Positions 1 to 64,000 of a stretch of DNA of 64,000 nt are shown here, piece by piece. The notes beneath the pieces are model-generated. The model had not been told where the DNA came from. It searched no databases and worked only from the letters and a program-made list of their open reading frames with translations. The DNA is taken from positions 40,845,795-40,909,794 of the forward strand of contig NC_092670.1 in the NCBI RefSeq assembly GCF_964355755.1, given 5' to 3'. Made by a program: the position numbers and the translations under genes. This DNA comes from Antedon mediterranea (lineage: Eukaryota > Echinodermata > Crinoidea > Comatulida > Antedonidae). Each line of letters opens with the position of its first letter. The first letter of the stretch is position 1.

Positions 1-310
1 AAGGGAATTTTCTTACGTTGCGTAGATTGCGTTACGTTGCGTCGCTAGTGGGAACCACGCTTTAAGCTTGGTTCCCGACGTAACGCAAAAACGTAATTTT
101 GCAACTTGGTTTCCACTAGGACGTAACGCAAAGACGTAAGCGCGCAACTTGGTTCCCACTCGGGGCGTAACGCACCCGTGACGTAAGCGCAATGCAGGCG
201 AGTCGAACAATGAGAAAGCAAAATCCGAATCGGATAATCCATTGCTTGTATGATTGGTCAAATACGTTGCGTTACGTCCTTACGTTGCGTTTCTAGTAGG
301 AAACAAGCAT
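1..310. mobile_element. Nested ACGT-rich MITE cluster (family A)
   Basis: Several partial, overlapping copies of one short inverted-repeat element. The terminal motif ggttcccactagg followed by acgtaacgcaa recurs in both orientations (around 45-65, 66-85, 105-130, 146-170, 285-305). The same ends flank clean copies near 449-592 and 16901-17050. No transposase is encoded, so this is a non-autonomous element cluster, probably cut by the window edge. Confidence 0.7.
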
Positions 311-448
311 TACGCTACGTCATATCTGCGAAGATGACATAGTAGGAAGTATTTCTTGGATGACCTTTTTTCACACATTTTTCTCATTTTTATTCGTAAC
401 GAAAATGTATCCAATCAGAATACTTTCATTTTAGAAATATTATTTATT

Positions 449-592
449 AAAGCGTGGTTCCCACTAGCGACGCAACACAAGGACGTAACGCAACGCAATC
501 GAATTATTCGCTTGTTAACTTCGCTTGTCATTGGTTAAAACGCTTGCGTTGCGTTTACGTCCTTGCGTTACGTTCTAGTGGGAAACAAAACG
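449..592. mobile_element. MITE family A copy
   Basis: About 144 bp with imperfect terminal inverted repeats: gtggttcccactagcgacg at the left, and acgttctagtgggaaac at the right reading as its reverse complement. The interior is also largely self-complementary (gacgtaacgcaacgcaa against ttgcgttgcgtttacgtc). It has no coding capacity. Confidence 0.75.
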
Positions 593-747
593 AACACGAT
601 AAGTGTAAAGATAATTTTAGTTTTGCCGCTGATTACTTTGAGGGCGCTCTTAGATCTTGTGGGAGATAGAACACCCTATGCATATTATTATTTATTATTA
701 AATTGTTTAATAAAAATGGAGATTAGTTAGTAGATTCGCAGTTTTTG

Positions 748-847
748 TTGTGTGGCTTGGTGGTCGACATGCTTGCTTACCAATGCCAGGGTCCTTGGTT
801 CAAATCATGTTCAGGATTTTTCTGACAATACAGCGCCACAAACCTTG
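748..847 (+). mobile_element. tRNA-derived SINE-like fragment
   Basis: An A-box-like tggcttggtgg (about 753) is followed some 45 bp later by a B-box-like ggttcaaatca (about 797), then a tail containing aatacagcgccac. The same order (tggcttagtg, ggttcaacacc, aatacagcaccac) occurs at 25270-25375, so this looks like a dispersed tRNA-derived SINE. It is not a functional tRNA: no cloverleaf can be closed. Confidence 0.5.
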
Positions 848-1108
848 TATAAATAATGTAATTAATTGTGCTGGGAAAAACAACCTTGGTTAAAGTTTAA
901 TTGATGTTGGATTGAGTGAAAATATCATAAAACAAAACATTTCTACTGTATTTACAAAACATTTCTACTGTATTTACAAATTTATTTTGTATTCTGTAAT
1001 GCATTGTACAATAATACAAACAAATATGCAAACAATGCAGTCAAAATCTTTGTAATTTAATTTGTCATGATTTTAATTTGTATATTGCAGGAACAACTTC
1101 TTCGTTGC

Positions 1109-1204
1109 ACCACTGGCCACATTACTGACAGGCAAGCTATACCACTGGCCACATTACTGACAGGCAAGCTATACCACTGGCCACATTACTGACAGGCAAG
1201 CTAT
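1109..1204. repeat. 32-bp tandem repeat, 3 copies
   Basis: Three exact head-to-tail copies of a 32-bp unit beginning accactggccacattactga. It lies downstream of the 3' end of the crotonase gene. Confidence 0.95.
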
Positions 1205-1437
1205 AAATTGTGCCAAGGTCTTGGGTTTATCATTAACCACATGGAATTTTTTATCTATCACATTGTTTCAAGTTCAACACTCAAACATTTTTAAACGAAC
1301 ATATGACTCGACACACAACCTATGAGAGGAGGCATAAGTAACACTCTTTGCCTCCTAATATCACTTATGGAAAGCATAAACCATCTAGAAGTTTAAATTC
1401 TTGTTGTTTAATGGTTAATATTCTTAATAGCAAACAC

Positions 1438-4382
<2,945 letters not shown>

Positions 4383-4750
4383 CTTTTTATTTATTTATTT
4401 GCATGCTTGACTGATTCATGATTACTGCCCTCAATTTATTATAAAAGTTTATACTAGTCTTTTGTCCAGAAACATGAACATATTTTTCATCAATTATAAT
4501 AATAATGCGTTTATCTTCTTCTCCTAATTTATTCTGAAACATGTTTATCTGTTAATTTAAAAGAATTCTGATAGATTTTGCTGTCTATAAAAAAAAATAA
4601 TAGGATAAATGCATTTTGCTAAATAAAACAGCGACTGGATTTGAGCACGAGCCCTCTCTGCTGAGGGGGAATCATCGCGAGAGGTCTTTCGATAATTTTC
4701 CCATGCTCGATTACTAAGCGACGACCGGTGATACCGCATCAAATTTGAAG
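4383..4750. promoter_or_regulatory. Divergent (bidirectional) promoter interval
   Basis: Only 368 bp separate the start codons of the crotonase gene (minus) and TCP1 (plus), so both promoters and 5' UTRs must lie here or overlap. The segment nearest TCP1 (about 4630-4740) is less AT-rich and carries CpG dinucleotides (tcatcgcgagag, gcgacgaccgg), unlike the flanks. I see no clear TATA box at a suitable distance. Inferred from geometry, not from a motif match. Confidence 0.6.
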
Positions 4751-7700
4751 ATGTCGACTACAAAACCCCTTGTTGTAGGTGGAGAAAGGACAACTGGTGC
4801 AACTGTTCGCACTCAAAATGGTTAGTTTAAATTTCTGTGCTATTTTACCATTGTAACATTTTAATCAGATCATAATATTTAAGCATTTTATGACAATTTC
4901 CGTTAACCTCTCCGATGATCATCCATGCGTAACGTAGGCCTAGCCCATCGAACGTTGGGGGAATATTCTAGAATTCGTTGAGGACAAGGCGTTTCCAGCC
5001 CGATAGCCATGCAAATTTGAGGCTGGTTCAGGGGTTAGGCTTAAACACCAGTAAGCTAGTGTTGCTGTACACAGATACAATATTTTAGTAGGCAATGAAC
5101 AAAACAAAAAACATTTAAACATTTATTTAAATTAATTAATAATTTTTAAAAATGTTTTCTTTTTTATTATTAAATATTAAAAAAAAAAAAATAATAATTA
5201 AGCTTGAAGCCTTGGAGAGCAGTTAAATAAAGATTAAAGTTAATAATATAATTTGCGTATAATTTTTAACATGAAAATATTTTTTTGTTTTACTTTTCTG
5301 CATTGAATGTTACCTTTGTGAACTTCAGAAACTGAATAAATAATTAAAAAACAAATTACACTGTGTTTGAGTAGGTTATTAACTAGGCCTAGAAAGTTAT
5401 TTTATTTTTAGTCTAGATCTAGGCTAGGCCAAGGCCTTGGCTAAATAAATTAAATTTAAAAAAAATAATAATCCACATTTTGTTTACCTACAGTCATGGC
5501 AGCAGCAGCAGTAGCCAACATTGTCAAGAGCTCTCTTGGACCAGTGGGGCTAGATAAGATGCTGGTGGATGATGTTGGGGTAAGTTGCTTTAAATCTCTG
5601 AACAAACGAAGTGTGATGTGCCCAAATATGGTAGTGATATGCTCAAATGTGCTAGTGATATGACCAAATATGATAGTGATATGACATCATCATGTCCATA
5701 TATGGGCACATCACATTTTTTGTCACATAAAGTTTGATAGTGTAGACAGCTTTATATTGTGTAAATCATATTTGTTTGATTGACAGGATGTAACTGTCAC
5801 AAATGATGGCGCCACAATTCTTAAGCTGTTGGAAGTAGAGCATCCAGCTGCCAAGGTTCTGGTAGAATTAGCAGATTTGCAGGATCAAGAAGTTGGAGAT
5901 GGAACTACATCAGTGGTAAGAATTTAATAATTTGACAACATTGCTTGCTCACTTGGCTTTCTCATTTTGGTTAATACATGCATAGGTTTGCAAGTGTAAA
6001 CTATGACTGCAAATATGTTTACATGAATCCTGCATTTGTAAAAAATTAACATTTTAAATAATGTTTATATGTTTTCTTTTTAGGTAATCATAGCTGCTGA
6101 GCTTCTAAAACATGCAGATGAATTAGTAAAACAGAAGATCCACCCAACAACCATCATCAGTGGATACCGACTTGCTTGCAAGTAAGTATGCACTCAAACA
6201 GATAGTTAGTTGCACAGACAGAGGTACTGTACAATGACCTTGACAAACCTTGAGTAAACTTTCAAAAGAGTTTTTATTCCAATTTAAAACAAAACTAACG
6301 CAACATATAAATGAAAGAAAAGAAAGAACAATCACAAAGTTTTCTAAATTGTTAATATTCTTGCTTTATCAAGGGAGGCATGCAAGTACATCCAAGAACA
6401 TCTTACAATAAGTACAGAAGATCTTGGTAGAGAAAGTGTAATCAATGCAGCTAAAACCACTATGTCATCTAAACTAATTGGCAGGTAAGTAACTGCTCAT
6501 GTTTAAGTATTTGCTTATTTTTCCCAACACCAAAAGTATTTGTACCTACTGTATGTTCCTGTAAACCAATGTTCAATGATAACAAATTAAAAAATAAAAA
6601 CAAGTATGGATTGTGATTTTTTTTAGGGATAATGAATTCTGGTCTAACTTGTTGGTTGATGCAACAATGGCAATCAAGACAACTGATGCCAAAGGCAACT
6701 CTAGGTACCCAATAAAAGCTATCAACATACTGAAAGCACATGGACGTAGTGCTACTGAGAGTAAACTAATCAATGGTTATGCACTTAATTGCACCGTTGC
6801 ATCACAAGGTAACATTTTATTTAGATTTAGGGGAATAAAATAATATCTATACATTTTTTTGTCTATATCTAAATTTAATTTTTTTTTTTTTTTAAAGTCA
6901 ATCAGTCCATCACCCCAGTTACTCTATAGGCTTAACCAACCCTGTGACTTGCCAAATTTATGCCAACCTTAATTCCGTTTAGGGAAGCAATTTCCAGAAT
7001 TCAGAAAATCACTGAATAATGGAAATTTACTGCAAATTATTATCTTAAATATTTTAAATTATAATCCACACTCCAGCCACATGATTTACTACTAATTAAC
7101 TAAAACTATTTTCTAATAACTAAATGTTATTTTATTTTGTAGCAATGAAGAAACAAATCCAGAACGCTAAGATTGCGTGTCTTGACTTTAGCTTACAGAA
7201 AGCAAAAATGCATCTTGGTGTACATGTTATTGTTGATGACCCAGAAAAGTTAGATGCTATCAGGCAAAGGTTGGTATTTTATAGTTTTAAGTTATTCATT
7301 TATTTTAGCACACAAATCATCCCTTAAGCTCTGTCCACACTAACAAAGTTGACAAAAAAAGTGTGATGTGCCCAAATATGGTAGTGATATACCTAACTAA
7401 ATAATATGTGCCCATATATGGATGATGTCATACCAAACACATGTGTTCTTTATCCCCATGAACCTTCTCTGTATTTTATTTGATACAATATATTTTCTGA
7501 ACAAATTATTAATTACATAATTGTTTATTATTTAAATATAATGTAATCAATTGGTAATGCATCTTTGACAGAGAATCTGACATAACCAAAGAACGAATTC
7601 AGAAGATTATTAACGCCGGGGCAAATGTGATCCTGACCACCGGTGGCATCGATGATCTTTGTCTTAAGTACTTTGTAGAGTCTGGGGCTATGGCTGTTAG

Positions 7701-9656
7701 ACGGTGTAGGAAGCAGGACTTAAAGAGAATTGCTAAAGCTACAGGAGGTAGGGGGTGTTTTCAAGTTTTATCTGTTGCTTTTTAAATCATTTTTTGACAT
7801 AGAATAAAATATGTTGCAAGAAAAGAAAGTGGAACAAAAACAAACTATATTAATATTTCTAATTTATTTTTTTTTGCAGCACAATTATTGGTAACTCTAG
7901 CTAACCTGGAAGGTGAAGAGAGCTTTGATGCCAGCATGTTGGGTCATGCTGAAGCTGTAGTACAAGAAAGAGTTTGTGATGATGAACTTATCCTTGTCAA
8001 AAAGTAAGTCTGCATGCTTAAGACTTCTATTGCTTATACATACAACCTTTTCAATAATATCATCAAAATTGCTTATACAGTTGACCATCTACAACAAACC
8101 AAACTTGTCTTGAGGTCCACAGGGCTCAACTTAATTTTTACTATAAAAAAAATGCATTTGAAGTACAAGAATTTCTTGAAAATCAGAAATTAAGGATGTC
8201 CGATATTTACAAAGTTGAAAAACTTTTACACGACAGCAAAGATAAATATATGTATATTTATAATTAATATTTTTTTGTAGAAATGTACTATACATGTTCT
8301 TATGGTTATCATTATTATATGGCAAAAAAAATATTACGATTGATTGAATAAAGAAAATTAAAAAATAATAAATTTATTTGCAGCCCCAAAGTAAAGAGTG
8401 CAGCCTCCCTGATTCTACGTGGCGCCAATGACTTCCAATGTGATGAGATGGAGAGATCAGTCCATGATGTATTGTGTGTTATTAAACGAGTATTGGAAAG
8501 TAAAACAGTGGTACCAGGAGGAGGCGCAGTGGAAGCTGCTCTTTCCATCTACTTGGAAAACCTGGCAACCTCATTGGTAAGTTATTTGGGTCATGTTTTA
8601 GCATCTGGTGGTATAGTATTTATGGGTTTAGATTTATCTTGTCTAACCTGTCTAGCAAAAAATCATCATCAGTTTTCAAAATAATCTAAGCAAATATTGT
8701 TCAATTTTTTCTTCAATCTTGGATAACCAATTCTATTCTATAATATGAGCTGGTTTGATAAATAAAGCCTAAGTGTGTTTCAGTCTTTAAATTCTACAAA
8801 TACTGGGCTTTCTGAGAGAACAGTGTTTGACTAAAGAGGTCGTCGCCAGTATAAAGAAGAAATGAATTAAACAACATAATTGATAATGCCAGCCCTGTTA
8901 TTTGTTATTTGTGAAGTTATGTTTTATAGTTTTAGAGACAGGTATTGTTAATGTTGGTTTATGTTTATCTGAAATTTGAAACTATAGAATAGCAGTTTAA
9001 ATAAGGGTGAGTAGAATTAAACTATAGAATAGCAGTTTAAATAAGGGCGAGTAGAATTAAACCGATGTTTTTATTTGTTATTTATATGTTCTTAACAGAG
9101 TTCTCGTGAGCAGTTAGCTATTGCAGAGTTTGCCAATTCATTGTTAGTTATCCCCAAGATCTTGGCTGTGAATGCAGCAAAGGATTCCATTGACTTGGTG
9201 GCCAAGCTCAGAGCCTATCACAACCTGTCACAAATGAAGGCTGATAAAGCACACCTCAAATGGTAAGAACATGCTTATTACTATCAAACTAGTTTGACAA
9301 AAAGTGTGTTGTGCCCAAATATGGTACTGATATGTCCAAAGTGTTATTTATGGTAGGCAGCCACTGCACTTTGGCTGTCACGATTCTGTTGATCTGAATT
9401 TCTTTAGTTCAAGGCTCAGAAATAATAATTATTTATGTTTGCTCTCAGGGTTGGTCTTGATTTGTATGAAGGTGTAGTACGAGACAACAAGACAGCGGGA
9501 GTCTTTGAACCTGGTATCTGTAAAATCAAATCACTCAAGTTTGCTACAGAGGCAGCCATCACAATTCTGCGTATTGATGACTTGATTAAACTAGCACCAG
9601 AAGAGAAGGAGAAGTCGTACAGTGATGCTGTCCGAGCTGGAGAACTCAATGGATGA
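4751..9656 (+). CDS. TCP1: T-complex protein 1 subunit alpha (CCT1 chaperonin)
   Basis: Twelve exons: 4751-4820, 5494-5579, 5787-5915, 6084-6181, 6374-6484, 6627-6808, 7143-7269, 7572-7747, 7880-8003, 8384-8576, 9099-9262, 9449-9656. They sum to 1668 nt, or 555 residues, close to the 556 of human TCP1. It is the alpha subunit of the cytosolic CCT/TRiC ring, which folds actin, tubulin and other proteins using ATP. Group II chaperonin signatures are intact: NDGATI (58-63), GDGTTS (89-94), ILRG (378-381), the HD of the ERSVHD segment (Asp396, the usual catalytic Asp), and GGGAVE (413-418). The long runs [20 protein letters not shown] and ITKERIQKI match CCT alpha rather than other subunits. The ATG at 4751 follows gaag and gives the expected short N-terminus. 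Introns carry three copies of MITE family B. Confidence 0.98.
5601..5753. mobile_element. MITE family B copy in TCP1 intron 2
   Basis: Contains gtgtgatgtgcccaaatatg on the left and catatatgggcacatcacat on the right as an inverted arm, ending tttgatagtgtagacagctt. A short internal segment (gtgatatgaccaaatatgat) is repeated, enlarging this copy. Confidence 0.8.
7324..7435. mobile_element. MITE family B copy (3' end degraded)
   Basis: Starts ttaagctctgtccacac and continues gtgtgatgtgcccaaatatg; the right arm survives only as tatgtgcccatatatgg. It lies in TCP1 intron 7. Confidence 0.75.
8979..9060. repeat. 40-bp tandem duplication in TCP1 intron
   Basis: Two copies of a 40-bp unit beginning aaactatagaatagcagttt, differing by one base (ggtgag versus ggcgag). 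They lie about 40 bp upstream of the exon 11 acceptor. Confidence 0.9.
9276..9346. mobile_element. Truncated MITE family B copy
   Basis: Only the left half is present: ctatcaaactagtttgac, then gtgcccaaatatggtactg. It lies in the last TCP1 intron. Confidence 0.7.
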
Positions 9657-10205
9657 GGAGTGGGTGCAGAAAGGTCATTTAGTGAGAAAATGGTGGGGCG
9701 TGCTGGGGCCAACATTTAATTACTGCAAACTGAAATCCTGAATTTTAAAATATACATGCCGAATTGCTTGATGTTATTCAATTGTAATTCCTATGTTCAA
9801 TTGTTATACATGTCAAGAGTATGAAATTCCTTTAAAAGCTTATAAACTTACTCCAATATTTGTGTGGTGGTGATGTGCTTAGTGTTCTAAATTAGCCAAT
9901 GCAATATCTTAAGTTAACCGTTCAAATATCTAAATACATGGTTCAGCTTTCCTAGTATGTTTAAGTTTATCAACTTTAAGCACCTGGTATGGTGTGCATT
10001 TTAATATTATCCACCTACCTATACACCTGTGTTGAACAATCCAAATATTTGTAGGTCACAGGTGTCATTACTGAAATTACTGCAGCAATGGTGAGGAGTG
10101 AATCATTTGTTGCAGTAACTAGTAGTTACTTTATCAATGTTAGTGTTTTTTTGTATTGTAAGCAATGATGCTATCTAGAAATAAATAATTGCAAGGCACT
10201 GTATT
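9657..10205 (+). other. TCP1: TCP1 3' untranslated region
   Basis: No coding signal follows the TGA at 9654-9656. An AATAAA at 10180-10185 gives a natural end near 10200. The 3' extent is inferred from that hexamer only. Confidence 0.65.
10180..10185 (+). terminator. Polyadenylation signal AATAAA for TCP1
   Basis: Canonical hexamer about 525 bp after the TCP1 stop. An opposite-strand AATAAA lies only 69 bp further on. Confidence 0.65.
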
Positions 10206-10248
10206 GTTGGTTATTTTATGAACGCCATTTTATGATTCATTCATTTTC

Positions 10249-10254
10249 TTTATT
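10249..10254 (-). terminator. Polyadenylation signal (minus strand) for the SLC25A32-like gene
   Basis: The plus strand reads tttatt, so the minus strand carries AATAAA about 290 bp after the carrier stop codon. A second candidate on the same strand lies at 10424-10429, so the actual site is uncertain. Confidence 0.5.
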
Positions 10255-10542
10255 GGTAGGTAGTTAGGTACCCTTTCACATCGTATAGAAAAACTCCGGA
10301 ATTACACACAGCATTTTTTGTTGTGTACGCCCTGGTATGTGCAAACTTCAAGCGATATAAAAGAGGTATAAATATACAGTTACTAAATTTGAATAAGGTC
10401 TTCGAAGTAATCATAAATTTCATTTTATTTAATACTTCCCCTTGAATATAAATGTTTACATAAAATGATAAATAGAGAGACAACATCAATGCATTAATAA
10501 ATAAAATTTAGGTTTAAATTCGTGCAAAACTGCTGCACTAAT

Positions 10543-13500
10543 CTATCTATTCTTGAGGTAATATGTCATGTTTTCATAAACTACAAATGTGATACAGCAA
10601 GCTGGTGTGACTCGTAACAGGTTGGGAAACATTCCTTTGTAGAAACCTCTCCATCTCTCTTTACTGAAAAAAAGAAAAAACAGTGAACTATGTTGAAGGC
10701 ATTCAATTTAGTTTACCTATAACATATTTTTTAAATTTTATTTTTTAAATTTTAATTCAACTTCATCCAACAGCTAAAAATCACTAATTATAGGATGCCT
10801 AACTGCTATCTGGCATAAGCTTTATTTTGATTTGAGCTGGTAGGTGGAATATGTATTTTATCAATATTCCGTACTCCGTGTTTTTTTATGCAAACAGTGT
10901 TCATGACGTGAACGGTAAACCAGACAAACCATAGCTGTAAAGTTCATATTAAGATACTGAATAAATTACCGGTATGTTTAAGTTAAGTTCATACTAAGAA
11001 TACTCATACCGGTATGTTTAAGTTAAGGTAAGTTCATACTAAGAATTCTCATACCGGTATGTTTTAGTTATTGCATCAAGTGTTCCTGAGTAAGTGGTGT
11101 GTCGGTCTTGAAGTCTGGATCTAACTACTTGATATGGGTAAGTTGTAACGACAGCAAACATCTTAGATAGTGCAGCGAATGTTATGTACTCTAGGGGATT
11201 CTGACATAAAACAAACATAAATTGTGTGAATGCATAAAATTGCATATGCTCAATGGAATTGTAACAAAAAATAATTTAAACCATTATCAACATTTTGAAG
11301 AGTCATCAATTGGCATTTACTCAAAGGATTCCACAAATCTGTGATGTAACCGCTAACTGGCATAAGGTAAGTACGTACTAAAGGATATAATAATGACTAT
11401 AAAATGCTATTTAGTTATTTATACTTTTAAAGAAAAGTAATCCTACTTAAAGGATGTTTCTATTCCATTATGGAACAATTCCCCAAGTGAAATATTTGTG
11501 TTAAAGTTGTTTCTTTTATTGATTTACAGTACAATAAGTATACACTTAAATGTGAATTGATTTACAGTACAATAAGTATACACTTAAATGTGAATTGATT
11601 TACAGTACAATAAGTATACACTTAAATGTGAATTGATTTACAGTACAATAAGTATACACTTAAATGTGAATTTACAGTACAATAAGTATACACTTAAATG
11701 TGAATTGATTTACAGTACAATAAGTATACACTTAAATGTGAATTTACAGTACAATAAGTATACACTTAAATGTGAATTTACAGTACAATAAGTATACACT
11801 TAAATGTGAATTTACAGTACAATAAGTATACACTTAAATGTGAATTTACAGTACAATAAGTATACACTTAAATGTGAATTTACAGTACAATAAGTATACA
11901 CTTAAATGTGAATTTACAGTACAATAAGTATACACTTAAATGTGAATTTACTGTACAATAAGTATACACTTAAATGTGAATTACAGTACAATAAGTATAC
12001 ACTTAAATGTGAATTTACAGTACAATAAGTATACACTTAAATGTGAATTTACAGTACAATAAGTATACACTTAAATGTGAATTTACAGTACAATAAGTAT
12101 ACACTTAAATGTGAATTTACAGTACAATAAGTATACACTTAAATGTGAATTTACAGTACAATAAGTATACACTTAAATGTGAATTTACAGTACAATAAGT
12201 ATACACTTAAATGTGAATTTACTGTACAATAAGTATACACTTAAATGTGAATTACAGTACAATAAGTATACACTTAAATGTGAATTTACAGTACAATAAG
12301 TATACACTTAAATGTGAATTGATTTACAGTACAATAAGTATACACTTAAATGTGAATTTACAGTACAATAAGTATACACTTAAATGTGAATTTACAGTAC
12401 AATAAGTATACACTTAAATGTGAATTTACAGTACAATAAGTATACACTTAAATGTGAATTTACAGTACAATAAGTATACACTTAAATGTGAATTTACTGT
12501 ACAATAAGTATACACTTAAATGTGAATTACAGTACAATAAGTATACACTTAAATGTGAATTTACAGTACAATAAGTATACACTTAAATGTGAATTTACAG
12601 TACAATAAGTATACACTTAAATGTGAATTTACTGTACAATAAGTATACACTTAAATGTGAATTACAGTACAATAAGTATACACTTAAATGTGAATTGATT
12701 TACAGTACAATAAGTATACACTTAAATGTGAATTGATTTACAGTACAATAAGTATACACTTAAATGTGAATTGATTTACAGTACAATAAGTATACACTTA
12801 AATGTGAATTTTATCAAACTTACTTGCAACTTATTGACCTCTTGACCTTTATACAAAGCATAATTCTTTTTTAGTTCTTCATATGCCATAAACTGCAATG
12901 CACCATGGGATACTCCAAATAAGCCAGGTAATAAACCCTAAACAGATCATTTAAGTACTGTATGAATTATAACTTGCTGTTATGTTAAACTTTGTGCTTG
13001 TCTCAGTCCCTCTTAATCACTTTTTTTCCTCAAAGAAAACTGTATAACTGACTCTACTCTATATCAATGATGTTGAACGAATTGTCTGAACAAGGCTAGA
13101 TAATTGTGCTTTACTCAGTCCCTCTTCATCACTCAGTTTGTAAATACTTGTGCTTAACCCACTCCCCTGTTTGTCATTTAATGTGTTGTTGGAAAAATGA
13201 AGTGTACCTTGTATAAACCACCTAGTCCTTCAAAGCGGTAGATCTTGCGTAGTGCATCTACCATACCTGTATACTTGGCACTATTTGACGCTACACCTAT
13301 ATTGTTAACGCCGTCATATTGCAGACACAAACGGGTCTTGACGACCCAGATAGGATTCGTTATAAATAATGTTACAACTCCTGATAAAATAAAAAACATA
13401 TTACAGTATGTTATTTAGGTCACTACAAATGAAGCCTCGCCATTCACTCTATTAATGGTGTAACGGCTATGAGTGCTCACTGGCAAAACACAGGGGTCCC

Positions 13501-14529
13501 AGAACATGAGCAGCCCAATGCAACTATCCAGTGTTGGAGGGCCCCTTACGAGTTCTAAACCAGGGGCCTTTTCCCCCTGCGTTACGCCACTGCACTCCGT
13601 TGCATTCTGTAGCATTGTGTGTATAACATATTGATTGTGTCTTCACCTGATTGGGCAGCAGCTAACATGTGATGTCCTGGTCCTAATGATTTCATTTCCT
13701 CGCCCTGCATGTAACTTTTAATAGCATTGTAACTGGAATGAACAAGAAATAATTACATATAATAGATAAACCAGTTATAACTGGATTGTTAGGCATGACG
13801 TATACATATACAATAGAAACCCTCCCTTTTTGGGATTCTGCTTTCAGAGGACAATTTTCTTTGACAACAAAAAACAAGAAGGGGAAATGTTTTAACATTA
13901 CATTGAACCCCTATTCAGGAACACCCTTTAATTAAGAGAGAACACTTTGTTGGGTCCTGAAGGTGTCTCCTTAAAGGGGTTTTACTGTAATATTACACCT
14001 AAGAAGATATGTTAGAAATAAATCAAAATGTTACATTTGTTATCTGCTGCACTTACAAGAAAAAATAGAAACCCCATGATGCACCAGCTCCCCAAATGTT
14101 TGGTGTTACTCCTTGGTACAATCCAATGTATCCCTGCTTTCTAACGATTGATTTAAAGGCTTGAACAAAGCCGGTATAAGTGGGACGAACAATTATTCCA
14201 TCATTCACTAGTACAAGAGAGAGGCAAATAATAAATTAGAAGAACAAAAACCTACTGCTTTATGCCCAGTTGATTTACTTAAATAGTAGGCCTACAGTAC
14301 TCGTCTTTCCATTCCTCGTCAACCGTCAGCTTCTCCTCCACGCAATCCACTAAATATGGTCCATCACTAAATTTCTAGCCTAGCTAAATGAATTCTAAAA
14401 ACATGTGTAAATACCTTGAAGTCTAATTTTTAGTAAATCAAAAGGATGTAGAACCAATGTTGAAAGAATACCACCACTGATTCCAGCTACAAAGTGCTCA
14501 TAATTAAGTCCTTTTAGTCCAGACATCAT
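10543..14529 (-). CDS. SLC25A32: Mitochondrial carrier, folate/FAD transporter type
   Basis: Seven minus-strand exons: 14529-14415, 14207-14057, 13732-13647, 13380-13208, 12937-12824, 11200-11055, 10663-10543. All phases close; 906 nt gives 301 residues (human SLC25A32 is about 315). It belongs to the six-helix inner-membrane carrier family with three repeats, each with a PxxxxK/R signature: [20 protein letters not shown] and [10 protein letters not shown]. The Trp in repeat 2 and Gln in repeat 3 replace the usual acidic residue, as in the folate/FAD/pyrimidine branch. Blocks [42 protein letters not shown] and [14 protein letters not shown] closely match SLC25A32, supporting import of folate or FAD into mitochondria. 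Two adjacent in-frame ATGs (14529, 14526) open the frame. Intron 5 holds a 1.3-kb minisatellite. Confidence 0.95.
10966..11065. repeat. Triplicated splice-donor context in SLC25A32 intron 6
   Basis: The palindrome ataccggtat occurs intact at 11006 and 11051, with a variant (ttaccggtat) at 10966. The copy at 11051 spans the real donor of exon 6 on the minus strand (ACATACCG|GTATGAG). The copy 45 bp downstream has the same minus-strand context, also GTATGAG. Intervening sequence (agttcatactaagaa) is repeated too. Confidence 0.85.
11518..12812. repeat. 33-38-bp minisatellite, about 37 copies
   Basis: Head-to-tail copies sharing the core acagtacaataagtatacac followed by ttaaatgtga. Three length classes (38, 34 and 33 bp) arise from gaattgattt, gaattt or gaatt spacers. 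A variant pair (actgtacaat followed by the short spacer) recurs at 11950, 12221, 12496 and 12631, indicating higher-order amplification. The array fills most of SLC25A32 intron 5 and ends 12 bp before the exon 5 boundary. Confidence 0.97.
13808..13989. mobile_element. Tigger/pogo-like MITE in SLC25A32 intron
   Basis: The right end read in reverse is tacagtaaaacccctttaag, the style of Tigger-type termini flanked by TA. The left end, tacaatagaaaccctccc, is a diverged inverted partner. No open frame is present. A related fragment lies at 25419-25456. Confidence 0.55.
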
Positions 14530-16900
14530 ATAATATAAAATAAAACGATGACATAAAGTTTTATTTTACCATCTTTACCATGCTGGTTGTTTGTCGCCCT
14601 CTTTGTTTGATGCAAAATAGGGGAATCCCCGGCGTGAAGTAAACAAATAATTTGCATATTAATTAACTTTCCTTTAATGAAAACAACGTTATTTAAAGAA
14701 AGGACAAATTAAATTACTTTATAATCGTTTATTTGTTTCTGTCTCAAATGTTTATTATAGAGCCTGAAATATAAATACGTTTGTCATCGATTTACGGTCA
14801 ATTAATAATATTTATCTTTCTGTTAGAAGAAATTTGGAAAATTAAGTTACTTCCACGTTTCACTTTAAAGTTATTTTTTTTAATGAAATGTATAATCAGC
14901 TCTTGAGGTTGATTACATAGTCAGTCATTTATACTTTATGACGTAATGTAAGATGGAACGCGCCTCGAAGATTCCACCAGTGAATGAACCAATCAAATGC
15001 GTTGTTATTACGCTACAGTTTACAGTTATCATTAATAACAGAGATCATCTCATGGAAATGAAGGTTATGAGACACCCGTGGAGATTGGATGGGGTTGTTA
15101 ACACGATTGTAACTAAAGACAAACATTTGAAAAATAAATTCTGATTGATATGAATAGGAAAATTAAATGTGATTATAGAAGAATTTGGACGATAGTGTCG
15201 ATATTGGCCGCTTTGATGATGAATATTAAAATTACTGGTATAATAATAATAATGACGATGATGATAGAATTATCTTGATGATAATCATTATTAGCGGCCC
15301 TATTTGAATTTGATTGAAAAATCATAAAATACATACAAAATACTGACTGACATTACAGAAAAATATATTTATAGAAGATTTTCACTAGTGAAATTGTTCA
15401 GGATAGCTCCAATTTGAAGCTTTATTTCCGATGTTGACCATCTTTAATGATGATGATAATATGACATGACACACTAACATTTATATTGTGAGAACGAATG
15501 ACAATGTTATTATGTTATAGTTAATATGATGTTGATGATAGAACACATCAATTTAATTACACACAAAAAAAAATTAACAATTTTACGAATTGTAGCATCC
15601 AAAACAAAAATCGTTTTGTCCTTTTGACACGGTTTCCGATACGTTAACGTGAAGGCTTCCTATACGTTATTAACTTATCGTTGTGGCTTCAATTACAAAG
15701 GTCACTGGACACATAGCTTTAGCTAATTAAATATTTTATATCAACTTTGATTTATCATTTTAATTCCATAGACCACTGAAGACCAAACATGCCTATCCTC
15801 AATCGCCTGCTTATTTTTATAATTAAATTTTAAAAATAAATAAAACATAGAACAATATTTAAGATTTAAATATTAGTGAGAGATAACGAAAGTCCGACAA
15901 ATTATAATTAAGTGACCACTAAGCCATGACGACCGGTTCATTTTAGTGGTTCGGTACAGCAGACGTACCGTGGCAGTGATGAACACAGTGGCCACCTTAT
16001 ATGGTAAATACCAACTCGCTGATGAGGCTTGAACTAAGCAAGCGATCGTAAGCCTCACTGTAACTTCTGGTATTCAGGTAGAATAGCAGAAGGACGGTTC
16101 TTACTGGATTTGTGTTAATCTTTACGTTATGTACCGAACCAGGTAAGAGGATTAGCCTAGGATTAATATTTTTCTTTATGAATATTTGGAATTATTATTT
16201 TGTTAAATCATTTAATTTTGATTTTGTGATATTTTATCAGCAATAAGTGTGTACGTTGGAATTACAGTTGGTATATTATTCAATGGACTTATGCGGGAGA
16301 ACGTTTGGAATGTTTTAATCAATTATATCATTGCCTCTAGAATCAGTTTACTTTTCATAAATGTATTCGTTGTATTCAAGTATTATAGGATTTACGTACG
16401 GTATTTTTCTTTACGTATCATTAAAAATGTCAACAAAATCAACGTTTTATATTATTTAATATCTAAGCATTTGTACAAATAAGAAAATATTAGCACTATA
16501 GGCCTAAATAATGTTTGAATAAGAATATATAAATGTATCGCAATGTTGAACAGAGGTGTATTATTTTCTGGGGTCAGGTTTTCTGTCCGTCCAACAGTAT
16601 AATCGCACGGATGATGTCTATACGTTATACATACAGAAACAAGGCTGTTAGTGTAAATAGGGCCACTTGTATCTTTTCTCTACATACATATAAATCTAAA
16701 ATAATCATTTTAATAAAGTTTTTATATTACAATATTGTATTCACATAGATTGTTTTGTTGGTGTTTCAATGCATCCAATGAAAAATTAGCGGTGGTTTAG
16801 TTTTACAGCATACACAATTAAAACATACAATGTTATTTTGATTTGATTCAAGAGCCAAATATTATTTCATTTATGATTGACACAAACGACTCATAAACAG

Positions 16901-17050
16901 TAAAGCTTGGTTCCCACTAGGGACGCAATACAAAGACGTAAGCGCAACGTAAATAATTTGACCAATCACAAGCAAAAGATCATTCGAACAGTGGCTTGTC
17001 ATTGGTCAACTCGCTTGCGTTGTGTTGCGTCCTAGTGGGAACCAAGCTTA
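16901..17050. mobile_element. Intact MITE family A copy
   Basis: A 150-bp element with terminal inverted repeats of about 25 bp: aagcttggttcccactaggg at the left and cctagtgggaaccaagctt at the right. The inner arms also pair (gacgtaagcgcaacg against cgcttgcgttgtg). It is flanked by TA and is the best reference copy of the family in the window. Confidence 0.85.
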
Positions 17051-19975
17051 TGCTGTAACTAACGCAACATCTTGGAAAGTTAGAAACGATACCAAAAAAA
17101 CCCTCAAAATGTATTATTATTTTGTCAATTTTACACTTGTTATCGTTCATTTAGGCCGATTACGCAACATTAAATATAAATAAGTGGTATTTTAAAAATC
17201 TTGTAAACGATCGTCCATTAAATAATGTTTTGATGAACTTTCCGGTTTTATTTTTTCAACATTCCATCTAGAATGTCACATTCAGTAGTCTAACATGTTT
17301 TGGTCTTTAAAAAAGGGCACGCGCGCGTCATTATTGTTTTTCATCTTTCTGGGCTTGTACCTCTTCTTTCTTAAATCTTTTATATATATTGTACATTGTA
17401 ATCAATTTTGTTACACGAAAGAAGTAAACAAATGTTGCTTTGAATTGAATGAGGATTATTCTATCATGTTTTGAACCAATCTAAAAAAGGCTGATCTATG
17501 TTACGTTGATTGATTGTAATTAATAACAAACTAATTTTAGACTACAAATGGAATGTGTATGTCATTGAGTTTTATTTTTGGTTTGTAAAAAGTGAGATGT
17601 TACGAAACTTCAACAACATTCTTTCGTCATGCATGGTATATTATCGAATACGGTATTCCTGATATTGGCATTATCTTGCTGCGAGTCATTGAATTTCTGC
17701 CGCAGTTACTGCGGTAACTAATGGTGTATAAGTTGATAATACAATATTGATATAATATTATATTGCTTGCTCTGTTTTTTTATGACAAATATTAACATCA
17801 TGAAATCAAATTAAGCCTATTTTGTGTGACGTCATGGAACCAATTTCCAATTTTATTTTGATGAATGGCTTGTGGTTATTGGCTGTGACAGCTGTGATTG
17901 GTTGATTTTGACGAGACGTGACACGCGCATTGACGGCTACTTGCAAAGAAGTGAGCCAATTTTTCACAGTTAGGATTTTGATAGCAAAGAATGTACTTAA
18001 AGTGGCGTTTACACTGCTGGGGCACTAAACGATATTCACGCGTATAAAAATATGTTCACACGCACGTAAATGCCTTGAGATTACGCACATCTGGAATATA
18101 GCGTTTTCTTTCTGTCGAGAGCTGATATGTGTTAATATAAATTGGTTTAAATTTAATATTAGAATAAATACTTAATGGTAGCCTTAATTGTTATTAGGCC
18201 TACATAATATAATAATAATTACGACGGTATTAACTTACGGTGCATTAGCAATCTACATAAAAATGAATATAAGTAGGTCTACCTAAAGTTAAAATTATAT
18301 AGTAGTATTATAAACATACTTTTAAATGTTTGTACAATTATCAAAATCCTTAATTATTAGCACGTAAACTTAATTTATTGATTTAAGAATTAAAATATTA
18401 AACTCGCGCATAGTTAACAAACGACAGTACGTTATTAATTGTATCTGTCTTCCACTTTTACCCCTAACCTAAAGATTGTATTGTAATAATATACTTCTTT
18501 AAATTTGTAGAATATTTGTAGAATTATCAGCCCACGCAAATTAATTTACTGACTTAAGTATGAGAAATCAAAATATTAAACTCCCCCATCCCACAAACTG
18601 TAGTAAATTATCTTTCCTGCCTTACACCTAACAAGTGAACAACATTTAAATAGTTATAACATAATAAATCACTTTTAAATTATGAGTTTTAGATATTGAG
18701 TGGGTTCAGCTTAAGGTCGGGATAATGTCGTTCAAGGATTCGCATGAGTTTCGGGTTTGAGTTGAACCTGGTAATTTGATGCTATAGGCCTATCGCATGT
18801 AGGCCTATGCATGTAGTGAATAGCATCATGCATAGGAATGTCAACTATGTTGGTTCGCCTGGCTTCTTGTTAGACAGCGTTAATCAGTGTTGCGCGTATT
18901 CTTCTTGATAGTGGTAGGCATGCAGTGCGCCAGGCATTTCTCTCTCCATAAATAGTTGTCTTATGTATGTATAGCATAATAAGTGCTTGAGGCACATTCG
19001 CACAAATCAACATATTTAATCGCTGTAATCTGTGTAGATTTTGTATGTGTACATAATGTACAATAATATAACATATTTAATTCGTTAAAAACGAGTGAGT
19101 TGAAAAACGCATCCAAGATCGTGATCCGGATCCGAAACCTGCCAAAAAGCTTTAAAATTAAGTCTTAAAATAAGAGTCTGCGTTTGCGTATCATGCGCAA
19201 AAACCTACGCATCGTATTTCAATAAAATAAAATAAAAGTCCGAAACATACTCCCTAATGCAACGTACCATGAATCTAAAATTCATATCTTGTTTTGGCCT
19301 TGTTTGTGTTCGTCCCACCCACCTCAATATTTTATTTCATATGTCGGTATTCATTTTTATCCTGAATATATAAATATTAATAAGCCCACATCCTCCTCAT
19401 CTTTATAGCATCGTGAATCATGATTACATTTATAAATCAGTATATAATTTATCATTATTATCACTGTTGTTATAAACATCACATTTTTAAAATCATCACA
19501 AGTAATATCAATATTTTCTCAATCATAATGTTATTTATGTTTCTTATATTTCTTCTGTTTTTCCTTTTCTAAAAACACCTTTTATTTTCATCGTCTTAAT
19601 ATCGATTTCACAACTATCTATCCCAATGTGCTCGTATCCATTACTAGTCTAATCGTTCCAATTATTAACATCTCAATATTAATTTTTGTCAAGCCAGTTC
19701 GAGTTTACCTTCACCATATTGTATTTCCGGTTACATAGGGCTTAATAATAAGGCGGCTGTCAAATGACAGTAACAGGCGCGCGCGCGCAAAACGTGTTCA
19801 TTAATATTAATAATCAATCACCAGAGAATTCGGAAAAATAATTTCTGATATGACCCGGTTAAATAATCATAATTTTATTATGACTGACTTGTCATTATTG
19901 GTTCATAATTAATTTAATTAATTTGAATCGTGGTATAACACAGAGGACTGTATGTGGTATTTGGTATGTGCCTAT

Positions 19976-20092
19976 ATCTACATTAACATTTTATTTGGAA
20001 GTTAGCCCTATAGTGAGGTTACTGATAATAGTTATCTACATTAACATTTTATTTGGAAGTTAGCCCTATAGTGAGGTTACTGATAATAGTTT
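19976..20092. repeat. 58-bp tandem duplication
   Basis: Two exact copies of a 58-bp unit starting atctacattaacattttatt. They end about 70 bp before the acceptor of the twitchin start exon. Confidence 0.92.
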
Positions 20093-20168
20093 AGAAACTT
20101 AACTGGTAAACATCCTTGTGAAAAAAAATAAATATATTTGGTAATTATTAATTTAATTTTCAGGTAAA

Positions 20169-21239
20169 ATGGTGAAAGATACTGGACCTAGTTTCGTAAA
20201 GAAACCGTACATAAACCAGAGCGATGACGGGAAAATATTAACATTTGCGTGTAAAGTTGCGGCAGATCCTCGTCCAACTGTCACTTGGCTGTTGAATAAT
20301 AAAGAAGTTAAAGATGGCGGAAGGTAACAAAAATACACTATTTATTTCAGATTATTAATTTGACACAAATATTTGATTTATTATCAAGCTCAAATACGTA
20401 CAATTTGTAAATTATCTTCTTATGAGGAACCAACAAGTTACGTAATGTAACTATAAAAGTTTGTGGACGTTGGTGGCGTAAGCACAAAAAAGCTACAATA
20501 ACAAAGCACATGGAAAAACAAAACATAAACAAATGATTTGATCCCCATTCTGGTTTCTGCTTAAACCATATTTTGTTAATAAAATTGCAAAGGTAATATG
20601 TCGAAAGTTGTATGAAAATTGGATTAAAGAAATGATATCACTAGTTTAAAGTTAATATATGCTGTATTGTACGCTGTTTTGAACCTAACTAGGCCTAGGC
20701 TAGGCCTGACTGACTTCACTCACTCACTGTGTGTAAAGTGGAACGGCTGTACGTGTCTGTGACCGCGAAAATTAAATGATCTAATTCTAGGCCTAGGCTT
20801 GGTAAGGCATTTATAGACACCCTTATAGACAGTGACTGACCTGTAAACAAATTTCCTCCTCCACCTATACCGCCGACTATCTATGGCAAATTTTCAAGGC
20901 AAAAAAAAAGACTTATACTTATAGTATACCTTTTTAATTGTGCACAAATTAATATTAAATTAATATTTTTTAGATACACACAAAAAGTTAAACCAGATGG
21001 AGGTGACTACCTTGTTTCTATGGAAATTAATGACATCGCAGAAAATGATGCAGGCAGCTACAAAGTCTGCGTTAAAAATAAATTTGGTGACACATCCGCA
21101 ACCATCGCCCTCAACTTTGGTGGTAAGTTTTCTTTTAAAGTTACATGGACATCTGACATCATATGTATTTTGGGAATTACAGTATCAAATATTTTTAATT
21201 TTTAGGTGTTATTGAAGAACAAACTACTACCAAGAGCAA
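20169..21239 (+). CDS. Twitchin exons 1-3: start and Ig1
   Basis: Exons 20169-20323, 20974-21122 and 21206-21239, residues 1-112. Ig1 shows the I-set core: Cys in TFACKV, Trp in VTWLLNN, and the NDAGSYKVCV strand-F motif. An intron splits the Arg codon of KDGGR (AG|A). The 34-nt exon 3 adds a short Thr/Glu linker. The acceptor before the ATG implies a spliced 5' UTR. Confidence 0.9.
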
Positions 21240-24200
21240 GTAAGTATTAAGTAGACAAACCAATTAATTAACTTAAGTCTAGACTTAATTAAACATAAAC
21301 CTTAGCATCCAGGTATGTAAAAATGTGGTATTTGCTTTTGGATATTATTGACAACTTGCATATGTATGATGAATGTTGTATAAAGTTTGAATGTATAAAT
21401 GTAGGCCAGCATTTGTACTCCACATAGTCTAAAAATACTATGTCTATCATCTGTACATAGTTGCATACATGTGTCCACCATTATCTGAATGCTATGTCTT
21501 GAAATGACATAACTAAGGCAGTGTGTCACAGAATGCTTAGAGCTAGTCATGTCTTAATTAGTCTGAATGTTCTTAGATCACATTGCACATTTTTGTTGCT
21601 GGTGTACATGGATTCTTGGCCTGTAAGATTATACCTTGAAATGTCTTTATAGATAGTCCTATCTTTGTGCTGAATTATCAATATATAATTGCTGGTCATG
21701 AATCAAATATACTGATTATGTATACACACCTTTTAAAAAAAAACATATTTGGGACATTTTTTGGAAAGTTTCTGGTTTTCAGAGAGTCTGGTATTGGGAG
21801 AGTTTACTGTATTTGGTATTGGAAAATAATATTTATTTGTGTAAAGTTGTTTAGAATGATGTGTCTATTTTTCTGTCATCGAGTGCTTATTAAAACCTAC
21901 CAGATAATAATGATTAAAAATCAAGTTATAAATTATATTAATTTTACACATATATTTTATTTTAATTATTATTTAAAAAAAAAAACTAGTGATGTGGATG
22001 GAGTGGCACCCAATTTCACAATGAAACCAAAAATGAGCCAATCAGATGATGCGTCAAAACTAACGATAGAATGCGAATTATGCGCCATACCAAGACCGGA
22101 CATTAAGTGGTATCTAGGAGACAAAGAACTGAAAGATGGCGGACGACTAAAGATTGGATGTGAAGAAGACGGAGAGTTTTATTTTCTTTCTTTAGATATA
22201 AACAACTTAAATGAGAAAGACGGCGGAGATTATAAAATTATTGCTACGAATAAATTAGGCACAGCAACAAATACTATCAAGTTGAACTTTGCTGGTAAGT
22301 TTTGTTTATTTTTATTATTTATAATTTCATACCTTAATATTGACAAGATACAATAAATGTCGATGGATGGAGGCCACCGTAAGTGAAATTTAAATTGTGT
22401 TCTCCGATTTAAAGTAATAGGGAAATGGCATTGGTCTATAATAAATGAAAAAAATGTTATAAATGATATGATTTTATTACAAACCTTTCAAATACTATTT
22501 TGTTTTTCAAATTCTAAAACTAATGTTTTTTTTCTGTAATAATTAATGTTAATGGTTCTGCTGTGTTTGCCTTTTCATTAAAACTTGTTTTTTTTATGAC
22601 TTTAATTACTGATGAAATCATAATTTTATGATATGTTTTATATTGTTGTGATGTTGATTTTTCACTAAATCTGTTGTTCTTATAGCGCACTCTTCAATAT
22701 CCATGCAATTATGTATTTTAGTAATTTGTATCCATCAAAAAGCATTCAACGCACTTTAACTTGTACTTAGTTGGAGCTTCTATGAGAACAAACTTAAATG
22801 CCACCGACTCTTACCGTAGTTTATCATTAATATTTACCTACTTCTAAACGAGAACGGGGTGGGGGATCATTGTTTGATCTTTATACACACTTCTGTTATT
22901 TTGCATGGCTGTTGAAGAGCATTTGTACACTTTATGTCAGACACTATGGAGAGCACAGTAGACTGTGGATTGAGGTCAAAGGTCACATAGCACAGTAGGT
23001 TGAATATCCACCTGTTCATGATGAAGTACTTTCCCTGCACCTGACACAGCTTGGCATTTGTGATGTCATCAAATCAAAAATGTCCAATCTCATTCCGATC
23101 CTATCCTGTAGTTTATTGCTGGTAAAAGAGAACGTTAAAAGGAACTGTAAATTACAAATTATTTTTACTATCTCTAAAAAATTCAAGGCATCAATGGCAA
23201 TTCAAATTATGTCAAAGGTCAATTTTAGGTATGCATAGAATTTTCTTTTTAAAGAACACAATCCTAAAATAAACTAAAGTATATAGAAAAGCACAGTACA
23301 AATTGTATGGCACCATTAGAAGATAACTTTAGGATGAAATTAGATTTACTTTTTTACCTCCTTTACTATGAAAAATTAACATTAGAACACGTTTCACCTG
23401 AAGTTATATTATTTGTGAAGTACCTGTGTTACGCCTTCTCTCAATCTACAACTCTGTGTTACCAATGTGTCTGCTTTTATCATTGTGTTCAGCCGATAAT
23501 ATAAAGATTCCCCCAGTAGCCCCCGACAACGGTGCTCCATCATTTACCATGAAGCCGAAGATTAATCAATCAAAAGATGGAACCAAACTTAGCTTCTTAT
23601 GCGAGCTTACCGCTGAACCAGAACCAACATTGACCTGGTACAAAGACAACGTTGAAATTAAACAAACTGGTCGTTATAAGATGACTGTTGAGTACGATGA
23701 CGAGGGATATTACTTTGTTTTGCTCTCTGTGAGTGACGTCACTGAAAAGGACGGCGGAAAATATACAGTTGTCGCCAAAAACTCACTGGGTGAAACCAAA
23801 TCTACAATTGATCTTAATTTTGACAGTAAGATTGCTGTGATTTTAACTTTTTATTGATTTACTAATGTTAATGTTTTAATATTTATTTATAATGTACATA
23901 ATATCTTTAATAACCAATTAAATAAACATAATTTTCAAACACAATCAAATCTCCCAATACTGAACTTTCTGAAAACCAGAAACTCTCTCCAAAGTTTACT
24001 TAAGGTAAAAAAGGTCACTAATTCTTTTTTTTACCTTTAAAATAACAGAATTTCTGGAAAACCAGACATACTAGGCCAGCCCAAGGTTGTCTGGTATTGG
24101 GAGAGGAGTGGTTTTTTTATTCAAAATTTATTGATAAATGTTGTTTTATAGGTACTGCTGAGGATGAAGCCCCAAAAGATAAATCACCAGCGTAAGTTTC

Positions 24201-27200
24201 TTTTTTATAAATGTACATTATTTTGTTTATAGTGAACTCTCTGCCGGCAGAAAGGCAATTTCAATAGAGAACTTGTATCCACCATTTGAACTTAGAGCTG
24301 CCTAGTCTACTCTAGTAAACTTTACTAAAACTCTGAATTTGCCACTATTTGGAGAAGACGACAGTCTCTGTTGCTGAGGCTTTATTTGATTGGCTGAGTT
24401 TATAAACTCTCCGCAAACTAGTTTGCCAAAGCTTGTCAACCGGTGTAAACAGCAAAGTTTGGAAATCTTAGTTCTGAGAAATACTTAAAGGACGATTTAA
24501 ATAAAAATCAGTGTAATGCTGATACACATACAATTAAAATGATATTCTTAATGAAAATACTAACTTGCTCTTTCAGTGGTATTGCTCCAACATTTCTTGA
24601 TAAGCCAACTATGTCACAGTCAGAGGATGGACATGAACTTACATTTGAAGCCAAACTTAAAGCTGATCCTAAACCTAGTATAGTATGGTAAGTTCACATT
24701 GTGCTATCTATGTTGAGTGTCTTATAAAAAATCGTTTATATAATTATATTGTTTAAAGGTCTAGCATGGCAAATATGTTAGGTTTGTGGTACACCATATG
24801 ATTCTGAAGAAAATAAATTATGGTTGAGGATGTCTCCAACTTTTCAGTTGTTGTTCTGCAACCACCCTCTGGGGGAGTTGAAACCACATTGTGTACTGTA
24901 AACTAACTTTACTTAATCATCTTTAAAGAGGATCACTCATGCAAGTGTTCATTTAAAAATAACTGATATTAAGAGATCGTCCTTATACTTGTATAATTAT
25001 AGTTCTATCATCATATATTAATATATATTGATTTGCTACTTAAGGTATTTCAACAACCAAGCAATGAAAGATGGCGGTAGATTTAAGATCAGTATTAAGC
25101 AAACTGCCGGTGTGTATGTGCTCACTCTGAACATTAAGAACGTGACGCCAAAAGACGGTGGTAGTTACAAAATAGAAGCTAAAAATACCTTGGGTGTCAG
25201 TACCTCAACAATCAACCTTAACTTCAACAGTAAGTACATTAGTAGGATAGTTAAAATACTGCTTTGGATGCGGCACAGTGGCTTAGTGCCTGGCGCATGC
25301 TTTCTTGTAAATCCAAGGGTCCTTGGTTCAACACCAGCCATAGTTCCTAGATTTGTTCAATACAGCACCACTACCTTAACCTCATGCGGAACTTGGATTA
25401 AAATGGGTTTCACAAATTATACAGTAGAACCAGACCACTATTCAGGTACACCCTTTAAACTGAAAAGAAGAAAACTAAATAAAATTGATTTTTTATTCTT
25501 TAGTTACAGAGGGCAGTAGACAGGGTGCACCATCATTTATTGAAAAACCAAACATAAAACAAGAAGACGAAGGGCGCCATTTGATCTTTGAGATTAAAGT
25601 TATGGCCGAACCTTCTCCAACAGTCACCTGGTACTATGGCAACAAGACCATCAGCGACGGCGGTCGGTATAAAACAAAGACCAAGACGCAAGGAAAGATC
25701 CACATATTGATTTTAGACATGACGGGTGTAACCCCTAGCGATGCTGGAAATTACAGAGTGGTTGTAAATAACGCAAAAGGAGAGGCTACCTCCACTATTA
25801 ATATTAGCTTTGAAGGTAAGGGTTTTATGGATACCATTATGGGATATCCTTCAATTACAGCCGACAACAAAATCTGCTGCACAATTTTTTTTTGTTAGGG
25901 TTAGATATTTTGTAGTCAATTTCAGTAACTGATGTAATCCAATGATGGCATTAAAAAAAACTTGATCTTTACTCTCTCTCTCCTTCAGACCCCTATATTT
26001 TTTAATTTTTTAATTCAATTAACTGGCTTCCAAAAATCAACTTGAAATTCATATATTAAAGTACAAACTTTATAAGTTTTCATATTTCTCATCATAATCA
26101 TCATCATAATCGTCATCATCATAATCATCATCATCATTATCATCATCATCACCATTAATTATAATTCCCACAGTTACATAATAATACTATTGAATAAAAC
26201 ACCAAATTGTCTTTTTGTTTTCTTAGTGCAAGCTGGAAAGCCTAAGCAAGTTAAAGTGAACACTGCTCCTCCACTACACATTGACTTTATCAGCCACAAA
26301 GAAGTGGTGGAAGAATACTCAGAGTACTCAGAAACAGTGACGGAATCATCAACAGAAATCATAGAAGAAAAGATTAAGGTTGTGAAAGGGTTAAAAGATC
26401 AGGTAATGATTTAGTTTGTATTGTAACTATCTATGTGACTATCTTGCTATATTAATTATAAAGATAATTGCACTTGCACTGATGAAGAGCTAGTGTTGCC
26501 TGAAAGCTCTGATAATTTTTCTGACTGTTTTACTGACTTTTTGCTTAATTTATTTTGTATCTCCAGCACAGTCCACTGATACTCAAAGCATTGTCATTTT
26601 TTTTTAGTATTTTGCCTTTGGATTTATCTTTATACAATTATATAAAAACTTTCATTTTTACACAGAGAATAAACATTTTGCTTTTTATCTTTAAATCTTT
26701 TCATAATTTTTCACCGGCTTTTATTTTTTGTTTTTATTCAGGATCTTATAGATGGAGATAAATTAACTCTTCGTGTTAAATTTTCTTCCAAACCCATCAC
26801 TGTTAACTGGTTTCTGTGAGTTTAAACTTTATTCTAATTAAGTATATTAAAGTAAGTCAGCAAAATATGCAGTGAGAATGATGTTACTTAACTTAATGCT
26901 ACAAAACTTAATGTTACCAAACTTTTCAAAGCTTAAAACTATGTGGGATAACTTCACACAAACAATATGCAATTCACCATTAATGACAACAATTTCAAAA
27001 CCTCTTAAAAACACATCTTTTATCTAAAAAAATATTGCTTTCCAGATGGTTCTTGTAAAATGTTTGATATTTGCAAAGCCTTATAGAAATGACAATGTTA
27101 TGTTATTTTTCAGGGATGGCAAGCCACTACAACCGTCACCAGATTACGAGATGAAAGAAGAGAAAGATGAGTATGTACTTATTATGGAGGAGGTGTTTCC

Positions 27201-30200
27201 AGAAGATAGTGGAGATTACAGTGTCGTTGGCAAAAATTCCAGCAGTGAAGTTAGATCTATTTGTGAAGTGTACGTTGAAGGTATGTATACTACATCATTG
27301 TATATTGTTAGAAACATTCATAGGCTTTTTCATTTTGTAAATTTAAAGTTTAAGTACAGAAAAAAGAAACATAAAATCATTGTTTTTATTCTGTGTTTTT
27401 TCTGTGTCTTTTAGAGTTGAAAAAACCAGCACCTAAGCCAAGGTAACTTTATTTTAATTTAATTTTAATAGTTGAATGTTTATATCTTGTCATATTGTAG
27501 TTTGTGAGGGTCCCTAATGATCAGCCCTGGCTAGATGGACCACCCACGTAAAATATTGTTTAAATAAAATAAAAAATTAAATATAAAAAAATTTATTTAA
27601 TTTGATTTTATTTGGGAGAATGGGCAAAATCTTTTTGTATGGATTAATTTAATCTGACTTTGTATGTTTTTGTGATGGATTCCAGTAATATTTTATCTTT
27701 TTTTAGTCAAAAAGATAAACCACAAAAAATAGAAGAAAAAGTAGAACCAAAAAAAGATGTTAAACAGCAATCAAAGCCTCCAGGTAAGGAACCAACTAAA
27801 CCGGTAGAAGAGAAACCAATTGAAGTCAAGAAGACAGCACCTAAAGAAGAGTCTGCACCAGTTGAAGAAAAACCCATAGCTGTTAAAAAGACCGCACCCA
27901 AAGAGGAGTCTGCACCGCCTCCAGTTGAAGAAAAACCCATAGCTGTTAAAAAGACCGCACCCAAAGAGGAGTCTGCACCTCCAGCTCCAGAGAAGAAACC
28001 AGCTCCAAAGGACGAGAAGATAGAAGCTGTCAATAAAAAGCCAGCAGAGAAAGCGCCATCACCGGGCAAGGGATCACCAGCAAAGGCAGTACCAGAGATC
28101 ATAGTACCAGAAGAACCAACAGGGTCACCAAGCAGACAACCAGCAGAGAATGGGTCACTAAGCAAACAAGAACAGCTAGGTACGAATACATTATGTTTTA
28201 TTTTTCTTCACAAAATAATTTCAAATAAGTATTGTTTTTATAAGATTCTATACATTATGTTTTATCCTTTTTATCCTATCTTCTCTTTTGGTCTTTCAAA
28301 AATTGATTATTTTTCATTTCAATGACAGATTGGTTTTCACACTCAACCTTCATAATACATACATAATGACTGTGTTATATTAAACATGTAGGGTTTTAAT
28401 GTGTATGTCAAGTTTTGAAACAAAACTAAACCTCTAGTTCAGTTCAGTCTTATTTTGTATTTGTTTAAGAACAAGGTTTTCTTTTCTCTTTTAAAATAAT
28501 ATAAGAAGAACTTTTGAATAAATTAGTCTCAGACAACATCTAAAGCTAAGAAACATCATTACATATTTAAACTTATATTCCATGCTATTGCCTTTAAAAT
28601 GGTGATAGACTTTTAAGAAAATCTTGTTCTGTAACCAGTTCAAATGATTTTACCGTCATGCAGAGCAAGAACAAAAACTGTCACTAACGAACAAACAGAC
28701 TGGACATCGAGGCTCAATCAGCTCCAGACGAGGTGACCTTATAGAGTGGTGTGGTTTACAGCAGAATTTATAGCATACTATCTGTTATTTGAAGCGGTCA
28801 TGTTTGTTTTGTACTTGGTGGTCTCTGCCAAAAAACTGCTTTGTAGGGTTCAGCTTTGTTGCTCTATAAATTAACACTGCTTCTGCTACTGTATACATCT
28901 AATGATGAGAAAAGTTTATTGTTCGTTTATTTTAGTGTTTTATTGTACACTTTATTATACTATATAAAGGCTGCTTTTAATGTCATTTAATTATATCAGT
29001 TCTAATATTTCAGTTTATTTTACAGTGTAATACTATATTGTCTATTTACAGCTTTTTAAAATAATATTGGCTAATTATAAAGAGTGAACTTTTGCTCATA
29101 ATAATTAAAACAGTATATATACTGTACTACACTATAACATTTTCATCAACATTATCATCAACGTTGCTTCATCATCTCCATATCGTCATCATTGTCACTT
29201 CCTCATCATCATCATAATCATCATCATCATCAACCTCATCATCATCATCATTACCTCATCATTATCATCTTCTTCAACCTCATCATCATCATCACTACCT
29301 CATCATTATCATCATCATCAACCTCATCATCATCATCACTACCTCATCATTATCATCATCATCAACCTCATCATCATCATCATCATCACTACCTCATAAT
29401 TATCATCATCATCAACCTCATCATCATTATTACTACCTCATATCATCATCATCATCATTATCATCACGATCACTACCTCGTCATCATTAACTTACATGAA
29501 CAACTAGCCAATGAAAAGTGTTATAAAGATGGTTGAAATATATATTGTCCGTCTTCAAGGCTATACATACAGCAGAAAGTCTATTGATGAATTGGAAGAC
29601 TCTGGTCAGCCATATTTCTTGCAGAGTCCTTGTAAAGCCCAAGTTACTCAAGGTACTAGCAATGTGTACCATTGATTCTACCTGTAAATGATGATAACAA
29701 CCATGCTACCAATTATTGACTTTTTACCAACTTTTTTCCACATTTTTACAAAATACTAAAGTATATTTTTACTTTTTACTAAAAAATTTTGCATTTACTA
29801 AAATTCATATAAATTATCAATTTTTGATAACAAATAAGTGATTCCAGCATTGTGTTACTCATTCACAGATAGAATCAATAAAAACAGTTGTCATGGCATT
29901 ATTTTAAATTTTTGATGATCTTCCTCCAAAAATCAACAATAGGCACACCACAGGGTTCACCAAAGCATTCCCCAACTAGAGGCAGGAATGGAGAACAGTT
30001 GGATAAAAACCCATGCTTCAAAATGGCCCCCACTAAGACTCAAGTACTGGAAGGTAACAGAGTGTCCCTCCCCTAATACCCTCCTCCTTTTCAACCAATC
30101 AGTATCCGCTTGCTCACCCCTCAACCACCATTTATATGTTATATCTTACTCAATATAATTTATACAGTCAACTCTCCTAATATCAGAATTTCTGAAAACC

Positions 30201-33200
30201 GGAAACTCTCCCAATACCAGACTTTTATTAAACAGTCCCAAATTTCTTTTTACCATTAAAACACATTCCGAATATCAGACTTTCTAGAAAACCAGACATA
30301 TTTGGCAAGCCTAAAGGTGTCCGGTATAGAGAGTTGATGTACACATAGGTGAATCCAAGGGTGTTGATAGAATAAACCAGACATATTTGGCAAGCCTAAA
30401 GGTGTCCGGTATAGAAAGTTGACGTACACATAGGTGAATCCAAGGGTGTTGATAGAATAAACCAGACATATTTGGCAAGCCTAAAGGTGTCCGGTATAGA
30501 GAGTTGACGTACACATAGTTGATAGAATAGATATCCATCACTGTTACATACATCAGAGGTGATCAACATTTGCAGAAAAAAAATCTTGCAATCTTCTAAA
30601 AACATCATTTTACTGTATTACAAATATTTTTCAAATAATTTTAAAAAATGCTGAATTGGTCAGCATTACCTCTGAAGAGCACATAACTATGATTGTGTAA
30701 GATATAACAAAGCTTCCAAGCCACGCCCTTCCTTTCCTTCCTACCAATTCATTGTGATTTTATCGCCTCGCTTATCGGTGCTTTTTTGGAGTGGGTTTTG
30801 AGTTGTGTACCCCACCCACATTATTTGTTTTTACAACGCTTATATCAGAACCAGGTACGCAAAGCGGCAAATCTTATTTTATTCCTTTTTTTATTTGCTG
30901 TTTTTATCCTTTGTTTTTTCTCATAAACCCTATTTTCCTTTCGTATTCCTTGCTATTTATTTGATGTGTACTTTGATGCCTTTTAAACATGTTTTCCAAT
31001 AAAATACTACTCTTAACGCTTGATTTGGAATGTTGTACAACAGGACAGTCAGTGAAGTTTGAAGCGATTGTGGCAGGCAACCCTAAACCAACGGTCAGCT
31101 GGTTTAAAGGAAATTCCAAAATTGAACATGCTTGGAAAGATCGCTATTTTGTAAGTCATTTTATCACTATCTGTATTTTCAAATTTGTTATTTTCATTTA
31201 TTAATGTTGGCTTCACTGTGCCAAGGTGTATCCCATGTTCAATTATAATCTCGCCCTCAAGTATTTCCCACCCTTTAGACTTTGGCAAATCCAAATATAA
31301 TCTAATCTCTGTACTCGGTCATCTCCTGTATGAATAGGAGAAGTAAAAAAAAAACTCCATTATATGTGACTGACATCAGGGAGATGTATTTTGCAAGATG
31401 CAGTTATGTCTTTTTATTACTATACTTAAATACCGGTATATAGCATTCTCTTCCTACTTATTGTAGCTTAAATACCATGCCCAACGAGATGTTCACATAA
31501 TGGAAATTAGAAAGGCCAACAAAGTAGATGCAGCTGGACATTTTGTCTGTAAAGTAGAGAATATGAACGGTAGAGATGAACGCATGTTCACCCTAATTGT
31601 TACAGGTAACTACTCACTTTTATTTATTAGTCTAATATTGCCAAATCTTTTTCTCTTCTTTAAAATCTCTTCTTTAATCTTTTCTTTAATCTCTTCTTTA
31701 ATCTTTTCTTTAATCTCTTTAATAATTAAAAATAAAAAAACAATTAAATCAAATCTTTCATTAAACCTTTTCACAGCTTTTTTTTCTGGTTGCCAATAAC
31801 TTGGTGTAACTATTTCCAAAGTCAAATAATACTATAATATAATATAAGACTATTCATATTACCCACCCGTAATATTGTATGAGTACGCATTCATACAATA
31901 TTTAATTTCTATGGCGCTTTTAACAAAATGTTACAGATAATCTTCTACTTAAATGGTGTTTCTTTAATCTTAAGCCCAATGTTTCAAGAGGAACATTTTT
32001 AATTATATTTTTTAAAAGTTCTTATGTTGTATTAAGTAGTTTTATGTCACATGTTTTTAATGTTATTTATGTCTTCATGTTTTGTTAATATACATGAAAC
32101 ATTCCTGAACTTCTATGATGAATATTAAATGAGTCAGTTTACAAGAGTATAAGAGAGTAAAGTATATTTGTGAAACTGTAATAATTTTTAAATACTTTAT
32201 TTCACTTATTGCTTCATTAGCCGAAACAGCTAATAAAGGTTAGTCAAGCGGACGTAATTGGTAATTTCCTTGTTTACTATGGATATGAAACGAGAAACAA
32301 ATAAAATCTTTTTTTATAATTTATTTCTGAACTAATTCTATAGTAATGTGAATTTTGATTGACAAAAACAAATCAATCAAGAAAAAAAATATTATTTTTA
32401 ATAGTGCATGAATTATAATCTCAAAAGTTGTTACTAAGTGAATGTTTTTAAAAGTACTTTTAATCTATTCAATTATGGTTTTTGGAAACATGTTTTATAC
32501 AGTTTCTAAGGTAAAAGTTTTTTTTTTAAGGTTTTTTTTTTAAATTTTATTTTGAATCAACTGACAGAGATGAAAACCTCCACTAAAGTTTACAGTTTGT
32601 AGATGTCAGAAAACAGAGGTCAGGTCAAAGGTCAAAGTTGATTTGAGGTGCAGCAACATCGACCTTTACATACATTACATTTTAAATACAAATAACTAAA
32701 GGATAACATTTTTTTATTTATAAAAATGTAATAGAAGAACTAAAGTTTAGAAATCAAATATATTCAGTATGATTGGAGCGTGCATTCTATAAATAGATTG
32801 TAAACAATTATAATTACAGACAAAAAAATTGGTACAAGTTCTCGGACAAACTCAGCAAGTTCCTCCAGAACATCTAGTGTTGAGGATCTTCTAGCACAAG
32901 GTTTAAGATTGCCATACATTCAATATCACTCCGTACACGGTAGTCCTTAAGAGAGTGCACTCAATGTCACTCAGTACACAGTAGTCCTAAAGACAGTGCA
33001 CAAATTATGTCTTATCAAAATATTTTGGAGCATGACCTGTCATACTTTTTGAGAGCAAGCCCGAATCTACCTGATAATAGAACAAATTCATTATTATTAG
33101 TTGCAGAAAATTTTATTTTTAGTGATAACTATGCACAAATTTGTTTTAATAAACTGGAATTTAATCATCAACATTTAGTACATCCAAATGGTTTAGTTAG

Positions 33201-36200
33201 TAAAGAACCAAAAAAAAATCACAAATTGTAGTTAGAGGAATACCATAGTTAGAATAGATAATTAAACAACAAACTGAAATTCCTTTTACCAACTTATATA
33301 AAAACCTTTTATATATATAATTACAGCAATTTTTGGCGGCGCAGGTTCCCGAAAGTCTACCCCATGTTCCTCTAGAAGGTCTAGTATGGATTTACTCGAA
33401 GAAGGTTAAAATTACTTACAATATTACTTACAATATTATGCACAAAATCTCACAAATATATTAGATATACTTTTAGACCTTTTTGTGTATTCCATCAAAC
33501 AGTTGTTTAGAATCAATTTCTTCACAATTAAACGATCACAAAAAATCACATCAATATTGGTTGCACAGTTGTTTTTAGAACTCATTTGTACATAGTGCAG
33601 CCAAACTGGTTAGAACTGAATGTATGGTAGTTTTAGATACTTGTTGTCCTCCGTTCGTGTCTGTCATTTGCACATCATAATGTGATGTTTGGCAACTGTT
33701 GAGTTTCTCCTATAACCATTCTTTGTTTTAGAAATTTAGTTCTATAGAAAAATTATAAACAAAACACACAACAAAATGTAAATGATTAAAGCAATACATC
33801 GACAAGTTAAGTTAACAAATTTTTTTTCAATTACTTAGTAGATGTCCTTGCCAGTGAAATTGCTGCTCTTCCCAGGTGCCTAACATCGCAGTAAAAAATT
33901 CCCAGGGGCCATATGTCTAACATCACAGTAAAAAATTCCCAGGGGCCATATGTCTAACATCACAGTACAAAATTCCCAGGGGCCGACATCACAGCAAAAA
34001 ATTCCCAGGGGCCATATGTCCAACATCACAGTACAGAATTCCCAGGGGCCATATGTCCAACATCACATTACAAAATGTCCAGGGGCCATATATCCAACAT
34101 CACAGTACAGAATTCTCAGGGCCATAAGTCCAACATGAAGCTACACAATTCCCAGGGGCCATATGTCCAACATCACAGTACAGAATTCCAATGGGCCATA
34201 TGTCCAACATTACATTACAAAATTCCCAGGGGCCATATGTCCAACATCACAGTACAAAATTCCCAGGGCCATATGTCCAACATTACATTACAAAATTCCC
34301 AGGGGCCATATGTCCAACATCACAGTACAGAATTCCCAGGGCCATAAGTCCAACATCACAGTAAAAAATTCCCAGGGGCCATATGTCCAACATCTCATTA
34401 CAAAATTACCAGGGGCCATATGTCCAACATCACATTACAAAATTCCCAGGGGCCAACATCACAGTACAAAATTCCCAGGGCTATTTATCCATCATTTAAA
34501 TGAAATAAATAAAACCAATTGAACATTCATTCACCTAAATATAATGGATAAAATATTCTGAAATATTGATTACAGTGTAGTACTTGGTTGGTTGGTACTT
34601 AAGGTTTATAATTCCAAGAAGAGCGCGAGTTCTTCCCTGATTATTCACATGTTATGCTTTAGTATATTGCACAGTGTTTTGTGTGTTAACAAACAATTTC
34701 TATGGTCTTCTCCAACTTTTCTTTTTCTTACATTCATTTAATTTGTTTATTTACCTTCTTATTCTCCAAAGCATCACCTCAATTACTTGGTAAAGTTATT
34801 GATTATTTTCCCCATTTTTCCTTTTTTAAATTTTAAAAGTTGAACCACTAATCTCAGTCAGCCCTTTGTTCGGTTGTTTTAATGTTTTTGTTTGTATAAT
34901 GTTCGACATTTTGGTTGTATTTAAAGCACTTTTTATTACTAATGAGAAAACGTTTATTTAGTACCAATACCTTGCCTGTACAAATTAACAGGAATTAATT
35001 TTAGCACCTAGAATATTGTATTCGTTTATTACTATAAACTTAAGTTAAGGTAAGTTTTTCTAAAAGACATCTTGGCAAGAAAAGTAGAACCCTTTATATT
35101 TGCTTGTAGATTTAGACACAATTAATTAAATTTCAAATACTAGAAAACCTCTTTTCTACCCCAAATGTAATTTAAATAGTTATAGTTCCTGATTATACCA
35201 TATCCGCACAGTTTTGAGTAAAGTTTTTCCTAATTTATAACAACCCCTATCTTAATAGTAGAACAGCCCAAATAAAAAACTGTCGTTTAAATTATTGTAA
35301 ATGTTGATATTAGTATGAATAGATGGATTGTACCTTGTTTTAACTCTGGTTCTCTATCCCATTAACATAAATAACTAGATTATATATTTGAAAATGAATA
35401 TAAAAACTTACTTTACTGTAGTACTGTATATCCTACTGCAGTATTTGTAATGTAGAGTTAGTAAATATATGATTCTCCTAATAACTGCACCCTTTTAATG
35501 AAGTACCATTTAGATATAAGGGGTTGGGCAGATTCAATGGGAAGGCTCTGGCTTTCACAAATTGCAAAAGAAAGGACATCAAATTAAGTTTAGCACTTCA
35601 TTTTACTACTTATAAGCCCTATTTCAAAATCCTGGATGTTATTATCTCTATATAAATGTACTAATTTAATGCAATCATTGGCTTTCACAGATCGAAGCAG
35701 TGGCGGTGAGCTTGACTTTAGATCAATGCTTAAACATCGTGAAGTTGAGAGACGAGAGTCAAAGATCGATGTACCTGACTGGGGTGAACTTAAACACGTT
35801 GAAGGAGAGGAGAAAAGGGTTAGTTTATTCTAAATTAGTTTTCAAAAGTGGTATTCTGATTTGTTACAGTAATTCTCCTAGAGTTCAATTCATCAAGAAG
35901 TCAGTTTGTTGTGAATTACTATACAACTGTATGTGGACATTGATTGAACTTGGCCTTAACTAGAAAGTAGAAGTATATATATTTTATTTTAAGTCGTTTA
36001 TTAGTCGATTACCAATAGTAGATTAATCACTGTCCTATCAGATAGGTGGTCATCCCCCTGACACAGGGACTATTTTGTGAACCAGTTCACCGGGGTAACC
36101 CATACTCGTCGCAAATGATGAACTGTGTTCTTTAAAGTGCACACACTTTTAAACTATGTACAGTTGCATATAAATGTAAAATGACTACATCATTTTATCT

Positions 36201-39200
36201 AAACTGATGTTATATCATTTTTGTTTACAATTTTGCCTATTACATTGTATCATATAAATTTATTAGTCTGCTGAAATCACTCGGCCACTTAAAGCTAAAA
36301 AAGTGAATGAGCGCGATGGACGAGCTCGATTAGACTGTGGCGTCAAGTTCACCGGTGTCAAACCGCAATGGTACAAAAATGGTGACCCTATCAACCCTGG
36401 GCGCAAGTACAAAATGTTTGCTCGTGGAGCTGAGGTGGAGCTTGAGATCCAGGACTTGAACATAAAAGATAGCGGCGAGTATGAAGTTGCATTCGAAGAG
36501 TTAGCTCACACATCTTGTGAACTGACTGTTGAACGTGAGTAACATAATGTTTTGTTTGTCTGGCCACACTTCAAATCAATAGTTTTGAGATTTTTAGCCC
36601 ACATTTACCATAAGAGGTAAGCTAAATTAGAATACCATTGAAATGAGAATTTATTGTCGTATATATGGTAAAACCCATATACTGTAAGGCCAGCCCCTTA
36701 TATGGCCAGCCCCATGTATGACCAATCTCATCCATATTGGTAGATATTGGAGCAATTATTATTGTTCGTTACCTAGCTTTATTTTATCTATTCCTAGCAC
36801 CATACCCTATTTACAAAGTTATAAATAACAAAGGCCCTCACTAGAACCGTAAGCTTTTCTCATCAGATGTCATTACTGTACTCATTCATCTAGGCAATTT
36901 CAAGACCCCTATGTCATTTCTGTACTCATTCATCAAGGCAATTTCAAGACCCCTATGTCATTACTGTACTCATTCATCTAGGCAATTTCTAAGCACTGCT
37001 TACAAAGTATGGAATGAAATGTAATGTGTTACATTAAATGCTGCACATATTGCTTTAGATTATTACATTAAATGCCTCGCATAGTAAAATTCGCATTCAC
37101 TTTGTATCTAAAATTACATTTGTATCACCTTTTTCCATATGTTTTATACAGTAATAGAATTTACTTCCAATACACTACTATTTCTATATACTTCTGTATG
37201 TTTGTGAATATTCTATAGCTTATCAGGAAATGCCTGAACACATAATTTTCTACCATATATTAATTTTAAGGAGTGGAGAAAAAACAACCTTAAACATTTT
37301 ATGTTTTTTCTCCATTTTATCCATCTATTTTTTGTTTAAAAATTAAATAATTGTCGTTGCTTCATTCTTGCATATTGCTTGGCTGTTTGCTTTGCTTTGT
37401 GTTTCTTCATCTCCCGTTGTTGCTTCTGCTCTTCTTTCGCTACCATGGTAACTTGACAGAGCATCACTGTTTGGCTACAATGAGCAATAAGGAATTTGCT
37501 AAGCTGGTTTCCACTGGAGAGTTACCTAAAGATGGTAGGCACGATACTTGCTTTGTTTGTATATTCTATTTTCCTGTACTATGTGTCATGGTTGAGGACC
37601 ATGTCAACATTATTCTACTGCAGTTACTGAAGTAACTACATATTCTTTAACCTGCTTATACAATTATTACAAAATGTACTTACTGCAGTAACTGCAGTAG
37701 AATGGTTTGTCATATTAGATGATTAGATCGCTTTGAAATAAATTGTTTCATTTGTATACATTTTGGACATTTTTTAGAAATTTAGTACAAAAATGAATAA
37801 TAACATGACACATAGAACAGCAAAATGATGATGCTACTTCATTTTATAAATCATAAAAGAAAATATTCATAATAACAATTGCAGTTTGTATCATCATAAG
37901 CTAACATTTAAAAAAAATGTCAACAAGTTAATTGATATGAAAAACGAAATTATTAGATATTGCGGCATATTATTGTCAATAAGTAATTCACATATGAACA
38001 ACGATAGTAAGTCGCTGTTTTTTATGACTAGCATATTTATAGAATTTGATAAAAAAGTGGCAAAATCAGCTAATACTTTCTGAAATATACAGTTTACTTT
38101 CACAAAAATTGAAACTCTTCCAAAGTCCAATTTTTTTTTTCAAAATGTCTCAAATGTATTCTCTCTGGGAAACTAAACATTTTTTACAAGGGAAGTTACT
38201 AGTCTTAAGCTCTGCCGACACTATTAAACTTTATGTGGCAAAAAAATGTGATGTACCGGTATATATGGACATGATGATGTCATGTACTACAACATGACAT
38301 TTGTTATTTTACAAACATTTTGCTGATTTTGTTTCTTCTTGTTATCACTCTATTTAAGTATGCTGATGTATATTCAGATTATTTTATTAGTTGTCATTTC
38401 ATCTTGCTTTATCATTTGCATGTAAATTAAGCTAATGTATAAATATTATATAAATGTGTATATTAATTTATGTTCATATACTTTCTAAAGATTAATATTC
38501 CGTGATAACCATTCACATATGTTGCTTACTATCACTGTATATGTTTCAGTTAAGTAGATTATTCATAATTATTTAAATAAAAATGTTTACATAAAAATAC
38601 ATAAAACCTAGTTACTAACAACATAGTATAAATAAATGTTACATTGTGTGTGCTTTATGTTTAAAATTGAAAGCTGGCAAGTAAAGTTTTTGAATAAAAT
38701 AAATGAATATTCAAATATAATATTAATATGCAAATTATTATTATGAATATGTAAACATCAATATATGAATATTCAAATTAATAACATAAATATTTGAATA
38801 TTCAAAAATAATTACATAAATATATCAATATTCAAATATAAACATCAAATTCTAAACCACCCGGTGATTGTTTGTTACACAATTATATGAATATTCAAAT
38901 ATCATATTATATTCAAATGTAATAATATATGAATAGTCAAATAAGATAACATAAATATATGAATATTCAAATATGATAACATAAATATATGAATATTCAA
39001 ATATAATAATATATGCATATTCAAATATAATAACATAAATATATGAATATTTAAATGTAATAATATATGAATTTTCATCAAATTTGTGAATGTACAGAAT
39101 GTTTAACTGTTTGATTCCACTGACAGCTAAGAAACCCAGAGCAGATTTTATAAGCCTTCTAAAGAACCAAGAGGTAAAAGAGAATGCAGATGCTAAGTTC

Positions 39201-42200
39201 TCAGTTGAAGTAAGCGCAGACAGGATTGAATCAAGTTGGTACGTCAACGGTAAAAAGGTGACATTCCGTGACGCAAAGAAATATGAAACAAAGAAACTTG
39301 GACGTAAACACACACTGATTATCAAGAAAGTTGCCATTGAAGATCAGGGTGATGTCAAAGTTGAACTTGAAGGTCGAGACAGCACAGCAACGTTGACTGT
39401 TAAAGGTACAGTCAATTCTATCAAATATATATTTATATTTTACATTTACATTATATAAGTAAAGTACTAATTAATATTGAAAATTGAAGCATATTGATTT
39501 TCAGAACTACATAAGTGGTGTACTGCAAACTTGATATCAATTGGTATTCATTGTATTTCCATTTTGCCATTTTCAAATATATATTTGTATTTTTACAGAT
39601 ATATATATACAGGTATATAACTAAAGTACTAAGTACTTGACTGCTTATACATTACAACATTAAATCCTTCAGTTGATCATCCAATACTTTTTTATTCTCT
39701 AAAGCTCAACCAAAGTTTACCAAACCATTGAAAGATAAGACAGCTATAGAAAAACGCTCAACATCGTTAGAGTGTGAAGTTTCAGACTACACGTCCAAGG
39801 TGAAATGGACAAGGAACGGTAAACCATTAACTGAAACTGATAACATTAAAATGGTTATGGATGGCCTTAAGCGTGTGCTTATTATTGACAAGTTGAGTAA
39901 AGAGGATGCTGGGGAATACATGGCAGAATTTGAAGGTTTAAAGTCAGTTGCTAAGTTGACTGTTAGTGGTAAGTTTATCGCAAGTTTAATCCATTTTTAT
40001 GGTGCCATTCTACGATCATTGCTAATGGCATCTGTTCATAAAGATCAAAGGCAAGGTGTTTATTGCAAACCAAGACTATTGTACAATTATGGCCAATGGT
40101 AGCTTGACAAGGAATGGATAGTGTGTATTGCAAACCAAGACTATTGTACAATTATGGCCAATGGTAGCTTGACAAGGAATGGATAGTGTGTATTGCAAAC
40201 CAAGACTATTGGACAATTATGGCCAATGGTAGCTTGACAAGGAATGGATAGTGTGTATCTTGGTTTAATTAGTTAATTTTTGAAGGTACATTATTATTTT
40301 TATTCAGATTCACCCAAGTTTGCTGCGCCTATGAAGCAAGTAGAAGGGTTTGCTGGGAAGGACGCCGTCTTTGAAGCCGAGGTAACCGACAAAGACGTCG
40401 ACGTGTTGTGGGCTAAAGATGGTAAAGCAATACAACCTAGTGATAAGTATGAGATGATTCAGGAAGGAAAGATGCGTAAGTTGATTGTACATGATTTGAA
40501 AGCTGATGATGAGGGAGAATATCTATGTGGAATGGATGAAGACACTCTTACTACTGCCCCGCTAACTGTCAATGGTATGTATTCAGTATATAATAACAAA
40601 CTACTCTACTACTCTTTATGCTGCATGCATAAGGGTCATCCATTAGACTAGAACATGGAAATACATTGAAAATGTAAAATATTTAAAATAAAGCAACACA
40701 TTAAATATTACAATCGTGAAACAGCTGAAATGTTTGACAGCTTATCAATTTTTTCCCCTTTTCTTTTACTTTATTCAATAATATTTTATTTAAAAATAAT
40801 ATTGTTCTCGTTCCTCAAAAGCAGCCAGAACTTAGAATCTCTCATGTACATCATACCCTCATCATAACATAACTTGAATTGTTTAAATGTTGTTAAAGAA
40901 CATTTTTGGTCAATCCTCTGATCCAGGTAGACAGAGCCAACATTAAAAATTATTGGTATTTAAACTTATTATAAACCTGCTTTAATTCCGTATTTTCTCT
41001 ACATCTAAGAACCTCCAAGAGCTGTAGTTCCTAATGAACTTAAAAATATTGAAGTAGTTGCTGGCAAGCCTATCTCTCTGGATATTGACATCTATGGGTC
41101 ACCTCCTCCTAAGGTCCAGTGGCTTAAAGATGGTAAACCGATTGTAGAGAATGACCGTGTCAAAGTTGAATGGGCACCAGAGTATGCTTCGCTTTTGATT
41201 GAGAATTCTGAACGTGGAGATACAGGAACTTTGACCTTAGTTCTCAATAATGCGCATGGAACGGAAAAGATTGATTTTAAGGCTACAGTTATTGGTAAAA
41301 GAATTACTTAATTGCCATCAAGTAGAATACAGTCAACTCTCCCAATTCTGGACTCTCTGAAAACCAAATATTCTCCCAAAACCAGATTTTTTTTTAAACC
41401 CAAAATGTTCAAAACCTTTTTATCATTAAAAACACTATTAGAATTTCTGAAAATCAGGCATATTAGGCCAGCTCAAGTGTGTCCAGTATTTTAGGCCAGC
41501 CCAAGTGTGTCAAGTATTTTAGGCCAGCCCAAGTGTGTCCAGTATTTTAGGCCAGCCCAAGTGTCCAGTATTTTAGGCCAGCCCCAAGTGTGTCCGGTAT
41601 TTGGGGAGTTGACAGTAATAATTAAAAATAATAGAAAGTGTATTATGGTTATCACTCTAGCAAGTTTAGGTATGAAAACAAAATATACAGAATGAAAACT
41701 TTTTTTATGATGAACATGATTATTATGATTTTCATTTAGTTTTAGGTAACACCAGACAATGCTACTATGATACACCAGACAATGCTACTATGATACACCA
41801 GACAATGCTACTATGATACACCAGACAATGCTACTATGATACACCAGACAATGCTACTATGATACACCAGACAATGCTACTATGATACACCAGACAATGC
41901 TACTATGATACACCAGACAATGCTACTATGATACACCAGACAATGCTACTATGATACACCAGACAATGCTACTATGATACACCAGACAATGCTACTATGA
42001 TACACCAGACAATGCTACTATGATACACCAGACAATGCTACTATGATACACCAGACAATGCTACTATGATACACAACAAATCAAAATATTATTTCCATTG
42101 CATATAAAACGTTGAATTTACTAAATTGTTTTTTCTTTAAACACAGATAAGCCAGCAACACCAGAAAACGTTGTAATAGCCTCATACGATGAAAAGTCAG

Positions 42201-45200
42201 TGACTGTTGGTTGGGCCGCCCCACTAGATGACGGCGGTACTGAAATCGAAAACTATGTTGTAGAGTACAAAGAAGTGTATGCCACTGAATGGCTTATGGC
42301 CTCCGATAAAGAGACAGGCACACAATTGAAGATTCCGGATTTGATTGAGAAGAAGGAGTACAAATTCCGAGTGTCGGCTGTCAACAAAGTTGGCAAGAGC
42401 AAACCACAAGAAGCTAACAAGTCACAGGTTGTCAAAGAACCATTTGGTAAGCTTGTTTAAAGATTTAACTTTTATTTTAAGTTTAAAATACATTTTGTGA
42501 GATGTAACAATGATAACTTTATTTGGCAGTTTAAACACTTTTGCAACAGTTATACAAACTGGTAACAGCCCATCATGACACTTTGAGCTCTGTCTACACT
42601 AACAAACTTTATGTGACAAAAAGAGGTGATTTGCCCATATATACCCATGATCATATTTTTTGTCAAACAAGTTTGATAGTGTAGATAGATCTTTAGTTAT
42701 GCACTGGTTATTCATATGTTCTATTGATTGAGATCCTACTATACTGGGCCTAGCCTTCAAAATCACATAATCATCCCCATGTTTCTCAGTGCCTTTAAAT
42801 CAGGCTATTTTTTTTTGCAGACCCACCAGATCCACCAAAACCACCTGTTGTTACTGAGTGTCACGATGGTAAAATTGGTCTCAAATGGGATCCTCCTAAA
42901 TTTGACGGAGGATGTCCAATTCAGGGATACGTGTTAGAGAAGAAAGAACCTGGTTCTAAGCGCTGGACTAAAGTTAATAAAGATCCCATCAAAGAGACTG
43001 AGTTCATGGTTGACAATCTACCAGAGGATGGGGAGATTCAGTTCCGTGTTGCTGCAGTGAACAAAGCTGGGCCGAGTGAACCCAGTGAAGCATCAAAACC
43101 TGCTGTTGCCAAGGAACCTATTGGTATGTACAGTTTAACACAGACATACATGCATACATGGTCTTTGAATCTACCAATATATATAAATCAACTCTCACAA
43201 TTCTTTAATTTTGATTTAAAAAGAGAAACTTGTCTTGCTAGAAAGTGAAAAAGCCACCCACTTCTTTTTATCTATAACATTTACAAATTAAACAATATTA
43301 CCTATATTAGGGAAAAGTTTCATCAGGATTTGTAATTTGTGCTTTATAGAATAATGAATAAAAAAGATAAAAATTAGATGTATTATCTACCTTTTTTTCA
43401 TCAGAGCCAACATCCGCTCCAACTGAACTTAAAATTGGAGATGTTACCAAGAATTCAATGGAACTTAGCTGGACTAAGCCAGCAGAAGATGGTGGTAGTC
43501 CTATCAAGGGTTACCATGTAGAGAAGAAGAATCCAAAGACTGGTGAATGGGAGAGAGTTAACAAATACCCTATCAAAGACACCCACTTGACCGTCCCTGA
43601 CCTGGTAGAAGGTGAAGAGTATGAGCTAAGAGTGATTGCTGAGAACGAGGCTGGTATGAGTGAGCCCAGTGAAGCATCACAACCTACAGTCGCTAAAGAC
43701 CCAGAAAGTATGTACACTTCTCTATTAGTTGTAATTGAAATAACTAGATGGTACGCTCGCTTCGCTCGCGTACCATCTAGGTCGTGCCCACAGATGGTTC
43801 TCGAATACACAGTAATTTCAGCGTAACAAAACTGCCGATTTCAAATGTACGTACCGCAGGACTATATACATTATCGTTTACAGAAACGAATAAATAGACA
43901 CGATGATTTACGTAGTCAACTAAAATTAGCACCCTGGGAATTACTTCCGAAGGAGAAACTTATCACAAAATGAGTCCAAGTTTTTGATTTGGACTCATTT
44001 AAAGAAACCCAATTTGTGTTTTGTATGTAACATTAGGGTTCAGGGATGGGAAAGCGGATAGGTACAAAGAGGAACAATTTTTAAATATATTCTTTATCCA
44101 CTCAGTAACGAAATATTTTTTTCATGTTTTATAGGCCTATAAATAATATACCTCTAAATACAGTAAAACATTTGGGATTTAATACTTTTTTTATTTTATT
44201 TATTTATTTATTTATTTCTTTTAAATATTCATTGTACACTAATTTTCCCCGTGTATGGCAAGAGATTCCTAATTATATTAGAGAACATTCTTTATTTAGT
44301 TTAGTTAAAACTGTCACTGTCATAATCGATTGAAATATTAAAGTACCATGTCACGATACACCACTACGACGTTTATATTTGGTAATTATTAATTAATACA
44401 AACGTTGAGAAAGAACTGTCAGTATAAAGTTTATTTGTATATAATAATGTGTTTATATATCTAACAGTAGAGCCTATCCACAATCTCGCAAGTTTATTCT
44501 CAAAGGGCCCATATATTTACCTACCGTATGTGTTAAACCAAGGGCTCATAAATTTACCTACAGTACTTGTGTTAAACCAAACTCTGGCAGACTGAGAGAT
44601 TGGGATGTTCCATTCATCGCAAATCAATAGATTTGTATAATCGTATATTAAATCTATCAAAATAGTATTTTTTAAAGAAAATCGGCCTGTCTTCAACATT
44701 ATGATGGTGTACTCTAGCTGTTCAACCGGTTTTCAGCTATTAAAAACAATTATCGTAGGAGGAGATAGGAAAATGCGAAGCCTCCTCGCATTTTTGTGGC
44801 GGGTATTTTTCAAGATGGACATCCATTAGACAGTGTATACCACGGTCGGAAAACACCCCTATTTGGGGCAAATCGTTGAACCTAAATTCGTTTTAATCGT
44901 CAATAACTAATTATCTAACTTAATTTAGTTAGTAAACAGGGTTACATCAGGTGGTTAAAATCAGTACCGAAAGTACGAACCAACTTTATATACCATCGAG
45001 TAAAAATTATAGAAGTAAGGCGCGATTTACCGAATTTTGCCCTTACGTAAATTTATATATAGATTAACAAATATTTTTGTCAAGTTTTTTGTTTGTTTTA
45101 ACCTCTGTACAAATTGTTGTTGCTTTTTAGGAAAAAGATTTGTTTGTATTCCTCAAAAAGTGACAATAACAATATTTGTTTGAAAGCCTCTTTTATTTTA

Positions 45201-48200
45201 TCTTCTTCTTATATAATATGGTTACGATAAGTGTAATCGCAAATTCTTTAAAGACTGTACATAAAACATTTTAATTTGTTCTTTTTAGAATCATTAATAT
45301 ATAAATTTGTCCCCAACTGATTGAATTTATAATTATGTTAACTTTCTGTTTAAATTCAAGAATGTAGAAAGTAAACATTTCTTAATTTAAATTCAATTTT
45401 CTATGTTTCTTCATTAGTTCCACCGTCTCTTGAAATCGGTGACCTCAAGGATGTCACGGTCAAAGCTGGCAACATGGTCAAATTTGAAGTCAAATTCAGT
45501 GGAAGTCCGACACCAACTTGTATTTGGACTAAAGATGATGGACCACTGCAAGGTGATGACCACATCCGTGTCCAAACAAATGCTGTCCAGACGGCAGCAA
45601 CGATTGCTACGTGTGAACGTTCGGACACTGGCAAATATAAACTGTCTGTTTCAAATCCATTTGGAACAGAGACAGCATCAGTTACACTCACAGTGCTAGG
45701 TCAGTCATATTTATATTATTTGTTTATTATAATATTTTTTCCATTAAACATAATTTAAATACAGATGCTTGTAATATAAAGAGTTGTGCATACATTGTGT
45801 CAGACTCAAGTATCCTGTTTAGCCATTACATGCAGTTCTTTTTATAGTAACATATTTTTGGTTGCATGTTAGGTGATGTTTTATTTGATTATTATTATTA
45901 TTATTATTATTATTACTTGTATAGCGCACATTTATACAACATTTAATTATAATCAGCGGCGCTTCACATCAATTAGTATCGTAACATTGTTTGAAATATA
46001 GTGCTTTTAAATGTTTTTTAAACTGACTTGTATTGGTTGTTCTTGTGTTTTAGTGTAGTGTGGAACTTTCACTTTTAACTTTATTCACATATATATACAT
46101 ACAGTACAATATGTGAAAAGGAGCCAAACGTAAGTACTACTTAAGTAATTATTTGTTATTGAATCTGATTATTTCAGACAAACCTGAGGCACCACAAGGA
46201 CCTTTGGAAGCTAGCAAAGTGTTTGCAAACTACCTGACATTGTCCTGGAATCCACCAGCTGATGATGGTGGAGTTCCAATCACTAATTATGTCATTGAGA
46301 AAAGAGACACTCGTAGATCCAACTGGTCTGTGGTTAATGACACTACGACAGATACCTCAATCCAAGTAAGCTTTTTACTTTTTTGTGTGCTTTTGTTGTC
46401 AGCGTTGATTATGTCAGGATTTGATTATCATGCAAACTTTAAATAATACCTTTTATATGGTTGCCAGTGTAATCCTGACATCACATTATTGAACTGTCTT
46501 AAGGGTCTTTCACACCTGTTCTAGCAAGGTTCTGGTCAAATCAAATCGAACGTCAATGTTTCGTTTTCATGCGGCTACGCACATATTGATTGGCGCATAG
46601 CCGTTTTGAGCGTCATGAAAACGAATCATTGGCGTCAATTTGATATGCCGGCGCTGGAACGGAATTGTACGGGAACAAGTGTTAAAGACCTTAGTAAGTT
46701 CTGCTAATCAACCAATTAGACTGTTTGAAAATAAAATTTTTCATTTGTGATTTTCTGTTATGATTCATTTGTGTATTTCAGGTTCAAAAATTGGTAGAAG
46801 GCGTTGAGTATGCTTTTAGAGTATATGCTGAAAACGCCCAAGGACAGAGTAAAGCATTGGACATGGTTAAGCCTGTTGTTGCCAAGAATCCATTTGGTAA
46901 GAAATCGCCTTTAAATGTTTAGCTGTAATTTCAGGTTCTTAAGATACTTCCTATATCCATTTTGTGAGGTAGCAAACTGTACTTAATTTCACTTAAAAGA
47001 AAAATGGAAGAGTCAGCTGTTATGGTTTTCTGATGACCCGCAGCAGCAGCAGTGTCACCTTACACTTAATAAGTTGTTTTCTAACAAAGTCTTATTGTGA
47101 GGCTTGCGAGGTGATCAATGCGAACAATTTAGCCCTTGTTTTTGTTGAGTTTCATAATCTTTCCTTTTCTTCACAGTTGAACCTGGCGTCCCAGGAACTC
47201 CAGAGGTGAAAGATTACGACAAAGACTTTGTCGAGATTGGTTGGACTAAGCCCAAGAGCGATGGTGGCGCCCCCATCGAGGGCTACATTGTAGAACGAAA
47301 GGAAAAGAATAGTAACCGTTGGGTTGAAGTTACTGATAAACCAATCAAAGGAGAGAAAATGAAAGTTACAGATGTGGTACCAGGAAAGGAATATGAATTC
47401 CGTGTTACTGCTGTGAATAAAGCTGGACCAGGCAAGCCTAGCCAAGCATCTACCGCACAAAAAGTCAAACCTAAATTTGGTATGTCCTTCTATTACTTTT
47501 AAACATAATTATGTAAAATAATTTCTTTTTAAATGTCCTGATATGTCGTCAACTCTTTATCTCCTAAGCAAATGTGATGTTATCAAACCATTTACCATCC
47601 TTTCTCTTCCCTTTCATTGTCTGCCACTACCTATTTTGATGTGGCCAAACTACTGTATAGTACTTCAGTTATTTTTACAACCTCTCTAATGATCTTTCCA
47701 ATCTTTAATGTTTGAGCATACATATTGAATTATTAAATTTAGTCAAGGATTGAGAAGCATTGTTTTATCAAATTTACATTTTTGATGCAGCTAAGCCAGA
47801 GATTGCAAAAGACGCAATGAGAGATCAAAAGGTCAGAGCAGGTCAACAGTTCAAACTGGAAGTACCGATCAGTGGTGAGCCACCTCCAACAGTCATTTGG
47901 AAGAAGAACGGCAAGGTCATTGAACCTTCAGATCACGTCAAAATAGAGACAACAGAAGATAAAACAGTTTTGTGCATACCAGATGCTTTACGCGATGACT
48001 TTGGCGATTATGAACTAGAGTTGGTTAATGATTCTGGCACTGTGTCAGAAAAATGCAAAATTAACGTCCTGGGTAGGTCATGTTTTTCTTGTTTTATACT
48101 AACTCTACTTGAACAATAACACTATTAAATGTGTTGCCACTGATCCAAAATGTTCATCAATAAAGTTATTAGTTATTATAGATTTTTAATGTATGTTGTG

Positions 48201-51200
48201 CAATCTCAAAGTTTATTTACTGATGTCAGAAACAGTTTATAAAGTGTGAAAAGCTAATTGCTAATTTTAACAAAAGGACACAAACAAATATTAGGAGCAA
48301 GTTTCAGTTGTTTGTAATTTAGTTTTGCTTAAATTCTTTTTTCAGATAAACCATCTCCACCAGAAGGTCCAATTGAGATCACTGAAATCACAGCTAACAC
48401 ATGCAAGTTGGCATGGAAACCACCGCTTGATGATGGCGGCAGCGAGATCTCAAATTACATCGTTGAGAAATGCGAAAACAACGATGGAGATTGGGAACGA
48501 GTTAGCGGCTACGTGAACACTACAAGTTTGCAAGTATCAAAGCTGAGAAAGGGATCAGCTTATAAGTTTAGGGTTGTTGCTGAAAACGGCCATGGAGGTA
48601 TGAGCAGCCCATTGGAATCGGAGGAAATTATTGCAAAGAATGCTTATGGTAAGTATTAAGGAATGAAGAGACAATGTACATGCTATATTTGTAGGAATCA
48701 GCTATTAGCTTTAATCTTTAAGCTCTGTGAGATTATTAATATGTAAGCTCTGTCTACACTATCAAACTGTATGTGACAAAAACTGTGATGTGCCCATGTA
48801 TGGACATGATGATGTCATATCACTACCATATTTGGGCACATCACACTTTTTTATCAAACTAGTTTGATAGTGTAGACTTCAAATCCAGTAAAGTATGGGA
48901 TACCAGTTGTCAGGAGATATGAATTCCAGGCTAGTGATCAGTCAGTCGTGGGCTTAAGTTCCACCTGAGAACAACTTTTTGAGTTTGAGAGTTCTCAATG
49001 ATTTCTTGGTATCAGAATATCTGATTTATCAATAATAATCTTAATAATGATATATATATAATGAAAACGTCAAATATATTGACCCACCAAGTTTGTGTTT
49101 TTAGATGAGCCAGATGCACCAGGCAAACCTAAAATCTTGGCTTACGATCGCGACCATGTCGACTTAGAATGGGAAACTCCAAAGTCAGATGGAGGAGACA
49201 AAATCTTTGGTTACACAGTTGAAAGAAAAGATCCAAGAAGTAACCGTTGGATTAAAGTGAATAAAAGTCCAGTGATGGGAAATAAGATGACAGCTAAAGG
49301 CTTGGTAGAGGGTAAAGAATACCAGTTTAGGGTGACTGCTGAGAACAAGGCTGGCTTAGGGAAACCTAGTGAAGAATCTGATGTTGTCACGGCAAAGCCT
49401 CAATTTGGTATGTAATTTAATTTCTTAGTTTAAGTTTTTTAAATTTCTTGAATTATATTAAAAACAAATTATTACATGGCTGGTTGAATATTGTAATATT
49501 TTATAAAATAATAATTTGACAAATGTGTTAAATGTTAAACAAATATATGCTTCTATGCCTAAACAATGTTACTAAATAATATAAATGATATATGCTCCTA
49601 TACCTATCTCACTCATAGACACCACTCTTGGTTTTTGTATTGTATGTCTACGATGCCAAAGCTACAAATTAATACCTTTCATGTTGGCATACATTGTTCA
49701 TGACAATAAAGAATATTAAATCAAAAAATATCTTAATGTTTTTTTCAATTTAGAAAAACCCAAAGTGGACACCAACCTAATGTCTGGCAGAGAGATTAGA
49801 GTTCGTGCAGGGGAAACATTTGACTTCAAAGTACCATTTGTTGGAAGCCCACCCCCAACGGCAACATGGTACAAAGATAATCGTGAACTGAAGCTGTCCG
49901 ACCGTGTGTCAGTGGAAACTAGCGAGACAGACACTGTCATCTTCAACAAGAAAGCTGAAAGAGGAGATAGTGGGAATTATAAGATAAACTTAGAAAATAA
50001 CAGAGGATCAGATTCTGTCAATGTTAAAGTTACAGTACTAGGTAATTCGTTGTTCTTAAATTGTATTGATATTTCAATCTTTGGTGGTAATTGTTAAGTT
50101 GAGTAGTGCTTAAAGCCTGTTTTCCTGTCAAAGTTTTTCAACGCTATCGTCGTTGATCATTAACAGTTCAATGACGATTGTTTGAAAACGATCAAGTTGA
50201 AATGATAACGATAACGAGTACCTTTTCCTGTAAATCGTTAACATTTCACTGTTTACGTAGAAGATTGCCAATTATTGTTAACAATACCATTGAATAACGT
50301 TGACAGGAAACAGGCTTAAGACCACAAATCCAAACGTTCCAATCCTTTTAAATTTCTGGATTTTTTCTCATGACAAAAATAACCACTCCACATTTAGAAC
50401 ATCTTGTGTGTTTTTTTTTTGTGAACAGGATTGCCACATTTAAAGATAGTGAATGTATTGGTTTTACTTGACTTTAGCAATTTGTTAAGTTTCATCAAGT
50501 TTGATGATGTGATATTTATTTTTTTAAATGGTTTGCTTAATTTTTAAGACAAGCCAACGGCACCTAAGGGACCAATCGCTTACTCAGAATTCTCCAAGAC
50601 ATCTGTCAAGCTATCCTGGGAGCCTCCAGAAGATGATGGTGGCTGCAACATCACAGGATATGTCGTAGAGGTCACTGAAGCTGGACATGACAAGTGGACA
50701 ATAGCCACCTCCAGTGTCCATTCCACTAACTACACAGTACATGATCTCATTGAGCATCAGAACTACAAGTTCCGTGTGTCTGCTACCAACCAATGTGGAA
50801 CTGGACCACCTCTGGATGGAAAACCAGTTAGAGTCAAACTTCCATTTGGTAAGTTTTGAAGACTTATAATTTACTGACCCTCTTCCATTACATTTAATAG
50901 TAAGTTTTGGGGTTTTTTGTAAGCGCTAAATTGTGACATGAAGGCGAAGAAAATTTGTACAGCAATTAAATTTGTTTTTATTTAATCCTATCATTTTCAT
51001 AGGTTTTGTTATTTTTATTTGTATTGTTTTATCATGTTTTTAAATTGAAGAAATAAATGAAATCTGGCTACCATGGGTTCGTTGATAATCTGGTTACCAT
51101 GGGTTCGTTGATTGCCTAATCTGGTTACCATGGGTTCGTTGATTGCCTAATCTGGTTACCATGGGTTCGTTGATTGCCTAATCTGGTTACCATGGGTTCG

Positions 51201-54200
51201 TTGATTGCCTAATCTGGTTACCATGGGTTCGTTGATTGCCTAATCTGGTTACCATGGGTTCGTTAATTGCCTAATCTGGTTACCATGGGTTCGTTGATTG
51301 CCTAATCTGGTTACCATGGGTTCGTTGATTGCCTAATCTGGTTACCATGGGTTCGTTGATTGCCTAATCTGGTTACCATGGGTTCGTTGATTGCCTAATC
51401 TGGTTACCATGGGTTCGTTGATTGCCTAATCTGGTTACCATGGGTTCGTTGATTGCCTAATCTGGTTACCATGGGTTCGTTGATTGCCTAATCTGAATTT
51501 CTTCAATATTGAGGATGAATAATGTAAACAAACAAACAAATAAAAATATCATTTAAAAGTTTCTTTTATTGATATCTCTCAGATGAACCAGATTCCCCGA
51601 GCATTCCTGTGGTTGAAGAAATGTCAAAGAGCTCTGCCACAGTCGCTTGGACACCACCAGCAAATGATGGTGGATCGCCGATTACCGGTTATTTTGTTGA
51701 ATACAAAGAACCAGACTCAAATAAATGGATAAAAGCAAACAGTTTCCCTTTGAAAGACAACAAACTTACAATCCCAGGTTTAGATGAAGGAAAGGAGTAT
51801 GAGTTCCGTGTTGCAGCTGAGAACGAGGCTGGTGTTGGCAAACCCAGTCGCGCTTCCTCACCGGCAGTCGCTGAGGATCCAGTGGGTATGTCTTCTCAGT
51901 CATTCTGGTCTACTTGTAAAAAATGTATTTTTTACTGCAAAAAATGAGTTTTTTTGTTATTATTAAAAAAAAAAAATACTGGGCGACCTCTTCAGTCATA
52001 GACTGGTTTCCCAGAGGCTTAGGGTGAATATTCCTGGAAATTAGCAGTTTATATGGTAAAATTCTGCAGATCAAAACTCTGTTGTGTGTAAAATACTTGA
52101 AAATTCATTGGAACAAAATTAGTATTAATATTATAAAAAAATTATGATTTTGCAATGTGATAAACATAAATAATATCTTTTCCCATCAATAGTAACTGCT
52201 GATGCACCAGGAAAACCAGTCCTTTCCAAGATTCGTAAGAATTCTGCCAATGTTACCTGGACCTCACCGATGTCAGATGGTGGTGCTAAAATCAGTGATT
52301 ACGTCGTCCAGAAAAAGAAACCCGGTTCAAAAGACGAGTGGCAAGATGTAATGTGATTTATGACATTATCTTTCAAAATGTTATCATACATAATATTTTT
52401 AATTAAACTCTTAAATAGATTCCAGTCATTTGATTGGACGATTGTGGCGACCCAATGCATTGTGTATCTAGATCATGTGTAGTGTGTAGCAGCTGGAAGA
52501 AGTCTCATAATGAACTTTGACCTATTCGATATAATGCCTGCTTTTTTGCCTAAGCCCAGTGACCCTATACAAAAAAGAAAAGGAATTATTTTCCATTTTT
52601 TAACATCGGATAAAATTGAGTCTTGAATTGATGCATAAGGGAATATACTGTCTCTAACAATTTTACTCAATTTAATCAACTGAAAATTCAATCAATAAAA
52701 TATTTTAGCTATTGTACATATGAATACAATACCCAATACCCTACTCTAATGTTATAACAATCTTAAACTATAGAAAACAATAATTTTGTTTTGTAAAATT
52801 CTTAATTCTTCTGAATAGGCTGTCACTGTGCCAGCAACTGAAACTTCAGCCACAGTACCAGATCTTGTTGAAGGAGATAAGTATGAATTCCGTGTGTTAG
52901 CAAAGAATGCAAAAGGATTAGGCAAGCCTAGCCAATCAAGTGGTATCATCACAGCGGAAGACCACCCAGAAGAACCTCAACTTGACATCGGTGACCTCAC
53001 AGACTTTAAGGTCAAGGTTAGCGAACCATTTAAAATGTGTTTAAATTTCACAGGAATACCAATCCCTGTAATAACATGGAGTATGGACGGACACACGGTG
53101 AAAGAAGACGGCACCAGAAAGACCATTACAAACTCAAGTACGGAAACTAAATTTGTGGTGGACAGTGCTAAACGATGTGATGGTGGTCGCTATACAGTAT
53201 CGCTCAAAAATCCTTCAGGGTCAGATAGTGCAAGAGTTAAAGTCACTGTATATGGTAAGTTAAACTTAAGAGATTTGATTGGATTAGAATGAAAAGCAGC
53301 AGCAAATGGGGATTGTTGTCGCTTTAGTCGTCCAATGATGATTAATAACTAACATAATTCATTGTTGAATGTAAAATACATTCAATCATTGATTCCATCA
53401 TGGTTGACTGCAATGATGGATCGCCAAGTACTCGGTCTTCAGTAAGTTGATATATTATATGTGTAGGTTGTCCAATTAAAGTTTTTATTCTATCAAACCA
53501 TCTTAACATTGGGCGTCCTGGTCTCATTAAAATTTAAATAAAACAGCCAATTTGATCTTATTGATTTGTCACACAGGTATACCAGACCCACCAGAAGGGC
53601 CAGTAGAGATCAGTGATGTTGGTCCTGATACAGTCACTCTCAGCTGGAAAGCGCCAGCACATGGCAAAGAAGATATCGACAACTACGTAGTAGAAAAGAA
53701 GGCAGCTGGTACTGGTGAATGGGAGAAAGTAAGTTCTTTCGTCCCTGGAACTACCTTTAAAGTCCGCAAACTTGACGAAGGAACTGAATATGAATTCCGT
53801 GTGAAGGCTGAGAATACATTTGGAGAAAGTGAACCTTTGAAATCGGAATCTGTGGTTGCCAAAAATCCTTTCGGTGAGTTAAATCGTTTAAATTTGATGA
53901 TTTGAAATTGTTTTTAAAGTAAAATAGATGCATAATTTTTACAGATTCTCAAATGAACAAATTCAACCATTCTAAAGCTCTGTCTACACTATCAAACTAG
54001 TTTGACAAAAAAAGTGTGATGTGCCCAAATATGGTGGTGGTATCACATATCATGTCCATATATTATGGGAACATCACATTTTGTTGTCACATAAAGGTTG
54101 ATAGTGTAGACATAGCTTTCTGGATATTAAACTTGTTATTATTCAAGTTTCACACGTCATTACATGGTTTGAAATTGTAGGCATTTGATCAAGTTAAAAT

Positions 54201-57200
54201 ACAGGTTATAATATGAATGCATCTTATTGGAATATTCACATAGAGGCATTCATTGATTGTATTTGTAGATGCACCTGGATCCCCAGGCACCCCAGTTGCC
54301 AAGGATACAGATAAGACAGCCATTACCATATCATGGTCACCACCTAAGAATGATGGTGGAAGCCCTATTACAGGTTACATAGTAGAGAAAAAAGAAGCTG
54401 GATCAAATAGATGGGTTCCAGCAACCAGGTAAGATCAGAACAATTTCACGTTCATTTTGCGTTTTTGTGCGAGAATATGAATGAATACTTTGGGGTGTGT
54501 TTATCTGGCCCGGAGTTGAGGTGATCTGGATAGTATATCAGCTCTCTTAAAATGTATTTATGTGATGTGCCTATATATGAACATGATGATGTCATATCAC
54601 TACCATATTTGGGTATATCACTACCATATTTGAACACATCACATTTTTTTGGTCAAATTAGTTTGATAGAGTAGGCAGCACTAGGATAGTGAAGGTTTAG
54701 CTTGATGATTAACATGCCTGTCTGGTTCAATCCTGACATAGTGCCAGGGTTGTAACTCACTTATTTCTACAAGAGGCAGCAAGTACTATCTGCTTCTCAT
54801 GAATTTACTACATTCCTATTTCAGAGCTCCAATTCGTGAGACTACATTTACTGCTGGTAAACTAACTGAAGGCAAAGAATACGATTTCAGAGTTAAGGCA
54901 CAAAACAAAGCAGGCGATGGCAAACCAAGTGAGACAGCTGCTTCCATCACTGCTGCTCCTCCTGCAAGTAAGTACTGAGAAGATAATTCTTATGTATTTA
55001 TAGTATATTGCATTCATATCTTATATGTGGTTAGAGTAACTATTGTAATTTGCTAGCAAATGAGGTTGTGTGACAGTAGTAATTATATATCAGTTTAAGC
55101 AGGCGTAGTTTATGACAACCATTTAAGGTTTTATCCATCCTTCCATTCCATCTATTTATATGTATGTCTGTCAATCAATGTATTTCTTACCTCTGCCATT
55201 CATATCACCCATCTCATATATTCCATCCACCCCAACCATTAATTCATCCAAACCACCCATCTCATCCCATCCATCCATCCTTTCATTCATCCACTACGTC
55301 TCCATCTATTCATCCATTCATCCACTATGCATTTACCCATCTCATCCCATTCCAAACAAGTTTTGCATGTTGTATGTTACTGAGGACTTGTCTTTGATGA
55401 CCATGAGGAAAAATTTACCAATAGATAGTCCTAAATATCAAGGTATATAATTGTGTTCTGTACTCTTTCTATTTGATACTCCTTTACAGGTAAACCACGA
55501 GTACCAAGTGACGAACGTTTCAAAGAGGTCAGAGCCCGAGCTGGGGAGCAGTATCGTGTAGTTATACCCTTCACAGGTGCTCCAGCCCCTACAGTCACAT
55601 GGGTTAATGATGATAAAGGTGGTACAGCTGTTGAACCATCCACAAGGATTAAGTTTGAAACTAACACTGAAGAGACTGTGCTTATTAATTTGAACGCACA
55701 ACGAGACGACACCGGAAAATATACCGTTACTTTGAAAAACCCGAAAGGAGAAGATACAGTGTCAGTTAGGGTTACTGTATTTGGTAAGGACTTTTATTGA
55801 TACTTTTAATATCTAATATAAACAACAATTTAAAACAAAAAAAGTGAAAGTCTATAAATGCACTATTTCTCAAGCTATTCTGGGTTAATATATACCACTT
55901 ATCTGCAACATTCAGTGTCCGTAAGCGCTAATTGTATAAAGTCAATAACCACCATATGTGATCTAGTTACAAGGATCAGTACCAGTATCCACTATGGGTA
56001 ATTTTAATTTGTCATAAATTAACAATTTTTGTCTAAATAATAGACGCACCTGGCACGCCTGAAGGTCCTTTGGAGGCATCTGACGTAACAGCAGAGTCTG
56101 TCAGGTTGTCATGGAAACCTCCAAAGGATGATGGAGGAACCGAAGTTAGTAACTACGTTGTAGAAAAAAGTGAAGAAGGTTCCGGTGTGTGGACAAAAGT
56201 TAGTGGCTTTGTTCGTAGTCCTAACTACGAGGTCACTGGTTTGGATGAAGGCGTTTCATACAACTTCCGAGTGTCTGCCGAGAATGAATTTGGAACCAGT
56301 GAGCCGTTGGTGAAATCTGTTTCTGTCACTGCTAAGAATCCTTATGGTATGTTCATCATGGTCCACTACTTCATTTTCATTTTAGAATAGACTGTGATGT
56401 TTAAACAGAACCTTAAATTCAGTCCAGTGTCAGATCAACACTTTTTTCAGAATTTAAAAAAATCAAAGCATACCAGTGGAACGCAGAGCCCTTTAAAATA
56501 ATATTTAAATAATTGTTTTGATATTCTACTTACTGTAGATGCTGCTGACAAGCCTGGTAAACCAGAAATCAAAGAAGTCGATAAAGGGTTTGTGACGTTG
56601 GCATGGAAACCACCAGATTCAGATGGTGGTAGTAGAATTACAGGCTACATTGTTGAGTCACGCTCTGATGACTCGGATTGGACACAGGTATTCATTGACA
56701 TCTTTTTAAATTTAGTATATTTTATTTGCCTCGTTAAGATATATGTATTGTATAGATGTTCTGTTTATAGATACTTACCTGTATCAACCTACAAATTATA
56801 GATACTTACCTGTATCAACCTACAAATTATAGATACTTACCTGTATCAACCTACACATTATAGATACTTACCTGTATCAACCTACAAATTATAGATACTT
56901 ACCTGTATCAGCCTACACATTATAGATACTTACCTGTATCAACCTACAAATTATAGATACTTACCTGTATCAACCTACACATTATAGATACTTACCTGTA
57001 TCAACCTACAAATTATAGATACTTACCTGTATCAACCTACAAATTATAGATACTTACCTGTATCAACCTACAAATTATAGATACTTACCTGTATCAACCT
57101 ACACATTATAGATACTTACCTGTATCAACCTACAAATTATAGATACTTACCTGTATCAACCTACAAATTATAGATACTTACCTGTATCAACCTACAAATT

Positions 57201-60200
57201 ATAGATACTTACCTGTATCAACCTACACATTATAGATACTTACCTGTATCAACCTACACATTATAGATACTTACCTGTATCAACCTACACATTATAGATA
57301 CTTACCTGTATCAACCTACACATTATAGATACTTACCTGTATCAACCTACAAATTATAGATACTTACCTGTATCAACCTACAAATTATAGATACTTACCT
57401 GTATCAACCTACAAATTATAGATACTTACCTGTATCAACCTACACATTATAGATACTTACCTGTATCAACCTACAAATTATAGATACTTACCTGTATCAA
57501 CCTACAAATTATAGATACTTACCTGTATCAACCTACAAATTATAGATACTTACCTGTATCAACCTACAAATTATAGATACTTACCTGTATCAACCTACAA
57601 ATTATAGATACTTACCTGTATCAACCTACAAATTATAGATACTTACCTGTATCAACCTACAAATTATAGATACTTACCTGTATCAACCTACAAATTATAG
57701 ATACTTACCTGTATCAACCTACAAATTGTAGATACTTACCTGTATCAACCTACACATTATAGATACTTACCTGTATCAACCTACAAATTATAGATACTTA
57801 CCTGTATCAACCTACACATTATAGATACTTACCTGTATCAACCTACAAATTATAGATACTTACCTGTATCAACCTACAAATTTTATTTTTAATACAATAA
57901 ACACCTTTATTATTATAAAGAAATTCATTTTGGCACCATTTCCAAATTCTGTGTTTCTTAAATGTTTTACTTGCCTATTTGTACTTTAAATATCGTGTTG
58001 CACTGATGTTTCTTTAATGTTTTACTTGCCTATTTGTACTTTAAATATCGTGTTGCACTGATGTTTCTTTAAAATGTTTAGGTCATCAACCACGTACAAG
58101 TTTTTTGTTGATTGACCGTTTCATCTTTTAATGTAGTTTATTCAGTTTTTTGTTGATTGACCGTTTCATCTTTTAATGTAGTTTATTCAGTTTTTTGTTG
58201 ATTGACCGTTTCATCTTTTAATGTAGTTTATTCAGTTTTTTGTTGATTGACCATTTCATCTTTTAATGTAGTTTATTCAATATTTTTTTTTTATGGTATT
58301 TCTATTTTGGATGAATAAATTAATGAAATAAAAATGTGTATAAATGTATTTATTGTGTTTACTTGCAGTGCAATATATACCCAGTGAAAGACTGTTCATT
58401 CAGTGTTAGCAACCTTGATGAGAATGCTAAGTATGAATTCAGAGTACGAGCTAAGAACGCAGCTGGCCTCAGTCAGCCTAGTGCTTCCTCAGATACCGTC
58501 TTCCCCAAGTCTGCTTGTGGTAAGTATTAAAGTTAATTTTTAGATTATAATACACAATGTCTAGCATAAAGGATAATGAGATTCATTTATGAATCTTTCT
58601 CAAACTTCATTTTTTGTTTTAGTACCACCTGGTAAGCCAGGAACACCTCAAATTGGTCAGGTGACACCAACGACAGTGGAACTAAACTGGACCAAACCAG
58701 TGTCTGATGGCGGCAGCAGAATCACAGGTAACTGGCGCTAAAAATTAGCAAGTACCAGAATAGAACTTAAGTGTGAAAAAACATTCATATTATGATTTTA
58801 CAAATGTATTAATTCATTACAAGGTTATGTGGTTGAGTTGAAGCCAACAGATTCAGATAATTGGACAAAATCTAACAAATATCCTGTCAAGGAACCACAC
58901 TTTACCGTAGATGATCTGACTCAAGGCAGAGAGTATGAGTTCAGAGTAAGAGCACAAAATGAGGCTGGAGTTAGTGAGCCTAGCAATGCTAGTCAACCAG
59001 TTGTACCCAAGGCAGCAAATGGTATGAAAATCCAAATTTTATAATAAATATTCTTTTTATTGTGTCTTATTTTTTTAACATTTTTTTTTTAAATAGCTCA
59101 TATTGAATTATATTTGTCTTTTATTTTTTTATTTTAGTTGGATCAGCGCCATACTTTGATAAACCGATTGATGACACATCAACTCCCAAGGGAGAACAAG
59201 CTAAGTTTGAGTGTAAGGTTGTAGGCAGACCAGCACCTCAAGTTAAATGGTAAATGTTATTATTGATCATCTTCCATTCAATAGCAACTAAACTCACTAA
59301 TTAGTTTATAATGCTGTAACTTATATAACTGCAACCCAATCCATAGTTGGCTATGCCATTTTAGTCTGAGATACCAAGACCTCTGAAATTTTAGGCCCCT
59401 AAGAATTTACTATCTTCAGGATATCACTCTACTGTCCACACATAATACTTTCAAATTTCAATGATTAGTACATTTTTCAATTCAATTTTTTGTACATGAA
59501 GGATGCATATTTTAGGCTAATAAGCACCCAATGAATAAATAAATAAATGTATAAAGACTTCATGCACTTCTCTTACAGGTTCAAGAATGGTATTGAATTG
59601 TACTCTGGTTTCCGTGTGCACATGAGAGAAAACGACAATACATATTCATTAGTATTGGACGATATACAAGAATCTGACCAATCAGAAATCACTTGTGAAA
59701 TTTCAAATAAAGCTGGAAAAGCAAGCTGCTCAGCCAAGCTAAAAGTAGAAGGTTAGTGTTACCGTAATCTGTACATCGTCATTGATGGCTTCTTTGTTGT
59801 TGAAACAGCATTTGCAAGCCACATTGTTACTTTGTCATCTCTATCATCAGTGTGTGTACCATTTTCTTCATTTTTGCCATCCTGAGATGAGTAGTAGTAA
59901 TTATTACAGGTTTTTTTAAATTAATTTATATGTAATTTTACTGTCTATGGACCAGAGATTCTGAAATAAAAGATTGAATGAGTGAATATCATCGTTATCA
60001 TCAACATTCTCACTTCCATTAGTGTTGATGCCGTAGAATTATATTGTAGTATCAACTTATTTTCATCATAGCCATTTCTTCCATATTTTATTCGTATCAT
60101 TTATTGTTAATATGTTTTATTTTTCTCGTTCAGTTCCACCAAAAATAGCTGGACCACCTCGTGATGTCCAAGTGGAGTCAGGGTCACCATTTAAGGTCAA

Positions 60201-63200
60201 AGTTTTATATGATGGTAAAGGAAAGATTAACGCTCGCTGGACTAAAGATGGAGAGCCAGTTGAAGGTGCATTCATTTTATTTCTATATACTCTTTGCTTT
60301 GTACAGTAATTATTTTGCACTTTTTTTATCAGTCATCTAGGTCATTGTTTTAATGATTTTGGGATTTTTTTCAGCTGATGCGCGTATAAAACAAGTTGTA
60401 TTTGATGACTATGTGATGTTCACTGCACGAGAAGCAGTACCAGATGACGCTGGAGACTACAAGGTGGCAATTGGCAATGACATTGGTGAAGATAGTGTCA
60501 TATTTACTGTAGATATTTTATGTAAGTTTATATTATCAATATTTTTCATTCTTAACTTTATTTCCTTGTTTAGAAATGACATTTTGTACCACAAACCTTA
60601 TTTTAATAACGCTTCTTTGCTATGTAAACCTTTAAACATTATTTGTTTATATTTCATGTTGTCTTTTGATATCATGTCATGATAGATTTTAATAGTAGTA
60701 ATATAAATTACCAACTGACTTAATGCTGTTCTACCCAGATTCCTTGAGGAGTTTTTCAATTTTTACTAAATCTGTTTAAATTTTTAATTTACTTGGGTAA
60801 ATTACTGGCATATTATATCTGAAGGTTTAGTGTAGTGATAACAATGTATAATAATTAATTAATTATTACAGCCCCACCTGGTCCTCCAGAAAACTTTGAT
60901 GTTGGAAGAGTGACAGATACATCAATCACTATTGCCTGGAAACCACCAAAGAAGAAGGGAGGTTGTCCAATCAAAAACTATGTTACAGAACGTAAAGAGG
61001 ATGGTACAGAAGCATGGGTCACAGGTCAGTTAGGCTCTGTCTACACTATCAACTAATTAGTTTGAAAACTGTGATGTCATTGTGTCCATATACGGGCACA
61101 TCACATTTTGTATTATAAAGTTTAATCATGTAAACATAGCTTAAAAAGACTAGACAGACAACATGCTCCTTATGTATTATACTAGTTTTTAACTTTAATT
61201 AGTTGTTTTTAGCAAGAGGATTGTACAAGGATTGGTGGGGGCGGGGGTATTTTCCAAAATCTTTCTAAATTTCTTGTATTCTGTATCTCAATATCCATTC
61301 CTAAAATTGGAATTTCTGAGGCCCATTTTATAATCATTAGTTTCATGTAGTGCTGTGTTTTAATTTACAATATCATATCCTAGAGTTCTTCTTTTCTTCT
61401 TCTTTCAGTTGGTAGCTTCATAAAAGACACCACATATGTAGTACAAGGACTAACAACACATAAGTTATACCATTTAAGAGTGAGTGCTGAGAATGATATT
61501 GGTATTGGTAAACCTGTTGCTACCAGCTCTGCAATCCTTGCCAAGAATCCATTTGGTAACTTTTAGTTGTTTTTATTTTTTTTTAAAGAGACAGTTGTAC
61601 AAAATTTATGGAGTGTTCTTTAAATGTAAATCACACAAAGTGCAAATTATAAATGATCTTGATAAACTTTATTTAAAAACTGTTTTTAACAGAGGACGAT
61701 CCTAAATTATGTTAAAAAAGTACTGCATTAATTGCAGGATTCTTCTTCTTTCTTGGTTGCTTGATTGGGGATGATCACCCCACTACCGATGTTGAGATAT
61801 TCCAGGATTGCAGGATTCAATATCATCAGTAATTGTTTATGGTATTATTGTATTAATTTTTTCTTTTTCTAGATGCACCAAGCAAACCAGGTGTGCCAGA
61901 TGTCACAGAGGTCGGCAAAGACTTTGTAAACCTTATATGGGCTCGCCCAGAATCTGATGGTGGAAGACCCATATTAGGCTACTTTGTGGAAAAAGCTGAA
62001 GCAGGCACTGATAGATGGGTAAACAATAAATTTGCATGAGTTGGTTATTGGACATCCTTTATTTTATTTTAATTTTATTCTTTTAAGCAAAAACAAAACA
62101 AACAGCACAATAGAAGAGTGCACCGGGAATGGTGTGACCTTTAAACTCTGAATTTAGTTGTCTTTATTACATAACAGCTTTACTTCACTGCATTTATAAA
62201 ATATATACATGTTTTCTGTTTCCTTTTTCCATTAGGTACGTGTAAGTAAAAATCCAGTAGTGTCATTATCGTATAATCTTCCAAATCTAATTGAAGATAG
62301 GAATTATGAATTCAGGGTATTTGCCGTGAATGAAGGTGGACTTAGCGAACCCTCAACAGCAAGTACTGCCGTTAAAATCAAAGATCCTAAAGGTAAATGT
62401 CAAAGCTCTCACTTTTCTCAGATTATAATGACAAAATATATTTTAACGTAAAAAATTTCTGTTAAACAAATTATGGGTTGAAAATGAAAGACAAAACTAT
62501 GAGGATGATGAAGTCATGCATGAGTGACTTTTATATAACCCTCTATGGGGCCTAAATTGCTCTATTTTCCGTGCCCATATATGGGAATAATGGCATGGGT
62601 AGAGTCTATACATCTCAAGAAATACCATGGAAGATCTATGAAAGATATTGGTTTTTAAAATAACTGAGCTACTGTACTTGCTCAAAATATATGTAATGTT
62701 TTTTAAATGTTTGAAATAAATCTATTATTTCTATTACAGAGGTGATCAGGCCAAAAATTCTAAAAGCATTGGAAGACACAACAGTAGAACAAGGCAAAGC
62801 TGCTAAATTTGAGGTTTCATACACAGGAAAGCCTAAACCAGATATTAGATGGTGTGTTTATTAATTTATTTTTTTTTTCTCTACATTCTTAGTTGGCAAA
62901 CTTGCAAAGATGAAAAAAAAGAATAACTAACTTAAGAAAATGAAATTACAGAATATACCTAAGTAGGAATTGTGCTTAAAACTAACCATGTGACATGTGT
63001 TTACTTTTATTTAGGTTTAAAGGTCAGAGAGAAATATATTCAAATGATAAGTATTTGATATCATTTGATGGTGACACATGTATACTGAATATAAGTCAAG
63101 TATTTGGAGAAGATAGCGATGAATATTCATGTGAAATTAGTAATATTGGCGGCAAGAAGTTCAGTCGAGCTGATCTCATCATCAAATGTACGTAGTAAAC

Positions 63201-63990
63201 GTTCTTAATACTCTATACCGTTTAAAGCAAACAAAATAAGAGAGCAATCAATGCTTAATTTAGAAAAACCCTGATTCTTCTTGACCATTGGTAGAAGAAA
63301 TGTTATCAGATAAAGACTTAAGCTCTGTCTACACTATCAAACTATAGTTTGACAAAAAGAAGTGTGATATGTCCCAATATGGTACTGATATACATTATCA
63401 TTATAGGCACATCAATTTTTCACTTAAAGTTTGTAGACAGAGCTTTAGACTGGAGATCCAGTGTACACATCTGGCCTATGTGCATATTAATGAACCCAGT
63501 GCATCTCTCACCACCTGTCGTGGACAGAAGAATGAGCGCTGTTTGGTAGCAGCTCGACAACAAATGGATGGATAAAAATTGTTGTATTAAACATCTAGTC
63601 CATTTTATAAAGCGCAATATATATATACAATACGTAAAGCACTTACAATATTTGTATTAAGCACTATGTAAAGTCTACCATTTATTGTTATTAATACAAT
63701 AATATTTTTAACAGGTCCACCAAAAATTAAGTTACCACCACGTTTCCGAGATATAGTATATATTGAGAAAGGCCAGACAATCAAACTCAAAATACCAATC
63801 ACAGGATTACCAAAACCTAAGTCATCGTGGTCTAAAGACGGTACAAATGTAAACCGTGGTGTAGAAGCGGCCGATCGTTATTCCACGTTGACAGTAGACA
63901 GAGCAGATCGCCAGCATTCTGGCTTGTATAAAATATCGGCTGAAAATGCATTAGGAAAAGATTCAGCAACAATCAATGTACAAGTATGTG
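20169..63990 (+). CDS. unc-22: Twitchin-like giant Ig/Fn3 muscle protein (5' part, gene runs off the window)
   Basis: I chained 62 plus-strand exons whose phases close throughout (12,385 nt, about 4,128 residues). Products of this family are thick-filament-associated proteins of the titin/twitchin class that tune muscle relaxation and carry a C-terminal autoregulated kinase; that kinase is not in the window. The N-terminus (MVKDTGPSFVKKPYINQS) starts directly in an Ig domain, as in nematode twitchin. Twenty-one Ig I-set domains and seventeen Fn3 domains follow, in Fn3-Fn3-Ig modules. A PEVK-like exon and a Ser/Arg linker with DFRSML interrupt the N-terminal Ig run. The start at 20169 (aaaATGG context) was chosen because it opens the first Ig and lies 5 nt after a splice acceptor. 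Most domain exons are phase 1 at both ends, which allows in-frame skipping. The symbol is by family resemblance; a titin-like or projectin name would also fit. Confidence 0.9.
21761..21812 (-). mobile_element. Fragment of Tigger-like MITE (family C)
   Basis: On the minus strand it reads acagtaaactctcccaatac, then agactctctgaaaaccagaa, the left end of family C, as at 23941 and 41328. Confidence 0.65.
21990..22294 (+). CDS. Twitchin exon 4: Ig2
   Basis: One exon, residues about 113-214. APNFTMKPKMSQSDD opens the domain; the core is Cys in IECELC, Trp in IKWYLGDKEL, and EKDGGDYKIIATN. Phase 2 in, phase 1 out. The acceptor is preceded by an unusual A-run (aaaaaaaaaactag) with few pyrimidines, so splicing strength is doubtful although the frame and homology fit. 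Confidence 0.88.
22295..23492 (+). other. 1.2-kb intron between Ig2 and Ig3
   Basis: No coding signal. AT-rich unique sequence without obvious repeats. Confidence 0.6.
23493..23825 (+). CDS. Twitchin exon 5: Ig3
   Basis: Residues about 215-325. A Pro-rich lead-in (IKIPPVAPDNGAPSFTMKPK) precedes an I-set domain with Cys in FLCELT, Trp in LTWYKDN and VTEKDGGKYTVVAKN. Phase 1-1, so skippable. Ig2, Ig3 and Ig4 share the lead-in style P-x-F-x-x-K-P and probably arose by local duplication. Confidence 0.92.
23941..24110. mobile_element. Tigger-like MITE family C copy
   Basis: Left arm ctcccaatactgaactttct, then gaaaaccagaaactctc; right arm ccagacatactaggccagcc, then ggtattgggagagg. The arms are inverted relative to each other. 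It lies in an intron and has no coding frame. Confidence 0.7.
24152..25229 (+). CDS. Twitchin exons 6-8: linker and Ig4
   Basis: Exons 24152-24191 (40 nt, Glu/Lys/Pro linker), 24577-24687 and 25045-25229, residues about 326-437. APTFLDKPTMSQSEDG opens Ig4. The domain lacks the usual strand-B Cys (LTFEAKL) but keeps the Trp, whose codon is split TG|G by the intron, and the VTPKDGGSYKIEAKN motif. Confidence 0.88.
25262..25385 (+). mobile_element. tRNA-derived SINE-like element in intron
   Basis: A-box-like tggcttagtgcctgg, B-box-like ggttcaacacc about 50 bp later, then aatacagcaccactacc. It shares layout and tail with 748-847. At its right it abuts a fragment (25419-25456) like the Tigger-type MITE at 13808-13989. 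Confidence 0.5.
25504..25815 (+). CDS. Twitchin exon 9: Ig5
   Basis: Residues about 438-541. GAPSFIEKPNIKQEDEG opens the domain; Trp in VTWYYGN; VTPSDAGNYRVVVNN. There is no strand-B Cys (IFEIKV). Phase 1-1. Confidence 0.92.
26089..26153. repeat. ATC/CAT microsatellite
   Basis: Interrupted atc repeats (catcatcataatcatc pattern) in the intron before the acidic linker. Confidence 0.85.
26227..27280 (+). CDS. Twitchin exons 10-12: acidic Ser/Glu linker and Ig6
   Basis: Exons 26227-26402, 26742-26815 and 27114-27280, residues about 542-680. Exon 10 is rich in Glu, Ser, Tyr and Thr (EEYSEYSETVTESSTEIIEE). Ig6 has Trp in VNWFLDGKPL and FPEDSGDYSVVGKN but no strand-B Cys; its first exon is only 74 nt. 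Phases: 1 into the linker, 0 out, 2 within the Ig, 1 out. Confidence 0.85.
27415..28179 (+). CDS. Twitchin exons 13-14: PEVK-like Lys/Pro/Glu region
   Basis: A 28-nt exon (27415-27442) and a 473-nt exon (27707-28179) encode about 167 residues dominated by Lys, Pro, Glu and Ala. An imperfect repeat of about 20 residues with the core VEEKPIAVKKTAPKEESAPP occurs three times in tandem, the last two nearly identical at DNA level (from about 27868 and 27928). It ends in a Ser/Pro/Gly stretch (GSPSRQPAENGSLSKQEQ). Such disordered regions act as elastic or binding spacers in titin-class proteins; that role is inferred here. Phase 1 in and 1 out as a pair. Confidence 0.87.
28664..28732 (+). CDS. Twitchin exon 15: 69-nt Ser/Gln/Arg cassette
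   Basis: Symmetric phase 1-1 exon, about 23 residues, including GHRGSISSRR with basic residues before Ser. A consensus-like acceptor (catgcag) and a gtgacc donor flank it. It may be an optional exon; only frame and composition support it. Confidence 0.6.
29142..29490. repeat. Long ATC/CCTCATC microsatellite
   Basis: About 350 bp of atc triplets punctuated by cctcatc and ctacctc blocks at semi-regular spacing, giving a His/Ile-rich spurious frame. Intronic. Confidence 0.95.
29943..31605 (+). CDS. Twitchin exons 16-18: Ser/Pro lead-in and Ig7
   Basis: Exons 29943-30053, 31044-31150 and 31467-31605, residues about 871-989. A Gly/Ser/Pro/Arg lead-in (GTPQGSPKHSPTRGRNG) precedes Ig7 (FKMAPTKTQVLEGQSVKFEA). 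Trp is in VSWFKGN, and the strand-F segment is ANKVDAAGHFVCKVEN. The Ig is split by a phase 0 intron after DRYF. Confidence 0.9.
30163..30522. mobile_element. MITE family C copy with 85-bp tandem expansion of its 3' end
   Basis: Starts tacagtcaactctcctaata. The 3' segment beginning accagacatatttggcaagc occurs at 30291, 30376 and 30461, exactly 85 bp apart each time. The unit includes the terminal ggtatagagagttga plus flanking sequence, so the duplication crossed the element boundary. Confidence 0.8.
32221..32238 (+). CDS. Candidate 18-nt twitchin microexon
   Basis: Between a fair acceptor (attgcttcattag) and a gttagt donor lie 18 nt that, in phase 1, read AETANK. Phase 1 at both ends fits the neighbours (31605 and 32820). 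It would lie in the Ig7-Ig8 linker. Chance occurrence is quite possible, so it is excluded from the residue count. Confidence 0.25.
32820..33404 (+). CDS. Twitchin exons 19-20: paired Ser/Arg linker exons
   Basis: Two symmetric phase 1-1 exons, 32820-32900 (81 nt) and 33327-33404 (78 nt), residues about 990-1042. They encode related peptides: one ends SSSRTSSVEDLLAQ, the other CSSRRSSMDLLEE. The shared pattern S-S-R-x-S-S-hydrophobic-(E)-D-L-L suggests exon duplication. RRSS matches the PKA RRxS consensus and RTSS a looser RxxS. Both donors (gtttaa, gttaaa) are weak, fitting regulated inclusion. Confidence 0.75.
33405..35690 (+). other. 2.3-kb intron in the Ig7-Ig8 linker
   Basis: Holds the 37-bp repeat array (33877-34490); otherwise AT-rich unique sequence with no coding exon that fits the required phase. 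Confidence 0.6.
33877..34490. repeat. 37-bp minisatellite, about 16 copies
   Basis: Diverged copies of a 37-bp unit containing ttcccaggggccatatgtcc, then aacatcacagta. Some units are shortened by about 12-15 bp. Since 37 is not a multiple of 3, the long frames through it are spurious. Confidence 0.93.
35691..35818 (+). CDS. Twitchin exon 21: DFRXXL linker
   Basis: Residues 1043-1085. DFRSML at about 1051-1056 matches the DFRXXL actin-binding motif known from smooth-muscle MLCK and twitchin. Ten residues later RRES (about 1063-1066) matches the PKA RRxS consensus. The rest is highly charged (KHREVERRESK, HVEGEEKR). Phase 1 in, 0 out. It lies between Ig7 and Ig8, as does the D1 linker of mussel twitchin from memory. 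Confidence 0.88.
36267..36534 (+). CDS. Twitchin exon 22: Ig8
   Basis: Residues about 1086-1174. ITRPLKAKKVNERDGRARLDC opens the domain; Trp in PQWYKNGDP; IKDSGEYEVAFEE. This is the compact Ig subtype with E-x-A-x-L/F in strand B, resembling the Ig repeats of obscurin and MyBP-C type proteins. Phase 0 in, 1 out. Confidence 0.93.
36867..36998. repeat. 44-bp tandem repeat, 3 copies
   Basis: Three copies, 44 bp apart, of a unit starting atgtcattactgtactcatt and ending caagacccct, with a few substitutions. Confidence 0.93.
37460..37534 (+). CDS. Twitchin exon 23: probable 75-nt cassette exon
   Basis: Symmetric phase 1-1 exon encoding about 25 residues (HHCLATMSNKEFAKLVSTGE) with no domain similarity I recognise. 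The acceptor cttgacag and donor gtaggc are acceptable. Skipping joins Ig8 to Ig9 in frame, so it is probably optional. An internal ATG could be an alternative start from a local promoter, but nothing else supports that. Confidence 0.5.
38205..38300. mobile_element. MITE family B copy (short)
   Basis: ttaagctctgccgacactat, then aatgtgatgtaccggtatat and atggacatgatgatgtcatg. The right arm is missing. Confidence 0.65.
38700..39075. repeat. AT-rich degenerate tandem repeat
   Basis: About 375 bp of irregular copies built from atatgaatattcaaatataa and taacataaatat. It lies just upstream of the Ig9 exon. Confidence 0.85.
39127..40574 (+). CDS. Twitchin exons 24-26: Ig9, Ig10, Ig11
   Basis: Exons 39127-39405, 39705-39968 and 40308-40574, residues about 1200-1469; one compact Ig per exon, all phase 1-1. 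Trp cores are SSWYVNGKKV, VKWTRNGKPL and VLWAKDGKAI. Strand-F motifs are IEDQGDVKVELEG, KEDAGEYMAEFEG and ADDEGEYLCGMDE. The three are close in length and pattern to Ig8 and probably arose by tandem duplication of one exon. Confidence 0.94.
40056..40258. repeat. 65-bp tandem repeat, 3 copies
   Basis: A unit containing tattgcaaaccaagactatt recurs at 40061, 40126 and 40191, with one substitution (gtacaa to gacaat context) in the third copy. It lies in the intron between Ig10 and Ig11. Confidence 0.95.
41010..41294 (+). CDS. Twitchin exon 27: Ig12
   Basis: Residues about 1470-1564. EPPRAVVPNELKNIEVVAGK opens a longer I-set domain; Trp in VQWLKDGKPI; RGDTGTLTLVLNNAHG. There is no strand-B Cys (LDIDIYG). 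It is the first Ig of the type later alternating with Fn3 (SPPPxVxWxKD) and leads into Fn3-1. Phase 1-1. Confidence 0.94.
41328..41617. mobile_element. MITE family C copy with internal 30-bp expansion
   Basis: TA-flanked: tacagtcaactctccc at the left and ggggagttgacagta at the right. Near the right end ttaggccagcccaagtgtgt, then ccagtatt, is repeated about five times (41465-41600) with small indels. Compare the shorter unexpanded copy at 23941-24110. Confidence 0.82.
41749..42070. repeat. 23-bp minisatellite, exactly 14 copies
   Basis: Fourteen copies of a 23-bp unit starting acaccagacaatgctactat fill 322 bp, with no length change and no substitution visible. It lies in the intron before Fn3-1. 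Confidence 0.97.
42147..43707 (+). CDS. Twitchin exons 28-30: Fn3-1, Fn3-2, Fn3-3
   Basis: Exons 42147-42446, 42821-43123 and 43405-43707, residues about 1565-1866; one Fn3 per exon, phase 1-1. Each has the Fn3 pattern: Pro-rich start (DKPATPENV, DPPDPPKPP, EPTSAPTEL), the core Trp (VGWAAP, LKWDPP, LSWTKP), D-G-G, the Y/H-V-(V/L)-E strand, a Y/Q-x-F/L-R-V strand and a closing KEP/KDP. They begin the Fn3-rich half of the protein. Confidence 0.96.
42584..42695. mobile_element. MITE family B copy
   Basis: gagctctgtctacactaaca at the left; gtttgatagtgtagatagat at the right. The arms pair; the centre is shortened. Confidence 0.75.
43708..45417 (+). other. 1.7-kb intron with palindrome and repeat-like block
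   Basis: No coding exon. It opens with a 13-bp perfect hairpin (43744-43780), carries a tttatttattt run near 44195-44220, and has several short inverted segments, for example tgcgaagcctcctcgca near 44774. It looks like an inserted element, but I found no transposase and cannot fix its ends. Confidence 0.5.
43744..43780. repeat. Perfect 13-bp inverted repeat, 11-bp loop
   Basis: ctagatggtacgc pairs exactly with gcgtaccatctag around the loop tcgcttcgctc. It is GC- and CpG-rich in an AT-rich intron, consistent with a transposon terminus or a structured RNA element. Confidence 0.85.
45418..45699 (+). CDS. Twitchin exon 31: Ig13
   Basis: Residues about 1867-1960. PPSLEIGDLKDVTVKAGNMV; core Trp in CIWTKDDGPL with a Cys two residues before it; ERSDTGKYKLSVSNPFG. 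Phase 1-1. Closes the first Fn3x3-Ig module. Confidence 0.94.
   Translation, partial: FHRLLKSVTSRMSRSKLATWSNLKSNSVEVRHQLVFGLKMMDHCKVMTTSVSKQMLSRRQQRLLRVNVRTLANINCLFQIHLEQRQHQLHSQC
45884..45916. repeat. ATT microsatellite
   Basis: About ten att triplets followed by acttgtatagcgcacattta, a tail also common at the ends of invertebrate repeats. Confidence 0.9.
46178..47479 (+). CDS. Twitchin exons 32-34: Fn3-4 (split) and Fn3-5
   Basis: Exons 46178-46365 and 46782-46896 (Fn3-4, phase 0 intron after DTSIQ) and 47177-47479 (Fn3-5), residues about 1961-2162. Fn3-4: LSWNPPADDGGVPITNYVIE, then VEYAFRVYAENAQG. Fn3-5: IGWTKPKSDGGAPIEGYIVE, then KEYEFRVTAVNKAG. Confidence 0.95.
46498..46695. mobile_element. 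MITE (family D) in Fn3-4 intron
   Basis: Terminal inverted repeats ttaagggtctttcacacctg and the reverse of aacaagtgttaaagacctta, about 198 bp. The interior holds further inverted arms around cgttttcatg and catgaaaacg. No coding capacity. Confidence 0.75.
47791..48072 (+). CDS. Twitchin exon 35: Ig14
   Basis: Residues about 2163-2256. VRAGQQFKLEVPISGEPPPT; Trp in VIWKKNGKVI; RDDFGDYELELVNDSG. Lacks the strand-B Cys but has one in strand G (EKCKINV). Phase 1-1. Confidence 0.95.
48346..49407 (+). CDS. Twitchin exons 36-37: Fn3-6 and Fn3-7
   Basis: Exons 48346-48648 and 49105-49407, both 303 nt, residues about 2257-2458. Fn3-6: LAWKPPLDDGGSEISNYIVE, then SAYKFRVVAENGHG. Fn3-7: LEWETPKSDGGDKIFGYTVE, then KEYQFRVTAENKAGLGKPSE. 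Confidence 0.96.
48743..48880. mobile_element. MITE family B copy, inverted orientation
   Basis: taagctctgtctacactatc at the left and ctagtttgatagtgtagact at the right. The centre (atgatgtcatatcactacca) is the reverse complement of the centre in the TCP1 copy. Confidence 0.85.
49754..50041 (+). CDS. Twitchin exon 38: Ig15
   Basis: Residues about 2459-2554. VRAGETFDFKVPFVGSPPPT; Trp in ATWYKDNREL; ERGDSGNYKINLENNRG. Phase 1-1. Confidence 0.95.
50109..50321. mobile_element. MITE (family E)
   Basis: Inverted termini: cttaaagcctgttttcctgt at the left, and acaggaaacaggcttaag at the right reading as its reverse complement. About 213 bp, AT-rich, non-coding. Lies between Ig15 and Fn3-8. Confidence 0.75.
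50549..53254 (+). CDS. Twitchin exons 39-42: Fn3-8, Fn3-9, Fn3-10 and Ig16
   Basis: Exons 50549-50848 (Fn3-8), 51583-51885 (Fn3-9), 52193-52347 plus 52819-53254 (Fn3-10 then Ig16), residues about 2555-2952. Fn3-8 is unusual in having two Cys (GGCNITGY, NQCGTGP). Fn3-10 is split by a phase 0 intron after EWQD. Its second half runs without an intron into Ig16 (EEPQLDIGDLTDFKVKVSEP; Trp in ITWSMDGHTV; KRCDGGRYTVSLKN). Exon 42 is therefore the only exon here covering parts of two domains. Confidence 0.95.
51065..51495. repeat. 31-bp minisatellite, 14 copies
   Basis: Fourteen occurrences of ggttaccatgggttcgttga, then ttgcctaatct; the first unit is shortened and one unit has ttaattgcc. Ends about 90 bp before the Fn3-9 exon. 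Confidence 0.97.
53577..54967 (+). CDS. Twitchin exons 43-45: Fn3-11 and Fn3-12
   Basis: Exons 53577-53873 (Fn3-11), 54269-54428 plus 54825-54967 (Fn3-12, phase 2 intron in the Arg codon AG|A), residues about 2953-3152. Fn3-11 has LSWKAPAHGKEDIDNYVVE with the usual DGG replaced by GKE. Fn3-12: ISWSPPKNDGGSPITGYIVE, then KEYDFRVKAQNKAG. Confidence 0.95.
53972..54119. mobile_element. MITE family B copy
   Basis: taaagctctgtctacactat, then gtgtgatgtgcccaaatatg, ending ggttgatagtgtagacatag. Close to full length. Confidence 0.85.
54552..54682. mobile_element. MITE family B copy (diverged) next to SINE-like sequence
   Basis: Contains tatatgaacatgatgatgtc, a short duplication (atatcactaccatattt twice) and agtttgatagagtaggcagc. 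It is followed by ggtttagcttgatgattaac and ctggttcaatcctgac, reminiscent of the SINE-like element. Confidence 0.6.
55190..55345. repeat. CATC/CATCC-rich simple repeat
   Basis: Interrupted catccatccatcc and cccatctcatcc blocks in the intron before Ig17. Confidence 0.8.
55490..55783 (+). CDS. Twitchin exon 46: Ig17
   Basis: Residues about 3153-3250. VRARAGEQYRVVIPFTGAPA; Trp in VTWVNDDKGG; QRDDTGKYTVTLKNPKG. Phase 1-1. Confidence 0.95.
56044..59021 (+). CDS. Twitchin exons 47-51: Fn3-13, Fn3-14, Fn3-15
   Basis: Exons 56044-56346 (Fn3-13), 56539-56687 plus 58369-58519 (Fn3-14, phase 0 intron after DWTQ), 58623-58727 plus 58824-59021 (Fn3-15, phase 1 intron after SRIT), residues about 3251-3552. 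Cores: LSWKPPKDDGGTEVSNYVVE, LAWKPPDSDGGSRITGYIVE and LNWTKPVSDGGSRIT. The Fn3-14 intron is enlarged by a 1.1-kb minisatellite. Confidence 0.94.
56767..57882. repeat. 31-bp minisatellite, exactly 36 copies
   Basis: 1116 bp equals 36 x 31 with no visible indel. The unit starts atagatacttacctgtatca and ends cctacaaatt or cctacacatt, the A/C site being the main variant. On the minus strand each unit reads tttgtag, then GTTGATACAG, then gtaagt, which resembles acceptor, 10-nt exon and consensus donor. It fills most of the Fn3-14 intron. Confidence 0.97.
57952..58064. repeat. 55-bp tandem duplication
   Basis: Two copies containing ttttacttgcctatttgtac, 55 bp apart, in the Fn3-14 intron downstream of the 31-bp array. 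Confidence 0.92.
58099..58279. repeat. 45-bp tandem repeat, 4 copies
   Basis: A unit starting agttttttgttgattgaccg recurs at 58099, 58144, 58189 and 58234, with one substitution (ccgttt to ccattt) in the last. It is the third tandem array in the same intron. Confidence 0.95.
59138..60521 (+). CDS. Twitchin exons 52-55: tandem Ig18 and Ig19
   Basis: Exons 59138-59249 plus 59579-59751 (Ig18) and 60134-60265 plus 60375-60521 (Ig19), residues about 3553-3740. Ig18 has Cys in AKFECKV and Cys in EITCEIS (a possible disulphide-type pair position) and a Trp codon split TG|G. Ig19 has NARWTKDGEPV and PDDAGDYKVAIGND and is split by a phase 1 intron after EPVE. This is the first Ig-Ig pair after the Fn3 modules. 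Confidence 0.93.
60872..61555 (+). CDS. Twitchin exons 56-57: Fn3-16
   Basis: Exons 60872-61024 and 61409-61555, residues about 3741-3840. IAWKPPKKKGGCPIKNYVTE replaces the usual acidic D-D/S-D-GG loop with a Lys cluster plus Cys. Then LYHLRVSAENDIGIGKP. Phase 1 intron after AWVT. Confidence 0.93.
61030..61142. mobile_element. MITE family B copy (short)
   Basis: ttaggctctgtctacactat at the left; catatacgggcacatcacat and gtaaacatagctta at the right. It lies in the Fn3-16 intron, 6 bp after the donor. Confidence 0.75.
61873..62392 (+). CDS. Twitchin exons 58-59: Fn3-17
   Basis: Exons 61873-62018 and 62236-62392, residues about 3841-3941. LIWARPESDGGRPILGYFVE, then RNYEFRVFAVNEGGLSEPS. Phase 0 intron after TDRW. 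Confidence 0.94.
62740..63187 (+). CDS. Twitchin exons 60-61: Ig20
   Basis: Exons 62740-62851 and 63015-63187, residues about 3942-4036. VEQGKAAKFEVSYTGKPKPD; Trp codon split TG|G; FGEDSDEYSCEISNIGG. The domain parallels Ig18 in intron position and in its F-strand Cys, suggesting duplication of an Ig-Ig-Fn3-Fn3 block. The donor is gtacgt. Confidence 0.92.
63318..63447. mobile_element. MITE family B copy
   Basis: ttaagctctgtctacactat at the left and gtttgtagacagagctt at the right, with gtgatatgtcccaatatggt inside. It is the tenth copy in the window. Confidence 0.8.
63715..63990 (+). CDS. Twitchin exon 62: Ig21 (last exon in window)
   Basis: Residues about 4037-4128. PPKIKLPPRFRDIVYIEKGQ; Trp in SSWSKDGTNV; RQHSGLYKISAENALG. 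Phase 1 in and out; donor gtaagt at 63991. The open phase shows that the gene continues to the right, presumably with further Fn3/Ig modules and a kinase. Confidence 0.93.
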
Positions 63991-64000
63991 GTAAGTAGTA

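Follow-up and report, generated by a model that had tools for sequence, protein, structure and literature searches.

The gene that crosses the window (the whole stretch of 64,000 nucleotides analyzed here) is a twitchin; its product is a muscle protein built of Ig and Fn3 domains and bearing a kinase domain of the twitchin type. Between the seventh and eighth Igs lies a linker whose closest detected relative, as judged by sequence, is the M-domain of cardiac MyBP-C (cMyBP-C). We lean toward the view that this twitchin, with an Ig7–Ig8 linker related to the MyBP-C M-domain, would connect thick and thin filaments through an M-domain-like tether gated by PKA.

The identity of the gene is evident from its kinase domain, for which the best PDB matches were three twitchin entries (5.7e-72, 2.2e-70 and 3.1e-70), with MLCK4 (9.7e-59) and titin (5.9e-56) behind them. 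The domain order is likewise of the twitchin type: tandem Igs, Fn/Ig superrepeats, a kinase near the C-terminus and more Igs, found here as 12 Igs followed by 18 Fn with 9 Igs, the kinase and 3 further Igs. The gene runs past the window, with Fn18, the kinase and three more Igs lying in loci L002 and L003. MyBP-C itself was dismissed in view of the many Fn/Ig superrepeats and the kinase, and titin in view of the twitchin-like kinase and of a separate, much larger Ig/Fn gene region at C2:12.49-12.86 Mb, which we called titin from its size, its arrays and its linker with a tri-helix bundle (THB). A catalytically competent kinase is usual but not defining for twitchin, and the motifs read here do not indicate one. 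HLALRPQS stands where HLDLKPEN is usual (HLD to HLA) and DFG has become DYG, changes by which the kinase looks dead. The features of the window are as follows.

20214..25805, + strand: Ig1 to Ig5 of the twitchin gene (profile match)
27061..27276, + strand: Ig6, extent as matched (profile match, E 2.3e-18)
27648..28190, + strand: P/A/K/E-rich open frame, PEVK- or Pro/Ala-like, with VEEKPIAVKKTAPKEESAP repeats (ORF 27648..28325; borders approximate)
29943..30053, + strand: exon leading into Ig7, NPCFKMAPTKTQVLEG, phase 1-1 by eye (ORF and sequence)
31044..31150, + strand: Ig7 first exon (profile match, E 1e-9)
31467..31605, + strand: Ig7 second exon, phase 1 at its end (splice-border reading)
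32820..32900, + strand: linker exon A, phase 1-1 cassette, DKKIGTSSRTNSASSSRTSSVEDLLAQ, with RTNS and RTSSV sites (AG/GT borders)
33327..33404, + strand: linker exon B, phase 1-1 cassette, AIFGGAGSRKSTPCSSRRSSMDLLEE, with RKST and RRSSM sites (AG/GT borders)
35691..35818, + strand: linker exon C, phase 1-0, DRSSGGELDFRSMLKHREVERRESKIDVPDWGELKHVEGEEKR, containing LDFRSMLKHREVERRESKIDVPDWGEL, DFRxxL and RRES (AG/GT borders)
36267..36534, + strand: Ig8 (profile match, E 9.1e-20)
39162..41290, + strand: Ig9 (39162-39413), Ig10 (39731-39967), Ig11 (40334-40540) and Ig12 (41042-41290) (profile matches)
42158..63986, + strand: Fn1-Fn17 and Ig13-Ig21 (profile matches)

The linker is 96 residues long and is encoded by three exons with fitting phases. 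A first-pass annotation had read the peptides SSRTSSVEDLL, SSRRSSMDLL and DFRSML...RRES in these exons and had placed them between Ig7 and Ig8. All three are indeed encoded there on the + strand, and their placement is borne out by the domain count, in which the numbers refer to detectable domains and would shift if an undetected Ig lay upstream of 20214. No stop codon interrupts translation of the chain Ig7-A-B-C-Ig8 or of the chains that lack exon A, exon B or both. Exons A and B are similar in sequence (score 39, reached by 2 of 5,000 shuffles) and look like tandem copies. A motif scan of five introns for further cassettes of this type yielded two matches, neither of them set like a cassette exon. 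For a second copy of the linker, the genome search listed two places, one being the exon and the other a weak match in titin (E 2.03), and the viral_contigs scan revealed no linker relatives.

The linker is enriched in putative phosphorylation motifs. Its 96 residues contain 3 instances of R[RK]x[ST], as many as the 3,397 residues of 54 matched Ig/Fn segments; for RRx[ST] the corresponding counts are 2 and 0, and for the looser [RK][RK]x[ST] they are 3 and 8. In a 104 kb region, the six-frame ORFs that are 20 residues or longer total 120,559 residues, and in these DFRxxL has a single occurrence, that in the linker. The linker has this core in common with smooth-muscle MLCK, which carries DFRxxL repeats. 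In Ig9, PRADFISLLKNQEV was considered as a second DFR element but by eye is an ordinary first Ig strand. Farther along the gene, RRDSV frames between Ig22 and Ig23, which might be taken for a D2-like site, sit inside a 75-bp tandem repeat.

The likeness to the M-domain, to which the first-pass annotation had made no reference, emerged from several comparisons. Exon C plus four residues, searched against 177,635 PDB sequences, had its best match in the mouse Mybpc3 M-domain (E 0.0019), with LDFRSMLKHREVERRESKIDVP aligned to a 22-residue stretch of the cardiac MyBP-C M-domain, and its next best in human cMyBP-C (E 1.3) among 3 matches listed at E <=10; with a 92-residue linker query the M-domain was the sole match (E 0.012), these E-values being modest and the common stretch short (about 22-47 residues). 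Against the mouse M-domain, the exon C ORF scored 70, and the runner-up among 3,302 six-frame ORFs scored 37. The score of exon C was reached in 0 and 0 of 20,000 composition-preserving shuffles, that of the whole linker in 0 and 1. Human cMyBP-C gave a weaker signal, with 2 and 4 of 20,000 shuffles for exon C and values of 0.001 and 0.00035 for the whole linker. Upstream of LDF, linker RKST/RRSS aligned to M-domain RTSL/RRTS, and exon B aligned with a 12-residue stretch of mouse cMyBP-C.

The M-domain arrangement, a phospho-region and then an LDFxSLLKxR...RRxSK block, is present in the linker, although more weakly with the human than with the mouse protein. Shared with the cMyBP-C M-domain (MYBPC3; PDB 2lhu, 7tij) are R.S....RR.S followed by G-x-LDFxSxLKxR...RRxSK...P and a position flanked by Igs in an Ig/Fn protein of muscle. 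There are also differences. The cMyBP-C M-domain has a tri-helix bundle, whereas the twitchin linker has none after its block; Pfam detects a THB in the titin linker of the same genome and none in Ig7-linker-Ig8. Mouse cMyBP-C Ser302 faces a Val in the linker, and, unlike the M-domain, the linker resides in a protein with a kinase domain and has an extra duplicated serine exon. According to PMC7109175, M-domain Ser273/282/302/307 are under kinase control, whereas the sites in the twitchin linker are predicted.

When the whole genome was searched with the human M-domain, two places in titin came up and the linker exon did not. As regards a separate MyBP-C gene, the genome THB search exceeded the cut-off in one of four listed places, that one being titin, and a genome search with MyBP-C C1 came back empty, a result that is uninformative on this point. 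Among the literature matches listed (titles and starts of abstracts), no paper drew a sequence link between twitchin and MyBP-C, which is not proof that none exists.

Comparison of domain order gave further information. Matched in their own order to the 24 Igs of the gene, MyBP-C C1-C5 ranked 2 of 120 with domains trimmed alike and 1 of 120 with domains extended; in the titin control the ranks were 67 and 70 of 120. For C1, the domains trimmed alike scored 68 (Ig18), 65 (Ig4) and 65 (Ig7), so that Ig7 ties with Ig4 and Ig18 and its identification as the C1 counterpart is not upheld under this trimming. With the separately encoded first strand added, Ig7 leads, 79 to 70. C2-C4 are as similar or more similar to titin Igs than to Ig8-Ig11, and Ig8 is not specifically C2-like. 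As far as these scores go, Ig7 as the counterpart of C1 is not secure.

A known parallel in position is the D1 site of mussel twitchin, where R-R-x-S has DFRxxL nearby. Both motifs are present in the linker here, and the likeness to D1 is one of place and motifs. PMC12040844 puts the kinase-regulated D1 (Ser-1075) between Ig7 and Ig8, in agreement with the position that the first-pass annotation had attributed to it, and gives mussel twitchin 24 Ig and 15 Fn along with a PEVK-like region. In the present gene, the P/A/K/E-rich open frame precedes Ig7. Shared position and motifs would fit a linker specifically orthologous to mussel D1 that governs a true catch state here, but we consider this rather unlikely: the kinase here looks inactive, whereas the authors of PMC12040844 regard twitchin kinase as able to phosphorylate myorod.

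The titin of the same genome bears on another explanation. Its THB (PF18362) linker, at locus L035, runs from RRDS through the tri-helix to DFRAMLKH...DWG (score 64, reached in 0 and 0 of 20,000 shuffles). It differs from the twitchin linker in having the tri-helix bundle and in showing no duplicated serine exons in the 9.5 kb read. Because DFRAMLKH...DWG also occurs in titin, DFRxxLK is not unique to the twitchin linker. DFRxxL could accordingly be a general titin/MLCK/twitchin motif, the serine exons unrelated disordered filler and the M-domain match a convergence on basic, S/K/R-rich make-up, as the low complexity of exons A and B and the not clearly C1-like Ig7 would also allow. We regard this as possible but doubtful, since composition-preserving shuffles seldom or never match the score, the exon C frame is far ahead among the 3,302 ORFs and the upstream RRxS order agrees with the M-domain too. 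A different question is which kinase would act on the linker. RTSSV and RTNS match R-x-x-S only, but RRSSM and RRES obey R-R-x-S, the classical PKA rule. For the M-domain serines of cMyBP-C, PMC7109175 also names PKC, PKD, CaMKII and RSK as acting kinases. Even so, we think it quite improbable that the linker sites are meant for a basophilic kinase other than PKA (CaMKII, PKC, RSK, PKD) or for contact with 14-3-3 or calmodulin.

In the PKA-gated tether that we prefer, the linker would be a flexible, basic, serine-rich strand in which R-R-x-S and R-K-x-T sites lead to LDFRSMLKxR and then to a further RRxS. The remaining twitchin would be anchored to the thick filament. When unphosphorylated, the basic linker and its DFRxxL could contact actin, the myosin head region or both, serving as a tether or brake, and PKA-type phosphorylation would add negative charge and release it. 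Because exons A and B can be skipped in frame, splicing could alter the number of sites.

The host lineage can be judged from its Hox cluster, which comprises 12 homeoboxes across 0.38 Mb of C2, with one posterior gene inverted. We take its genes to be Hox1-8, Hox9/10 and Hox11/13a-c. Hox9/10 plus 11/13a-c is the ambulacrarian posterior complement in PMC6307216. The 12-gene cluster points to an ambulacrarian, and therefore to a host that is not a mollusc. Distal-less, whose presence there would bear on the choice between echinoderm and hemichordate, was not recognized on the Hox chromosome among ten homeobox places examined, seven of them on C2. A search for mitochondrial COX1 as a species marker found none. 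As for the earlier suggestion of a catch-type switch outside molluscs, the linker with R-R-x-S and DFRxxL is present in what appears to be an ambulacrarian, in which a catch state would be hypothetical. The old element may be the module of PKA site plus DFRxxL.

Tentatively, the PKA switches of molluscan catch and of vertebrate heart MyBP-C might derive from one ancestral bilaterian tether, with the phospho-M linker preserved in twitchin. Vertebrate MyBP-C would then be a shortened twitchin/titin-type relative retaining the linker end, and the tri-helix half would also survive in titin. Bivalve catch and adrenergic control of the heart have so far been separate fields. If one phospho-linker underlies both, PKA release of a thick-filament tether could be studied across animals, and the origin of vertebrate MyBP-C could be tested by linker comparison. 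If true, a non-chordate deuterostome would supply an outgroup form of a domain important in inherited heart disease.

The window (G000:C1:40845795-40909794, in a 354 Mb assembly of 18 contigs, eleven of 22-41 Mb and the other seven no longer than 0.57 Mb) was covered by profile searches together with 10 kb before it and 30 kb after it, and this region revealed a single gene on the + strand. Its Ig domains are numbered as detectable domains, and an undetected upstream Ig would shift the numbers.

Features of the gene (window positions)
20214 to 41290, + strand: twelve Igs (profile searches)
32820-32900, + strand: linker exon A (AG/GT borders, fitting phase)
33327-33404, + strand: linker exon B (AG/GT borders, fitting phase)
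35691-35818, + strand: linker exon C (AG/GT borders, fitting phase)
after the twelve Igs, up to 64513, + strand: eighteen Fn3 and nine further Igs (profile searches)
beyond 64513, + strand: kinase domain, then three more Igs (profile searches)

Among solved structures, the kinase domain came closest to twitchin, with three entries at E 5.7e-72 to 3.1e-70 (1KOB is from Aplysia and 3UTO from C. elegans, PMC12862963); MLCK4 (E 9.7e-59) and titin (E 5.9e-56) came behind them. Judged by this ranking of sequences, the gene is twitchin. Twitchin as such is no novelty in echinoderms, since twitchins have already been both annotated in a sea cucumber and reported as present there (PMC7599334). Between Ig6 and Ig7 the gene has an open frame rich in P, A, K and E, and the intron preceding Ig7 holds an 85-bp tandem repeat (30289-30522; 2.8 copies, 97%). 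Between the C-terminal Ig exons there is a 51-bp tandem array (29 copies, 97% match; 7865-9337 of L002, the stretch following the window).

The first-pass annotation had proposed a molluscan-type catch phospho-linker, with DFRxxL and basic serine sites, between Ig7 and Ig8. Both the motif-bearing exons and, by count of detectable domains, their placing were borne out: exons A, B and C are flanked by Ig7 exons on one side and the Ig8 exon on the other, and the chain Ig7-A-B-C-Ig8 is open, the frame being kept without A, without B or without both. The motif R[RK]x[ST] is found three times in the 96-residue linker (RKST, RRSS, RRES) and the same number of times in Ig and Fn segments totalling 3,397 residues; with Lys allowed first, the counts are three and eight. 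The linker DFRxxL is the sole one among 120,559 residues of six-frame ORFs. The proteins of exons A and B are alike (GTSSRTNSASSSRTSSVEDLLAQ / GAGSRKSTPCSSRRSSM-DLLEE; score reached by 2 of 5,000 shuffles), as would be expected of tandem exon copies. The intron between B and C carries a 37-bp minisatellite of about 15.8 copies (33882-34455).

The linker also resembles the M-domain of cardiac myosin-binding protein C (cMyBP-C), the kinase-regulated region between its Ig domains C1 and C2. When 47 residues (exon C plus four of the exon of Ig8) were searched against 177,635 distinct PDB sequences, only three matches with E of 10 or less were listed: the mouse cardiac M-domain (E 0.0019), human cardiac MyBP-C (E 1.3) and an unrelated replication protein (E 3.6). 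A 92-residue linker query returned the mouse M-domain as its one match (E 0.012). Direct alignment sets RKSTPCSSRRSSMDLLEEDRSSGGELDFRSMLKHREVERRESKIDVP against 42 residues of the M-domain, a score reached by 0 and 1 of 20,000 shuffles, and the exon C frame scores 70 against a runner-up of 37 among 3,302 six-frame ORFs. The match falls on the first M-domain half (68; second half 32). Mouse serines 273, 282, 302 and 307 are named in PMC7109175; in the alignment, with residue numbers from our own counting, serines 273 and 282 face basic S/T sites of the linker, 302 faces Val and 307 faces RRES. The human M-domain gives a weaker signal (0.001 and 0.00035 of shuffles for the linker; 2 and 4 of 20,000 for exon C), and a whole-genome search with it returned two titin places and not the linker exon, which tells against a strong signal. 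The likeness is short, and not yet homology beyond doubt.

We also compared the neighboring domains. In a matrix of 17 of the 24 twitchin Igs against human cMyBP-C, where Ig7 to Ig10 carried extra flank relative to the others, Ig7 appeared to be C1's own counterpart (79, next 65). This was not upheld once all 24 were trimmed alike (Ig18 68, Ig4 65, Ig7 65); with flanks, the scores were Ig7 79, Ig4 70, Ig22 69 and Ig18 68. Among 35 titin Igs, taken from 39.5 kb of the gene outside its Fn-rich part, the top score with C1 was 57, trimmed or flanked. C1 therefore looks nearer to some twitchin Igs, Ig7 included, than to this set from titin, but Ig7 does not stand out among them, which lowers the odds for the linker as a relative of the M-domain. 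The part of the domain-context evidence that holds is order: matched to the twitchin Igs, the order of C1-C5 ranks 2 of 120 when trimmed and 1 of 120 when extended, and adding C8 gives ranks 9 and 2 of 720, versus 67 and 70 of 120, and 546 and 505 of 720, for the titin set. Trimmed, C5 and C8 score 132 and 128 with twitchin versus 79 and 80 with titin sampled outside its Fn-rich part; C2, C3 and C4 score at least as well with titin as with twitchin (124, 130, 111 versus 78, 114, 107).

Titin of the same genome holds the other half of the M-domain: one of its linkers carries RRDS, then a tri-helix bundle that matches Pfam THB at E 8.6e-11, then DFRAMLKH...DWG. On one reading, the MyBP-C M-domain would be the full version, of which twitchin here keeps the phospho-half and titin the tri-helix half. 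Two titin linkers (L035 1..9501, G000:C2:12632000-12641500), each after an Ig, match the tri-helix part; one of the two is above the THB cut-off (E 8.6e-11), and this stronger one ends in DFRAMLKHIKRAQRTETVEDIDWG.

A giant region resembling titin, with a long array of Fn3 domains (G000:C2 12.49-12.86 Mb), shares its chromosome with a Hox cluster some 4.3 Mb away, where twelve homeoboxes form one run (C2:7.83-8.21 Mb), eleven on the same strand and one posterior gene inverted. By their homeodomains, we take them to be Hox1 to Hox8, Hox9/10 and three Hox11/13. Hox9/10 with Hox11/13a-c is described as the ambulacrarian posterior complement, and ordered clusters are said to occur in some echinoderms other than echinoids and in enteropneust hemichordates (PMC6307216). 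On this basis we place the animal among the ambulacrarians, as an echinoderm or a hemichordate. Hox-titin linkage has been inferred to have arisen in vertebrate ancestors (PMC12198301).

The kinase domain itself (L002, window-equivalent 66040-66830) reads HLALRPQS for HLDLKPEN and DYG for DFG; in HLA, RPQS and DYG it differs from the aligned C. elegans kinase entries. It is probably a pseudokinase, and a step via twitchin's own kinase, considered in a mussel review (PMC12040844), would then be unlikely in this animal. In the gap separating the first two Igs that follow the kinase, a 75-bp tandem repeat (window-equivalent 69307-69530, L002) contains RRDSVK three times in open, possibly coding frames. 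As read from the same review, that gap is the mussel D2 place (PMC12040844).

Mussel twitchin is reported to release actin upon PKA phosphorylation (PMC12040844, PMC7589332), and the cMyBP-C M-domain is described as being targeted by several kinases, PKA among them, in an actin- and myosin-interacting end of the protein (PMC7109175). Read most simply, the linker would be a part of the same kind as these regulated regions: bare, it would hold as a tether; phosphorylated, it would release, and splicing of exons A and B may act as a gain control. Striated structure has been reported in crinoid arm muscle (PMC5888912). The linker is a plausible candidate catch switch in this animal; its likeness to the heart M-domain is the more surprising result.
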